Assembly: GCA_943330915.2 (NCBI GenBank)
Contig: CALQJO020000020.1
Span: forward strand, 1 to 49,243
Reading direction: 5' to 3'
DNA from: Rhodoferax sp. OV413
GTDB lineage: Bacteria > Pseudomonadota > Gammaproteobacteria > Pseudomonadales > Pseudohongiellaceae
Length of the DNA stretch: 49,243 nucleotides
The notes beneath the pieces are model-generated. The model searched no databases. It saw only the letters and a program-made list of their open reading frames with translations, and had not been told where the DNA came from. The position numbers were made by a program, and so were the translations under genes. Positions 1-49,243 of this stretch are shown here, one piece after another; position 1 is the first letter of the stretch; every line of letters begins with the position of its first letter.

Positions 1-1827
1 CAGTTGTCCGGCGTTATCGCGGCAGCCGAAGCAACCGGTGCAATTCAGGGCACCAGCCCCTCTGGCCAGCGCCGCGCGGATGCAAGCTTCAGTGGTATTT
101 CCGGTGCATCGGGTGTTGCCATCGGTCAGGGCGTGGTGGTTTTTCCGCACGCCGACCTCAAACTGATTCCAACCCGTATCACTGATGATATCGCGGCGGA
201 GCTGTCAAGCTTCCAGAGTGCGCTGGAAGCTGTGCGCGCAGATATCCGTGCCTTGGGGGAATCGGTTGGGCATCAGTTGCGTCCGGAAGAGCGTGAGTTG
301 TTTGATGTCTACCTGCGAATGCTCGACGACGATGCACTGGGTCGTGAGGTCATTGCTTTAATCAATCTGGGGAACTGGGCGCAGGGCGCATTGGCAGAGG
401 TAGCCAATGATCACGTCAAGGCGTTTGAACAGATGAAGGATCCTTACCTGCGCGAACGTGCCGCGGACATCAAGGATCTGTGCAGTCGTGTGTTGTTTTA
501 CCTGCAGGAAACCGAGCGGGCAACGCCCCGCGATTATCCCTTGCGCACCATTCTGATTGGTGAAGAGCTTGCGCCGTCCATGCTGATGGAAGTGCCGCGA
601 GAAAAATTGGCCGGCATTATTTCGGTCATGGGCTCAAGCAATTCACATGTTGCCATTCTTGCGCGCACGATGGGCATACCCACTGTCATGGGCGCTGTAG
701 ATCTGCCTTACCATAAGTTGGATGGTCGCTCTTTGATTGTGGATGGTTATAGCGGCACGGTTTACAGCAATCCGTCGGATCAGTTATTGGCGCGTTACCG
801 TGAGGTAATCAAGGAAGAGGAACAGCTGGTTCGCGGACTCGAGGTGTTGATTAACCTGCCCGCAGTCACTCCAGACGATCATCGGGTCAGGCTGTGGGTC
901 AACACCGGGTTAATGACCGATGTGGTGCGCTCTCTGGATCATGGCGCTGAAGGTATCGGTCTGTTTCGCACCGAGGTGCCGTTTCTGTTAAGCGAGCGTT
1001 TTCCCAGTGAAGACGAGCAGGCTGACATTTACCGGCAGCAGCTTGAAGCGTTTGCACCCAAAAAAGTCACCATGCGTACCCTGGATGTGGGTGGTGACAA
1101 ATCACTGCCGTACTTTCCTATAGAAGAAGAAAACCCCTTCCTGGGCTGGCGGGGGATTCGTGTCACCCTCGATCACCCAGAGATTTTTATTGTGCAGGCG
1201 CGTGCCATGCTGCGCGCCAGCGAAGGGCTGAATAATCTGCAGATCATGCTGCCCATGGTGTCCAATCTGGATGAGGTGCATCGGGCGACACAGATTATCA
1301 AGCGGGCATTGCGGGAGCTGCAGGACGAAGGTTTGTCAGTGGTAATGCCACCCATCGGCGTGATGATTGAATTGCCAGCAGCGGTCTATCTCACCCGTGC
1401 CTTGTGCAAGATTGTCGATTTTGTGTCAGTTGGCAGCAATGATCTGACGCAGTACCTGCTTGCAGTTGATCGTAATAACACCCGGGTAGCTGACTTGTAT
1501 TCCTCATTCCACCCGGCAGTGTTGTATGCCCTTCAACAAGTGGTGGATGGCGCACATGCGGAAGGTAAAACGGTCAGCATCTGTGGTGAAATGGCGGGAG
1601 ATCCCGGTGCCGCCATCCTGTTGATGGCCATGGGTTTTGACATCCTGTCCATGAATGCATCCACTTTGCTCAGAGTCAAGGCAGTCATCAGGGCAGTGAC
1701 CCTGAGCTCTGCAAAAACAGTTCTGGCTGAGGTCATGCAAATGACTGATGCTGCCAGTATCCGGCGCGCGGTTGATCTGGCGCTATACAACGCCGGTGTT
1801 GATCGTTTATTGCGAACATCCCGCTGA
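1..1827 (+). CDS. ptsP: PEP-protein phosphotransferase PtsP (EI-Ntr), 3' part
   Basis: First enzyme of the nitrogen-related phosphotransferase system. It takes phosphate from phosphoenolpyruvate onto a histidine and passes it to the HPr-like protein NPr. The frame is open from the first base, so the gene begins upstream. About 608 codons are present against roughly 750 for the family, and the missing part fits the N-terminal GAF domain. The phosphohistidine motif NSHVAILAR is visible (His codon at 646-648), followed by the PEP-binding TIM barrel with GLFRTE near 960 and the C-terminal SICGEMAGD motif with the active-site Cys at 1582-1584. The stop lies 10 bp before lgt, and the order ptsP-lgt-thyA-folA is common in gammaproteobacteria. 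The general sugar EI (PtsI) is unlikely because of this gene order and the extra N-terminal sequence before the EI domain. Confidence 0.93.
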   Translation, partial: QLSGVIAAAEATGAIQGTSPSGQRRADASFSGISGASGVAIGQGVVVFPHADLKLIPTRITDDIAAELSSFQSALEAVRADIRALGESVGHQLRPEERELFDVYLRMLDDDALGREVIALINLGNWAQGALAEVANDHVKAFEQMKDPYLRERAADIKDLCSRVLFYLQETERATPRDYPLRTILIGEELAPSMLMEVPREKLAGIISVMGSSNSHVAILARTMGIPTVMGAVDLPYHKLDGRSLIVDGYSGTVYSNPSDQLLARYREVIKEEEQLVRGLEVLINLPAVTPDDHRVRLWVNTGLMTDVVRSLDHGAEGIGLFRTEVPFLLSERFPSEDEQADIYRQQLEAFAPKKVTMRTLDVGGDKSLPYFPIEEENPFLGWRGIRVTLDHPEIFIVQARAMLRASEGLNNLQIMLPMVSNLDEVHRATQIIKRALRELQDEGLSVVMPPIGVMIELPAAVYLTRALCKIVDFVSVGSNDLTQYLLAVDRNNTRVADLYSSFHPAVLYALQQVVDGAHAEGKTVSICGEMAGDPGAAILLMAMGFDILSMNASTLLRVKAVIRAVTLSSAKTVLAEVMQMTDAASIRRAVDLALYNAGVDRLLRTSR

Positions 1828-1837
1828 GAGAGCTTTT

Positions 1838-2659
1838 ATGCTGACCTACCCAGATATAGATCCGGTTGCGTTTTCGATTGGCCCTTTGACCGTACATTGG
1901 TACGGCATCATGTACATTGTGGCGTTTAGTGCCTGCTGGTTTCTGGCGCGTCTGCGCTCACGTGGCGCCGTAGCGCCCGGGTCAAAAGGCTGGACTGAAG
2001 AACAACTCTCGGATCTGGTGTTTTATGGCGCACTGGGCGCTGTGCTAGGGGGTCGATTCGGTTCGGTGATTTTTTACAACTTTGACCGATTTATTGCCGA
2101 TCCCTTGTGGCTGTTACGTGTCTGGGAAGGCGGTATGTCTTTCCACGGCGGGTTCCTGGGGGTAATGCTGGCGTTTTATTTGTACTCACGGCGCATCAAC
2201 CGTCACTATTTTGATGTGCTGGATTTTATTGCGCCATTTGCTCCGCTGGGTCTGGGCATCGGGCGTATGGGCAATTTTATTGGCGGTGAACTTTGGGGCC
2301 GGCCAACCGAGGTCTCGTGGGGCATGGTATTCCCGCACGTTGATGACCTTCCGCGCCACGCATCACAGCTGTATCAGGCATTTCTCGAAGGGGTTGTCTT
2401 GTTTGCGGTGGTCTGGTGGTTCTCGTCCAAACCACGGCCGCGTTACGCGGTCGCCGGCCTGTTTGGATTGGGTTACGGGCTGCAGAGATTTTTTGTTGAA
2501 TTTTATCGGGAGCCGGATTCATGGCTGGGGTTTGTTGCGCTGGACTGGCTCACCATGGGGCAGATTCTGTCGGTTCCGATGATCATTGCAGGTGCTGCGC
2601 TGATGGTTTACGCCTATCGCAAAGCGCCTGAGATTCAAACCAGAAAGAGGTCAGCATGA
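1838..2659 (+). CDS. lgt: Prolipoprotein diacylglyceryl transferase Lgt
   Basis: Inner-membrane enzyme that moves diacylglycerol from phosphatidylglycerol onto the lipobox cysteine of prolipoproteins, the first step of lipoprotein maturation. The ATG at 1838 is preferred over an upstream in-frame ATG at 1748, because it has a GAGAGAG ribosome site just ahead and leaves the 3' end of ptsP free. The product is 273 residues, a normal length, with about seven hydrophobic segments. The family signature [15 protein letters not shown] is present (about residues 145-160), followed by HASQLYQ in place of the usual HPSQLYE. The stop codon overlaps the thyA start (ATGA), so the genes are probably translationally coupled. 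A client lipoprotein is encoded at 40366. Confidence 0.95.
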
Positions 2660-3450
2660 AACAGTATCACGATCTTCTACAGCGGATTCTGGATGAGGGC
2701 GCCGTCAAAACTGATCGCACCGGCACGGGTACGTTATCGGTGTTTGGTCACCAGATGCGCTTTGACCTGCAGGACGGTTTTCCGCTACTGACCACCAAAA
2801 AGCTGCACCTGCGCTCCATCATTCACGAACTGTTATGGTTTCTGACCGGTGACACCAATATTCGTTACCTAAAGGAAAACGGCGTGTCGATCTGGGACGA
2901 ATGGGCGGATGACAAGGGTGATCTTGGTCCTGTGTATGGTTTCCAGTGGCGTTCCTGGCCGGCAGCAGACGGCGCCTCTGTTGACCAGATCAGCAATGTC
3001 ATCGCCCAGATCAAAAAAAATCCGGATTCTCGCCGCCTGATGGTGGTTGCCTATAATCCGGCGTATGTGGATCAGATGGCGCTTCCGCCTTGCCATTCAT
3101 TGTTTCAGTTCTATGTGGCTAACGGCCGTTTGTCCTGCCAGCTCTATCAGCGCTCTGCGGATACCTTTCTGGGGGTGCCATTTAATATTGCTTCATATGC
3201 ACTGCTGACACAGATGGTGGCGCAGCAGTGTGACCTGGAGCCCGGCGAGTTTATCTGGACCGGTGGTGATACGCATTTGTACAGCAATCATCTTGAGCAG
3301 GCGCGATTGCAGCTGACCCGTGATTTTTTGACCTTGCCGACCTTGCAGATCAAGCGCAGACCCGCCTCCATTTTTGATTACAAATACGAAGACTTCGAGA
3401 TTGTGGGTTACCAGGCACATCCTCATATCCCGGCGCCGGTGGCAGTATGA
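2656..3450 (+). CDS. thyA: Thymidylate synthase ThyA
   Basis: Converts dUMP to dTMP using 5,10-methylenetetrahydrofolate and releases dihydrofolate, the substrate of the next gene. At 264 residues it has the same length as the Escherichia coli enzyme. The nucleophile is Cys146 in [10 protein letters not shown]. The N-terminal phosphate-binding segment [11 protein letters not shown] and the folate/dUMP-binding residues around [11 protein letters not shown] are also present. It starts within the lgt stop (ATGA) and ends within the folA start (ATGA), so lgt, thyA and folA form one coupled unit. Confidence 0.97.
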
Positions 3451-3956
3451 GACTGGCGCTGATCTGGGCCATGTCACGCAACCGCGTGATCGGTCGCAAC
3501 AACGCTTTGCCGTGGTACCTGCCAGAGGATTTGAAGTATTTTAAGCGCGTTACCATGGGCAAGCCGATTATCATGGGGCGCAAGACCTGGGAGTCGATTG
3601 GCAGGCCATTACCCGGGCGCACCAACATTGTCATAACCCGCAGCAGCAGTTATCAGGTACCCGAGGGTGTCAAGGTGGTTTCGTCACTGGAGGCTGCCTT
3701 TGAGCTGGCCGAGAAGGTCTGCCTGATCAATGGCGTCAATGAGGCAGTGGTCATCGGAGGCGCAGAGATTTATGCATTGGCTTTGCCCAAGGCTACCCGG
3801 CTCTATATGACTCAGGTGCATGCTGAAGTTCATGGGGATGCTTTTTTCCCGAAGATTGATCTGGATGTATGGCAAGAACTGGCACGGGAGGACTTTGTAG
3901 CCTCCGGCGCTAATCCATACGACTACAGTTTTGTGGTGCTGGAACGTCAGTCATAA
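3447..3956 (+). CDS. folA: Dihydrofolate reductase FolA
   Basis: NADPH-dependent reduction of dihydrofolate to tetrahydrofolate, which regenerates the cofactor used up by ThyA. The 169 residues fit the chromosomal type I enzyme. Visible features are the N-terminal [18 protein letters not shown] stretch (Met20-loop region), the [12 protein letters not shown] segment carrying the substrate-binding acidic residue, and the NADPH-binding [16 protein letters not shown]. The start overlaps the thyA stop by 4 bp. Only 18 bp separate its stop from the convergent histidine kinase gene, and I see no classical terminator there. Confidence 0.97.
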
Positions 3957-3974
3957 ACATCCGGCATGAACACA

Positions 3975-6539
3975 TTACAATTTCCTGCCTACCCACAGTA
4001 GCAGTGTGTCTATCAGGTCATGTTTGCTGAACGGTTTGGAAAGCACATCGTCCATGCCAGCGGCCAAGCACGCGGCCTTATCACCTTCCATAGCTCCTGC
4101 GGTGACGGCTATGATGGCTGTTCGCCGACGTCCCCGCTCACTGGCGCGTATGGCACGTGCTGAGTCAAAACCGTCCATGACAGGCATGTTGCAATCCATC
4201 AGAATCACATCAAACCCTTCCGCACGCTCCACCGCTGCCTCGTAAGCTTGCTGCCCATCAGCAACACAGAGCAGATTGTCCGTGACACCCTTGAGGTAGG
4301 CTTTAATCAACTGAGTATTGATGGGATTGTCTTCAGCGACCAGAATATTCAGTCCTTGCAGTGCGCTGGAGCGAGAGTGCTCAGACAGCTTGGTGTTGCT
4401 CTCTTCGCGGGTGATGGCCGGGGACAGTGGTAACTCCAGAGTGAATCGCGAGCCTTTGCCCGGCTCACTGGCCACGTGAATGCGTCCATGCATGCTTTCA
4501 GCCAATGAACTGGAAATGGTCAGGCCCAGCCCGGTACCACTTAACATCAGTGAATCAGAATTGCTTGACTGAAAAAACGGCAGGAATAATTTGTCCAGAT
4601 CGTTCTGCGGAATGCCTACGCCTGTATCGCTGATGTCAAAGCGCAGACATTCAAAGGGATGTTGCTGTGCTCTCACTTCAACGGTCACGGCGCCTTGCGC
4701 TGTAAACTTGATGGCGTTACTCAACAGGTTGGTCATGATCTGTCGGATGCGCAACCGATCACCGACATAGTGAGTCAGCATACCTGGTGCTGTGGTGATG
4801 CTGAACTGCAAGTTTTTCTTTTCGGCCAGCGGGCGAAACATCAATTCCAGTGACTGCAACAAGTCTGCGAGACTGAAGTTCACCGGGTTGAGAACCACTT
4901 CATTGGATTCCGCCTTGGAAAAATCCAGCACGTCATTGATGAGTGCCAGCAACACTGTGCCCGATTCACGAATGGTCAGGGTGAGCTGTTGGATATTGGG
5001 CGCAGGCGATTCGCCCAATATCAGATCAGCCAGTCCCAGAATGGCGTGCAGAGGGGTACGTATCTCATGGCTGACGCGAGCAACAAAGCGGGCTTGGGCG
5101 ATATTAGCCTGGTTGGCGTCCTTGGCCAGTTGCTCCGCTTGATCACGGGCTGATATCAGTGCCAGGTTTTGTGATTGAATCAGCGATTCATGCTGCGAAC
5201 GGACCTCGGCGTTGACCAGCAGATCAGCGAGCAAGCGTAACAATGTCAGGTCAACGTCTGTCCACAGCCTTTCCTGCCTGACGGCATCAAATCCGATAAA
5301 GCCAATACAGGCTTCGTCCAGAATCAGCGGGATGGTGACAAGTGATTTGATGCCTTGTGGTTCGAGGACGTTACGCAGGCCATGGCCGACAGGAAAGTCC
5401 TTTACACTTCTGACAAAAAATGGCAATCCCGCTTCATGAGCCGCCATCCACAGGCGGAAGGCATCCACAGGGATATCTTGCAGGTTGGCAATTTCAGGCT
5501 CAATTCCTTCGGCACACCATTCATGGGTATTGCTGGTGGTCTGTTTCTTCAGGTCATAAACAAAGCGGTAGGCTCGATCAGCACCCACAAATTCCCCGGC
5601 TTTGCACAGTGCGGAGGTAATCACCTCATCCATCGCGTGGTACTGGTTCTTGATCAGGTCAAAGGAGATGGAGACCAGCAAATTCTCGAGCTGAGAACGG
5701 TACATGGATTGCGTGCGGGCCAGTTCGGCCTCGGTCACGTCATAGTTCACCCCCACTACCTTGACGGGTTTGCCGCCTTCAAACACCAGGGTAGCGTTTG
5801 ATGCCAGTTTGCGTCGTTTGCCGTCAGCCAGTTGGATACGAAAGTAGTACTCTGTGGGGTCGTCAACGCCTTGAGCAATGTAATTGCGAATATGGGCTAT
5901 GACCTGAGGTTTGTCTTCGGGAAGCACAAAACGGAAAAAATCCCGCGCTGAATAGTCAAAATGGTTTTCTTTCAGCCCGAACAGCTCACCGATCAGGGTG
6001 TCAATGCGGATATTGCCGGAGGCAATATCCATTTCCCAGGTCCCGACTCTGGCGGCTTTTGTTGCCAGCTCAAACCGTCGGGTCTGACGCAGATTGTTGG
6101 CGCTTAACTCACAGGCCCGGCAGGCTGCCGAAAACTTACGCAGAATCTGTCTGAAATTGCCTTGGAAATTTTTGCTGAGCGTCAGTGGCTTTCCACACAG
6201 CACCAGTACACCAAACCCGGGGATGGCAAAAAAGTCAACGCTGGCGTCAATGCCGTTGCGAAGTAAGCTCTTGCATGCATGTTGTAGAGGTGAGGCCATT
6301 GCTTCGCGAATGGCATCATCCAGAACATTTTCAATCAGTGTATTGTCAGCAAATGACTGCGGCAGAGAGTACAGAATCTCTGGCAGGTCGTTGTCGGTGG
6401 TGCGCACAACAGCACCCGCCATGCGGTTAAGCAGTTTGACGTTTTTGGTCACAAACTCATGAAGCGCCGTGTCGAGGTCAAGTGTGCCTCCAACACTGAG
6501 CGAGATTTCAAAAAGTACTTCTATCTCGACATCAAGCAA
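3975..6539 (-). CDS. Hybrid sensor histidine kinase, GAF-PAS-GAF-HisKA-HATPase-REC
   Basis: Likely cytosolic hybrid kinase with no membrane segment. With the TTG start at 6539 it has 854 residues. This start has GGAGAG seven bases upstream and begins just after the FIST gene's stop. An ATG at 6602 would overlap the FIST gene by 59 bp and has no well-placed ribosome site. Approximate order of domains: N-terminal GAF-like region (3-157), PAS (155-270, with VGTWEMD and the GGKPVKVVGVNYDVTE end), GAF (277-447), HisKA (480-547, phosphohistidine 491 in VSHEIRTP), HATPase (590-707, with NLLSNAIKF and DTGVGIP) and REC (732-852, phospho-acceptor Asp782 in LMDCNMPVMDG). As the last gene of the cluster, directly after a FIST protein, it resembles kinases paired with NosP. 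Its phosphate probably goes to the Hpt protein at 12560. The signal is inferred from context. Confidence 0.88.
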   Translation of the reverse strand: MLDVEIEVLFEISLSVGGTLDLDTALHEFVTKNVKLLNRMAGAVVRTTDNDLPEILYSLPQSFADNTLIENVLDDAIREAMASPLQHACKSLLRNGIDASVDFFAIPGFGVLVLCGKPLTLSKNFQGNFRQILRKFSAACRACELSANNLRQTRRFELATKAARVGTWEMDIASGNIRIDTLIGELFGLKENHFDYSARDFFRFVLPEDKPQVIAHIRNYIAQGVDDPTEYYFRIQLADGKRRKLASNATLVFEGGKPVKVVGVNYDVTEAELARTQSMYRSQLENLLVSISFDLIKNQYHAMDEVITSALCKAGEFVGADRAYRFVYDLKKQTTSNTHEWCAEGIEPEIANLQDIPVDAFRLWMAAHEAGLPFFVRSVKDFPVGHGLRNVLEPQGIKSLVTIPLILDEACIGFIGFDAVRQERLWTDVDLTLLRLLADLLVNAEVRSQHESLIQSQNLALISARDQAEQLAKDANQANIAQARFVARVSHEIRTPLHAILGLADLILGESPAPNIQQLTLTIRESGTVLLALINDVLDFSKAESNEVVLNPVNFSLADLLQSLELMFRPLAEKKNLQFSITTAPGMLTHYVGDRLRIRQIMTNLLSNAIKFTAQGAVTVEVRAQQHPFECLRFDISDTGVGIPQNDLDKLFLPFFQSSNSDSLMLSGTGLGLTISSSLAESMHGRIHVASEPGKGSRFTLELPLSPAITREESNTKLSEHSRSSALQGLNILVAEDNPINTQLIKAYLKGVTDNLLCVADGQQAYEAAVERAEGFDVILMDCNMPVMDGFDSARAIRASERGRRRTAIIAVTAGAMEGDKAACLAAGMDDVLSKPFSKHDLIDTLLLWVGRKL

Positions 6540-6543
6540 TCCA

Positions 6544-7665
6544 CTACTCTCCGGGAAAAGCGACAACAGCCGTTGTTTTGTTGTAAAACTCAAGAAAACC
6601 ATCGTTGCTGCTAGCGATCTCTCCAATCGACAGCACACCGCTGGTCGCTACGACTCCCCCTTCCAGCATCGTCAGTTCACTGTTGAACTGATCCTTCATC
6701 AACAGGAATCGGGAAATACAGTCAAATACAATCTTGTGTTCAGTTTTCTTGCCCAGATCCTTTTCCGCCTGCTGAACTGCACTGACAGTCGACGCCAACA
6801 GTTCCTCCATCGCTGACGACAGGACATAGACAAAGCAGTTGTCATCGAATTCGCCAACACACACAAGGCCACCCTGATCGGTGCTGGCAATGGGGTCGCG
6901 CACAATAATTGATCCGCCAAGCCGGCGTATTCCCAGGGGGAACATGCTGGCAGTGCCGATCAGGTCATCAGGGTCAATATCTGCGTGAAATTCGGTCTTT
7001 ATGAGCTCGGCGTATACCTCAAGTGCCGGGCGAAAATTCAGTTCGTGAACCGTATTGCCGCTGGTTGAGGTGGCTCTGAGTATTGGCGATGTGGCACGCC
7101 AGCCATGTGATACGCCTACACCACAGTGGCCGGTAATGCGCAACACCACGGCCGCATCGCGTAACAGTCCTGAGTTGCAGATAATGCAACGTGTTGTTGT
7201 GCTGGTCAGGCTGCCAGCGCCGCCTCCAAAAAACTTGGTGGAGACACTGCTGCGGTCATACTCTTTAGACAAAAAAGACGAAATACTGGTTGCGTGGGCA
7301 TCAACAATCACCAGCCTGATCTCGGCATCACTGTTGCCATCTGATTTTTTTGAGAGCTGCGTTATCCCGGTCTGCATGTCTCGGGAAACATCTGTTGTGT
7401 AGGTGACTCCTAATTCGCCATGCACGGCATACACCAGCCAGCCCGCTTTGTGAACCTGTTGATTGTGTATGATGGACGGAAACAACCCTCCCCCCACAGG
7501 GACAGACATCTGCCTGAAATACTGGTCGGCGGTCTCTTCATCAATGTTGTTGTCAACGCAGCCGAGGATGACAAGTCCGTCCGGGGCGCAAACATGAGTA
7601 ATGTCCCGCAGCAGGCTATCCAGTTGAGCCAGCGTACCGGAGGCTATGAAATAGGGAAACATCAT
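6544..7665 (-). CDS. FIST-domain protein, NosP-like candidate nitric oxide sensor
   Basis: Soluble protein of 373 residues built of FIST_N (about 25-210) and FIST_C (about 215-365). FIST_N is recognised by the glycine-rich FFGGGAGS segment. FIST_C is recognised by its closing SGVLSIGEI and the hydrophobic end. FIST proteins sit beside signalling kinases, and one branch, NosP, binds haem and nitric oxide and controls a co-transcribed hybrid kinase. The gene starts at ATGATG overlapping the stop of the REC-EAL gene, and its own stop is followed four bases later by the kinase start, so the three are clearly co-transcribed. That order (REC-EAL, FIST, hybrid kinase) is the basis for the NosP suggestion. 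I cannot identify the haem ligand, so a FIST protein sensing another small ligand remains possible. Confidence 0.82.
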   Translation of the reverse strand: MMFPYFIASGTLAQLDSLLRDITHVCAPDGLVILGCVDNNIDEETADQYFRQMSVPVGGGLFPSIIHNQQVHKAGWLVYAVHGELGVTYTTDVSRDMQTGITQLSKKSDGNSDAEIRLVIVDAHATSISSFLSKEYDRSSVSTKFFGGGAGSLTSTTTRCIICNSGLLRDAAVVLRITGHCGVGVSHGWRATSPILRATSTSGNTVHELNFRPALEVYAELIKTEFHADIDPDDLIGTASMFPLGIRRLGGSIIVRDPIASTDQGGLVCVGEFDDNCFVYVLSSAMEELLASTVSAVQQAEKDLGKKTEHKIVFDCISRFLLMKDQFNSELTMLEGGVVATSGVLSIGEIASSNDGFLEFYNKTTAVVAFPGE

Positions 7666-8915
7666 AGACTATCCTCTTGGCTGTGTTTGCTGCGTGAGCC
7701 CCAGTTGACAACCCACTGAGCAAGTTCCGCGGCTGGCATTGGTTTCGCAAAATAAAAACCCTGGATGTTCTGGATGCCAAGAATCTTGGTATGTTTGAGT
7801 GTGAGTTTGTCTTCCACACCTTCAGCAATAATACGCAGTCCCACCATGCGGGACAGTTGCATGATGCTTTCAACAATGGAGCGTGAATCACTGGAACTGG
7901 CGAGATCCTGAATAAAAGAACGGTCGATCTTGATTTCATCAAACGCGCGCGACTTCAGTTTGGCAAGTCCGGACTGTCCCACACCAAAGTCATCAATCGA
8001 TAGTTGCACACCTTTCATGCGCAGTCTTGCCATCGACTCCAGTACGACCGGGCCGGGGTTTTCAAGGCCACGTTCGGTGATTTCACACTGGAATCGCTGA
8101 GTCGGCAAACCATGTCGTGTCAGTTTTTCCATCAGCTCATCAATAAAAATTTCCGACTCAAGGACTTGTGGTGGCACGTTGATGCTGACCTTTACGGCAG
8201 CTCCGGAGTCCTTTTCCAGTTGCAAGGTATCCCGGATGGCGGTTTCGGCAATCTGCAAAGTGAAAGCCACAACAAGGTTGGAATCTTCAATCTGTTCTAT
8301 AAAGGAGGCAGGGGATAGTCGGCCAAATTCAGGATGATCCCATCGTGCCAGTGCTTCGATGCCAATTACCGCTGCGGATGACAAGGATATCTGGGGTTGA
8401 TAAACAGCACTGAACTGCCCAGCCTTGAACGCGGCGAAGACCTCTACGTCACTGAAACGAGGCTGCATAATTCTGCTGCGCACCTCGACAGCGGAAGGTA
8501 ATCGGTCCAGTTTGGCCAACGCCTTGAGCACAGAAGAACGTGTTAGCGGCTTCTGAAGCACATCAGTTTGATGCAGTCCGTACAGTTTCGCGGTGCGCTT
8601 GGCCAGTTCCAGTATGGGCAACTCATGCCCACTGGCGATCAGCAATTTGGGTTTAGGCTCCTGCATTGCGATGGTCTTTATAAACGCGAGGCCATCAACA
8701 CCGGGCATGTTAAGGTCCAGAATCACAGTGTCGGTGCCCGACAAACAGACTGACTCATCCTCGACGGCTCTCAGCGTCGTCTGCACCGAGTATTTGCCTC
8801 GTAATACAATCTTCATCTGTTGCAGAAACAGCGGGTCGTCATCAACTACCAGCATGCGCGGGAGTTCATTATTGTTTGACGTGGCGCTCGGTTCACAAGG
8901 GCTATCGGGTAACAT
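7662..8915 (-). CDS. Response regulator with EAL phosphodiesterase domain (REC-EAL 1)
   Basis: Receiver domain (about 20-135) followed by a cyclic-di-GMP phosphodiesterase EAL domain (about 155-400), 417 residues. The receiver keeps VVDDD, the acceptor Asp in VILDLNMPG and the Lys in LQKP. All EAL catalytic positions I can check are kept: EALARW (Glu187), the Asn in SINVPP, Glu in CEITERG, the double Asp of DDFG (308-309), Lys in IKIDRS, Glu in AEGVED and Gln in IQGFYF. It should therefore hydrolyse cyclic-di-GMP to pGpG when phosphorylated. It has no GGDEF domain. It overlaps the FIST gene by 4 bp. It is paralogous over its full length to the REC-EAL at 11344, which is degenerate at one of these positions. 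Confidence 0.92.
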   Translation of the reverse strand: MLPDSPCEPSATSNNNELPRMLVVDDDPLFLQQMKIVLRGKYSVQTTLRAVEDESVCLSGTDTVILDLNMPGVDGLAFIKTIAMQEPKPKLLIASGHELPILELAKRTAKLYGLHQTDVLQKPLTRSSVLKALAKLDRLPSAVEVRSRIMQPRFSDVEVFAAFKAGQFSAVYQPQISLSSAAVIGIEALARWDHPEFGRLSPASFIEQIEDSNLVVAFTLQIAETAIRDTLQLEKDSGAAVKVSINVPPQVLESEIFIDELMEKLTRHGLPTQRFQCEITERGLENPGPVVLESMARLRMKGVQLSIDDFGVGQSGLAKLKSRAFDEIKIDRSFIQDLASSSDSRSIVESIMQLSRMVGLRIIAEGVEDKLTLKHTKILGIQNIQGFYFAKPMPAAELAQWVVNWGSRSKHSQEDSL

Positions 8916-8945
8916 AAATGCATTCCAGCAAATCGGGTTAAATGA

Positions 8946-9083
8946 TTAAAAGCTAAACAGAAAAGTCATTGTACCTGGGCAGTTCGTAACGAGCCGACAA
9001 TACATAAACCGATTGAGGGTAGCCGCCAAATCCTCTGCGTTTAGCTCGTCTTCAAGGGCTGTGTTCAGGTTTCTGTTCAGCAT
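8946..9083 (-). CDS. Possible 45-residue small protein between the two sensor modules
   Basis: A short open frame, ATG to TAA, fills much of the 204 bp gap between the H-NOX-associated kinase and REC-EAL 1. The product would be polar and helical in the first half (ALEDELNAEDLAATL) with two cysteines (RFMYCRLVTNC) and a hydrophobic end. The only ribosome-site candidate is a weak AGAG about nine bases upstream. I know no family for it. The gap is long for this otherwise overlapping cluster, so it may hold this gene, a promoter for the FIST module, or neither. Confidence 0.22.
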   Translation of the reverse strand: MLNRNLNTALEDELNAEDLAATLNRFMYCRLVTNCPGTMTFLFSF

Positions 9084-9119
9084 CGCAGATAGCTCTGATT
9101 CTTGATCATATACACGGAC

Positions 9120-10727
9120 TCATCCATGACTTGCGGGCAGCCACTTAATCAGCATGTTGCGGAATGACTGGTTATTGGCGGGCTTTACAAGCGTATCGCT
9201 AAAACCAGAGATGACGTAAGACTTTGCTTCGACTTCACAAGCATTGGCGGTCCAGGCGATAACGGGCGCATCCCTGTATTGCGGAAACTGGCGTATCAGC
9301 CGCGTGGCTTGTTGGCCATCCATTTCAGGCATTTGAATATCCATCAGGATCAATTGATATTGATTATGCCTGGCAAGTTCAATCGCTTGAGCAGCAGACT
9401 CTGCCGCATCAACGTGCAGACCCCATTTTTGCAACTGAAGCATACAAAGGCGCAGATTGATTTCATTGTCGTCTACGATCAGCACCGAACCTGAGAACAG
9501 GACCTGGTTGCTATCCAGCGACTTAAGACTTGATGTACTTGAGGTGATGCTGACAGGAACATCAAACCAGAACGAACTGCCCTTGCCTGATGGCGTGTCA
9601 CTAACGCCGATACGCCCACTCATCAACTCGACCTCGGATTTTACAATTGCCAGTCCCAAGCCAGAGGTGGAGTCTTTTGTTTTTTTAGGTCTGTCAATGG
9701 TCGCGAAGGGTTCAAAAATGCGCTGCCGGTCGGCAATTGGCACACCCGGCCCACCGTCCTGTACCTCAAACAAGAGCGAGGTTATTGCTGATGCCTGCGC
9801 TGCTTTCAGGCTGACTTTGACGAGTACATCAGCCCCTTCGCAATGCTTGATGGCGTTACCCACCAAATTCAGCAGTACGTTATGAATTCTCAGCGCATCG
9901 GCAGATACTGACTCGGGCAATAGTTGTTCAAGCTGCAGTTTAATTTTTACATTGTTTTGCTGTGCGAGCAGGCTGGTGATATCCAGCACATCTTTGCATA
10001 ACTGTGCCGGGTCAAACTCTTTAATGACCAGCATTGCATTGCCTGAACTGATCTGCGAGAAGTGCAGTATTTGATTGATGATCCCGAGCAAGGCTTCGGA
10101 GGATTTGCCAATGACTGAAATCAGTTGAGCAGCATGTGGATTGACAGCCTCGGTCTTCAACAGCTCGGCAGCGCTGACAATGCCATTGAGAGGGGTGCGC
10201 AACTCATGGCTGATGTGGTTTACAAACTGTGACTTAACCTTGCTGGCCTCAATCGCCTGTTCGTTAGCGGTTTGCAGATTCAACAACAGATTATTCATAT
10301 CGTCGATCATCATCTGCTGCGTATTCAGATTCAATTGAAGTTCCAGTTGTGCGTCTGCAATAGGAAAGCTATGTGGAGACAGCAGCCGCGATGGCCGATT
10401 CTCCTGCATCCATGTCAACCATGGAGTAATAACCATAGTAACGTCGTCATCACCCGGTGATGGCGGCAATAGCTGGCCGCGCATCGCAAACTCGCCGTCC
10501 AGCGTAATAAATAAAAACAACTGGCGTCCCAGCAAGCTAATGTCGGGAACGTGCGTGGCAAGAACCGGTCGTTTTACAATAAAACTACTGACAAAATGCT
10601 CACCCTGGCAATTGTTGCCAATCTCCGGCTGCAGTTGGTCACTGACAAATTTAATTTTGTTCTGTTTGTCCAGTACCAGATACAGAGGATAAACGCTGCC
10701 CAGCGCAGGGGTGGGAGCTAAGTTCAT
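9120..10727 (-). CDS. H-NOX-associated hybrid histidine kinase with HNOBA-like N-terminus
   Basis: Cytosolic hybrid kinase of 535 residues. The first ~130 residues resemble the haem-NO-binding-associated (HNOBA) domain of soluble guanylate cyclase: a YPLYLVLDKQNKI start, the RGQLL segment, a VITPWL strand and the linking SFPIADAQLEL helix. A coiled-coil helix (about 125-165) leads into HisKA with phosphohistidine 174 in ISHELRTP. HATPase follows, with LLNLVGNAIKH and DGGPGVP. A C-terminal REC carries VDDNEIN, LMDIQMPEMDG and LVKP. The ATG overlaps the stop of the H-NOX gene (ATGA), so the two are made together, and the HNOBA-like part is the expected docking site for H-NOX. The HNOBA call is from pattern memory and needs a profile search. 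Confidence 0.88.
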   Translation of the reverse strand: MNLAPTPALGSVYPLYLVLDKQNKIKFVSDQLQPEIGNNCQGEHFVSSFIVKRPVLATHVPDISLLGRQLFLFITLDGEFAMRGQLLPPSPGDDDVTMVITPWLTWMQENRPSRLLSPHSFPIADAQLELQLNLNTQQMMIDDMNNLLLNLQTANEQAIEASKVKSQFVNHISHELRTPLNGIVSAAELLKTEAVNPHAAQLISVIGKSSEALLGIINQILHFSQISSGNAMLVIKEFDPAQLCKDVLDITSLLAQQNNVKIKLQLEQLLPESVSADALRIHNVLLNLVGNAIKHCEGADVLVKVSLKAAQASAITSLLFEVQDGGPGVPIADRQRIFEPFATIDRPKKTKDSTSGLGLAIVKSEVELMSGRIGVSDTPSGKGSSFWFDVPVSITSSTSSLKSLDSNQVLFSGSVLIVDDNEINLRLCMLQLQKWGLHVDAAESAAQAIELARHNQYQLILMDIQMPEMDGQQATRLIRQFPQYRDAPVIAWTANACEVEAKSYVISGFSDTLVKPANNQSFRNMLIKWLPASHG

Positions 10728-11281
10728 TTCGTTTCAGGCGTGGTCAATCTGAAACGGGTTAGTTGCCCCTGATCAGTGAGGGTTTCTTCCACTACCGTGA
10801 CTTCAATGACAACGGAATAGTAGTCTGCCAGACCATCCAGCAGTCCCCGCACAAAAGCGGTGAGTCCCTGCCGCGAACTGGCGTAGATCAGCTCGTAGGA
10901 GTTCTCTTCGGTAGTCAGAAGCTGGAAAGACGGTGGGCGGTAGTCTGGAAATGAGGATGCAATCCGATCGTGCATATGGTTCAAATTGCCAAGCAGTTCC
11001 CACAAGGTTTCACCATGCATGTTCAGTACCCCGGCGTAATGGGCAAAGGCGGTGCGCTTGATGAAGTGCCAGCCAAAGTCATACAAAAGGTCATCAATAC
11101 TACGCCCGGTTCTGGCGTGTGTCACACCGAGCAGCGACAGCACCACACTGTCGTCGTAACTTTTCAGTGACAAGAAATCTTTTTCAGACAACCCTGCCGT
11201 TTGCATGATCACTGCCCACTCATCGTCTCCCAAATGAGTTCTCATCATGTCGCGCAGGGAGTTGTGGATCAGTCCATACAT
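10724..11281 (-). CDS. hnoX: H-NOX haem protein (nitric oxide sensor)
   Basis: Stand-alone haem-NO/O2-binding protein of 185 residues, the normal length. The proximal haem ligand should be His104 in NLNHMHDRI. The haem-propionate motif YxSxR is Tyr133-Ser135-Arg137 in YASSRQGL, at the standard 29-residue spacing from the His. The segment after the Arg (QGLTAFVRGLLDG) has no distal-pocket tyrosine of the kind that stabilises O2 in the Thermoanaerobacter protein, which favours NO over O2. Start choice is firm: AGGAGG lies seven bases before the ATG. In known bacteria H-NOX controls an adjacent kinase or cyclic-di-GMP enzyme. Here it overlaps its kinase gene by 4 bp and follows a REC-EAL gene. 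Confidence 0.95.
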   Translation of the reverse strand: MYGLIHNSLRDMMRTHLGDDEWAVIMQTAGLSEKDFLSLKSYDDSVVLSLLGVTHARTGRSIDDLLYDFGWHFIKRTAFAHYAGVLNMHGETLWELLGNLNHMHDRIASSFPDYRPPSFQLLTTEENSYELIYASSRQGLTAFVRGLLDGLADYYSVVIEVTVVEETLTDQGQLTRFRLTTPETK

Positions 11282-11288
11282 AGCAAAG

Positions 11289-11294
11289 CCTCCT
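11289..11294 (-). promoter_or_regulatory. Strong ribosome binding site of the H-NOX gene
   Basis: A perfect AGGAGG on the minus strand, seven bases before the ATG at 11281. It is stronger than the sites of the neighbouring signalling genes, so the sensor may be translated more than its kinase, which depends on the overlapping stop. Confidence 0.7.
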
Positions 11295-11301
11295 GAGTAT
11301 T

Positions 11302-11331
11302 TTTATCGGGAAAACAGGTTCGAAGCGTCAA
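11302..11331 (-). promoter_or_regulatory. Possible sigma-70 promoter for the H-NOX/kinase pair
   Basis: On the minus strand TTGACG (11331-11326) is followed after 18 bases by GATAAA (11307-11302). The start point would lie near 11295, directly ahead of the AGGAGG, giving a very short leader. It would let H-NOX and its kinase be expressed apart from the upstream REC-EAL gene. The -10 matches at only four of six positions. Confidence 0.35.
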
Positions 11332-11343
11332 CAAGTTCCAGCG

Positions 11344-12570
11344 TTACTGGTTGGCGGGTCTGGCGCGCAGCCAGGAGCAGAACTCTTGCGTTGGCATTGG
11401 ATACCCACAATAAAATCCCTGCACATTAGCGACCCCAAGTCGCTTGGTAAGCAGCAGGGTTGGACTATCCTCGATGCCCTCAGCCACCACCCGCATACCC
11501 ACCAATGAAGCCAGATGAATGATACTCTCCACAATTGATCGCGAATCAAGAGAACTGGTCAGGTCGCTGATAACCGAGCGATCAATCTTGATTTCATCAA
11601 ATGTCCGGGTATTGATCTTCGATAAGCCAGATTGCCCTACACCAAAATCGGCAATCGACAGCTGTATCCCTTTCATGCGCAATCGCGCCAGGGTCGTCGC
11701 TGCTTGCAGGCTCGGACTTTCGAGCCCACGTTCGGTAACCTCGCACTGAAAGCGCTCTGGTGGCAAGCCATGCACTTTTAACATGTCACACAGCCGGTCC
11801 ATAAATATTTCTGAAATCAGGACATTGGGCGGGACATTGATACTGACTTTACCCTTAAAGCCCGAGTCCAGACTCATGTGAAGGGTGTCGCGGATGGCCA
11901 TTTCAGCGATCATCAACGTGAATTCAATCGCCTCGGCTGAATCTTCAAGGGAGTGAATGAAATAGGCAGGCGACAGGCGTCCAAGCTGAGGATGATCCCA
12001 GCGAACCAACGCTTCTATGCCGACAATATCGTTGGACTCCAGCGCAATCTGCGGCTGGTAAAACAGCAGAAACTCGCCAGCTCGCGAACCTTTGATGATG
12101 TCAGCTTTGCTGATGTTGTCGGGCGCCTGTGACGATGGCTGGTGGTCGTGGTTCATGAATTCCAGATCCACCAAGGCCTTCAAAAGCTGGTCTTTACTGA
12201 TGGGCTTTTGCAGTGCCAGGGTTTGCGTTAAACCGCAGAGCTCAGCTGCGCTTCTGGCTAGCTCAATGATCGGGTTATCGTAACCGCTGGCAATCAATAA
12301 CTTGGGTTTAGGGTTCAGACTGGCAATGGTCTTGATAAAAGAGACGCCATTCATGCCAGGCATGTTTAGATCAAGAACAATGGTATCGGCCTGTATCAGC
12401 GACAAGGCATCCGGCGGCATTGCCGACAGACGTTGAGTGACAGCATACTTTTTGTCTACAAACAGTTTTATCTGAGCCTGAAAAGAAGTGTCATCATCGA
12501 TCACCAGCAACAAAGGTAGCTTACCTGCCGGATTGAAACTGGTTTGCCGGTTGTGCAGATCACTGGGCAC
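11344..12570 (-). CDS. Response regulator with degenerate EAL domain (REC-EAL 2)
   Basis: Full-length paralogue of the protein at 7662: receiver (about 20-135, acceptor Asp in IVLDLNMPG, Lys in LQKP) plus EAL domain (about 155-400), 408 residues. The start is GTG at 12570 with AGGAG seven bases upstream, overlapping the Hpt gene's stop by 11 bp. EALVRW (Glu186), SINVPPN, CEVTERG, IKIDRS, AEGIED and QGFY are kept. However, the DDFG motif reads ADFG (Ala307 from codon GCC), where the paralogue has Asp. The first Asp helps bind the catalytic metal in EAL enzymes, so activity should be low or absent. The protein may instead be a cyclic-di-GMP-binding or phosphate-sink output. It precedes the H-NOX gene by 62 bp. 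Confidence 0.92.
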   Translation of the reverse strand: MPSDLHNRQTSFNPAGKLPLLLVIDDDTSFQAQIKLFVDKKYAVTQRLSAMPPDALSLIQADTIVLDLNMPGMNGVSFIKTIASLNPKPKLLIASGYDNPIIELARSAAELCGLTQTLALQKPISKDQLLKALVDLEFMNHDHQPSSQAPDNISKADIIKGSRAGEFLLFYQPQIALESNDIVGIEALVRWDHPQLGRLSPAYFIHSLEDSAEAIEFTLMIAEMAIRDTLHMSLDSGFKGKVSINVPPNVLISEIFMDRLCDMLKVHGLPPERFQCEVTERGLESPSLQAATTLARLRMKGIQLSIADFGVGQSGLSKINTRTFDEIKIDRSVISDLTSSLDSRSIVESIIHLASLVGMRVVAEGIEDSPTLLLTKRLGVANVQGFYCGYPMPTQEFCSWLRARPANQ

Positions 12571-12943
12571 GGACGGACTCCTGCTGCAGAAAGGTCAGCT
12601 CAGCACGAATAAGATCAATTGTGTTATGCAGCAATTGTGTTGTTTGTTCTGTCTGTTCAATCACCTGCAACAAATTGCCATCGGCCGCAGCCATCTCAAG
12701 GCATTTCAGTGAGTCTGCCAACGCCAGCGCGCCAACACTGGCGGAGGATGACTTCAGCTTGTGAGCTGTCTGGCGAACCAGTCTCAAGTCATTGCTTTTG
12801 TTGATGTTACTCAAATCGTTCCAGGATTCCAGGTTGATTTGTATAAACATGTCATAAAACTGGATGAGAACATCGTTCTCAGTGGTGCCCAGAGACATCG
12901 GCAATGCAGTTTTATCGAATAAAACCATCGTTGATTGATACAT
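12560..12943 (-). CDS. Hpt-domain phosphotransfer protein
   Basis: Stand-alone histidine phosphotransfer protein of 127 residues, all helical. The phosphorylated residue is His61 in AHKLKSSSASVGA, matching the Hpt pattern HxLKxSSxxxGA. Such proteins carry phosphate from the receiver of a hybrid kinase to the receiver of a final regulator. Both hybrid kinases of the cluster end in a receiver, and neither has its own Hpt domain. This is the only Hpt in the window and the natural shared link to the two REC-EAL proteins and perhaps the OmpR-type regulator. It overlaps the following REC-EAL gene. The exact start is uncertain (ATGs also at 12928 and 12898). Confidence 0.88.
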   Translation of the reverse strand: MYQSTMVLFDKTALPMSLGTTENDVLIQFYDMFIQINLESWNDLSNINKSNDLRLVRQTAHKLKSSSASVGALALADSLKCLEMAAADGNLLQVIEQTEQTTQLLHNTIDLIRAELTFLQQESVRAQ

Positions 12944-13056
12944 GATATGACCAGCTTTCAGAGTGCGACAATGATTCCTAGCAACTTGGCAGCTTATTAA
13001 ACTCCCTTAGCATTCTCAGGACATGTTTACAATTCATTACAAAACTAAATATCCCG
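12944..13056. other. 113 bp gap ahead of the phosphorelay genes
   Basis: A/T-rich gap between the OmpR-type regulator's stop and the Hpt start. It is the longest gap at the upstream end of the phosphorelay genes and the likely site of their promoter, but I cannot point to a convincing -35/-10 pair. No hairpin terminator is evident. Confidence 0.4.
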
Positions 13057-13776
13057 TTATTGACTGACTTGCACCAGGGCATAACCCCGTCCTCGCAGGG
13101 TGCGAACAATGTAGCTCGGATCCAGCGTTACCAGTTTTTTCCGCAGTTTGCTGGCGAGCACATCGATAGAGCGGTTGGACGGCTGCATCTCATAGCCATA
13201 AAGCACCTGGAACGCATCTGCTCTGTCGATATAGCGGTCTTTGCTGCTGACAAACAGCTCCAGCAAACCAATTTCCTTATCCGTCAGTTTGATACTGCTG
13301 CCATTACTGTGCCTGAGCATCTGATCCGTCCAGTTCAGTGCAATATGCTCATCCAACTGCAGTTTAAGCTCACGTGTCTTGCCGTTATCCTCGGCAGGTA
13401 ACTTTCGTAACGAAGCAATGATGCGTGCATCCAGTTCCCGTATATCGCAGGGTTTTACAATGTACTGGTCAGCACCGGCTTTCAGGCAGCTCACCAGTGT
13501 CTCAAGCTTGTTGTTACCGGTTAGCACAATGATGGGAACATCACAAAAGCTCTGCACATGGCGACAAAGTGCAAGCCCGGTGGGTTCATCAATACCCAGG
13601 AAATAGTCAAAGATAAACAGATCAGGCAATTCAAGGGTGGGTAAAAGCTCCATCAGCCGACGCCCGGAGTTGATCAGCGAACAGCGATAACCCAGACTGT
13701 TGAGCTGGTAATCCAGCACCCGACCGTACAACTTGTCGTCCTCTACAATGACAATCGACTTTTTGGTTGTATCCAC
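13057..13776 (-). CDS. OmpR/PhoB-type DNA-binding response regulator
   Basis: Two-domain regulator of 239 residues. The receiver (about 7-125) has acceptor Asp57 in FIFDYFLG, Thr in IIVLTGN and Lys in IVKPCD. The winged-helix DNA-binding domain (about 140-236) shows the typical LTDKEIGLLELF, DVLASKLRKKL and VRTLRGRGYAL. The start is GTG at 13776. No dedicated sensor kinase adjoins it, so the Hpt/hybrid kinase genes just downstream are its likeliest phosphate source. It lies only 31 bp after argA and could be transcribed from there, so membership in the cluster is inferred from position. Target genes are unknown. Confidence 0.93.
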   Translation of the reverse strand: MDTTKKSIVIVEDDKLYGRVLDYQLNSLGYRCSLINSGRRLMELLPTLELPDLFIFDYFLGIDEPTGLALCRHVQSFCDVPIIVLTGNNKLETLVSCLKAGADQYIVKPCDIRELDARIIASLRKLPAEDNGKTRELKLQLDEHIALNWTDQMLRHSNGSSIKLTDKEIGLLELFVSSKDRYIDRADAFQVLYGYEMQPSNRSIDVLASKLRKKLVTLDPSYIVRTLRGRGYALVQVSQ

Positions 13777-13807
13777 CGTGAGTCTTTGCTCCCTTAGTTG
13801 CGCCTGA

Positions 13808-15133
13808 TCAACGTAGTAGTTTTACAAATGCTTTGGATTTGCGCTGGTAGTTATACATTTGCTGTTTTTTCGGAGGCAGATCATTGATTGCAATGGGTTC
13901 AAAACCACGCTCCAGAAACCAGTGTGCTGTTTGTGTGGTTAACACAATCACTTTTTTTAATCCCTGCTTCAGCGCTTCTTTTTCCAGAGCCCGCAGCAGA
14001 TGATCGCCTCGCCCGCTTTCCTGATAATGCTTATGGATGGCGATGCAGGCGATTTCACCACATTCTTCATCCAGCGGGTAGATGGCAGCACAGGCAATGA
14101 TCATGCCTTCCATCTCGATCACCTTAAAGTAGCCGATCTCCGCCTCCAGTAGTTCGCGCGAACGATGCACAAGAATTCCCGCCTCTTCCAGCGGCGCAAT
14201 CAATTCCAGAATGCCACCGACATCATTAATGGTTGCCTGACGCAACCACTCAAAGTTGTCTTTGGACACCAGTGTGCCTTGACCATCGCGGGTAAATAGT
14301 TCCTGAATCAGCGCGCCGTTGTCTGCAAAACTGATCAGGTGGCAACGATGCACGGTTTTATTGCTGGCTTTGACAGCGGCGGCCAATGACACCAGCGTAC
14401 CGTTTTTGCTTTGAATATTGTCCGCAGGAATCTCTCTGAGCAGTGCTTCTGCAGCAACCGGGCTCAGTGTGCTCATCAACTCACCGTTGTTGTTGCTGAC
14501 CCCACACTGAGGGACAAAAAGGATGAGTTTGGACGCCTGCATGGCAATGGCTACTTCGGTAGCAATATCCTCAGCCGACAGGTTAAACACCTCTCCGGTC
14601 GGTGAATAGCCAAGATTGGACAATAGCACAATACTGTTCTTGTCCAGATGCTGAAGGATTGCTTCCGCATTCACCTTACGAACAACACCGGTGAGGGCGT
14701 AATCGACACCGTCAATAATCCCCAGTGGGCGGGCGGTAATGAAGTTGCCGCGGCTGACCTTGATATCCGCGCCGTGCATCGGTGAATTGGCCAATCCCAT
14801 AGAAAACTGTGCTTCGATATCGATGGACATGGCGCCAACGGTCTGTTTGATCAGCTGTAAACCTTCGCTGTCAGTAATGCGCAGACCTTTGTGATAGCGC
14901 AGTTCATGGCCGGCGCTGGTGAGCGCATCATTAATCTGCGGCCGCGCGCCGTGCACCAGCACCAGTTTCACACCCAGACTGTGAAGCAGGGAAATGTCAT
15001 GCACAATGCGACTGAAGTTGTCGTGAGCAAGCGTCTCCCCGGTCAGCAATACCACAAACACCTTCTTGCGATGGGCATTGATGTAACTAGACGAATGTCT
15101 GAACCAGTCAATGTATTGCGTTAGATTGTCCAT
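13808..15133 (-). CDS. argA: N-acetylglutamate synthase ArgA
   Basis: First step of arginine synthesis: acetyl-CoA plus glutamate gives N-acetylglutamate. The N-terminal amino-acid-kinase-like domain (about 15-285, with VLVHGARPQIN) binds arginine for feedback inhibition. The C-terminal GNAT domain (about 290-440, with IAIHKHYQESGRGDHLL) carries the acetyltransferase. With the ATG at 15133 the protein has 441 residues, close to known ArgA lengths. An upstream ATG at 15169 would add 12 residues. ArgE lies 54 bp upstream. Together they favour the linear arginine route, in which acetate is removed by hydrolysis. Confidence 0.94.
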   Translation of the reverse strand: MDNLTQYIDWFRHSSSYINAHRKKVFVVLLTGETLAHDNFSRIVHDISLLHSLGVKLVLVHGARPQINDALTSAGHELRYHKGLRITDSEGLQLIKQTVGAMSIDIEAQFSMGLANSPMHGADIKVSRGNFITARPLGIIDGVDYALTGVVRKVNAEAILQHLDKNSIVLLSNLGYSPTGEVFNLSAEDIATEVAIAMQASKLILFVPQCGVSNNNGELMSTLSPVAAEALLREIPADNIQSKNGTLVSLAAAVKASNKTVHRCHLISFADNGALIQELFTRDGQGTLVSKDNFEWLRQATINDVGGILELIAPLEEAGILVHRSRELLEAEIGYFKVIEMEGMIIACAAIYPLDEECGEIACIAIHKHYQESGRGDHLLRALEKEALKQGLKKVIVLTTQTAHWFLERGFEPIAINDLPPKKQQMYNYQRKSKAFVKLLR

Positions 15134-15187
15134 CTCGTTTAGTTCCGTGTTGCCCTGCTGATAAGCCATTCCATTATGTGTTTAAGC

Positions 15188-16375
15188 TCAGGTCGTGAAC
15201 AAGGGGGAGCCCGGTTTAACACAGTAATGACGGATAAACTGCTGCAGCAGATTGATACATGGTTTTACGCTGTCCAGTGCAAGGTACTCATCGGGCTGAT
15301 GTGCCTGCTCAATGTCACCAGGTCCGAGCACAATCGTGTCGATTCCCATGTCCTGCAGAAATGGCGCTTCAGTTCCAAAGGCCACGGTGGCAGCGGTATG
15401 TCCTGTCAGTCGCTCAGCGGTCTTGACCAGATCACTTTCAGCGGGGCATATAAAAGCCGGCGCGCCTACAAACAGCGGCGTAAACTCAAAGCCTACCTTC
15501 CAGCGTTCAGCCAGCGGGCGCAGTCGTTTATCAATTTCGCCGCGTAGCAGTTCAGCTTCCATACCCGGCAGCAGGCGGATATCAAACTCCAGCTCGCAGT
15601 GCCCACAGATCCTGTTGGGATTGTCACCGCCGTGAATACAACCAAAATTCATAGTGGGTTTGTCGATCACAAACAACGGGCTGTGGTAACGCCGCTGCAG
15701 TTCGTTGCGATAGTTCATCAGTTCGCTCAACACGTCGTGCATGGCTTCCATCGCGTTGATGCCCAGGCTGGGGTCGGAGGAGTGCCCGCTGCGCCCCTGC
15801 AGTCGGATGGATTCCATCATCACACCCTTGTGTGCGCGGATGGGTTTCATGCCCGTAGGTTCACCAATAATGGCATACCGTGCTTTAGGCCGGCCAATCT
15901 CGGCTATTTTGCGGGCGCCGGACATGGAGGTCTCCTCATCCGCGGTGGCCAGCACAATCAGAGGCTGTTGCAGTGGCTGCCCGAGAAACGGCTGAACAGC
16001 CTCCAGGATCAACGCAAAAAACCCTTTCATATCGGTGCTGCCAAGACCATAAAGGCGCCCGTCTTTTTCGGTGACAGCCAAAGGGTCAACGCTCCACAAC
16101 TCCGGGTTCATGGGGACGGTATCCGTATGGCCGGCCAACACCAGGCCGCCGGGTCCTTTGCCAAGTGTGGCAATCAGGTTGGCTTTTAGATTGCCGTGTG
16201 TGCTGGTACAGGGCACTATTTCGCATTCAAAACCCATTGCACTGAACTGTTCGGCCAAATAGTTAATGACCGGCATATTGCTCATATCCAGCGCCGGATT
16301 GGCGGAACTGATGGTAGGCAGCTTCAGTAACGACTGCATACGGTTGATCAGAGTGCGGTGTTCGCTTGCGGACAT
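15188..16375 (-). CDS. argE: Acetylornithine deacetylase ArgE
   Basis: M20 zinc peptidase-family enzyme that hydrolyses N-acetylornithine to ornithine and acetate. Metal-site motifs: AGHTDTVP with its His and Asp, the catalytic DEETSMSGAR pair of glutamates, GEPTGM, and a C-terminal His in EQAHQPDEYL. The ATG at 16375 (395 residues) is chosen. An in-frame TTG at 16384 would add three residues and has no better ribosome site. It is transcribed with argA (54 bp apart) and follows hemW by about 40 bp. Confidence 0.94.
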   Translation of the reverse strand: MSASEHRTLINRMQSLLKLPTISSANPALDMSNMPVINYLAEQFSAMGFECEIVPCTSTHGNLKANLIATLGKGPGGLVLAGHTDTVPMNPELWSVDPLAVTEKDGRLYGLGSTDMKGFFALILEAVQPFLGQPLQQPLIVLATADEETSMSGARKIAEIGRPKARYAIIGEPTGMKPIRAHKGVMMESIRLQGRSGHSSDPSLGINAMEAMHDVLSELMNYRNELQRRYHSPLFVIDKPTMNFGCIHGGDNPNRICGHCELEFDIRLLPGMEAELLRGEIDKRLRPLAERWKVGFEFTPLFVGAPAFICPAESDLVKTAERLTGHTAATVAFGTEAPFLQDMGIDTIVLGPGDIEQAHQPDEYLALDSVKPCINLLQQFIRHYCVKPGSPLFTT

Positions 16376-16416
16376 GGTTGTCAACTCAAAATGCCAGCAG
16401 GGCCAGCCAGCAATTG

Positions 16417-17658
16417 CTACAGAAATGCTTCCAGAACACTGTTGAGGAACGCATAACCACGCTCGGTAGTCGTGATCCGTTCGCCATCGACAGTCAGAAG
16501 CCCTTGATGCTGCAAAGAGTCTACCTGCTTTGTATGGCGGCTGAAAGGCAGCCCTGTCAGCTTCTCAAACTGGCTGACGGTGAATCCTTCCCGCAAACGC
16601 AGGGCATTGAGCAAAAATTCTACCGGTAAGTCCTCTGCCTCGATTGGGCTGGCATCCGCCAGATAGGGATAGCGTATCAGCAGATTGCTGTTGGCCTGCG
16701 CGAGGCTGTTTTTTGCTGCCTGCAGATAATGCGCGGGTTGCTTTCGTTTGCGTAGTCGTAGAATGCGATGTTTGTGCGGTTCAGTGAGTTTGGCGTGGGC
16801 GCCGGCACCAATGCCGAGGTAATCTCCAAAGCGCCAATAATTCAGGTTATGCCTGGACGCTTCGCCGGCGCGCGCAAACGCGGAGACCTCATAACGCTGG
16901 TAACCCTGTTCGTGCAGCAGTGCCAGTCCCGCATCCTGAATATCAATCAGGGTATCCTCCGCGGGCAAAGCAGGCGTGTGCTTGAAAAATGCCGTGTTGG
17001 GTTCGATGGTCAACTGATACCAGGACAGATGTTCAGGCGCAAAACCGATGGCTTTGTGAAGATCATTCAAGGCCGCCTCAGGTGTCTGCTCTTGCAGGCC
17101 ATACATCAAATCCAGATTCAGGCGCCTGAAGCCCGCTTTGCGTGCAAAATCGATGGCTCTTTCAGCGTCATGATGATCGTGAATACGCCCCAGATTTTTC
17201 AGCTGTTGTGCATCAAAACTCTGAATGCCCAGCGACAAGCGATTGATGCCGGCTGCATGGTAGTCCGCGAATTTTTCCCGTTCCGCAGTGCCCGGGTTTG
17301 CCTCCAGGGTGATTTCGATATCACTGCTGAATGTCAGGGATGTTTGCAGACCATTCAGCAGACGATCATAGGCGTTTGCGGACAACAGACTGGGTGTGCC
17401 GCCGCCAATAAAAATGCTGTGTATCTCGCGTTTCTGAACATACGGCAGGTCTTGCTGCAGATCGTCCAGCAAGGCGCTGATATAGTCGTCCTCGGGCAAC
17501 TCGCCCCCGCTGTCGTGTTCATGCGAGTTAAAGTCGCAATAGGGGCATTTGCGTACACACCATGGCACATGAATGTACAGGCTCAGCGGCGGCAGTGTCA
17601 GTGTTGGCGCCCCGGCCGTTGTGCTGTCACCAGTGTGATTGTCAGGCTGGCTGTTCAC
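16417..17658 (-). CDS. hemW: HemW, radical SAM haem chaperone-like protein
   Basis: Coproporphyrinogen-oxidase-like radical SAM protein now regarded as a haem chaperone (HemW) rather than an oxidase. The iron-sulfur cysteines are Cys34, Cys38 and Cys41 in [17 protein letters not shown] (SAM/GGE-like) and the HNLNYW segment, matching the HNxxYW motif of HemW, are present. A HemN C-terminal domain follows (413 residues in all). The start is GTG at 17658, overlapping the rdgB stop (GTGA). The gene order rdgB-hemW is conserved in many gammaproteobacteria. Confidence 0.93.
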
Positions 17659-18281
17659 GCAGCGCTGCCGTAACGGGCGTTGAGCGCCGCCAGCAGCAGT
17701 TGACTGGCCTGTGCGCGGTGGCTGATGTGATTTTTCTCGTCAGCGCTGAGTTCAGCTGAGCTGCAGCCGCGTTCGGGCACCAGAAACAGGGGATCGTAAC
17801 CAAAACCGCCTGCGCCCGCTGTGGCGTGCAAGATGCTGCCGTGCCATTGGCCATGACACACCAGCGGCGTTGGGTCAGCGGCATGGCGCATAAACACCAG
17901 TACACAATGAAACTGTGCGCCGCGTTGATGGTCGGGGATTTCGCGCAGCGCCTCTATCAGCTTGGTGTTGTTAGCCTGATCGAGCGCCAGTCCTTTGACG
18001 TTAGCGGGCAGCTGCGCGTAGCGCGCAGAATAAATTCCCGGAGCGCCCCCCAATGCGTCCACGGCAAGCCCGGAGTCGTCAGCAATGGACGGCAAGCCGG
18101 TTATCGCACTGGCATGACGCGCCTTAATGATGGCATTTTCGATAAAGGTGAGACCGGTTTCCTCGGCATCGACCACGCCAAGCTCGGACTGCGCAATGAT
18201 GTTAACCGGCAGCGCAGCCAACATAGACTGTAGCTCTTTCAGCTTGCCGACATTACTGCTGGCTAACACAATTTTCTGCAT
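17655..18281 (-). CDS. rdgB: dITP/XTP pyrophosphatase RdgB
   Basis: House-cleaning nucleotidase that removes dITP, ITP and XTP by hydrolysis to the monophosphate, keeping deaminated purines out of DNA. Signature pieces are [10 protein letters not shown] near the start, [13 protein letters not shown] around residue 68, GIYSARYA and [10 protein letters not shown]. It is 208 residues from the ATG at 18281. A GTG one codon earlier is also possible. The start region overlaps the metW stop, and the gene's own stop overlaps hemW. Confidence 0.95.
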
Positions 18282-18889
18282 CACTGACCGCCTTGCTGAC
18301 CACGAGCAAAGTGATAAATCGCAATTTCACTCAGCAAATTGGGGAAGGCGCGAATGATGGCACTATCGCGGTGTTTGTTGTCGACAACCGTGCGGGTGAT
18401 GACATCGATATTTTTTGCGAGGCAGAAATCATCAAAGTCGCGCACTGTACAAAAATGGATGTTGGGCGTGTCGTACCACTGATAGGGCATAAAGTCTGAC
18501 ACCGGCATCCTACCCTTGAAGGCGATATGTGCACGGCTCTTCCAGTTACCAAAATTCGGGAAGGTCACGATACAGTTTTTGCCGATGCGCAGCATTTCCT
18601 CAACCAGCAGATCGGGATAGTGCATGGCCTGCAAGGTCTGTGTCAGCAGGACCGTGTCAAAACTATGTGTCTCAAAGTTGCCAAGACCTTTATTCATGTC
18701 CTGTTGTATGACATCGATACCTTTGTTCAGGCACGCATCAATCTTGTTGTTATCAATCTCAAGGCCAAGACCAATGGTGCCTTTATTGTCACGCAGAAAC
18801 GCCAGCAGGCTGCCGTCACCACAGCCCAGATCCAGTACACGGCTGCCAGGCTTGATCCATTTTTGAATAATTTCCAGATCTGCGCGCAT
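18281..18889 (-). CDS. metW: MetW, methyltransferase-like partner of MetX
   Basis: SAM-methyltransferase fold protein of 202 residues with motif I as [11 protein letters not shown] near residue 19. In proteobacteria MetW is encoded directly after metX, and it is needed for full activity of succinyl-type MetX in species where this was tested, so it acts in methionine synthesis rather than as a known methylase. The start shares one base with the metX stop (TGATG), and the end overlaps rdgB. Confidence 0.93.
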
Positions 18890-20079
18890 CAGCAGGCCAC
18901 CTCCTGTTTGACACGATTCAGATAGGTGGTCATCGCTTGCATATATCGGGGAACAGGCAACAAAAACGCGTCATGACCTTCATCCGCTTCAATGTCCAGA
19001 TAACTGACCTGTTTGCCAGCTTTTAACAGCGCGGTGACGATTTCCTGCGTCCGTTCCGGCGGGAATCGCCAGTCGGTGCTGTAAGACACCAGCAGGAAGC
19101 GGCAATCACTTTTTGCAAAGGCTTTGCTCAGATCGCCATCGTAATCAACGCTGGGATCAAAATAATCCAGTGCTTTGGTCATCAACAGATAGGAGTTGGC
19201 ATCAAACGTTTCTGAAAAACGTTCACCCTGGTAATGCAGATAACTTTCCACCTGGAAGTCCACATCAAAACCAAAACTCAGTTTGCCGGCACGTAAATCG
19301 CGGCCGAGATTCAGCGACGCTTCTTTGATCTCTTGTGTGGCTTTGCCGAATTTTTCGCGCATGGCGCTATCTGACAGGTAAGTGATGTGTCCGACCATGC
19401 GCGCCAGCATCAGACCCTTTTTGGGAATTGTCCCATAGTCGAGGTAGCGACCCGCGTGGAAGTCAGGATCGCCGGTGATGGACTGGCGCGCCACTTCATT
19501 AAAGGCAATGTTCTGCGCCGACAGTTTGGGGGCAACCGCCAGCATAATGGCATGGCGTACCCGTTCGGGATAACTGATGGACCAGCGCATCACCTGCATG
19601 CCGCCCAGGCTGCCGCCAATCACGGCGGCCCACTGGTAAACGCCAAGGCGATCAGCCAGTCGTGCCTGACTGTTCACCCAGTCGCGCACAGTAACCACCG
19701 GGAAATCAGGGCCGTACCAGGTGCCGGTATCCGGGTTGATTGACCCCGGACCGGTGCTGCCTGCGCAGCCGCCCAGATTATTCAGGCTGACAACAAAAAA
19801 ATGATTGGTATCAATGGGTTTGCCAGGACCGATACACACATCCCACCAGCCGGGTTTTTTATCGGTCATGCTGTGATAACCGGCTGCATGGTGGTCACCA
19901 CTCAGTGCCGGGCAAATCAGAATGGCGTTAGATTTATCCGCATTCAGTTCGCCGTAGGTTTCGACCATCAAGTCATAGCTTTTGATCACTTTACCGCTGC
20001 GCAGGATCAGCGGTTCGTCAAAATGAAAACATTGCGGAGTCACAATCCCAACGGAATCTTCCGGCAGAAATTCGGGCAT
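18889..20079 (-). CDS. metX: Homoserine O-acyltransferase MetX
   Basis: Activates homoserine by acylation in the methionine pathway. Alpha/beta-hydrolase fold with the nucleophile Ser in GGSLGGM, the catalytic Asp in the C-terminal half and His in [11 protein letters not shown]. The ATG at 20079 (396 residues) is chosen. An earlier in-frame ATG at 20142 would run into yggT and add an unlike N-terminus. Pairing with metW suggests the succinyl-CoA-using type, but residues that decide acetyl versus succinyl cannot be settled by eye. Confidence 0.93.
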
Positions 20080-20098
20080 GATGCGGTGTCGTCCTTTT

Positions 20099-20677
20099 TT
20101 ACATGCCGGGAACAAACGCGGGATTGGCGCCCATCGGTGCAACCAACAAAATCTTCAGAATCTGAATCGCCAGAAACACAAAAATCGGGGACAGATCCAG
20201 TCCGCCCATTGAAGGCAGCAATCGTCGGAAGGGTGCCATGATCGGCTCTGTTAGTTGACGAACCAATACCAGCGCCGGATGCTCGCTGAACGGTGCAATG
20301 AAGCTGGAAACAATAGAGACCAGCAGCGCCCAGAAATAGATGTCGAGGATAAAATTAATGATGCCGCCGACTGCCCAGGTCATCACCAGACCCACAGAAG
20401 GCAGTTCAAAACCTGCGATCAGGATCAGGACACAGATCAGTGTGCATTGAACCAGCATCGCAAACACCAGCGTTGCAAAATCCACTCCTTTAAATCCCGG
20501 AATAAAGCGGCGGAATAACTGCACGCCGGGGTCGGTAACACGTACGACCATCTGAGTGATGGGATTGTAGAAATCAGCCCGTGATATCTGCAGCAGGAAT
20601 CGCAGCAGCACCGCCATCATAAAAAGGGTGCCCATTGTGCTGACCAGCAAACTGCCAATACTACCAATTGCATTCAT
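20099..20677 (-). CDS. yggT: YggT-family membrane protein
   Basis: Integral inner-membrane protein of 192 residues made of two similar YggT repeats, each with two hydrophobic segments (about 1-95 and 100-190). Each repeat contains an [16 protein letters not shown]- or [15 protein letters not shown]-type amphipathic stretch. The family is linked to osmotic tolerance and to organising membrane processes, but no enzyme activity is known. It lies 45 bp after proC and 19 bp before metX, a common gammaproteobacterial order. Confidence 0.92.
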
Positions 20678-20722
20678 GATGTTGTCTCTTGCCGGGCTGC
20701 AGGCCCCGCCTCGTAACGAAAG

Positions 20723-21532
20723 TTATTTAGCCAGTTCAGCAGCCCGCTTCTGTGCAGCTTCTACCGCGTTGGCGACAATACGCTCAAATCCATCGCGCTG
20801 GAAGCTTAACAAGGCCTGTTCAGTCGTGCCACCGGGAGATGTTACCCGCCTGCGTAATTCATCGGGAGCCACGTCACTGTCAGCCGCCAGCTTGCCGGCG
20901 CCGAGAGCTGTCTGAATACTGAGCTGGCGCGCCACATCGGCATCCAGGCCCAGCGCCACGGCAGCTTTCTCCAGTGCTTCCATCATCAGGAAAAAATACG
21001 CAGGGCCGCTGCCTGAGAGCGCGGTAACGGTATCAATATCACGCTCAGTGCGCAGCCAGCAGGTAATGCCAACAGCTGACAGAATCTCCCCTGCCAGCGC
21101 GATGTCGCCCGCCGAGCAGCGTGTATTGGCAAACAAACCCGTAGCACCTTCCCCGACCAGTGCGGGGGTGTTGGGCATGCAGCGCACAATCGCGCGATCG
21201 TGGCCTAACCAGCTTTCCATCGAACTGACCGGGATGCCGGCGGCGATCGAGATAATCAGACAGTCCGGTTTTTTGATGCCGGCGCGCAATGATTCGCAAG
21301 CAGCCGCCATCACCTGAGGTTTGACCGCCAGTATGATCACATCGGCATTGGCAGCAATCTCGGCGCTGGTACCAGTCCGGATTCCACATTCGTGCTGCAA
21401 CAACTGCAACTTTTCCTGATCAATGTCGGTTGCAAACAGTTGTGACGCAGGAACAGCTTTCGCAAGTAATCCACGGATCAGGCTGTTGGCCATGTTGCCC
21501 GCGCCAATGAACGCTATCTGACTTTTATTCAA
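20723..21532 (-). CDS. proC: Pyrroline-5-carboxylate reductase ProC
   Basis: Last step of proline synthesis, NAD(P)H-dependent reduction of pyrroline-5-carboxylate. Rossmann motif IGAGNMANSLIRGLL at the N-terminus, MPNTPALVG in the middle, and the substrate-binding ALSGSGPAYFFL in the C-terminal helical domain; 269 residues. The start is TTG at 21532, supported by GGGAG seven bases upstream and by the conserved N-terminus beginning right there. The usual upstream neighbour yggS is absent, and an AI-2E-family gene takes its place. Confidence 0.95.
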   Translation of the reverse strand: MNKSQIAFIGAGNMANSLIRGLLAKAVPASQLFATDIDQEKLQLLQHECGIRTGTSAEIAANADVIILAVKPQVMAAACESLRAGIKKPDCLIISIAAGIPVSSMESWLGHDRAIVRCMPNTPALVGEGATGLFANTRCSAGDIALAGEILSAVGITCWLRTERDIDTVTALSGSGPAYFFLMMEALEKAAVALGLDADVARQLSIQTALGAGKLAADSDVAPDELRRRVTSPGGTTEQALLSFQRDGFERIVANAVEAAQKRAAELAK

Positions 21533-21588
21533 AACGATACTCCCGATTCCACAAGCCGGTATTCTAGCCCAGCAAATGATGCCAGCGC

Positions 21589-22638
21589 TTAGTCTTCTGC
21601 GTCGTTAAACTCTTTGCTGAAAATGGTCCAGAAACTCAGAAACAATGCGGCAATCAAAGGACCGATGACAAAGCCGGTAATGCCCAGCATGCTGATACCG
21701 CCCAGTGTTGAGAACAGCACAATGTAGTCAGGCAGTTTGGTATCGCGCCCTACCAATATTGGACGCAGAACGTTGTCTGCCAGTCCTATCACCAATGCCC
21801 CGTAAGCAACCAGGATGGATGCCTTTTCCCATTCACCGGTGGCGTAAAGATAAATTGCCATCGGCAACCACACCAGAGACGCACCCACCGCGGGCACCAA
21901 GGACAAAAAGGCCATGACCACCGAGAGCAGCAGCACCGCCGGCAATCCCAGAACCCAGAAGATCAAACCGCCCAGCGCGCCTTGTACCAGTGCCACCACC
22001 AGATTGCCCTTGACGGTGGCGCGCGCGACTTCGGCAAACTTCTGAAACAGCAACTGACGGCGTTCGTTGTTCAGGGGGACGGCGTTGCGCATCCAGCCAA
22101 CAATACTGACGCCATCGCGCAGCAAGAAGAAACTCAGATACAGCATCAAGCCCAGGCTCAGGGTAAAGGTCAACGCATCACGGCCCCAGCTCAGGGCTTG
22201 TTGTGACAGGATGCGACTCATGGCGATGGCTGCTTCGGACAGATAATTGCGGATCACTGAGGTATCAATACCAAGACGCGTCAGCAGATCCGGCAGAATG
22301 GGTACCGCATTGCCGATGCGATCCAGAACGTCCTGAGGGTTGAGTTCCTGGTTCTCAATCAGCTGGTACAGTTGCGCGCCCTCGCGCACAAATCCGAAGG
22401 CTATGGCAATGACGGGCATTACCACTAGCACAAAGCCTATCGCCAGCGTACTCAGCGCCGCCAGTGACGGGCGGTTACCAAAGCGGCGAGTTAATCGTGC
22501 ATGCAATGGGTAAAACAGCAGCGACATGACCCCCGCCCAGAATATTGCTGTCCAGAATGGCAGCAACATCATTATAAACAGCAGACTGAGCGCAATCAGA
22601 ACAACAATAAACGTACGCTTTTCCATGACATCGCGCAT
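21589..22638 (-). CDS. AI-2E-family (UPF0118) membrane transporter
   Basis: Polytopic inner-membrane protein of 349 residues with about eight hydrophobic segments and the family's typical large loop (about 90-155) after the third or fourth. The C-terminal region LVPAVGASLVWLP and LADNVLRPILVGRDTKLP, with the ISMLGITGFVIGPLI end, is characteristic. Members include TqsA and sodium/proton antiporters, so the substrate cannot be told. AGGAG seven bases before the ATG supports the start. It follows the ABC permease by 11 bp. Confidence 0.9.
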   Translation of the reverse strand: MRDVMEKRTFIVVLIALSLLFIMMLLPFWTAIFWAGVMSLLFYPLHARLTRRFGNRPSLAALSTLAIGFVLVVMPVIAIAFGFVREGAQLYQLIENQELNPQDVLDRIGNAVPILPDLLTRLGIDTSVIRNYLSEAAIAMSRILSQQALSWGRDALTFTLSLGLMLYLSFFLLRDGVSIVGWMRNAVPLNNERRQLLFQKFAEVARATVKGNLVVALVQGALGGLIFWVLGLPAVLLLSVVMAFLSLVPAVGASLVWLPMAIYLYATGEWEKASILVAYGALVIGLADNVLRPILVGRDTKLPDYIVLFSTLGGISMLGITGFVIGPLIAALFLSFWTIFSKEFNDAED

Positions 22639-22649
22639 ATCAAATCTCC

Positions 22650-24242
22650 TCAGGTGGTACGTTTACGCAGCATTCGCCACAGTTCCAGAATCCTTGGGGG
22701 TTGACCGGTGCGCAAAATACCCTGACGAAAAACCCGTCCGGATAACCACAATACCGCCACGGTGGACAACACCAGCAGGATTGTTGTGCCGACCATGTCA
22801 AACATCGGCGGTTGCGCGGCAGCCCTGTTCATCATAGTGAACGGGGTAAACAGTGGAATCCAGGACATGACGCGCGCCATGGTGCCGTTAGGATCCTGAG
22901 CAATAAAACTCATGGTCAGAATTGGCACAACCAGCACCATCATCAACGGCATCATCAGGCTTTGGGCTTCCTTCAATGTGTTGCACAGGCTGCCGATTGC
23001 CAGAAAGATACCGGCATACAGTGCATAACAGCACACGTAATAGAACACAAAATACGGGATCAGATCCGAGCTCAGCAGTACGTCCAGGATCTGCACAATC
23101 ATGGCTGTTTCGACGGTCTGGTAGAGTCGGATAAACACAAAAAAGGACCCCAGCCACGCCACAATGGTGGTAATGCCGGTCGCTCCTATACCCAGCAGTT
23201 TACCCATCATCAATTCGCCGGGCGTGACGGATGCCAGCAGAACTTCAATGATGCGGTTGGATTTTTCTTCAATGGTATTGCTGAGCAGATATTGGACACT
23301 CTGCATCAGAGATATAAAAATCAGATAGACAAAACCCATGGGGGCCCATTGCCGGAAGGTATCCGCCAGGCTGACCTGCTCGTCGCCAGCGACTTTACCT
23401 GGATCCAGGCGGCTGACGGGCAGGCGGGTGCGCTGAACGTCGCGCACGGCATCAACGTCGATGTTGAGTTCGGTATATTCCTGCTGGCGGATGACGTTAT
23501 TGATACTGGTCTGAATGGCACTGGAAAGTCGTGTATCGGTGAGGTTGCCGGCCCAATACTGCAGGCCTCGGGGCGTGGAATCGTCAGCCATGCCTGTTGG
23601 CACCGGTGCTGGCCGCACGATATCGCTGTCGACATCAGCCGGTATCAGGATCAGTGCAAACAGGCTGACTTGATTGTCGCCTGCCTGCAAGCGCTGCTGA
23701 CCGTTCAAAAAAGGTCTCAGTGTCTCCACAATCTGCTCAGGTGCAGCGTTCAGATCAAGACCCGGGGGCGGCAGTGCGGCTACAAACTGCGGGCGTGGCT
23801 CTTCAAAGTCCGGCGCATCAGTGCGCAGATACGGCCGGGCCATCTGCAAAGCAACCGCCAGCCCGCCATTGCTGAGCCAGTCATCCAGCGCTGCGACCTC
23901 ATCGTTGCTGAAATCATCAATCAACTGATCCATCTGATTGGCGGGTTCATTGCTGATTTCAATACTGTTCGACTCGCTGCGGTTTTCTTGCAAATAACGC
24001 ATAAAATCCAGCATCACCCGGCGCTGGTGCTCGCGGAGTATTGCGGATTCTACGGAGTCGGCATACTGCCCCGACTGATCTACCAGCAGGTAGTAGCGTG
24101 TGGGTGTGGCCGTGGCAAGACGGCTGGATACATGAAAAATGATAAAAAAGACGATTGGCACCAACAACACGCCGATCCAGAATCCCTTGGTCTTGACGTT
24201 CTCAAGATATTCTCGCCATGCGATCAGCAACGTGACTCTCAT
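22650..24242 (-). CDS. ABC-2 type exporter permease (NatB-like)
   Basis: Permease partner of the ATPase encoded just upstream. The ATG at 24242 (530 residues) begins the conserved MRVTLLIAWREYLENVKTKG. An in-frame start at 24347 would overlap the ATPase gene. One membrane segment near the N-terminus (about 22-45) is followed by a large outer domain (about 45-310) and then some six segments (about 315-510). An EEKSNRIIEVLLASVTPGELM stretch, typical of NatB/YhaP-type permeases, lies between. Such pairs export sodium or unknown solutes, and the substrate here is not known. Confidence 0.88.
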   Translation of the reverse strand: MRVTLLIAWREYLENVKTKGFWIGVLLVPIVFFIIFHVSSRLATATPTRYYLLVDQSGQYADSVESAILREHQRRVMLDFMRYLQENRSESNSIEISNEPANQMDQLIDDFSNDEVAALDDWLSNGGLAVALQMARPYLRTDAPDFEEPRPQFVAALPPPGLDLNAAPEQIVETLRPFLNGQQRLQAGDNQVSLFALILIPADVDSDIVRPAPVPTGMADDSTPRGLQYWAGNLTDTRLSSAIQTSINNVIRQQEYTELNIDVDAVRDVQRTRLPVSRLDPGKVAGDEQVSLADTFRQWAPMGFVYLIFISLMQSVQYLLSNTIEEKSNRIIEVLLASVTPGELMMGKLLGIGATGITTIVAWLGSFFVFIRLYQTVETAMIVQILDVLLSSDLIPYFVFYYVCCYALYAGIFLAIGSLCNTLKEAQSLMMPLMMVLVVPILTMSFIAQDPNGTMARVMSWIPLFTPFTMMNRAAAQPPMFDMVGTTILLVLSTVAVLWLSGRVFRQGILRTGQPPRILELWRMLRKRTT

Positions 24243-24267
24243 GCCAGTAGTCTCATCAAAAAAACGT

Positions 24268-25221
24268 TCATCGGAAGTTATGTTCCCTGGCTTCCTGACC
24301 GACCAGATGGACAAACACATCGTGCAGACTGGTCTGAGTAAAATCAAATCGGCTCAGACTGATACTGTTATGAAAACAATGCTGCAGAATCAGTTGCGGG
24401 TTTGTCTGTTCTTTAACATACAGCTCCCACTGTCGCGTGCCCTCAATTCGACCTTCACTGCTGACCGGCAGTTCGCATACCGATAAAACGCCTTCAAGAT
24501 CAGCAAGCGCGCTGAGATCATTCTGACACTCCAGAATGACCCTGCGCGGGATAATCGCTCGCGCTTCATCCACCGTGCCATCAAACACCTTGCTGCCTTG
24601 GGTAATCAACAGCAGGCGCTCGCACAGACGTTCAGCATGTTGCATGATGTGGGTTGAAAAGATCACCGTTTGTCCATTGTTCTTCAGATCCCGTATCAGT
24701 TGTTCAAGTACTTCCTGATTGACCGGATCCAGACCGGAAAATGGTTCATCGAGAATGACAAGTTCCGGACGGTGAGCAATTGATGACAGCACCTGCACCT
24801 TCTGCCCCATCCCCTTGGACAGGGAGTCCACGGTGGCATTGGCAAAATCCTTCAGGCCGTACTGTTCCAGCAGTTCAAAAGCGCGCAGTTTTGCTTCTTT
24901 GCGATGCATGCCTTTGAGGGTGGCAAAGTACGAAATAATCGCCCACACCCTCATTTTTTTGTAGAGGCCCTTTTCTTCGGGCAGATAACCGATGCGACTG
25001 CGAACCTGCATGGCTGATGTGCAGCCAAGCACTTCAATCTCGCCTTCATCGGGGCGGATGATATCGAGGATCATGCGGATGGTGGTGGTTTTACCGGCAC
25101 CGTTAGGTCCGAGGAAACCGTACACTGAGCCTTTGGGAATGCTCAGATTGATACGATTGACGGCAGTGAATTCACCGTAGCGCTTTGTAACATTTGTTAA
25201 AGACAGTACGGATGATGGCAT
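24268..25221 (-). CDS. ABC transporter ATP-binding protein (NatA-like)
   Basis: Nucleotide-binding subunit of 317 residues. Walker A GPNGAGKTTT (about 37-46), signature SLSKGMGQKVQ (about 135), Walker B LVILDEPFSGLD and the H-loop FSTHIM are intact. The C-terminal ~90 residues form a DUF4162-type extension found in NatA/YhaQ-like exporters. It lies 55 bp after gltD behind a strong hairpin and 25 bp before the permease, so the two probably form a separate operon, possibly continuing into the AI-2E-family gene. Confidence 0.92.
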   Translation of the reverse strand: MPSSVLSLTNVTKRYGEFTAVNRINLSIPKGSVYGFLGPNGAGKTTTIRMILDIIRPDEGEIEVLGCTSAMQVRSRIGYLPEEKGLYKKMRVWAIISYFATLKGMHRKEAKLRAFELLEQYGLKDFANATVDSLSKGMGQKVQVLSSIAHRPELVILDEPFSGLDPVNQEVLEQLIRDLKNNGQTVIFSTHIMQHAERLCERLLLITQGSKVFDGTVDEARAIIPRRVILECQNDLSALADLEGVLSVCELPVSSEGRIEGTRQWELYVKEQTNPQLILQHCFHNSISLSRFDFTQTSLHDVFVHLVGQEAREHNFR

Positions 25222-25233
25222 CTCTTGGTTCCG

Positions 25234-25262
25234 AAGCAGATATCCGCAGTGGATATCTGCTT
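25234..25262 (-). terminator. Perfect 12 bp hairpin between gltD and the ABC ATPase
   Basis: AAGCAGATATCC and its exact complement GGATATCTGCTT flank a five-base loop. The stem sits in the 55 bp between the gltD stop and the ATPase start. It is likely the end of the gltBD transcript, but there is no long U tract, so it could also be an mRNA-stabilising or processing hairpin. Confidence 0.5.
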
Positions 25263-25276
25263 TGAAGGCTCAGGTT

Positions 25277-26713
25277 TTAATCTGACAGGTACTTGTTAAT
25301 TGCTTCAGCAACTTTGCGGCCTTCGTCTATCGCACGCACCACCAGCGATTGACCGCGGCGGCAATCACCGGCTGCAAACACTTTCGGGTGGTTGGTGCGG
25401 AAGTCCCCGTATGCAGCTTTGTAATTGGAGCGTGCATCCACTGCAAGTCCCAGCGGCTTGGTAATGTACTGTTCTGGTCCGAGGAATCCCATCGACAACA
25501 GAATCAGATCAGCTTCCCAAAACTTGATGGTGCCAGGTATTTCTTTGAAGCTGGCGTCCACTTCAACGGTATTGATGCCCAGCAGTTTGCCGTTTTCATC
25601 ACGTACAAATTCTTTTCCGCTGATGGAGTACACCCGTGGGTCTTGTCCATCGCGGTGCGCCGCTTCTTCATGGCCGTAATCAACACGGTAAATTTTCGGC
25701 CACAGCGGCCATGGATTGTCAGCGGGACGATGCACCGACGGACGCGGCATAATCTCAAAGTTGACCAGCGATTTGCAGCCGTGACGCAGTGACGTGGCGA
25801 TACAGTCAGTACCGGTGTCACCACCACCAATCACAATCACGTTTTTGCCTTTAGCGCTGATGAAATTGCCGTCAGTCAATTCAGAATCGAGCAGGCTGCG
25901 GGTGTTTGCTGTCAGGAAATCCATCGCCGGATAAATGTTGTCACCCTCGCGGCCCGGAATTGTGAGCTCACGAGCTGTGGTGGCGCCGGTGGTCAGGCAC
26001 AACGCGTCAACGTCTTCCAGCAGATTTTCTACCGACATGCCTCTGTCGCCTGTACCGCCGACGTTAACACGAGTGACAAAGCGTATACCTTCTTCCTCGA
26101 GCAGTTTCACCCGACGCTCAACAACGCTCTTTTCCAGCTTCATATTGGGAATGCCATACATCAACAGTCCCCCGATACGGTCTTCTCGCTCGTAGACAGT
26201 GACCGAGTGGCCAGCCTGGTTAAGTTGTGCGGCGGCTGCAAGGCCGGCAGGACCGGAGCCAATGACTGCTACTTTTTTACCGGTGCGGAATAACGGTGGA
26301 TTAGCAACAACCCAGCCGTTCTCGAACCCGCGGTCAATAATGGCGTTTTCGATATTTTTTATGGTGACCGGCGGATTATTCATGCCCAGTACACAGGAGC
26401 CTTCACATGGCGCCGGGCAGACGCGGCCGGTAAATTCCGGGAAATTATTGGTCTTGTGCAGGCGGTCAAGCGCTTCGCGCCACTGGCCTTTGTAGACCAG
26501 ATCGTTCCATTCGGGGATCAGGTTATAAACCGGGCAACCGTTGTCGGATTGACAAAACGGTACACCGCAATCCATACAGCGGGCACCTTGCGTGGCCAGG
26601 TGCGTATCATCCGGACGCGTGTAGATTTCCTTGTAGTCCAGCAACCGTTCTCCGGGAGCCCGGTACGGTACGGTGCGGCGGTCGAATTCTTTAAAACCCG
26701 TTGGTTTGCCCAT
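25277..26713 (-). CDS. gltD: Glutamate synthase small subunit GltD
   Basis: Beta subunit of NADPH-dependent glutamate synthase. It passes electrons from NADPH through FAD and iron-sulfur clusters to the large subunit. The N-terminal cysteine-rich domain ([16 protein letters not shown], then [12 protein letters not shown]) binds the clusters. The FAD motif [13 protein letters not shown] is near residue 150 and the NADPH motif [10 protein letters not shown] near residue 295. It is 478 residues, normal for the family. AAGG seven bases before the ATG sets the start. It follows gltB by 53 bp. Confidence 0.96.
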
Positions 26714-26766
26714 GTCTGAACCTTAATCTTTTCAAATGTGTACGTTAACAGGCTGCCATGTATGAG

Positions 26767-29700
26767 TTACACGGCAATAGCCTGTTGTCGGGCTGCCAAT
26801 TCGGTCAGCACACGTTTGTAATCTGTTGGCATTACTTTCACAAACTGTGCGAGTGACTGGCTCCAGTTATCGAGAATCTGTCTGGCTACTGGCGACCCCG
26901 TGTGATGCAGGTGATTGCTGATCAGCGACTTCAGTTCGTTTATGTCTGCGCTGTCTGCCACGGCTTCCAGTCCATATGTTTCGGTATTGCACTGACGCGC
27001 GAAGTCCTTGTTTTTATCCCAGACATAGGCGATGCCGCCGCTCATGCCGGCACCGAAATTGCGGCCGGTTTTTCCGAGAATAACCACACGGCCGCCAGTC
27101 ATGTATTCACAACCGTGGTCGCCGATGCCTTCAACAACAGCGGACGCCCCGCTGTTACGCACGGCAAAACGCTCTGCAGCGATACCGCTGAAATAGGCCT
27201 CGCCGCCCGTTGCGCCATACAGATTAACGTTACCAGCGATGATGTTTTCTTCGGCTTTGAAGGTGCTGTTTTTGGGTGGATAAACCACAATTTTGCCGCC
27301 AGACAAGCCCTTGCCAACAAAGTCATTACAATCGCCTTCAACGCTGATGGTGATGCCTTTGGCCAGCCACGCCCCGAGGCTCTGACCTGCAGAGCCGTGC
27401 AATTTGATGGTAATTGTGTCATCAGGCAGCATCTGCTCGCCGTGATGCTTGGCAACTTCATTGGAAAGCATGGTACCCACAACACGGTTGATGTTAAGCA
27501 CGGGCATTTCGATCTGCACTTTTTCTCCGCGCAGCAATGCCGGTTGTGCCAATTCAATCAATTGATTATCCAGCGCTCTTTCAAGACCATGATCCTGACT
27601 GATCGTCTGATGGGTCACCGTATTCGGATACACCATTTGTGCTGGCTTCAGGATGTTGCTCAGATCCAGTCCGCGCGCTTTCCAATGATCAATAGCACCG
27701 CGGCTTTCAAGCAGGTCAACCCGTCCGACCATGTCGGTGAGTTTGCGCATACCCAGGCTGGCCATGATCTCGCGCAGTTCTTCGGCCACCATAAACAGGT
27801 AGTTCACCACGTGCTCAGGCTGACCTTTGAACTTCTTGCGCAGTTCCGGATCCTGGGTAGCAACACCGACCGGGCAAGTATTCAAATGGCACTTGCGCAT
27901 CATGATGCAGCCTAGCGTTACCAGTGGAGCTGTGGCAAAACCAAACTCTTCCGCACCCAGCAAAGCAGCAATGGCCACGTCACGGCCGGTTTTTAATTGT
28001 CCGTCTGTCTGCACAACCACACGTGAGCGCAGATTGTTCATGACCAGTGTCTGGTGGGTTTCTGCCAGGCCCAATTCCCAGGGCAAACCCGCGTGCTTGA
28101 TGGATGTCAGTGGCGATGCGCCGGTTCCGCCATCATGGCCTGCAATGACCAGATGTTCGGCTTTGGCTTTGGTGACGCCGGCAGCGACAGTACCAACCCC
28201 GACTTCGGATACCAGCTTGACGCTGATACGAGCCTTGCGGTTGGCATTTTTGAGATCGTGGATAAGCTGTGCGATATCTTCAATAGAATAAATATCGTGA
28301 TGTGGCGGCGGAGAAATCAGGCCGACGCCGGGCGTTGAGTAACGCAGACGCGCAATATTCGCATCGACTTTTCCGCCGGGCAGTTCTCCGCCTTCGCCAG
28401 GCTTGGCGCCCTGCGAGATTTTGATCTGCAGCTCATCAGCATTGGTCAAGTACCAGATGGTCACACCAAAGCGGCCGGATGCCACCTGTTTGATGGACGA
28501 GCGCTTGGAGTCACCATTAGGCATAGGCTGGAAACGCGCGGGGTCTTCGCCGCCTTCACCGGTGTTGGATTTGCCACCCATGCGGTTCATGGCGATCGCC
28601 AGGGTCTCGTGAGTTTCCGGTGAAATGGAGCCCAGGCTCATTGCGCCGGTGGCAAAACGCTTGACGATGTCTTTCGCGGACTCGACGTCGTCCAGCACAA
28701 TGGCCTGTTGTTGATCAGTACGGAAATCCAGCAAACCACGCAAGGTGCAGGCGCGAGTGGTTTGCTCATTGGTGTACTTGGCAAAAATTTTATACGCATC
28801 AGGACTGTTATTGCGCGCTGCCACCTGCAGGTTAAAAATCGCGCTCGGGTCCCACATGTGGCCTTCGCCACCGCTGCGCCAGTGGAAATCACCTGGGTTG
28901 GCCATGACCGGAATACGGCCGGTGTCGATGACCGGGAAGCCCAGGTGGTGACGACGCTCGGTTTCCTGAACAAGCGTATCAAAATCGACACCTTGTACGC
29001 GGCTGGCGGTTCCGACAAAACAACGATCGATAATGTCATCAGCCAATCCAACTGCTTCAAAAATCTGTGCACCTTTGTAGGATTGCAGTGTTGAGATGCC
29101 CATTTTTGCCATGACCTTGAGCATGCCCTTGCCCACGGCTTTTTTATAGGCATACACAATTTTGTCTTCGGTGGCGTAGTCTTTGCTGAGCAATCCGTCT
29201 TTCTGAGCCTGCCACAGCGATTCAAATGCCAGGTATGGGTTGATGGCATCTGCGCCATACCCGGTGAGCAGGCAATGGTGGTGAACTTCGCGGGCCTCAC
29301 CCGTTTCCAAAATCAGACCAATGCGACTACGTTCGTGTTGCCTGATCAGGTGATGATGCACTGCGCCACAAGCGACCAGTGAGCTGATCGCCATGCGTTC
29401 CCGACTGATTTTGCGATCTGACAGAATGATAAACGCATACCCATCAGCGATGGCCTGACTTGCCTGGCGGCAGATGCCATCGAGCGCGGTGACATAGGCA
29501 TTGGCAGTTTTTGCATCATAGGTGATATCAATAACGTTGCTGCGCAGACCTTTAAAATCCATGTTGCGGATAGTCTGCAACTGCGAGTTAGACAAAATCG
29601 GGTGCTTGAGACTCAGGCGGTGTGCATGCTTCTCGGTAGTTTCCAGCAGATTGCCTTCCGGGCCGATAAAACACTCCAGCGACATAACGACCTCTTCACG

Positions 29701-31338
29701 GATCGAGTCGATGGCGGGATTGGTGATCTGTGCAAACAGCTGTTTGAAGTAGTCATAGATCATGCGTGGCTTATCTGATAGACAGGCCAGCGCCGAGTCG
29801 TTACCCATGGAGCCCAGCGGATCACGAGCCTCGGTAATCATCGGTAGCAACATAAACTGCATGGTTTCAGTGGTGTAACCAAAAGCCTGCATGCGGGCGA
29901 AGACGTTTTCGGACTCCAGCGAATGATCTTCACTGCCGTTGGCAAGTTGATCCAGCGTGATGCGTTGCCGCGCCAGCCACTCGCTGTAAGGGCGCTTGGC
30001 TGCGATGACGGCTTTGAGTTCCTCGTCCGGAATCAGACGCCCTTCCTCGAAATCCAGCAGGAACATTTTGCCTGGCTGCAGCCGCCCTTTGAGCTTGACG
30101 TTAGCCGGGTCAACATGAACTACACCGACCTCGGATGCCATGATGACTTTGTCGTCATGGGTCACGTAGTAACGACTTGGGCGCAGGCCATTGCGATCCA
30201 GAACGGCGCCAATGTAGTGGCCATCGGAAAATACAATCGACGCCGGGCCATCCCAAGGTTCAATCAGGGCGGAGTGGAACTCATAAAACGCTTTTTTATC
30301 GGCAGACATATTGACGTCTGACTGCCAGGCTTCCGGGATCATCATCATCACAGATTCCTGCAGTGATCGGCCGGACAGCAGCATAAATTCCAGAACAGAG
30401 TCAAAAGAGCCGGAGTCAGAACAGTCGGCGTCGATGATCGGGTAAAGATCTTTGATCTTCTCGCCAAACAGCGGACTTGACAGCATACCTTCGCGCGCCA
30501 CCATCTGGTTGACGTTGCCGCGCAGTGTGTTGATTTCGCCGTTGTGGCTCATAAAGCGATTGGGCTGTGCACGATCCCAGGAAGGAAATGTATTTGTGCT
30601 GAAGCGGGAATGCACCATCGCCATGTGAGTTTCACAGGTGGTATTGGTCAGGTCGCGATAGAACGGGAACAGCTGGCCCGGGGTCAACATACCTTTATAA
30701 ACAATGACTTTGCTTGACAGGCTGCAGGCGTAGAGCATTTTTGCTTCGCTGAGCGAGTTGTCGCCACGCAGTTTGTGCGTGAAGCGTTTGCGGATGACGT
30801 ACAGTTTGCGCTCGAACTCATCCCGGGAAAGATTGTCTGCCGCGCCTATAAAGAGCTGTTCGATCACCGGTTGGGCTGTCCTGGCGGCTGGGCCGACGTC
30901 AGCGCCCACCGGATCAACGGGCACCAGTCGCCAGCCGATCAGTGTCTGACCTTCTTCAGCAATAATGCGGTTAATCGTGTCGCGGCAAAACCCGCGCTCT
31001 TTGCTGATCTGCGGCAGAAAGATGTTGCCCACCGCATATTTGCCAGAGCCGGGCAGGGTTGTATTGAGGTCCTTTAGAGCGATGTTCGCAAAAAACGAAT
31101 GAGGCAGCGCCATCAGAATTCCGGCACCGTCACCGGTATTCGCCTCGAAGCCGCAACCTCCGCGGTGATCCATCCGCGAATTCAGGTGATATGCATCAAG
31201 CATAATCTGGTGACTGGGTCGTCCCTTGATGTCCGCAACGAATCCTACGCCGCAGGAGTCTTTCTCGTTTGCCGGATCGTACAGGCCGGTCTTCTGCGGA
31301 AAGCCAAACTTATGGTGGGATTGGGCTTGATCAGTCAT
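26767..31338 (-). CDS. gltB: Glutamate synthase large subunit GltB
   Basis: Alpha subunit of glutamate synthase (glutamine plus 2-oxoglutarate to two glutamates), central to ammonia assimilation. Of 1523 residues, the first 28 should be a propeptide removed to expose the catalytic Cys29 (DSCGVGF) of the class II glutamine amidotransferase domain (to about 430). A central domain and the FMN-binding synthase barrel (about 830-1200) follow. The 3Fe-4S ligands are Cys1144, Cys1150 and Cys1155 ([15 protein letters not shown]). The C-terminal beta-helix domain is recognised by its glycine-rich repeats ([12 protein letters not shown]). It is divergent from the cytochrome b gene across a 630 bp gap. 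Confidence 0.97.
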
Positions 31339-31360
31339 TGTCGCTAAGTCTCGCTAATTC

Positions 31361-31391
31361 GTTATATTGTTTCCGGTTCAGTGACCGTCAA
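31361..31391 (-). promoter_or_regulatory. Likely gltBD promoter
   Basis: On the minus strand TTGACG (31391-31386) and TATAAC (31366-31361) stand 19 bases apart, slightly long for sigma-70. A shifted -10, AATATA, gives 17. The gltB ATG is about 22 bases downstream of the -10. Confidence 0.45.
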
Positions 31392-31406
31392 CGCTCCCTG
31401 CGTCAA

Positions 31407-31423
31407 AATGCAATGTGCATTGC
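31407..31423. promoter_or_regulatory. Dyad-symmetric site upstream of the gltB promoter
   Basis: Overlapping inverted repeats, AATGCA-ATG-TGCATT and GCAATG-TG-CATTGC, lie about 15 bp upstream of the presumed -35. The position and symmetry suit an activator or repressor site for gltBD. I do not recognise the protein. Confidence 0.35.
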
Positions 31424-31477
31424 CAGAAAGGAGATGCGTGAATTTAGAAATTATTGATTTGAAAAGGCTCACTGAAG

Positions 31478-31548
31478 CGGCCTGCACCCCTCGAACTACG
31501 CGTCCGAAGCAGGCCGGACAGTCGTAAAACATGGTGCGTGGTTTTACG
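31478..31548. repeat. Tandem inverted repeats, possible structured RNA
   Basis: Two neighbouring perfect inverted repeats: CGGCCTGC/GCAGGCCG (31478-31485 and 31509-31516) and CGTAAAAC/GTTTTACG (31523-31530 and 31541-31548). A third pairing, GTCCG/CGGAC (31502-31506 and 31515-31519), overlaps the first and excludes it. Either strand could carry this as a leader or small RNA. No U tract follows on either strand. Confidence 0.4.
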
Positions 31549-31968
31549 GGGGCTGGACACAATAACATCGAACAAAAATATGTCAAGCCGGCAGGTAAAG
31601 CGTGACTATATGTAGCTCAAAGCCCGTCTAGCTTGATAAATGTGCATAGCTGGATTACTCTTTCACCGACTCAGAATGCCTGTAATCTCTGCGTTAATAT
31701 TACTAAGCTAGGTATTGTCAGGCATCCTGTTTATCCTGAAGTGTCACATCGACGTTTTGTAAAAAAGGAGGCATGTCCTCGGCTGCTGCAGAGACTGCAT
31801 CAGCACTGCGGTTTACGGCTGCGCCTGGTAAACGCACAGCTCTGTTTGATTGGAAAACATGCGTCACGCCCCGATCCAGGCCGATGTGTCGCATGAATCT
31901 TGTTGTCTGGCTTAAGGTGTCGGGAACGCACCAAAAAGAATAATAGCTTTCAGCTGAGGGGATATCGC

Positions 31969-32718
31969 GTGGAAATAGTCCGTTATAAAAGAGATGTATG
32001 GGGTGACGAAGTCATACTGGGAGTGTCCTGGGATTTGCTTTGGGTGGTATCAGTAGCGATTTTGGTGCTGCTCGCAGCTCACGCGATTTTTATGGCCGCT
32101 CTGGCCAAGAAAAAAGCCAAGCCCTCCGCTGAAGGTCGGAAGATCAACCGTCACGATGCTATCGACCGCGCTTTCCATTGGATCATGGCCGCGTCTGTCC
32201 TGGTCCTGATTGCGACCGGCGTGATGCCGATCATCGGGATTCACTTTGCCTGGTTAGATATTCACTGGATCGCAGGTTTGGTGCTGACATTTGTGGTGGC
32301 GTTTCACATTGTCCGTGCTTCTTTCTGGCAGGACTTCAAGTCCATGATCATGACGCCAGCTGATTTTGCAGAGCCCTTTGATGAGAGCCGCAAACCAGGC
32401 AAATATTCCTTCGAACAGAAGGGAATGCACTGGGCAATGACAATTCTTGTGTTGCTGGTGATTGTGACGGGCATCATTCTGTTTATGCAGATACGTACGC
32501 CCTTCTGGGAGCGCCCTGCAGTTGCCGATGAGGCCCAGCTGGGTCTGATGTTCCTGCTGCATGGTCTGGCAACGTTGTCACTGGTTGCATTCACGGCGAT
32601 CCATATCTACTTTGCTGTGCGTCCGGAGAAAATTTTCTACACCCGTTCGATGGTCAAGGGTTGGATCTCTGAGGCAGAAATGAAAGAGAATCACGATACT
32701 GACAAGTGGAAGGTGTGA
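31969..32718 (+). CDS. Cytochrome b, formate dehydrogenase gamma-subunit type
   Basis: Integral-membrane dihaem cytochrome b of 249 residues. The GTG at 31969 is the start because GAGGGG lies seven bases before it. The frame is open further upstream without a ribosome site. Hydrophobic segments: an N-terminal helix (about 20-45), then four core helices (about 65-235). Likely haem histidines are in RAFHWIM, DIHWIAG, VAFHIVR, LLHGLAT and TAIHIYF. The fold passes electrons between quinone and a dehydrogenase. No iron-sulfur or molybdenum subunit is encoded nearby, so the partner is unknown. The following gene is coupled to it. Confidence 0.85.
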   Translation: MEIVRYKRDVWGDEVILGVSWDLLWVVSVAILVLLAAHAIFMAALAKKKAKPSAEGRKINRHDAIDRAFHWIMAASVLVLIATGVMPIIGIHFAWLDIHWIAGLVLTFVVAFHIVRASFWQDFKSMIMTPADFAEPFDESRKPGKYSFEQKGMHWAMTILVLLVIVTGIILFMQIRTPFWERPAVADEAQLGLMFLLHGLATLSLVAFTAIHIYFAVRPEKIFYTRSMVKGWISEAEMKENHDTDKWKV

Positions 32719-32720
32719 AG

Positions 32721-33128
32721 TTGACTGACGTTAAGAACATCGAGAGTGATATAGATGTCGTAGAGTCCGGTTACGAATTTTTGCTGGCGTATGCTGCTCA
32801 AGGGCGGCCCCCACATGTCGAATCAGAATCTCCGACTCCGCATGCGAGGCCAACGCTGAGCAATATGGCCGCTGCATTAGCCAATGTTGCGGCTGCATTC
32901 AGAGGCAGTGATAACGAGTATGAACAAGTCATCTCTGAGGATATCCGCAAAGCCAGTGCAGCCATTAATTTTGTGCTGGCGCAGCCGCGGATGAGTTCTG
33001 AGCTGGTCGATAATCTTAATGCGTCTATCCATCTGCGCGCGGTGCTGACGGACTTTTTCCTGTACAGCGAAGTGTTCAAGCCTATCGGTGAGGCTCCAAA
33101 GTCCCCTGCATATTTTAATGTTGGCTGA
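32721..33128 (+). CDS. Unknown protein coupled to the cytochrome b
   Basis: Soluble, mainly helical protein of 135 residues that I do not recognise. It begins two bases after the cytochrome b stop. The TTG at 32721 has GGAAGG seven bases upstream. GTGs at 32706 and 32715 are possible but too close to that site. Visible pieces are an alanine-rich helix (MAAALANVAAAFRG) and a ...SSELVDNLNASIHLRAVLTDF helix. There is no signal peptide, metal motif or membrane segment. Tight linkage suggests a job with the cytochrome, for example assembly or partner recruitment, but that is inference. A hairpin terminator follows. Confidence 0.75.
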   Translation: MTDVKNIESDIDVVESGYEFLLAYAAQGRPPHVESESPTPHARPTLSNMAAALANVAAAFRGSDNEYEQVISEDIRKASAAINFVLAQPRMSSELVDNLNASIHLRAVLTDFFLYSEVFKPIGEAPKSPAYFNVG

Positions 33129-33148
33129 CAACGGTGAACGCAGTTTAG

Positions 33149-33183
33149 AAAAGCAGGGTGATTAAATTGCCCTGCTTTTTTTT
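33149..33183. terminator. Rho-independent terminator
   Basis: GCAGGG (33153-33158) pairs with CCCTGC (33170-33175) around an 11-base loop, followed by eight T's. Four A's precede the stem, so it can work in both directions. It ends the cytochrome b/unknown transcript and the convergent 51-residue gene. Confidence 0.85.
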
Positions 33184-33208
33184 CGCCCGTACTTATGGCC
33201 TGCTACTG

Positions 33209-33364
33209 TCAACGTGACAGCGTTGCAAAAAATACAATCAGCGCAATAACCACCAAGCATGACAATACGATCATAAAAGCCCACAAGCCACGGCGTTTTT
33301 TGCCCCAGCGATATTGCTCATCCTCAATAAAAATCGGGTTCACTTTGCGTCGGAAAAACTTCAT
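33209..33364 (-). CDS. Small single-span membrane protein, 51 residues
   Basis: Short gene with no recognised family. The product begins MKFFRRKVNPIF, has a basic patch (GKKRRG, 21-26), then one hydrophobic helix (about 27-48) and a short SR end. The basic residues before the helix predict N-in topology. It is convergent with the cytochrome b unit and shares its bidirectional terminator. Only a weak GAG ribosome site is visible. The clean topology and bracketing by a terminator support a real gene. Confidence 0.6.
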   Translation of the reverse strand: MKFFRRKVNPIFIEDEQYRWGKKRRGLWAFMIVLSCLVVIALIVFFATLSR

Positions 33365-33457
33365 CGGATGTCTCGGTCAAAAATCGGTCGCCGCCATCTA
33401 AACACGACCTGCAGTCAATGAAGTCGTCAAAAGGTGGCAAACTACGGAACAAATGTG

Positions 33458-33471
33458 TCAATCATGATTGA
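33458..33471. promoter_or_regulatory. Perfect 14 bp palindrome in a divergent promoter region
   Basis: TCAATCATGATTGA reads the same on both strands. It sits about midway between the divergent 51-residue membrane gene (start 33364) and the large DUF5916-type gene (start 33588), where a regulator of both could bind. The protein is unknown. A TATACT at 33550-33555 could be the -10 of the rightward gene, without a clear -35. Confidence 0.4.
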
Positions 33472-33587
33472 AAAGCGCTTACTTGTGACAAAGTGAAACG
33501 CGGCGCCGTTGTGAGCTTTCTGAGCGGGCTAACTCAAAAACAAAGCTGATATACTTCAGAAAAACCACAAGTCAGGTAGTAGAAATA

Positions 33588-35999
33588 GTGACAAATTGTT
33601 GTTCAATCTGGGCGGTTGCCTGCAGGCGATTGTTGATGTGCTTGTCAGGCTCTTTATTTGCAGTGACATTAACTCACGCACAGCAGCCAGACGCCAGTGG
33701 CGTAATACAAATGGCTATGATTCCTGCTGATCAGGCGCAGCTGGATCTGGACGGATTTCTGGATGAGTCAGTCTGGCAGCAGGTGCCAGCAACAGATGGT
33801 ATGCGTGTCATTAATCCCGATACCCTTGAACCTGCTTCTTTACGCACGGAGACGCGCATCTTCTATAACGAGCAAGGCATTTACGTGGGCGTCATGAACT
33901 ATCAGGCTGCGGACACCCTGGTCGCCCGAATGAGTTCGCGCGATGAGCCGATCCCGCGTGACGGATTTGTACTGTCCATTGATGCGTCGGGAAACGGAAC
34001 CTACGGTTATTTTTTGCGCGTTAATCTTGGCGGTACCTTGTCTGACGGCACTATTCTGCCAGAGCGTCAGATCAGTCGTGATTGGGACGGTTCATGGGAT
34101 GCTGAAACACAGGAGCTCAACAACGGGTGGTCTTCGGAAATTTTTATCCCGTGGGGAATGATGGCGCTGCCGCAAGCCGGGGATACCAGACAAATCGGAA
34201 TATATACTGAGCGTCAGGTAATGTATCTGAACGAGACGTGGTCGTGGCCCGCGCTGCCGAATACCGATCCCCAATATCTGTCAGCATTTCAAAAATACGA
34301 GCTCAGCGGTATTGTCCCGCGAACTCAGTTCACCTTTTATCCTTACGGGTCTGGAACCCACAATAACCTCAGCGGTGAGACAAAAGCGCGCACAGGCGCT
34401 GATATCTACTGGCGCCCAAACTCCAACACACAGTTATCTGCCACGATTAATCCCGATTTTGGCACGGTAGAGTCCGATGACATCGTGGTGAACCTCTCTG
34501 CTTTTGAAGTGTTTTTCTCAGAGAAGCGCTCATTTTTTGTTGAAGGTCAGGATGTTTTCCAGACTTCCCCGCGAAACGGTGGCGGGCCATTTGGACCGAC
34601 AACCATGCTCAATACCCGGCGTATTGGTGCACCACCCGTGCTGGCTGTGCCAAGCGGTGTGCAAGTTGTTGCCACCGAGCGCAATGCACCATCAGATTTG
34701 CTGGGTGCGCTCAAGTTGACAGGCACACAGGGGAACTGGCGATACGGGACTCTGGTGGCTGCTGAAGACGACATGGAGTTGCGCGGAACCGCTGCAGATG
34801 GATCGCGAGTTAAGCTGCAATCCACCGGTCGGGATTTTGCGGTAGGACGATTGCTGTACGAAGATACGTCCGGTGGTGGCAGGCGTGGCATAGGCTGGCT
34901 CGGTACGCGGATGGACCACCCAGGTCGTCAGGCAACAGTCAACGGTGCGGATTTTTCGTATTTTTCAGCGGATACCCGCTGGGCAGTGGACGGCCAGTTC
35001 TTACACAGTGATGTGAATGGCGTGACCGGACAGGGTGCGTTTGCAGATATCAACTACCGTCCAGCGCGCGGCGTCCAGCACAGTATCATTGCGACATATC
35101 TGGATAAAACGCTCGATATCAATGATGTCGGTTACGTGCAAAGGAACGACCATCAGCAGCTTGACTACCGGTTAAGTATTACCGAATCAGGTCTGGAAAA
35201 ATATCGCAGCAGAACGCGCAGTATGAACATTGTCAATCAGTGGAATGACGACGGTCGCCCGGTTAGGTTAGGCTTGTTTTTTATGCAGAACCTGTCCTAT
35301 CACAACAATACCTCACTCAATGCCAGCTTCCGCTATTTCCCGCCGCGAGTGGATGATCGCCTCAGTCGGGGCAATGGCACCTACAAGATTCCTCACCGTC
35401 TTGCCTATGACGTCAGCTGGAGCAGCGACCGCTCGCGCCCCTTCAGCTACGGCTTCGGTATCGGCAATGCCGAAGAGGACCTGAAAGCCAATAACATCAA
35501 CTATTCCTTAAACGGGGGTTGGCAGCCCAGTGACCGGTTCTCAACCAATTTCACCTTGTCTTATCGTGACAGGGAGTCCTGGCTGGTTCACCGTGGCGGA
35601 ACACGGATGACAACCTACACAGCAACTGAATGGTCCCCGCAGCTCAATGCCAGCTTTTTTATCAGCGCCAAACAGCAATTCAGGATTGCGGTGCAATGGA
35701 CGGGAATTCAGGCAAAAGAGGATAGATTTTTTCAGATTGATCAACGCGATGTGCGCCACTTGACCGAGGTTTCAAAACCCAACCTGACGTCCGATGACTT
35801 TACCGTCAGTCGTATGAGTTTCCAGGCGCGTTACCGTTGGGAGATCGCCCCGCTGTCGGATTTGTTTGTGGTTTATACCCGGGGCAGCAACCTGCCCTCG
35901 ACAGGTGAGTCTGAGTTTCAGGACCTGCTGTTTGACTCATGGAGTCAGCGTGTCACAGATACCTGGGTGGTGAAATTGCGATACCGTTTGGGTGGTTAA
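33588..35999 (+). CDS. Secreted DUF5916-type protein with CBM9-like N-domain
   Basis: Large exported protein of 803 residues. A basic n-region and hydrophobic stretch ending THAQQ (about 11-31) form the signal peptide. Residues about 40-240 resemble the CBM9-like domain (LDGFLDESVWQQVP, RTETRIFYNEQGIYVGV). The remainder resembles DUF5916: a YWRPNSNTQLSATINPDFGTVESD block and the FFSEKRSFFVEGQDVF segment, then many alternating beta strands ending in an aromatic-flanked strand, which suggests an outer-membrane barrel. The start is GTG at 33588, with an ATG at 33636 as alternative. Function is unknown. The gene stands alone between its own promoter region and glpQ. Confidence 0.82.
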   Translation: MTNCCSIWAVACRRLLMCLSGSLFAVTLTHAQQPDASGVIQMAMIPADQAQLDLDGFLDESVWQQVPATDGMRVINPDTLEPASLRTETRIFYNEQGIYVGVMNYQAADTLVARMSSRDEPIPRDGFVLSIDASGNGTYGYFLRVNLGGTLSDGTILPERQISRDWDGSWDAETQELNNGWSSEIFIPWGMMALPQAGDTRQIGIYTERQVMYLNETWSWPALPNTDPQYLSAFQKYELSGIVPRTQFTFYPYGSGTHNNLSGETKARTGADIYWRPNSNTQLSATINPDFGTVESDDIVVNLSAFEVFFSEKRSFFVEGQDVFQTSPRNGGGPFGPTTMLNTRRIGAPPVLAVPSGVQVVATERNAPSDLLGALKLTGTQGNWRYGTLVAAEDDMELRGTAADGSRVKLQSTGRDFAVGRLLYEDTSGGGRRGIGWLGTRMDHPGRQATVNGADFSYFSADTRWAVDGQFLHSDVNGVTGQGAFADINYRPARGVQHSIIATYLDKTLDINDVGYVQRNDHQQLDYRLSITESGLEKYRSRTRSMNIVNQWNDDGRPVRLGLFFMQNLSYHNNTSLNASFRYFPPRVDDRLSRGNGTYKIPHRLAYDVSWSSDRSRPFSYGFGIGNAEEDLKANNINYSLNGGWQPSDRFSTNFTLSYRDRESWLVHRGGTRMTTYTATEWSPQLNASFFISAKQQFRIAVQWTGIQAKEDRFFQIDQRDVRHLTEVSKPNLTSDDFTVSRMSFQARYRWEIAPLSDLFVVYTRGSNLPSTGESEFQDLLFDSWSQRVTDTWVVKLRYRLGG

Positions 36000-36089
36000 A
36001 AAAACAGGCGTCAGTTATTGTCACAGAGTCGACAAAAAACTGTCTTATGCTGACATAACAACGATAATTCCCTGGAAAGGACTGCACTG

Positions 36090-37154
36090 ATGGCTAAACA
36101 TGTTTTGAAGCGTAATCTGCGCGGAGTATTGCTGATGGGTCTGGTGCTTGGAACAGTAGTGCCTTTGCAGGCAGCTTTTGCACAAGGGGCCGCCCCGGCA
36201 AAGGTCGTTGTTGCTCATCGTGGTGCCAGTGCCTACCTGCCCGAACATACCCTGCAGGCAGCCGCAATGGCTTATGCCATGGGCGCCGATTTTCAGGAAC
36301 AGGATGTGGTGATGACCCGGGACGATCAGTTGATTGTCTGGCATGACCTCACGCTGGATCGTAATTCCGATGTCCGGCACAAGTTTCCGGGCCGTGCCCG
36401 TGATGACGGCGGCTTTTATGTCATCGACTTTACCCTGGAAGAGCTGCGTACTTTGCGTGTCACCGAGGGTTACCGTATCAGCGATAACGGAGATGAACAG
36501 CAAATCTACCCCGACCGCTTTCCGCTCTGGCAGGGTAGTTTCCAGATACACACATTTGCCGAGCAGCTTGAGCTGATCCAGGGTTTAAATCGCTCAACGG
36601 GTCGTGATGTCGGCATCTACCCGGAACTGAAGTCACCCGCATTCCACCACGAACACGGCAAGGATATAGGCCTGGCTGTGCTAACAGAGCTCAAACGTTT
36701 TGGTTACACCAGCAAAGACAGCAACGTTTATGTGCAGACCTTTGAATTCGATGAGCTCAAGCGTGTCAAAGAGCAGGTGCAACCGGCGCTTGGGATAGAA
36801 CTGAAGCTTGTGCAGTTAATGGGTGATGACGAAGACGACTACGGTTGGATGTTACGCCCGGGTGGCATGCAGGAGCTGGCAAAATTTGCAGACGGGATAG
36901 GCCCTGAGAAGGGCATGATCATCAGCGCAGACTCCACGGCTAACAACATAATCATCAGCACACTGGTGGCGGATGCACATGAGGCCGGGTTGCAGATACA
37001 TCCTTACACCTTCCGCGCGGATACCGGCCAGGTACCCGAATATGCTCGCGATTTTGACCATTTGCTGGAACTTTTCCTGGTTAATGCCGGTGTTGACGGC
37101 GTGTTTACAGACTTTCCCGACCGGGCAGTAAACTTTGTAAAGAGCCAGCGTTAA
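36090..37154 (+). CDS. glpQ: Periplasmic glycerophosphodiester phosphodiesterase
   Basis: Hydrolyses deacylated phospholipids (glycerophosphodiesters) to glycerol-3-phosphate and alcohol. A signal peptide of about 31 residues ends QAAFAQ. Catalytic residues sit in VAHRGASAYLPEHT (His43, Arg44), QEQDVVMTRDDQLIVWHD (Glu70, Asp72, His85) and a GIYPELK segment. The protein is 354 residues, the size of GlpQ. AAAGGA eight bases before the ATG supports the start. It lies 90 bp after the DUF5916-type gene and is followed by a stem-loop. Confidence 0.92.
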   Translation: MAKHVLKRNLRGVLLMGLVLGTVVPLQAAFAQGAAPAKVVVAHRGASAYLPEHTLQAAAMAYAMGADFQEQDVVMTRDDQLIVWHDLTLDRNSDVRHKFPGRARDDGGFYVIDFTLEELRTLRVTEGYRISDNGDEQQIYPDRFPLWQGSFQIHTFAEQLELIQGLNRSTGRDVGIYPELKSPAFHHEHGKDIGLAVLTELKRFGYTSKDSNVYVQTFEFDELKRVKEQVQPALGIELKLVQLMGDDEDDYGWMLRPGGMQELAKFADGIGPEKGMIISADSTANNIIISTLVADAHEAGLQIHPYTFRADTGQVPEYARDFDHLLELFLVNAGVDGVFTDFPDRAVNFVKSQR

Positions 37155-37165
37155 TCCCTTAATTG

Positions 37166-37200
37166 ATGTCAGCCATCCCGGGCATTAGGGTGGCTGACAT
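37166..37200 (+). terminator. Stem-loop after glpQ
   Basis: ATGTCAGCCA and TGGCTGACAT form a perfect 10 bp stem, extendable by a wobble pair and two G-C pairs into the loop. Only two T's follow, so it is a weak intrinsic terminator or a 3' stabiliser. It separates glpQ from deaD. Confidence 0.55.
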
Positions 37201-37232
37201 TTCCCTGTCTGTACGCGAACAGGCTTCTGGCA

Positions 37233-37238
37233 TATAAT
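37233..37238 (+). promoter_or_regulatory. Probable -10 box of deaD
   Basis: A consensus TATAAT lies 42 bases before the deaD start and just after the glpQ stem-loop. The -35 region about 17 bases earlier (TGTACG) is poor, so an activator or extended contacts may be needed. Confidence 0.45.
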
Positions 37239-37280
37239 CTTCGCCCTTTTAATGAATTCCCCGCGCCTGCAGGCACAATT

Positions 37281-39716
37281 ATGTCGACGATCTCCACACC
37301 GGATCTCAGTTTTGCTGAGCTCAATCTTCCCGCTTTCCTGTTAGAAACCTTGTCCAAGGTTGGCTACGAAAAACCTTCGCCCATCCAACAGGAAACAATC
37401 CCGGCGCTGCTTGATGGTCATGACATCGTTGGTATGGCGCAAACCGGCACCGGTAAAACCGCAGCCTTTGCACTGCCAATTCTGGCGAAAATTGATGTCA
37501 ACAATCCTAATACCCAAGCCCTGGTGCTGTGCCCTACCCGAGAGCTGGCGATACAGGTTGCCGAGGCATTCCAGACCTATGCGGAAGGCATCCGAGGTTT
37601 TCACGTGCTGCCGGTCTACGGTGGGCAGGAAATGGGGCGCCAACTGCAGGCATTGCGACGCGGCGTACATGTTGTTGTGGGCACTCCGGGCCGATTGCTT
37701 GACCACTTGAATCGGCGCTCCCTGAATCTGAGCACTATCAAAACACTGGTGCTTGATGAGGCAGATGAGATGTTGCGCATGGGATTTATCGACGACGTCG
37801 AACTGATCCTGCAACAAACATCATCAGATCGTCAGGTTGCACTGTTCTCGGCAACCATGCCGGCCCAGATACGTCATGTTGCGGAAAAATATCTGCGCAA
37901 CCCCATCGAAGTCAAAATCAAGACGGCCACCAGCACTAACGCCGATATTGAGCAGTTGTACTGGCTGGTGCAAGGCACCAACAAACTGGATGCGCTGACG
38001 CGTATGCTGGAAGTTGAAGAATTTGATGGCATGCTGATTTTTGTGCGCACCAAAAACAGTACGCAGGAGTTGGCGGACAAGCTGAGCGCCCGCGGTTTCT
38101 CGGCAGCCGCGCTTAATGGCGACATGAATCAGCAGTTACGTATCCGCACCATCGAGCAACTTAAGAACGGTCAGCTGGATATCGTGGTAGCGACCGATGT
38201 AGCGGCCCGTGGTCTGGATGTTGAACGTATCAGCCACGTTGTGAACTACGATATCCCGTACGACAACGAAGCCTATGTGCATCGTATCGGTCGCACGGGC
38301 CGTGCCGGTCGAAGTGGCAAGGCGATCCTGTTTGTTGCGCCCCGCGAGCAACGAATGTTGCAGTCCATTGAGCGTACCACCCGCAAAAAAATCGAGCGTA
38401 TGGAATTACCTACGCGCAGCGAGTTAATTCAACACCGCAGTCAACAGTTCAAGAACACCGTCGCGTCAGCGTTGGAAAACGGTAATCAGGAGTTTTTCAG
38501 GGTGCTGCTTGCAGAGTTCTGTCATGAACATGAATGCTCAATAGAAGATGCCTCCGCCGCGATGGCATTCCTGTTGCAAAAGGACAGGCCGCTGGAGCCT
38601 TCCGTTAAAGATGTTGTGCCGCTGGAATCCGGTTATGGCAAAGCGCCGGCGGCAGTAGCCCGCGCATCAACAGCTAACCCGGCCGCTGCCATGCCGGCAA
38701 CAGCCAAAGTCCGCGCGCCCCGCCGCGAGGTCTCAGAGTCCCTGGAGTCAGAAGAGCAGCCCGCGCCGCGTCCAGCACGCAGCAAGCCGCCGATGCATGA
38801 TGCACATCCGCGGTTGACTCAAGAGGACATTTTTGCCGAAGAATTTGCCATCGCAGATCGCGAAGACAAGCCACGTAAACCCCGTGCGCGCACGCAGACT
38901 GAAGACGGTGAAGATGTCGCCATGGAGCGTTTCCGCATCCAGGTCGGGCACGAGCATGGTGTCACGCCCCGCGAAATTGTCGGCGCCATCGCCAACGAAG
39001 GCGGCATTGAAGGGCGCTATATTGGCCGCATCAATATCTATGACGCCTACACCACGATCGATTTGCCAGAAGGTATGCCGGAAGACGTCTTCAAAACCTT
39101 GTCCCGCACCCGGGTTTGTAATCAGCCTCTGGCCATCGAAAAAATGAGCAAACAGGAAGCGGCTGAAGAGGCGAGGACGTCGCCACGGGGTCCGCGTGCA
39201 CCGCGGCCATCATCGGATCGGGAGCGCAGTGAGCGCCCGGCACCGGGACGCTTTTCACGCGATCGTCCGTCATCGTCACGCCCGTCATCCGACCGAGCGC
39301 CACGAGAAGGCTTCCGTGCCTCTTCTGCGCGTCCGGCGTCGACCTCTGCGCGCCCGCCGCGCTATACAAATTCTGACGGCGGGTTTACAACGCGTCGTCA
39401 GGCGTTGACCGATCAGGCTCCAGCGCCACGCGCGGACGGCGACAGTGAGCGACCACGTTATGCTGCGCGCGCAGACAGTTCGCGTGATTCAGGCTCCTAC
39501 GAGCGCAAACCGCGCAGTACAACGGCCGCTCCACGCAGAAGTCCACCGCGTGAGGCGTTTACCGAGCCAACCTTTGCACCACGCTCATTTGAAGACAGGT
39601 CGGCCAGATCAGCGGATTCTGACAAGGCAGCCAAAGATAAAAAACGCGGCGGCCCAAAAGTGCGCGCTGACAAGGACAAGGGCAAGCGGCGCACGCCTGT
39701 CAAAAGTAAAACCTGA
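37281..39716 (+). CDS. deaD: DEAD-box RNA helicase DeaD/CsdA with long disordered tail
   Basis: ATP-dependent RNA helicase of ribosome assembly and cold adaptation, 811 residues. In order: Q motif (GYEKPSPIQQET), Walker A AQTGTGKT near 53, PTREL, DEAD box VLDEADEM near 159, SAT, then the second RecA domain with ARGLDV and HRIGRTGRAGR. A DbpA/CsdA-type RNA-binding domain follows near 550-625. The last ~185 residues are low-complexity, rich in Arg, Ser, Pro and Ala (many RPSS and PR pieces), and end in a Lys-rich stretch. E. coli DeaD is about 630 residues, so the tail is long. It probably binds RNA and may drive condensate formation. Confidence 0.95.
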   Translation: MSTISTPDLSFAELNLPAFLLETLSKVGYEKPSPIQQETIPALLDGHDIVGMAQTGTGKTAAFALPILAKIDVNNPNTQALVLCPTRELAIQVAEAFQTYAEGIRGFHVLPVYGGQEMGRQLQALRRGVHVVVGTPGRLLDHLNRRSLNLSTIKTLVLDEADEMLRMGFIDDVELILQQTSSDRQVALFSATMPAQIRHVAEKYLRNPIEVKIKTATSTNADIEQLYWLVQGTNKLDALTRMLEVEEFDGMLIFVRTKNSTQELADKLSARGFSAAALNGDMNQQLRIRTIEQLKNGQLDIVVATDVAARGLDVERISHVVNYDIPYDNEAYVHRIGRTGRAGRSGKAILFVAPREQRMLQSIERTTRKKIERMELPTRSELIQHRSQQFKNTVASALENGNQEFFRVLLAEFCHEHECSIEDASAAMAFLLQKDRPLEPSVKDVVPLESGYGKAPAAVARASTANPAAAMPATAKVRAPRREVSESLESEEQPAPRPARSKPPMHDAHPRLTQEDIFAEEFAIADREDKPRKPRARTQTEDGEDVAMERFRIQVGHEHGVTPREIVGAIANEGGIEGRYIGRINIYDAYTTIDLPEGMPEDVFKTLSRTRVCNQPLAIEKMSKQEAAEEARTSPRGPRAPRPSSDRERSERPAPGRFSRDRPSSSRPSSDRAPREGFRASSARPASTSARPPRYTNSDGGFTTRRQALTDQAPAPRADGDSERPRYAARADSSRDSGSYERKPRSTTAAPRRSPPREAFTEPTFAPRSFEDRSARSADSDKAAKDKKRGGPKVRADKDKGKRRTPVKSKT

Positions 39717-39745
39717 AACTTGCTGTCCTGCCAAAGAGGTGAGTC

Positions 39746-40312
39746 ATGAAAAAAGCGTCTGTCTTGGTGTTGGTACTAATGTTTTGGGCAACTGGCAACT
39801 CAGTTGCCTCAGCCCAGGACTGGGTGTGGGCGCCTGACTTTGAGGTCGGTGATTCCATCGTGCCCATCAATGCACCTGATCAGAATGGACAACCCAGAAC
39901 ACTGGCAGAGCTCAGTGGTGAAAAGGGCCTTGTGCTGGTGCTCAGCCGTTCGTTCGACTGGTGCCCATACTGCATCGCGCAGTTGCAGCAACTGGTTGAA
40001 GTGGCGCCCGAATTTGCAGTCATGGGTATTTCGGTTGCAACCATGACCTATGACTCGCTGGAGATCCTGAAAGCCGCTGAAGAGGACTATTCAGTGAATT
40101 TTCCGATGTTGCGCGACGAAGACGTTAAGCATGTGTCTGCGTTGGGGATATTGAATCAGCAATATCAGCCCGGTCAGCGTGCCTACGGTATTCCGGAACC
40201 GGGCATTTTCCTGGTCAGCGCTGACGGGATTATCCGTTTCAAATTTGCAGAACAGGATTATCGGATGCGGCCCGATTTTAGTCTGGTACTGGAAGCTGCC
40301 TCTGGGCTCTGA
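39746..40312 (+). CDS. Periplasmic thioredoxin-like/AhpC-TSA protein
   Basis: Exported redoxin of 188 residues. A signal peptide of about 23 residues ends VASAQ. The thioredoxin-fold domain carries the CxxC motif Cys73-Pro-Tyr-Cys76 in FDWCPYCIAQL. The later pieces (FPMLRDEDVKHVSALGI, GIFLVSADGIIRFKF) are those of the AhpC/TSA-redoxin superfamily. It may reduce peroxide or disulfides in the periplasm, and the substrate is unknown. GAGGTG ahead of the ATG gives a good start. A TPR lipoprotein gene follows 53 bp later. Confidence 0.85.
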   Translation: MKKASVLVLVLMFWATGNSVASAQDWVWAPDFEVGDSIVPINAPDQNGQPRTLAELSGEKGLVLVLSRSFDWCPYCIAQLQQLVEVAPEFAVMGISVATMTYDSLEILKAAEEDYSVNFPMLRDEDVKHVSALGILNQQYQPGQRAYGIPEPGIFLVSADGIIRFKFAEQDYRMRPDFSLVLEAASGL

Positions 40313-40365
40313 CGCACGAGGTCGCCTTGGTGTTGAAAAAATTGTACAGACAAGGACATCCAATC

Positions 40366-41367
40366 ATGAGTCGAATTATTCCGCTGATTCTGGTTGCCGG
40401 CATACTCAGTGCCTGCGGTGGCGGCGAACAGGGTGCTTCCGGACCTGAAACTGCCAGTGCGCCTGCACAGCAGACGCCTGCTGACGTCGCAGCACCGCAA
40501 CAGCCAGCGGCGGCGGAGATTGTGGAGGCGCGCTCGTTACTGGGCACCTCGCTGATACGGCAAATGGATTTCCCGAACCGCGGGCAGCTTGAGGCCGATC
40601 TGGCGGAGGCGCAGGCACAGTTGGTTGCCAACCCGGACAGCGCCGACGCACTGATATGGGTCGGTAGACGACAGGCCTACCTCTGGCAGTACCAGGATGC
40701 CATAAACACCTTTACACAAGGGATTGAAAAGTTTCCTGAAGATCCCCGCTTTTACCGACATCGTGGTCACCGTTACGTGACCGTCCGCAACTTTGATGCA
40801 GCGATCGCGGATTTTGAAAGGGCTGCTGCACTGGTTGCTGGCCAGCCAGATGAGGTCGAGCCCGACGGTGCGCCAAATCCTCAGAATATTCCCCGCAGCA
40901 CGTTGCAGTTCAACGTCTGGTACCACCTGGGGCTGGCGTATTACTTAAAAGGCGACTTTGAAAGTGCACTGCGCGCTTATGAAGAGTGCCTGCTGGTCTC
41001 TGATAATGATGATTCGATTGTGGCCACCGCTGACTGGTACTGGATGTCATTGATGCGAATGGGCCGAACAGAAGAAGCCACTGCCCTGCTGGACATGATC
41101 AACCCAGAGATGGACATTATTGAAAACGACTCCTACCTGCGGCGGATGCTGATGTACAAGGGACTGGAGTCCCCCGATAGCCTGCTTAACGCCACCACCG
41201 CTGATGATCTCAGTATCGCCACACAAGGATACGGTGTGGGTAACTGGTATCTGGTAAACGGTGATGTGCAGATGGCGCAGCAGATATTCGAACGGGTGCT
41301 GGAAGGCCGTTCGTGGTCTGCGTTTGGATATATCGCTGCCGAGGCCGAGCTGGCGCGCATGCGCTGA
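40366..41367 (+). CDS. TPR-repeat lipoprotein
   Basis: Lipoprotein of 333 residues from the ATG at 40366, preceded by AAGGA. The lipobox is GILSAC with Cys17, followed by a Gly/Ala/Pro/Gln-rich linker to about residue 50. Tetratricopeptide-like helices then run from about 65 to 330, for example DALIWVGRRQAYLWQYQDAI and WYHLGLAYYLKGDFESALRAYE. No Asp stands at position +2 after the Cys, so export to the outer membrane is expected. It probably serves as a scaffold, and no enzyme motif is visible. It shares a plus-strand run with the redoxin gene. Confidence 0.85.
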   Translation: MSRIIPLILVAGILSACGGGEQGASGPETASAPAQQTPADVAAPQQPAAAEIVEARSLLGTSLIRQMDFPNRGQLEADLAEAQAQLVANPDSADALIWVGRRQAYLWQYQDAINTFTQGIEKFPEDPRFYRHRGHRYVTVRNFDAAIADFERAAALVAGQPDEVEPDGAPNPQNIPRSTLQFNVWYHLGLAYYLKGDFESALRAYEECLLVSDNDDSIVATADWYWMSLMRMGRTEEATALLDMINPEMDIIENDSYLRRMLMYKGLESPDSLLNATTADDLSIATQGYGVGNWYLVNGDVQMAQQIFERVLEGRSWSAFGYIAAEAELARMR

Positions 41368-41383
41368 CCCGGCCTTGTGTGGC

Positions 41384-42151
41384 TCAGGCCCGGTAGCTTG
41401 AGTCTTTGGCATCCAGCATCCGTATCAGTCCCGGCCACACCAGCGGCGCCACTTTTGGCAGCATCTCCGATTGTTGGCGGGTAGTTTCAAGCGACTGTGC
41501 GGAGGGGAAGTGCAAGGCCCCACCGGCCTGTGCCTTGATCTGCTTTTCACAGGCGTTTTCCAGGAAGTACATCAGCGTGAAGGCTTCCGCAACCGTCTTG
41601 CCGATGGTCAGTGTGCCGTGATTGCGCAGGATCATCACATCCTTGTCGCCCAAGTCTTTGACGATGCGCTCGCGCTCGTCCAGATCAAGCGCCACTCCTT
41701 CATAGTCATGGTAGGCGATGCGCGGATAAACAAGCATGGCGGTCTGGGTGATGGGCAGCAGCCCATCTTTTTGTGCAGAGACGGCGGTGCCAGCATGATT
41801 ATGCAGATGCATGACACTGCCGGCCTCTTCTTTAGCCATATGAATGGCGCTGTGGATAGTGAATCCAGCCGGATTGATGCGATAGCCGTTATCAGCCACG
41901 ATGTTGCCGGCCTGATCGACTTTCACCAGCGACGACGCAGTGATTTCATGGAACATCATGCCGTAGGGGTTGATCAGAAAACGATGATCAGCCCCTGGTA
42001 GTCGAGCGGACAGATGCGTAAAAATCAGGTCATCCCAGCCAAAGTGGGCCACCAGTCGGTAGGCTGCCGCCAGATCGATGCGAATTTGCCACTCTTCTGG
42101 GTCGATATGGTCAGGACGTGCATCTGTGTGCATCTGGATTTTGGCACTCAT
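41384..42151 (-). CDS. Class II aldolase/adducin-family protein
   Basis: Metal-dependent aldolase-fold protein of 255 residues. Metal-binding histidines are in VMHLHNHAG (His115, His117 or 119) and in ILRNHGTLTIG near 177. FTHLSARLPGADHRFLINPYG is the typical N-terminal segment. Relatives include fuculose-phosphate aldolase and adducin-like proteins. Many in proteobacteria have no assigned substrate, and nothing nearby fixes one here. It is the only minus-strand gene between 37281 and 49153. Confidence 0.88.
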   Translation of the reverse strand: MSAKIQMHTDARPDHIDPEEWQIRIDLAAAYRLVAHFGWDDLIFTHLSARLPGADHRFLINPYGMMFHEITASSLVKVDQAGNIVADNGYRINPAGFTIHSAIHMAKEEAGSVMHLHNHAGTAVSAQKDGLLPITQTAMLVYPRIAYHDYEGVALDLDERERIVKDLGDKDVMILRNHGTLTIGKTVAEAFTLMYFLENACEKQIKAQAGGALHFPSAQSLETTRQQSEMLPKVAPLVWPGLIRMLDAKDSSYRA

Positions 42152-42216
42152 GTTGGCTCCGGTAGCGTTCGTGGTGATCAGACGTCATTGTTACCTGCCC
42201 TGCCACTTGTTTCAAC

Positions 42217-42245
42217 TTGTGGAGCATCAGGCATCTTTGTATATT
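42217..42245 (+). promoter_or_regulatory. Sigma-70-like promoter for the 42277 unit
   Basis: TTGTGG and TATATT are 17 bases apart, and the ATG at 42277 is 31 bases downstream of the -10. It would drive the closely spaced plus-strand genes from 42277. Confidence 0.5.
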
Positions 42246-42276
42246 GCCAAGCAGAATGGCACCAGAGTAGCGCGTA

Positions 42277-42756
42277 ATGAGTATCGAAATCTGGGAAATG
42301 CTGAGTTACGTGGTCACAGTGATTGGTTTGCCGCTGGCCATCGCGGTATTTTTGTTTGAACAGCAAAAAGAGCGTGAGAACGAAGAAGAAGAGGTTTATC
42401 AGCTGTTATCTGACAACTATCAGGATTTCCTGAAGGTTGCTCTGGAAAATCCGGATTTGCGGCTGTTCTCCAAGGACGCAACGCCCTCGCTGAGCGATGA
42501 ACAGATTGAGCGCCAGCTGATCATTTTCAGCATGCTGATGTCACTGTTTGAGCGCGCTTACCTGCTGCTGTATGAAGAGAACATGACTCCCAAACAGAAA
42601 CGTCGCTGGAACTCCTGGGAGGACTATATTCAGGACTGGTGCACGAACGAAGATTTTTGTTCATTTCTGCCGCGCCTGCTCAAAGGCGAAGACCCTGGCT
42701 TTGTGCGCTATGTCACCGCTCAGGCGGCCCTCGTAAAAACCACCGGCAATGCCTGA
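42277..42756 (+). CDS. Unknown membrane-anchored protein
   Basis: Protein of 159 residues that I do not recognise. One hydrophobic helix (about 7-28) anchors it. A very acidic and charged stretch (QQKERENEEEEVYQLL, 30-45) follows, then a helical cytosolic domain with WNSWEDYIQDWCTNEDFC (about 110-128) containing two cysteines. The pattern of N-terminal anchor plus charged coil recalls signalling or scaffold proteins, but no domain can be named. It starts the plus-strand run and ends 27 bp before the hotdog-like gene. Confidence 0.75.
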   Translation: MSIEIWEMLSYVVTVIGLPLAIAVFLFEQQKERENEEEEVYQLLSDNYQDFLKVALENPDLRLFSKDATPSLSDEQIERQLIIFSMLMSLFERAYLLLYEENMTPKQKRRWNSWEDYIQDWCTNEDFCSFLPRLLKGEDPGFVRYVTAQAALVKTTGNA

Positions 42757-42783
42757 CAACCACACCTTTTGGAAATTGACCTT

Positions 42784-43626
42784 ATGCCCCGAAGTGAACC
42801 TCCCGTCAGCTGGTCTGGCGAAGCATTTAATCAAATACCTGATTCAGACAATCGCATTCATTCCGATGCACTTGCCAAGGCGTATGGGTTTACGGGGGCG
42901 CTGGTGCCGGGTGTCACGGTGTCGAGTTATCTGTTGCATCCTGCGGTGCAGGCATGGGGCCTGCTGTGGCTGGAGCGCGGCAGTGCACATGTGTCAATCA
43001 AGTCTCCCCTGTATGACCAGATGAGCTTTGATGTTCATGTGACCCCTCAGGCTGATGCGTACACAGCTGAATTGCTCAGTGAAGGGCGGCTGTGCGCAGT
43101 GGCTGAGGTGGGCCTGCCGGATCGTCTGCCTGAGGCGCCGCAGATGCGCGGTGATACGCTGATCAGGGCAGATTTTAAGGCTCCCGAGGTCAGTCGCGCA
43201 CTGATGGAGGCGCTGCGCACTGAAGGCTGCGCAGCGGTCAGATACCTGTGGTCAGCGGATCATGAAATGGCAGCTTATCTGCGCCGGCAGCAACACATGC
43301 CTGCGCTGCTCAGAACCGATGCTGCCGCGGGCACAGGGGGCTTTGCCAATATGGCGTTTTTATTGGGCTGTGCAAACCGGCATTTTGCGGCGATTGCGCA
43401 TATCAATCCGTGGATTCATATGGAAACCTGGTCACAAAACTACCAGCCGCTTGCCTTGGGTACTGAGTTGATCAGTGAAATGAAAATAACCCAATTGTTT
43501 GAAAAAAAGGGGCACGAGTTCGCCGATTGTGAATTTAACCTGTTCAGAGCGGACAATCACACGGCTGTCTGCTCAGTTACGCAGCGGGCGATTTACCGGC
43601 TACGGCTGCCAGGCAGTCACTCATGA
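42784..43626 (+). CDS. Hotdog-fold (MaoC-like) protein
   Basis: Protein of 280 residues from the ATG at 42784. A TTG at 42769 is also open. The segment NRIHSDALAKAYGFTGALVPGVTVSSYL (about 25-50) matches the catalytic-loop pattern of MaoC/hotdog dehydratases, with the His-Ser-Asp and Gly-x-x-x-Pro-Gly elements. The rest is less clear and could be a second hotdog half, giving a double-hotdog protein. It may act on acyl-CoA, but no substrate can be named. The stop overlaps the racemase start (ATGA). Confidence 0.65.
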   Translation: MPRSEPPVSWSGEAFNQIPDSDNRIHSDALAKAYGFTGALVPGVTVSSYLLHPAVQAWGLLWLERGSAHVSIKSPLYDQMSFDVHVTPQADAYTAELLSEGRLCAVAEVGLPDRLPEAPQMRGDTLIRADFKAPEVSRALMEALRTEGCAAVRYLWSADHEMAAYLRRQQHMPALLRTDAAAGTGGFANMAFLLGCANRHFAAIAHINPWIHMETWSQNYQPLALGTELISEMKITQLFEKKGHEFADCEFNLFRADNHTAVCSVTQRAIYRLRLPGSHS

Positions 43627-44324
43627 AGACCATTGGCCTGTTAGGGGGCATGAGCTGGGAGTCAACGCAGAGTTATTACCGGGCTATCAATGAGGCGGTG
43701 CGTGAGCAGTTGGGCGGACTGCACTCGGCAAAAATAGTGTTGTACAGCGTTGATTTTGCAGAAATCGAAGCCTTGCAGGTGCAGGGTGACTGGGAGACAG
43801 CCGGGCAACTGTTAGCGGCTGCAGCAAGTGCAGTCGAGCGTGCCGGAGCGGACTTTCTGGTGATCTGTACCAACACCATGCACAAAGTGGTACCGGCTAT
43901 TGCGGCCGGCATCAGCATGCCGATTTTGCATATTGCAGATGCAACCGCGGATGAACTGATGGCTCAGGGTGTAAAAAAGGTCGGTTTGCTGGGTACCCGC
44001 TTTACCATGGAGCAGGCCTTTTACAAAGATCGCTTGATTGCCCATGGTATTGCCGTTGTTGTGCCCGATCAGGCCGATCGCGATCATGTAAACCGGGTGA
44101 TTTACGAGGAGCTGTGCCTTGGTGCCATCAAGGCAGACTCGCGGGCTCTGTATCTTGATATCATTCACCGGCTTCAACTGCAGGGTGCTGAGGCGGTTAT
44201 TCTGGGTTGCACCGAGATTGCGCTGCTGGTTCAGCCGTCAGACACCCCGGTTGCATTATTTGATACCACCGCCATCCACGCGCAGCAGGCGGTAAGACAG
44301 GCGTTGGCTCAGGAAACAAGATAA
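43623..44324 (+). CDS. Aspartate/glutamate racemase-family protein
   Basis: Cofactor-independent amino-acid racemase of 233 residues. The two catalytic cysteines are Cys82 (ICTNTMHK) and Cys196 (ILGCTEIAL), and the N-terminal GLLGGMSWEST is typical of the YgeA/aspartate racemase branch. It should interconvert L- and D-forms of aspartate, glutamate or related amino acids. Its start overlaps the preceding stop, and the next gene begins immediately after its stop. Confidence 0.9.
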   Translation: MKTIGLLGGMSWESTQSYYRAINEAVREQLGGLHSAKIVLYSVDFAEIEALQVQGDWETAGQLLAAAASAVERAGADFLVICTNTMHKVVPAIAAGISMPILHIADATADELMAQGVKKVGLLGTRFTMEQAFYKDRLIAHGIAVVVPDQADRDHVNRVIYEELCLGAIKADSRALYLDIIHRLQLQGAEAVILGCTEIALLVQPSDTPVALFDTTAIHAQQAVRQALAQETR

Positions 44325-45257
44325 ATGCTTGAACAGATACAGACGTGGCTGAACAATTTTGTGCTGTCCGACTCCATGATCAGTCTGATCAGTAGTTCGG
44401 TGATTCTGATTTTGTCGGTGCTGGCGTTACGCTCACTGTTGGGTCGTTTTATCCGGCGCAGTGTGGCAGCCACGGAACTGCGACGTAAATGGCTGGTGCA
44501 ATCCCGTAATGGATTGTTGCTGCTGCTGATCCTCGGTCTGGTCTTGATCTGGGGTGAGGAGCTACGCACGCTGGCCTTGTCCATTGTGGCAATCGCTGTG
44601 GCGCTGGTGATCGCGACCAAAGAGCTGATTCTGTGTGTTATTGGTACCCTGCTGAAAACAGCCTCGAATTCCTTTGAGCTGGGTGACCGGATTCAGGTCA
44701 AGGATTTTCGTGGTGATGTGATTGATCAAAATCTGCTGGCCACCACCATCATGGAGGTCGGGCCGGGTAAAATCACCCACCAGCGCACCGGGCGTACCAT
44801 GGTTATTCCCAACGCCATGTTTGTTTCTGAGCCGGTTATCAACGAGAGCTTCACGCATGATTATGTGTTTCATGTGTTCACCATCCCGTTCAAGCGCGAA
44901 GATGACTGGCGTGGTGCGCAGCTGGCGTTTCTGGAGTCTGCCAATCGACACTGTGCGCCGTACCTGGAAGAGGTGCGCAAGCACATGAATCGCATCGGCA
45001 TCAAACGCGGCCTTGAAGTGCCTTCTGTCGATCCGAGAGTCACTATTCAGGTGCCGGACGCCTGCGAGATCCATCTGATTGTGCGGGTTCCCGCTAAATC
45101 CGGTGAGCGTGGTTTTATAGAACAGGCGATTCTCACCGATGTATTTCTGAATAATGAGTTCAGCAGACAATCCATGACAACCCAGACGTCAACAGCATCG
45201 CTGGCCACGCATGACGCCGAGCCCGGACAACAACGCCATGACCGACTCCCTGAATAA
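44325..45257 (+). CDS. MscS-family mechanosensitive channel
   Basis: Membrane channel of 310 residues. Three hydrophobic segments (about 15-40, 62-80 and 85-110) precede the MscS beta domain, recognised by ASNSFELGDRIQVKDFRGDVID and the RTGRTMVIPNAMF segment. A cytosolic alpha/beta domain follows. The pore helix is less glycine/alanine-rich than in E. coli MscS, so gating may differ. The ATG directly follows the racemase stop (TAAATG). The last 20 bp overlap the next gene. Confidence 0.88.
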   Translation: MLEQIQTWLNNFVLSDSMISLISSSVILILSVLALRSLLGRFIRRSVAATELRRKWLVQSRNGLLLLLILGLVLIWGEELRTLALSIVAIAVALVIATKELILCVIGTLLKTASNSFELGDRIQVKDFRGDVIDQNLLATTIMEVGPGKITHQRTGRTMVIPNAMFVSEPVINESFTHDYVFHVFTIPFKREDDWRGAQLAFLESANRHCAPYLEEVRKHMNRIGIKRGLEVPSVDPRVTIQVPDACEIHLIVRVPAKSGERGFIEQAILTDVFLNNEFSRQSMTTQTSTASLATHDAEPGQQRHDRLPE

Positions 45258-45786
45258 TTGGCCCGTGCGGGCTGTTGATGCTGGTGATGCGGCGGCCATC
45301 GCCCGCATTTACAACCATTACATTCAGACCACAGTGATCACCTTTGAAGAGCAGACCCTGTCCGATGCAGCAATGGCGCAACGCATTGCCGATGTCAGCG
45401 CGCTGGGTCTGCCTTGGCTGGTAGCCGAACAGGATGGCCAGTTGCTCGGTTATGCGTACGCCACCCGCTGGAAACCTCGAACCGCTTATCGCTACTCGGT
45501 TGAAATCACCGTGTACATGGCGCCCGGCAGTGCCGGCAAGGGTCTGGGCACCGCGCTGTATGTGGAACTCTTCAGACAGCTGCGCCTGCTCGGCGTTCAT
45601 GCAGCGGTGGGTGGCATTGCGTTACCAAACGAAGCCAGTATCGCCTTGCATGAAAAAGTGGGCATGAAGAAGATTGGTGAGTTTGAGCAGATAGGTTTTA
45701 AACAGGGGCGCTGGTTGAATGTGGGGTACTGGCAGATTGTATTTGATGACAATGCCGCGCAGACTGCCGCGGCTGAACGCGCTTAA
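45238..45786 (+). CDS. GNAT acetyltransferase, phosphinothricin-acetyltransferase type
   Basis: N-acetyltransferase of 182 residues. RAVDAGDAAAIARIYNHYIQTTVITFEE is the conserved start of the PAT/Bar family, and the acetyl-CoA loop is APGSAGKGLGTALY. Relatives acetylate methionine sulfone/sulfoximine or phosphinothricin, so a detoxifying role is likely. The ATG at 45238 lies inside the MscS reading frame's end. An earlier start at 45211 is possible. Confidence 0.88.
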   Translation: MTDSLNNWPVRAVDAGDAAAIARIYNHYIQTTVITFEEQTLSDAAMAQRIADVSALGLPWLVAEQDGQLLGYAYATRWKPRTAYRYSVEITVYMAPGSAGKGLGTALYVELFRQLRLLGVHAAVGGIALPNEASIALHEKVGMKKIGEFEQIGFKQGRWLNVGYWQIVFDDNAAQTAAAERA

Positions 45787-45806
45787 TCTGCGCCTGAGAA
45801 CTTGCC

Positions 45807-46097
45807 ATGCCTGCTGAACTGACCATTTTGTTGCTTAACGCGGTGCTGATCGTGGTGTGTTATCAGCTGTTATACCCGCGGCAGGTTGGCAGCAGCCGTG
45901 TGCGACTGATCATCAATGATGCCATTGCCACCGTGGTGGCGCTGATGGTGGCGGGTTCTGTGTATGCGGGCAGCGGGCAACTGTTTTCGTTGCTGGTCGT
46001 GGATGTCAGTTGGTTCTGGTTTACGCTCGTCAGCTATAGTTTGATGGAATTACCTTTTGCCATGCGTTACATGCGCAGGCACAACATGTTGGAGTAA
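45807..46097 (+). CDS. Small unknown membrane protein
   Basis: Protein of 96 residues with three hydrophobic segments (about 3-20, 38-55 and 62-84) and a basic C-terminal tail (RYMRRHNMLE). I do not recognise a family. It lies 20 bp after the GNAT gene and 6 bp before the M20 peptidase gene, so it is part of the same transcript. Confidence 0.75.
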   Translation: MPAELTILLLNAVLIVVCYQLLYPRQVGSSRVRLIINDAIATVVALMVAGSVYAGSGQLFSLLVVDVSWFWFTLVSYSLMELPFAMRYMRRHNMLE

Positions 46098-46103
46098 CGT
46101 TGA

Positions 46104-47426
46104 ATGTCGACTGATCATCTGCGGTCAAATATCACCCGCAGCCTGCTGCTAGTGGCGATGCTGTCTGCATCGCCACTGTTTTCGCAAACCCCGCCGCCTG
46201 CGCCGGACAGCGCGGTGCTGGCCGCCGCCGCCGCGCAAAAAGACGCGTTGATTGAAACCATGTCTGAGCTGGTGGCCATTGAGTCCGGCAGCGGCGACCG
46301 CGAGGGTTTGGACAAAATAGCGGAACTGATTGCAGAAGAATTGCGCGCTCTGGGCGGTGAGGTCGAGCTGCTGGAAGCCGGCGATGACGCCTACCGCATG
46401 TTTGATACACCTGAACAGATTGGTCGCATGGTGCATGCGCGTTTTAGTGGCAGTGGGGACAAAAACATTCTGTTGCTGGCGCATATGGATACGGTTTATT
46501 TGCGTGGCATGCTTGCGGGTCAGCCCTTCCGCATTGACGGCAACCGCGCGTATGGCCTTGGTATCTCGGATGATAAACAGGGTGTCGCAGTGATCATTCA
46601 TACCATTGCGATGCTGCGGGAATTGGGCTTTGACGACTACGGCACACTGACCGTACTGATCAATGGTGACGAGGAAATCAGCTCGCCCGGATCACGCAGC
46701 ACCATCACCCGTCTGGCGGCTGAACAGCATGCGGTGTTTTCTGTGGAACCGTCGGGAGTCAACAGCGATTCACTGACCTTGGCCACCAGCGGCATCGGCG
46801 CGGCTACCATGACCGTCACTGGCCGGGCATCACATGCCGGTGCTGCGCCGGAAATGGGTCGGAACGCTTTTTATGAGCTGGCGCATCAGGTACTGCAGCT
46901 CAGCAACTTATCTGAACAGGATACCGGTCTGAAACTGAGCTGGACGGTGGCCCAGGCAGGCACTAACCGCAATGTGATTCCTGACAGAGCGGTGGCCACC
47001 GGGGATATCCGTATGCTGCGTGTTGAAGATTTCGAGCGTTTGCAGGCCCGCATCGAGGAGCGCATCAGCAACAAACTGATACCCGATACCGAGGTAATGC
47101 TCACCTACGAGAACCGCCGGCCGCCACTGACCGCCACACCCGCGTCGCGCGCCTTGAGTGACCATGCCAAAAGCATTTATGCGCAGATAGGCCGTGAACT
47201 GATTGTCACAGATCAGGCTGAGGGCGGCGGCACCGATGCCGCCTTTGCCGCGCTGGAGACTAACGCGCCAGTGCTGGAACGCTTTGGACTGCAGGGCTTT
47301 GGTGCGCATACCAGCAATGCGGAATACGTGTTGCTGGATTCCATAGAGCCTCGTTTGTACCTGCTGTCGCGCATGATTATGGACGTATCAACCGGTGTTG
47401 CGCCGGTTACCGGGAGCAACCCATGA
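46104..47426 (+). CDS. Exported M20 peptidase, glutamate carboxypeptidase-like
   Basis: Secreted zinc hydrolase of 440 residues. The signal peptide (about 1-28) ends PLFSQ. Metal motifs: LLAHMDTVY (His, Asp), GISDDKQG, the catalytic NGDEEISSPGS, and the late GGGTDAAFAA. A dimerisation domain lies between (about 200-320). It resembles carboxypeptidase G2, so it may remove C-terminal glutamate from peptides or folates. A 10 bp inverted repeat lies in the signal-peptide coding sequence. The stop overlaps the next start (ATGA). Confidence 0.9.
   Translation: MSTDHLRSNITRSLLLVAMLSASPLFSQTPPPAPDSAVLAAAAAQKDALIETMSELVAIESGSGDREGLDKIAELIAEELRALGGEVELLEAGDDAYRMFDTPEQIGRMVHARFSGSGDKNILLLAHMDTVYLRGMLAGQPFRIDGNRAYGLGISDDKQGVAVIIHTIAMLRELGFDDYGTLTVLINGDEEISSPGSRSTITRLAAEQHAVFSVEPSGVNSDSLTLATSGIGAATMTVTGRASHAGAAPEMGRNAFYELAHQVLQLSNLSEQDTGLKLSWTVAQAGTNRNVIPDRAVATGDIRMLRVEDFERLQARIEERISNKLIPDTEVMLTYENRRPPLTATPASRALSDHAKSIYAQIGRELIVTDQAEGGGTDAAFAALETNAPVLERFGLQGFGAHTSNAEYVLLDSIEPRLYLLSRMIMDVSTGVAPVTGSNP
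46151..46177 (+). repeat. 10 bp inverted repeat in a signal-peptide coding region
   Basis: AGTGGCGATG and CATCGCCACT pair exactly around a seven-base loop, 47 bases into the M20 peptidase gene. Such a stable mRNA hairpin early in a gene could slow or pause translation. It may also simply reflect codon choice in the ACTG-rich signal sequence. Confidence 0.4.
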
Positions 47427-47911
47427 GCAATATTCACATCAGGCCGGCAACGCCGGAAGATGCCGCGCTGATTCTCTACTTTATCCGTGAGCTGGCAATT
47501 TATGAGCGCGCCGAACATGAAGTGGTTACAGATGAAGCCGGCATCAGAGAATCAATTTTTGGGCCGCAATCGACGGTCAGCGCGCTGATCTGCCTACTTG
47601 ATGATAAACCGGTCGGTTTTGCTGTCTACTTTTTTAATTATTCAACCTGGCTGGGCCGGCGCGGGCTGTTTCTGGAGGACTTGTATGTGTCTCCGCAGTT
47701 CCGGGGTCTGGGGGCCGGCAAAGCCCTGCTGCATCATCTGGCGCGTGAAGCGCTTGCCAAAGGCTGCGGCCGTTTTGAATGGAATGTGTTGGACTGGAAC
47801 ACGCCCGCCATTGAATTTTATGAATCACTGGGCGCGCGACCGCAAAGTGAGTGGACGGGTTACCGACTGACGGGTGATGCCCTGATCCGCTTTGCCAACA
47901 GTACGCTCTGA
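47423..47911 (+). CDS. GNAT acetyltransferase, diamine/thialysine type
   Basis: N-acetyltransferase of 162 residues, close to the SAT/thialysine acetyltransferase branch. The start NIHIRPATPEDAALILYFIRELA is typical, as are FLEDLYVSPQFRGLGAGKALL (acetyl-CoA loop) and the EWNVLDWNTPAIEFYESLGA end. The substrate is probably an amine or amino acid. It overlaps the M20 gene by 4 bp and precedes fabV by 27 bp. Confidence 0.9.
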   Translation: MSNIHIRPATPEDAALILYFIRELAIYERAEHEVVTDEAGIRESIFGPQSTVSALICLLDDKPVGFAVYFFNYSTWLGRRGLFLEDLYVSPQFRGLGAGKALLHHLAREALAKGCGRFEWNVLDWNTPAIEFYESLGARPQSEWTGYRLTGDALIRFANSTL

Positions 47912-47938
47912 TATCAGTTTTCTGAACGAGGTTGCACC

Positions 47939-49153
47939 ATGATTATCAAACCAAAATACCGCGGATTCATTTGCACCACCACACATCCCACCGGATGTTA
48001 CAACAATGTTGCCGACCAGATTGCGCTCACCAGCGCTGCCGTGGTTGACCAAGCAGGCCCAAAAAACGTGTTGGTGATTGGCGCGTCCAGTGGTTACGGA
48101 CTGGCGGCGCGCATCACTGCTGCGTTTGGCTACCAGGCCGCAACGCTTGGGGTGTTTTTTGAAAAACCTGCCAGTGAAACCAAACCCGGAACCGCGGGGT
48201 GGTACAACTCCTGGGCGTTTGAGGAGCAGGCAAAAAAGGCCGGACTTTACGCTAAATCCATCAACGGTGACGCCTTTTCCGATGAGGTTCGTGCGCTGGC
48301 TATTGACGCTATTAAACAGGATTTGGGCGAAGTGGATCTGGTGATTTATTCACTGGCATCTCCGGTGCGCAAATTGCCGGATACCGGTGAGATCAAGCGC
48401 TCTGTGTTAAAACCCATTGGTGAGGTCTATAAATCCACCGCCATTGATACCAACAAAGATCAGATCATTCACGCTGAGGTCGAGCCGGCCACCGAAGAAG
48501 AAATCGCTGATACCGTCAAAGTCATGGGTGGCGAGGACTGGGAGCTGTGGATGGCCGCGCTGGATAATGCCGGCGTGCTCGCCAAGGGTGTTAAAACCGT
48601 CGCATTCAGCTACATCGGCACACAAATGACCTGGCCGATTTACTGGCATGGTGCGCTGGGCAAAGCCAAGGAAGATCTTGATCGCGCCGCTCACGCACTG
48701 GGAGAAAAACTCGGCAGCAAATATCACGGTACTGCCAATGTCGCGGTGTTGAAATCCGTGGTGACGCAGGCGTCCGCCGCCATCCCGGTGATGCCGCTGT
48801 ACATTGCGCTGGTATACAAAGTCATGAAAGAAAAAGGTCTGCACGAAGGTACCATCGAGCAGCTCAACCGTTTGTTCACTGAACAGCTGTACCGCACGGA
48901 TGGCAAGCCTGTGGATCTGGATGACGCCGGTCGTTTCCGCATGGACAACAAGGAGCTGCGCGATGATGTGCAGGCTGAGTGCAAGCAGCTTTGGGACGTG
49001 GTGAATAATGACAATCTGTTCCAGCTAACCGATTACAAAGGTTACAAACACGAGTTCCTTAAGTTGTTCGGGTTTGAGCGCGCAGATGTCGACTACGAAG
49101 CTGACATTGCCACGGAAGTGGATTTTAAAGTGATCTCCACTGCTGAGGCATAA
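47939..49153 (+). CDS. fabV: Enoyl-ACP reductase FabV
   Basis: NADH-dependent trans-2-enoyl-ACP/CoA reductase that completes each cycle of fatty-acid elongation. Its usual length is about 400 residues, and it has 404 here. The N-terminal [19 protein letters not shown], the NADH motif [11 protein letters not shown] near 46, and the active-site YX8K motif in [10 protein letters not shown] are present. FabV enzymes are insensitive to triclosan, unlike FabI. A plus-strand hairpin follows its stop. Confidence 0.96.
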
Positions 49154-49182
49154 ACGATGTCTGCTGTGGTTGCGTGCCACAA

Positions 49183-49198
49183 GCCGCGTTTACGCGGC
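49183..49198 (+). terminator. Hairpin downstream of fabV
   Basis: GCCGCG and CGCGGC pair around a TTTA loop, 30 bases after the fabV stop. No T tract follows, so its role as terminator is uncertain. The remaining bases to the window's end show nothing else. Confidence 0.35.
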
Positions 49199-49243
49199 AG
49201 GCAGAATTTGGCGCTTTAATCAGCTACGTGGGGTCTGAAACAC

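Follow-up and report, generated by a model that had tools for sequence, protein, structure and literature searches.

H-NOX proteins are a well-studied sensor type, and FIST proteins form a little-studied family. According to the available parts of two papers (PMC7595309, PMC6769237), the H-NOX/HqsK pair of Vibrio harveyi and V. parahaemolyticus reaches the Hpt protein LuxU, as does, in vitro, the NosP(VpsV)/VpsS pair of V. cholerae. In Shewanella oneidensis, the H-NOX kinase HnoK phosphorylates the phosphodiesterase regulator HnoB, which is inhibited by HnoD, a regulator with an inactive domain (PMC8738867, PMC8846402), and NosP is tied to this H-NOX network by the title of a paper cited in PMC12570481. 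Legionella cells possess sensors of both families, with NosP and Hnox1 feeding into c-di-GMP; in the accessible text, its NosP-NahK-NarR system and two H-NOX systems occupy three separate genome regions (PMC11237717). Furthermore, FIST neighbors were already reported for group 1 of an H-NOX gene neighborhood network; this is a statistic, and neither an architecture nor a relay or genus is named for its loci in the available part of the text (PMC8738867). Our search of PMC, with most subscription papers outside its scope, found no paper on a locus like the one described here, in which H-NOX and FIST are combined with a pair of hybrid kinases and a single Hpt.

This locus lies in a stretch of 49,243 nucleotides (the window) from a Pseudohongiella-type genome. 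On the minus strand, argA is followed by eight genes in the order given in Table 1, all with open frames and together spanning ~10 kb. Apart from the HNOBA head and one of two GAFs, Pfam found the domains that had been proposed; the two tandem units have the stated order of REC-EAL, sensor and hybrid kinase, and the one Hpt protein and one OmpR-type regulator placed at their upstream end both scored above their cut-offs.

Table 1 Genes of the H-NOX/FIST locus, in minus-strand order, with window coordinates.
Gene product	Coordinates	Strand	Basis and remarks
OmpR/PhoB-type response regulator	13057..13776	-	Pfam Response_reg + Trans_reg_C; predicted transcriptional output
Stand-alone Hpt phosphotransfer protein	12560..12943	-	Pfam Hpt; predicted shared hub
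REC-EAL1, D307A in DDFG	11344..12570	-	Pfam REC + EAL; alignment of 7
H-NOX, predicted haem NO sensor	10724..11281	-	Pfam HNOB; alignment to solved Nostoc H-NOX
H-NOX-associated hybrid histidine kinase, putative HNOBA-type PAS head-HisKA-HATPase-REC	9120..10727	-	Pfam; fold of residues 1-160
REC-EAL2, predicted active c-di-GMP phosphodiesterase	7662..8915	-	Pfam REC + EAL; motifs intact
FIST_N-FIST_C sensor protein, clade apart from NosP	6544..7665	-	Pfam; tree
FIST-associated hybrid histidine kinase, PAS_3-GAF-HisKA-HATPase-REC	3975..6539	-	Pfam; most likely TTG start, from sequence

Sensor and kinase genes are closely linked in both units, by a 4-nt overlap for H-NOX and across a gap of 4 nt for FIST, as the FIST kinase most likely starts at the TTG at 6539, directly after this gap (the GTG at 6638 was rejected as a start because it falls inside the FIST gene). 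REC-EAL2 and FIST also overlap by 4 nt and Hpt and REC-EAL1 by 11 nt, while gaps of 62 nt and 113 nt separate REC-EAL1 from H-NOX and OmpR from Hpt, respectively. The widest gap, 204 nt in front of REC-EAL2, divides the H-NOX unit from the FIST unit, which may therefore be expressed separately. Simple scans returned 6 promoter-like and 14 terminator-like sites (shuffle means 9.2 and 9.8) and were uninformative on expression units.

As in the Vibrio LuxU relays, a soluble, predicted haem sensor is encoded in a putative operon with its kinase and several kinases would feed one Hpt. However, the species in which H-NOX acts on LuxU are described as other than the one with the NosP input, whereas here H-NOX and FIST share one locus, and LuxU serves quorum sensing with LuxO as output, in place of the OmpR-type regulator and REC-EAL proteins found here. 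In S. oneidensis, nosP presumably lies apart from hnoX. The inactive domain of HnoD is a DGC domain (PMC8738867), whereas the probably inactive domain of our locus is an EAL domain, and hybrid kinases with a stand-alone Hpt and an OmpR output go unmentioned for the S. oneidensis network in the available parts of PMC8738867 and PMC8846402. Taken together, the locus is a fresh arrangement of known parts and not a new type of system.

The identity of the H-NOX protein is well founded, with 137.5 bits for HNOB (PF07700; cut-off 25.5) and a match to solved H-NOX structures at 2e-32. A proximal haem histidine is a mark of the family (PMC7108781). The protein contains no cysteine, and its His104 aligns with a histidine of the solved Nostoc H-NOX. 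We take this column to be that of the proximal histidine in Nostoc, and the YASSR at position 133 fits YxSxR, presumably the H-NOX haem motif. In the alignment to Nostoc only, a phenylalanine stands where Nostoc H-NOX carries a methionine, a column that we assume to correspond to Tyr140, the distal tyrosine absent from the NO-selective type.

The H-NOX-associated kinase showed HisKA, HATPase and REC above cut-off. An HNOBA-like head had been proposed for it, which the Pfam cut-off did not bear out: HNOBA (PF07701) gave no match in the window kinase, and two relatives reached 21.5 and 21.1 bits (cut-off 23.4). The predicted fold of residues 1-160 (mean pLDDT 70.2), by comparison, supports an HNOBA-type PAS domain, as its first 19 PDB matches comprised only chains of the Nostoc punctiforme kinase PAS and of soluble guanylate cyclase, all but one of them with an E-value no higher than 0.001; the TM-scores, taken over the query, were 0.42-0.53. 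In Caulobacter, the kinase is not inhibited by its NO-bound H-NOX (PMC12329717), so the direction of the H-NOX output cannot be taken for granted.

In the FIST-associated kinase, Pfam identified PAS_3, GAF, HisKA, HATPase and REC; the PAS and one GAF of the proposed GAF-PAS-GAF head are thus present, while the second GAF had no Pfam match. The NahK/ErcS models stayed below cut-off at the locus (NF041832, 160.4 versus 400 bits; NF041831, 114.6 versus 1500 bits).

A closer look at the EAL domains weakened the claim of two c-di-GMP outputs. REC-EAL1 reads ADFG and has lost the first aspartate of DDFG (D307A), which is present in all six other proteins of the seven-protein alignment, whereas REC-EAL2 retains EAL, N, TE, DDFG, K, E and QG. 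The REC-EAL1 proteins of the genomes G295 and G296 have an intact DDFG. Judged from these motifs, REC-EAL1 probably lacks phosphodiesterase activity and REC-EAL2 is predicted to be an active c-di-GMP phosphodiesterase, leaving probably just one of the two EAL outputs as an enzyme. The genome has 6 GGDEF and 4 EAL matches above cut-off.

Hybrid kinases that end in a receiver normally depend on an Hpt protein. The window Hpt (34.0 bits, cut-off 24.6) holds the histidine and lysine of its AHKLKSSS motif and is the only Pfam Hpt match in the genome, which is estimated to be 96.7% complete and lies in 127 contigs, and in which a divergent Hpt may escape Pfam. This single match lends support to a shared relay, for which hybrid kinases, stand-alone Hpt and receivers with output domains are all present by Pfam. 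The LuxU model NF041948 reached 30.3 bits at the locus (cut-off 140). Five of the genome's 23 receiver matches fall at the locus; the long receiver frames inspected elsewhere, with frames of 463 and 484 aa left aside, were another hybrid kinase of the 7TMR-DISM membrane type (L087) and a frame with a single weak receiver (L088). The OmpR-type regulator is 88% and 83% identical to its counterparts in two genomes, G295 and G161, and reached no NCBIfam cut-off among the 25 models listed. Moreover, a genome of the same family (G081) encodes H-NOX, a hybrid kinase to which an Hpt domain is fused at the C-terminus (33.4 bits in Pfam) and a protein ~35% identical to the window OmpR regulator, a gene set that points to a route from H-NOX through kinase and Hpt to OmpR. 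Homology between the window Hpt and this fused Hpt was not detectable (E 0.83). Overall, we consider it probable that the locus encodes a two-branch phosphorelay in which both kinases converge on the single Hpt.

Among 15 genomes from the genus, four carry the joint locus; its gene content varies, and Hpt, H-NOX, FIST and both kinases co-occur in all four. Recurring in three further genomes, the arrangement is not due to chance. Following the suggestion of a 10-kb survey, we examined 293 genomes of the order (listings compared by hand and recounted by script): 16 carry both H-NOX and FIST, and in four the two genes lie no more than 10 kb apart, at loci of two distinct designs. In G173 and G234, from another family of the order, the sensors are ~2.3 kb apart and, as in the window, H-NOX and FIST each come with a kinase. 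In contrast to the window, the units are divergent, the kinases lack receivers and the FIST protein belongs to another clade. The regulators, scanned in G173, are a REC-HD protein (Pfam HD_5) and a second one that its sequence marks as sigma54-type, instead of OmpR-type and REC-EAL proteins. G234 agrees with G173 in gene sizes and order. A phylum-wide FIST survey reached down to ~105 bits, above the window protein's own row, so that weak FIST genes near H-NOX were possibly missed, the window FIST clade being covered separately; it left aside Bacteroidota and other phyla, where group 1 of the published network has members. Plasmid searches returned distant FIST and H-NOX rows only. The layout looks real and uncommon.

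The two halves of the locus differ in their recent history. Between the window and G295, dS is 0.41-0.77 in the H-NOX half and 0.14-0.30 in the FIST half, and sequence identity changes in steps close to 13.85 kb and 9.45 kb, while dN/dS is similar (0.10-0.27 and 0.12-0.26; 0.07-0.08 for argA and argE). Since dS itself is raised at similar dN/dS, exchange by recombination fits better than relaxed selection, which we rejected as the main cause of the low identity, and the H-NOX half was probably exchanged in this way. This history, the 204-nt gap and the frequent absence of H-NOX beside FIST relatives speak for two independent modules lying side by side, the H-NOX unit acting on Hpt and the OmpR-type regulator and the FIST kinase directly on REC-EAL2 or on its own receiver only. 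Indeed, 21 of 24 FIST-relative loci had no H-NOX match, 19 of these 21 with a kinase match, although several loci are short (L075 and L080 ~4.3 kb) and the comparison leaves out loci below L022 and the duplicates L049-L052 and L054-L057. However, the need of a hybrid kinase for an Hpt, of which the window holds the sole one found, and the retention of the joint locus with Hpt in front in four genomes speak against such a lack of integration, which we regard as rather unlikely.

The initial annotation had named the FIST protein NosP. Both FIST_N (62.4 bits) and FIST_C (70.7 bits) were confirmed by Pfam, next to a histidine kinase, but the NosP model NF041558 gave 31.2 bits against a cut-off of 450, whereas five other proteins of the order reach 460-590 bits. 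In a tree of 48 FIST proteins (midpoint root, long branches; 13 loci removed beforehand as duplicates, fragments or partial proteins), the window protein falls inside a 25-row set (100/99) and the NosP rows in a separate 19-row set (100/98). We therefore rejected the name for the window protein. Members of its family, which is not that of NosP, come from several phyla of bacteria and also from haloarchaea. The structure model of the window protein (pLDDT 90.4) gave FBXO22 as top PDB matches, and a PDB sequence search with a FIST profile returned no useful match (best E 0.14). Given the failed model and the distance from the NosP clade, NO is only a candidate ligand; the protein may bind NO or haem, or possibly another small ligand. 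That the FIST protein is a functional NosP, with the two sensors covering low and high NO and both EAL proteins active, appears improbable to us, as a layout known from NosP systems (PMC12570481, PMC8846402), in which the FIST_N/FIST_C protein has a kinase and a REC-type c-di-GMP regulator as neighbors, and a His187 that aligns with a histidine in 41 of the 48 FIST proteins are outweighed by the missed cut-off, the deep tree separation and D307A in REC-EAL1.

For the two-branch phosphorelay, we infer ligands, direction of regulation and phosphate routes as follows. NO bound at the H-NOX haem would change the activity of the first kinase via its HNOBA-type PAS head, and a small ligand sensed by FIST would change that of the adjoining kinase. 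Both kinases would pass phosphate to their own receivers and on to the single Hpt. From there it could reach two partners, the OmpR-type regulator for gene expression and REC-EAL2, through its receiver, for c-di-GMP breakdown. REC-EAL1 may take phosphate too; it would then either compete as a receiver or have a regulatory role in which it binds c-di-GMP. More tentatively, and with less confidence than in the relay itself, we suggest that NO, through H-NOX, and a second ligand, through the non-NosP FIST protein, could be summed on a possibly sole Hpt in a self-contained relay, where a catalytically dead REC-EAL would draw off phosphate or act allosterically on the live one.

A FIST gene beside a kinase is, without a test, no ground for a NosP annotation. 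The locus brings H-NOX and a member of FIST, the wider family of NosP, together in a small relay that has a single Hpt, where the Vibrio and Legionella counterparts, as far as the available texts describe them, are split between species or between loci. With a circuit of ~10 kb and few c-di-GMP enzymes in the organism, integration is testable with a handful of purified proteins. If the more tentative reading is true, this FIST clade would be a sensor family whose function could be worked out by comparison with the NO branch, which is known.

All eight open reading frames of the initial annotation are present on the minus strand between argA and folA/thyA, running from the OmpR-type regulator through Hpt, REC-EAL1, H-NOX, the hybrid kinase, REC-EAL2 and the FIST protein to the FIST kinase. 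Pfam recovers the domains named there except HNOBA and one of the two GAF domains, which it leaves unassigned. The head of the window's H-NOX kinase has no HNOBA match in Pfam, and two relatives of this head score 21.5 and 21.1 bits versus a cut-off of 23.4. An AlphaFold model built with five sequences as input predicted, at moderate confidence (mean pLDDT 70), a fold like that of PAS domains, with which Foldseek placed the PAS domain of a Nostoc punctiforme kinase (2p04, 2p08) and soluble guanylate cyclase chains at positions 1-19. Judging from this model, we take the head to be HNOBA-type. The FIST kinase very likely starts at TTG 6539, seven bases downstream of GGAGAG and four bases past the FIST stop. 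Pfam also identifies a glutamate synthase pair in the window, both ordinary genes.

Coordinates of the locus flank and of features in related loci (G, surveyed genome; L, fetched locus)
Feature	Source	Position	Remark
argA	window	13808-15169	flank of eight-gene locus
Reduced identity to G295	window	9450-13850
Glutamate synthase, large subunit	window	26767-31338
Glutamate synthase, oxidoreductase subunit	window	25277-26713
Second hybrid kinase	G296, L061	8719-11355	878 aa, PAS_3 + GAF
Chemoreceptor-type protein	G296, L061	4683-6344	553 aa, MCPsignal
Chemoreceptor	G161, L042	9999-11660
Joint locus	G173, L043	5110-12354
Joint locus	G234, L044	5495-12774
FIST with two kinases	G293, L062	4688-17548
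FIST followed by EAL gene	L066	9980-13249
FIST followed by EAL gene	L068	9962-13294
FIST followed by EAL gene	L047	9732-12886	FIST of different clade
Possible tandem H-NOX	G160:C2	267780-268998
Possible tandem H-NOX	G243:C23	393379-394599
Possible tandem H-NOX	G263:C5	3134-4490
Replicons with FIST relatives	NZ_CP034941, NZ_CP073372, NZ_CP112973, NZ_CP104004, NC_014157		plasmid records

The FIST protein, read initially as the NO sensor NosP, matches FIST_N and FIST_C clearly, and its model (pLDDT 90.4) has only three PDB matches at E <=0.001, all chains of complexes of FBXO22, a eukaryotic FIST protein. We reject its identification as NosP: the curated NosP model scores 31 bits versus a cut-off of 450, and reaches 460-590 bits on five other proteins of the order. 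In a tree of 48 FIST proteins its group draws members from several phyla, the majority with a kinase match in their locus, and lies on the opposite side from the NosP rows. His187 is conserved in 41 and Cys316 in all of the 48. Four haloarchaea and one Salinibacter carry relatives with 31-34% identity on their replicons. At three loci an EAL-match gene, not a kinase, directly follows FIST.

Within the genus, H-NOX relatives were found in 6 of 15 genomes and the joint H-NOX/FIST locus in four (the window genome, G295, G296 and G161). G295 has a counterpart of each of the eight genes, in unchanged order, the last truncated by a contig end. In G296, whose contig ends truncate the OmpR gene and the FIST kinase, a second hybrid kinase (49% identity to the FIST kinase) separates REC-EAL1 from H-NOX, and a chemoreceptor-type protein precedes REC-EAL2. 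G161 also has the chemoreceptor, absent from the window and G295 loci, and lacks REC-EAL1. Comparison of the four gene contents therefore gives a shared core of OmpR, Hpt, H-NOX, kinase, REC-EAL2, FIST and kinase, while the remaining genes come and go. The Pseudohongiella genome G293 likewise has a FIST system in its argA region: at ~6 kb from argA and near glycosyltransferase-like genes, two kinases flank a FIST protein that belongs to the window protein's broad clade.

The two halves of the locus differ in divergence from G295. dS is 0.14-0.30 in FIST, part of the FIST kinase, REC-EAL2, argA and argE, versus 0.41-0.77 from OmpR through the H-NOX kinase. Measured in 200-base windows against L060, the G295 locus, nucleotide identity falls from 0.89-0.98 upstream of ~13.85 kb to 0.71-0.89 between that point and ~9.45 kb, which lies within the receiver region of the H-NOX kinase, and is back at 0.84-0.97 past it. 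The lower step is less sharp, since some windows in the spacer and in REC-EAL2 stand at 0.84-0.90. Such values, against flanks mostly above 0.9, suggest that a cassette underwent homologous recombination; read most simply, one lineage, that of the window or of G295, had its H-NOX half exchanged. REC-EAL1 of the window shows the opposite trend to the other genes compared (78% identity to G296, 76% to G295).

According to excerpts of PMC6769237, hybrid kinases normally require an Hpt to reach other receivers. The window genome (96.7% complete, 127 contigs) has a single Hpt match, inside this locus, and 23 receiver matches, five of them here. Finding no second Hpt match in this genome implies, by that test, no CheA, which would match the Hpt model. 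Among long receiver frames elsewhere, inspection covered two, a membrane hybrid kinase (L087) and a frame with a single weak receiver (L088); two more are 463 and 484 aa long. G081, a genome from the same family, has H-NOX (36% identity) grouped with a hybrid kinase that carries a fused Hpt and with an OmpR-like protein (35%, by tblastn only); the fused Hpt has no clear similarity to that of the window. This grouping supports H-NOX, kinase, Hpt and OmpR as the older route, into which, in the order of events we infer, the FIST branch would have been plugged. Which way regulation runs cannot be predicted: Caulobacter is an exception to the inhibition of the kinase by NO-bound H-NOX found in other studied systems (PMC12329717, in excerpts), while of two kinases under NosP control one is inhibited and the other activated (PMC12570481, PMC8846402, in excerpts).

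Two cyclic-di-GMP outputs had been proposed. In REC-EAL2 the EAL motifs are present; the window's REC-EAL1 has ADFG in place of the DDFG found in all others aligned (two other REC-EAL1 and four REC-EAL2 proteins). As this change (D307A) affects the metal-binding aspartate of EAL enzymes, one output is probably silent here. The genome has six GGDEF matches, one EAL fragment and four EAL matches over cut-off, two of the four in this locus. A parallel for such a predicted dead partner is HnoD of the Shewanella H-NOX network, an inactive-domain protein described in the portion consulted of PMC8738867 as inhibiting the phosphodiesterase HnoB.

Joint loci look uncommon. Across 293 genomes of the order, H-NOX occurs in 79, FIST in 71 and both in 16. 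The survey for pairs within 10 kb, proposed initially, found both on the same contig in four of the 16: two in the window's genus (G000, 3.8 kb apart; G161, 5.5 kb) and two in another family (G173, 2.4 kb; G234, 2.3 kb). In seven of the other 12 the two genes lie on separate contigs, so no distance is readable. In G173, one strand carries H-NOX, a small kinase and a sigma54-type regulator, and the opposite strand the FIST protein, a kinase and a REC-HD regulator; G234 matches it in gene sizes and order. Their FIST proteins fall in a clade distant from the window's; two separate origins of joint loci in the order are therefore probable. Three genomes of one genus (G160, G243, G263) each have two H-NOX matches <0.5 kb apart. 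Across 398 genomes of the phylum (H-NOX in 103, FIST in at least 164), no pair within 10 kb appeared among the matches listed, which do not include the window's own FIST. A profile of the clade of the window's FIST protein scores above 100 bits in 11 of the 398 genomes; two of the 11 (G000, G324) have any H-NOX, and only in G000 does it lie nearby. In a named genome collection, 3 of 24 FIST-relative loci have an H-NOX match, two from Pseudohongiella and L063, a contig of G295 in the same genus.

Related designs are known, as far as the excerpts consulted go, from the LuxU relays of Vibrio (PMC7595309, PMC6769237), the Shewanella network (PMC8738867, PMC8846402), three separate receptor loci of Legionella (PMC11237717) and an H-NOX neighbourhood network listing FIST genes near hnox (PMC8738867). 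Searches of PMC literature, with subscription papers mostly outside their scope, returned no single locus uniting H-NOX, FIST, a pair of hybrid kinases and one Hpt. The locus is of interest as a compact test bed and not as a new principle.
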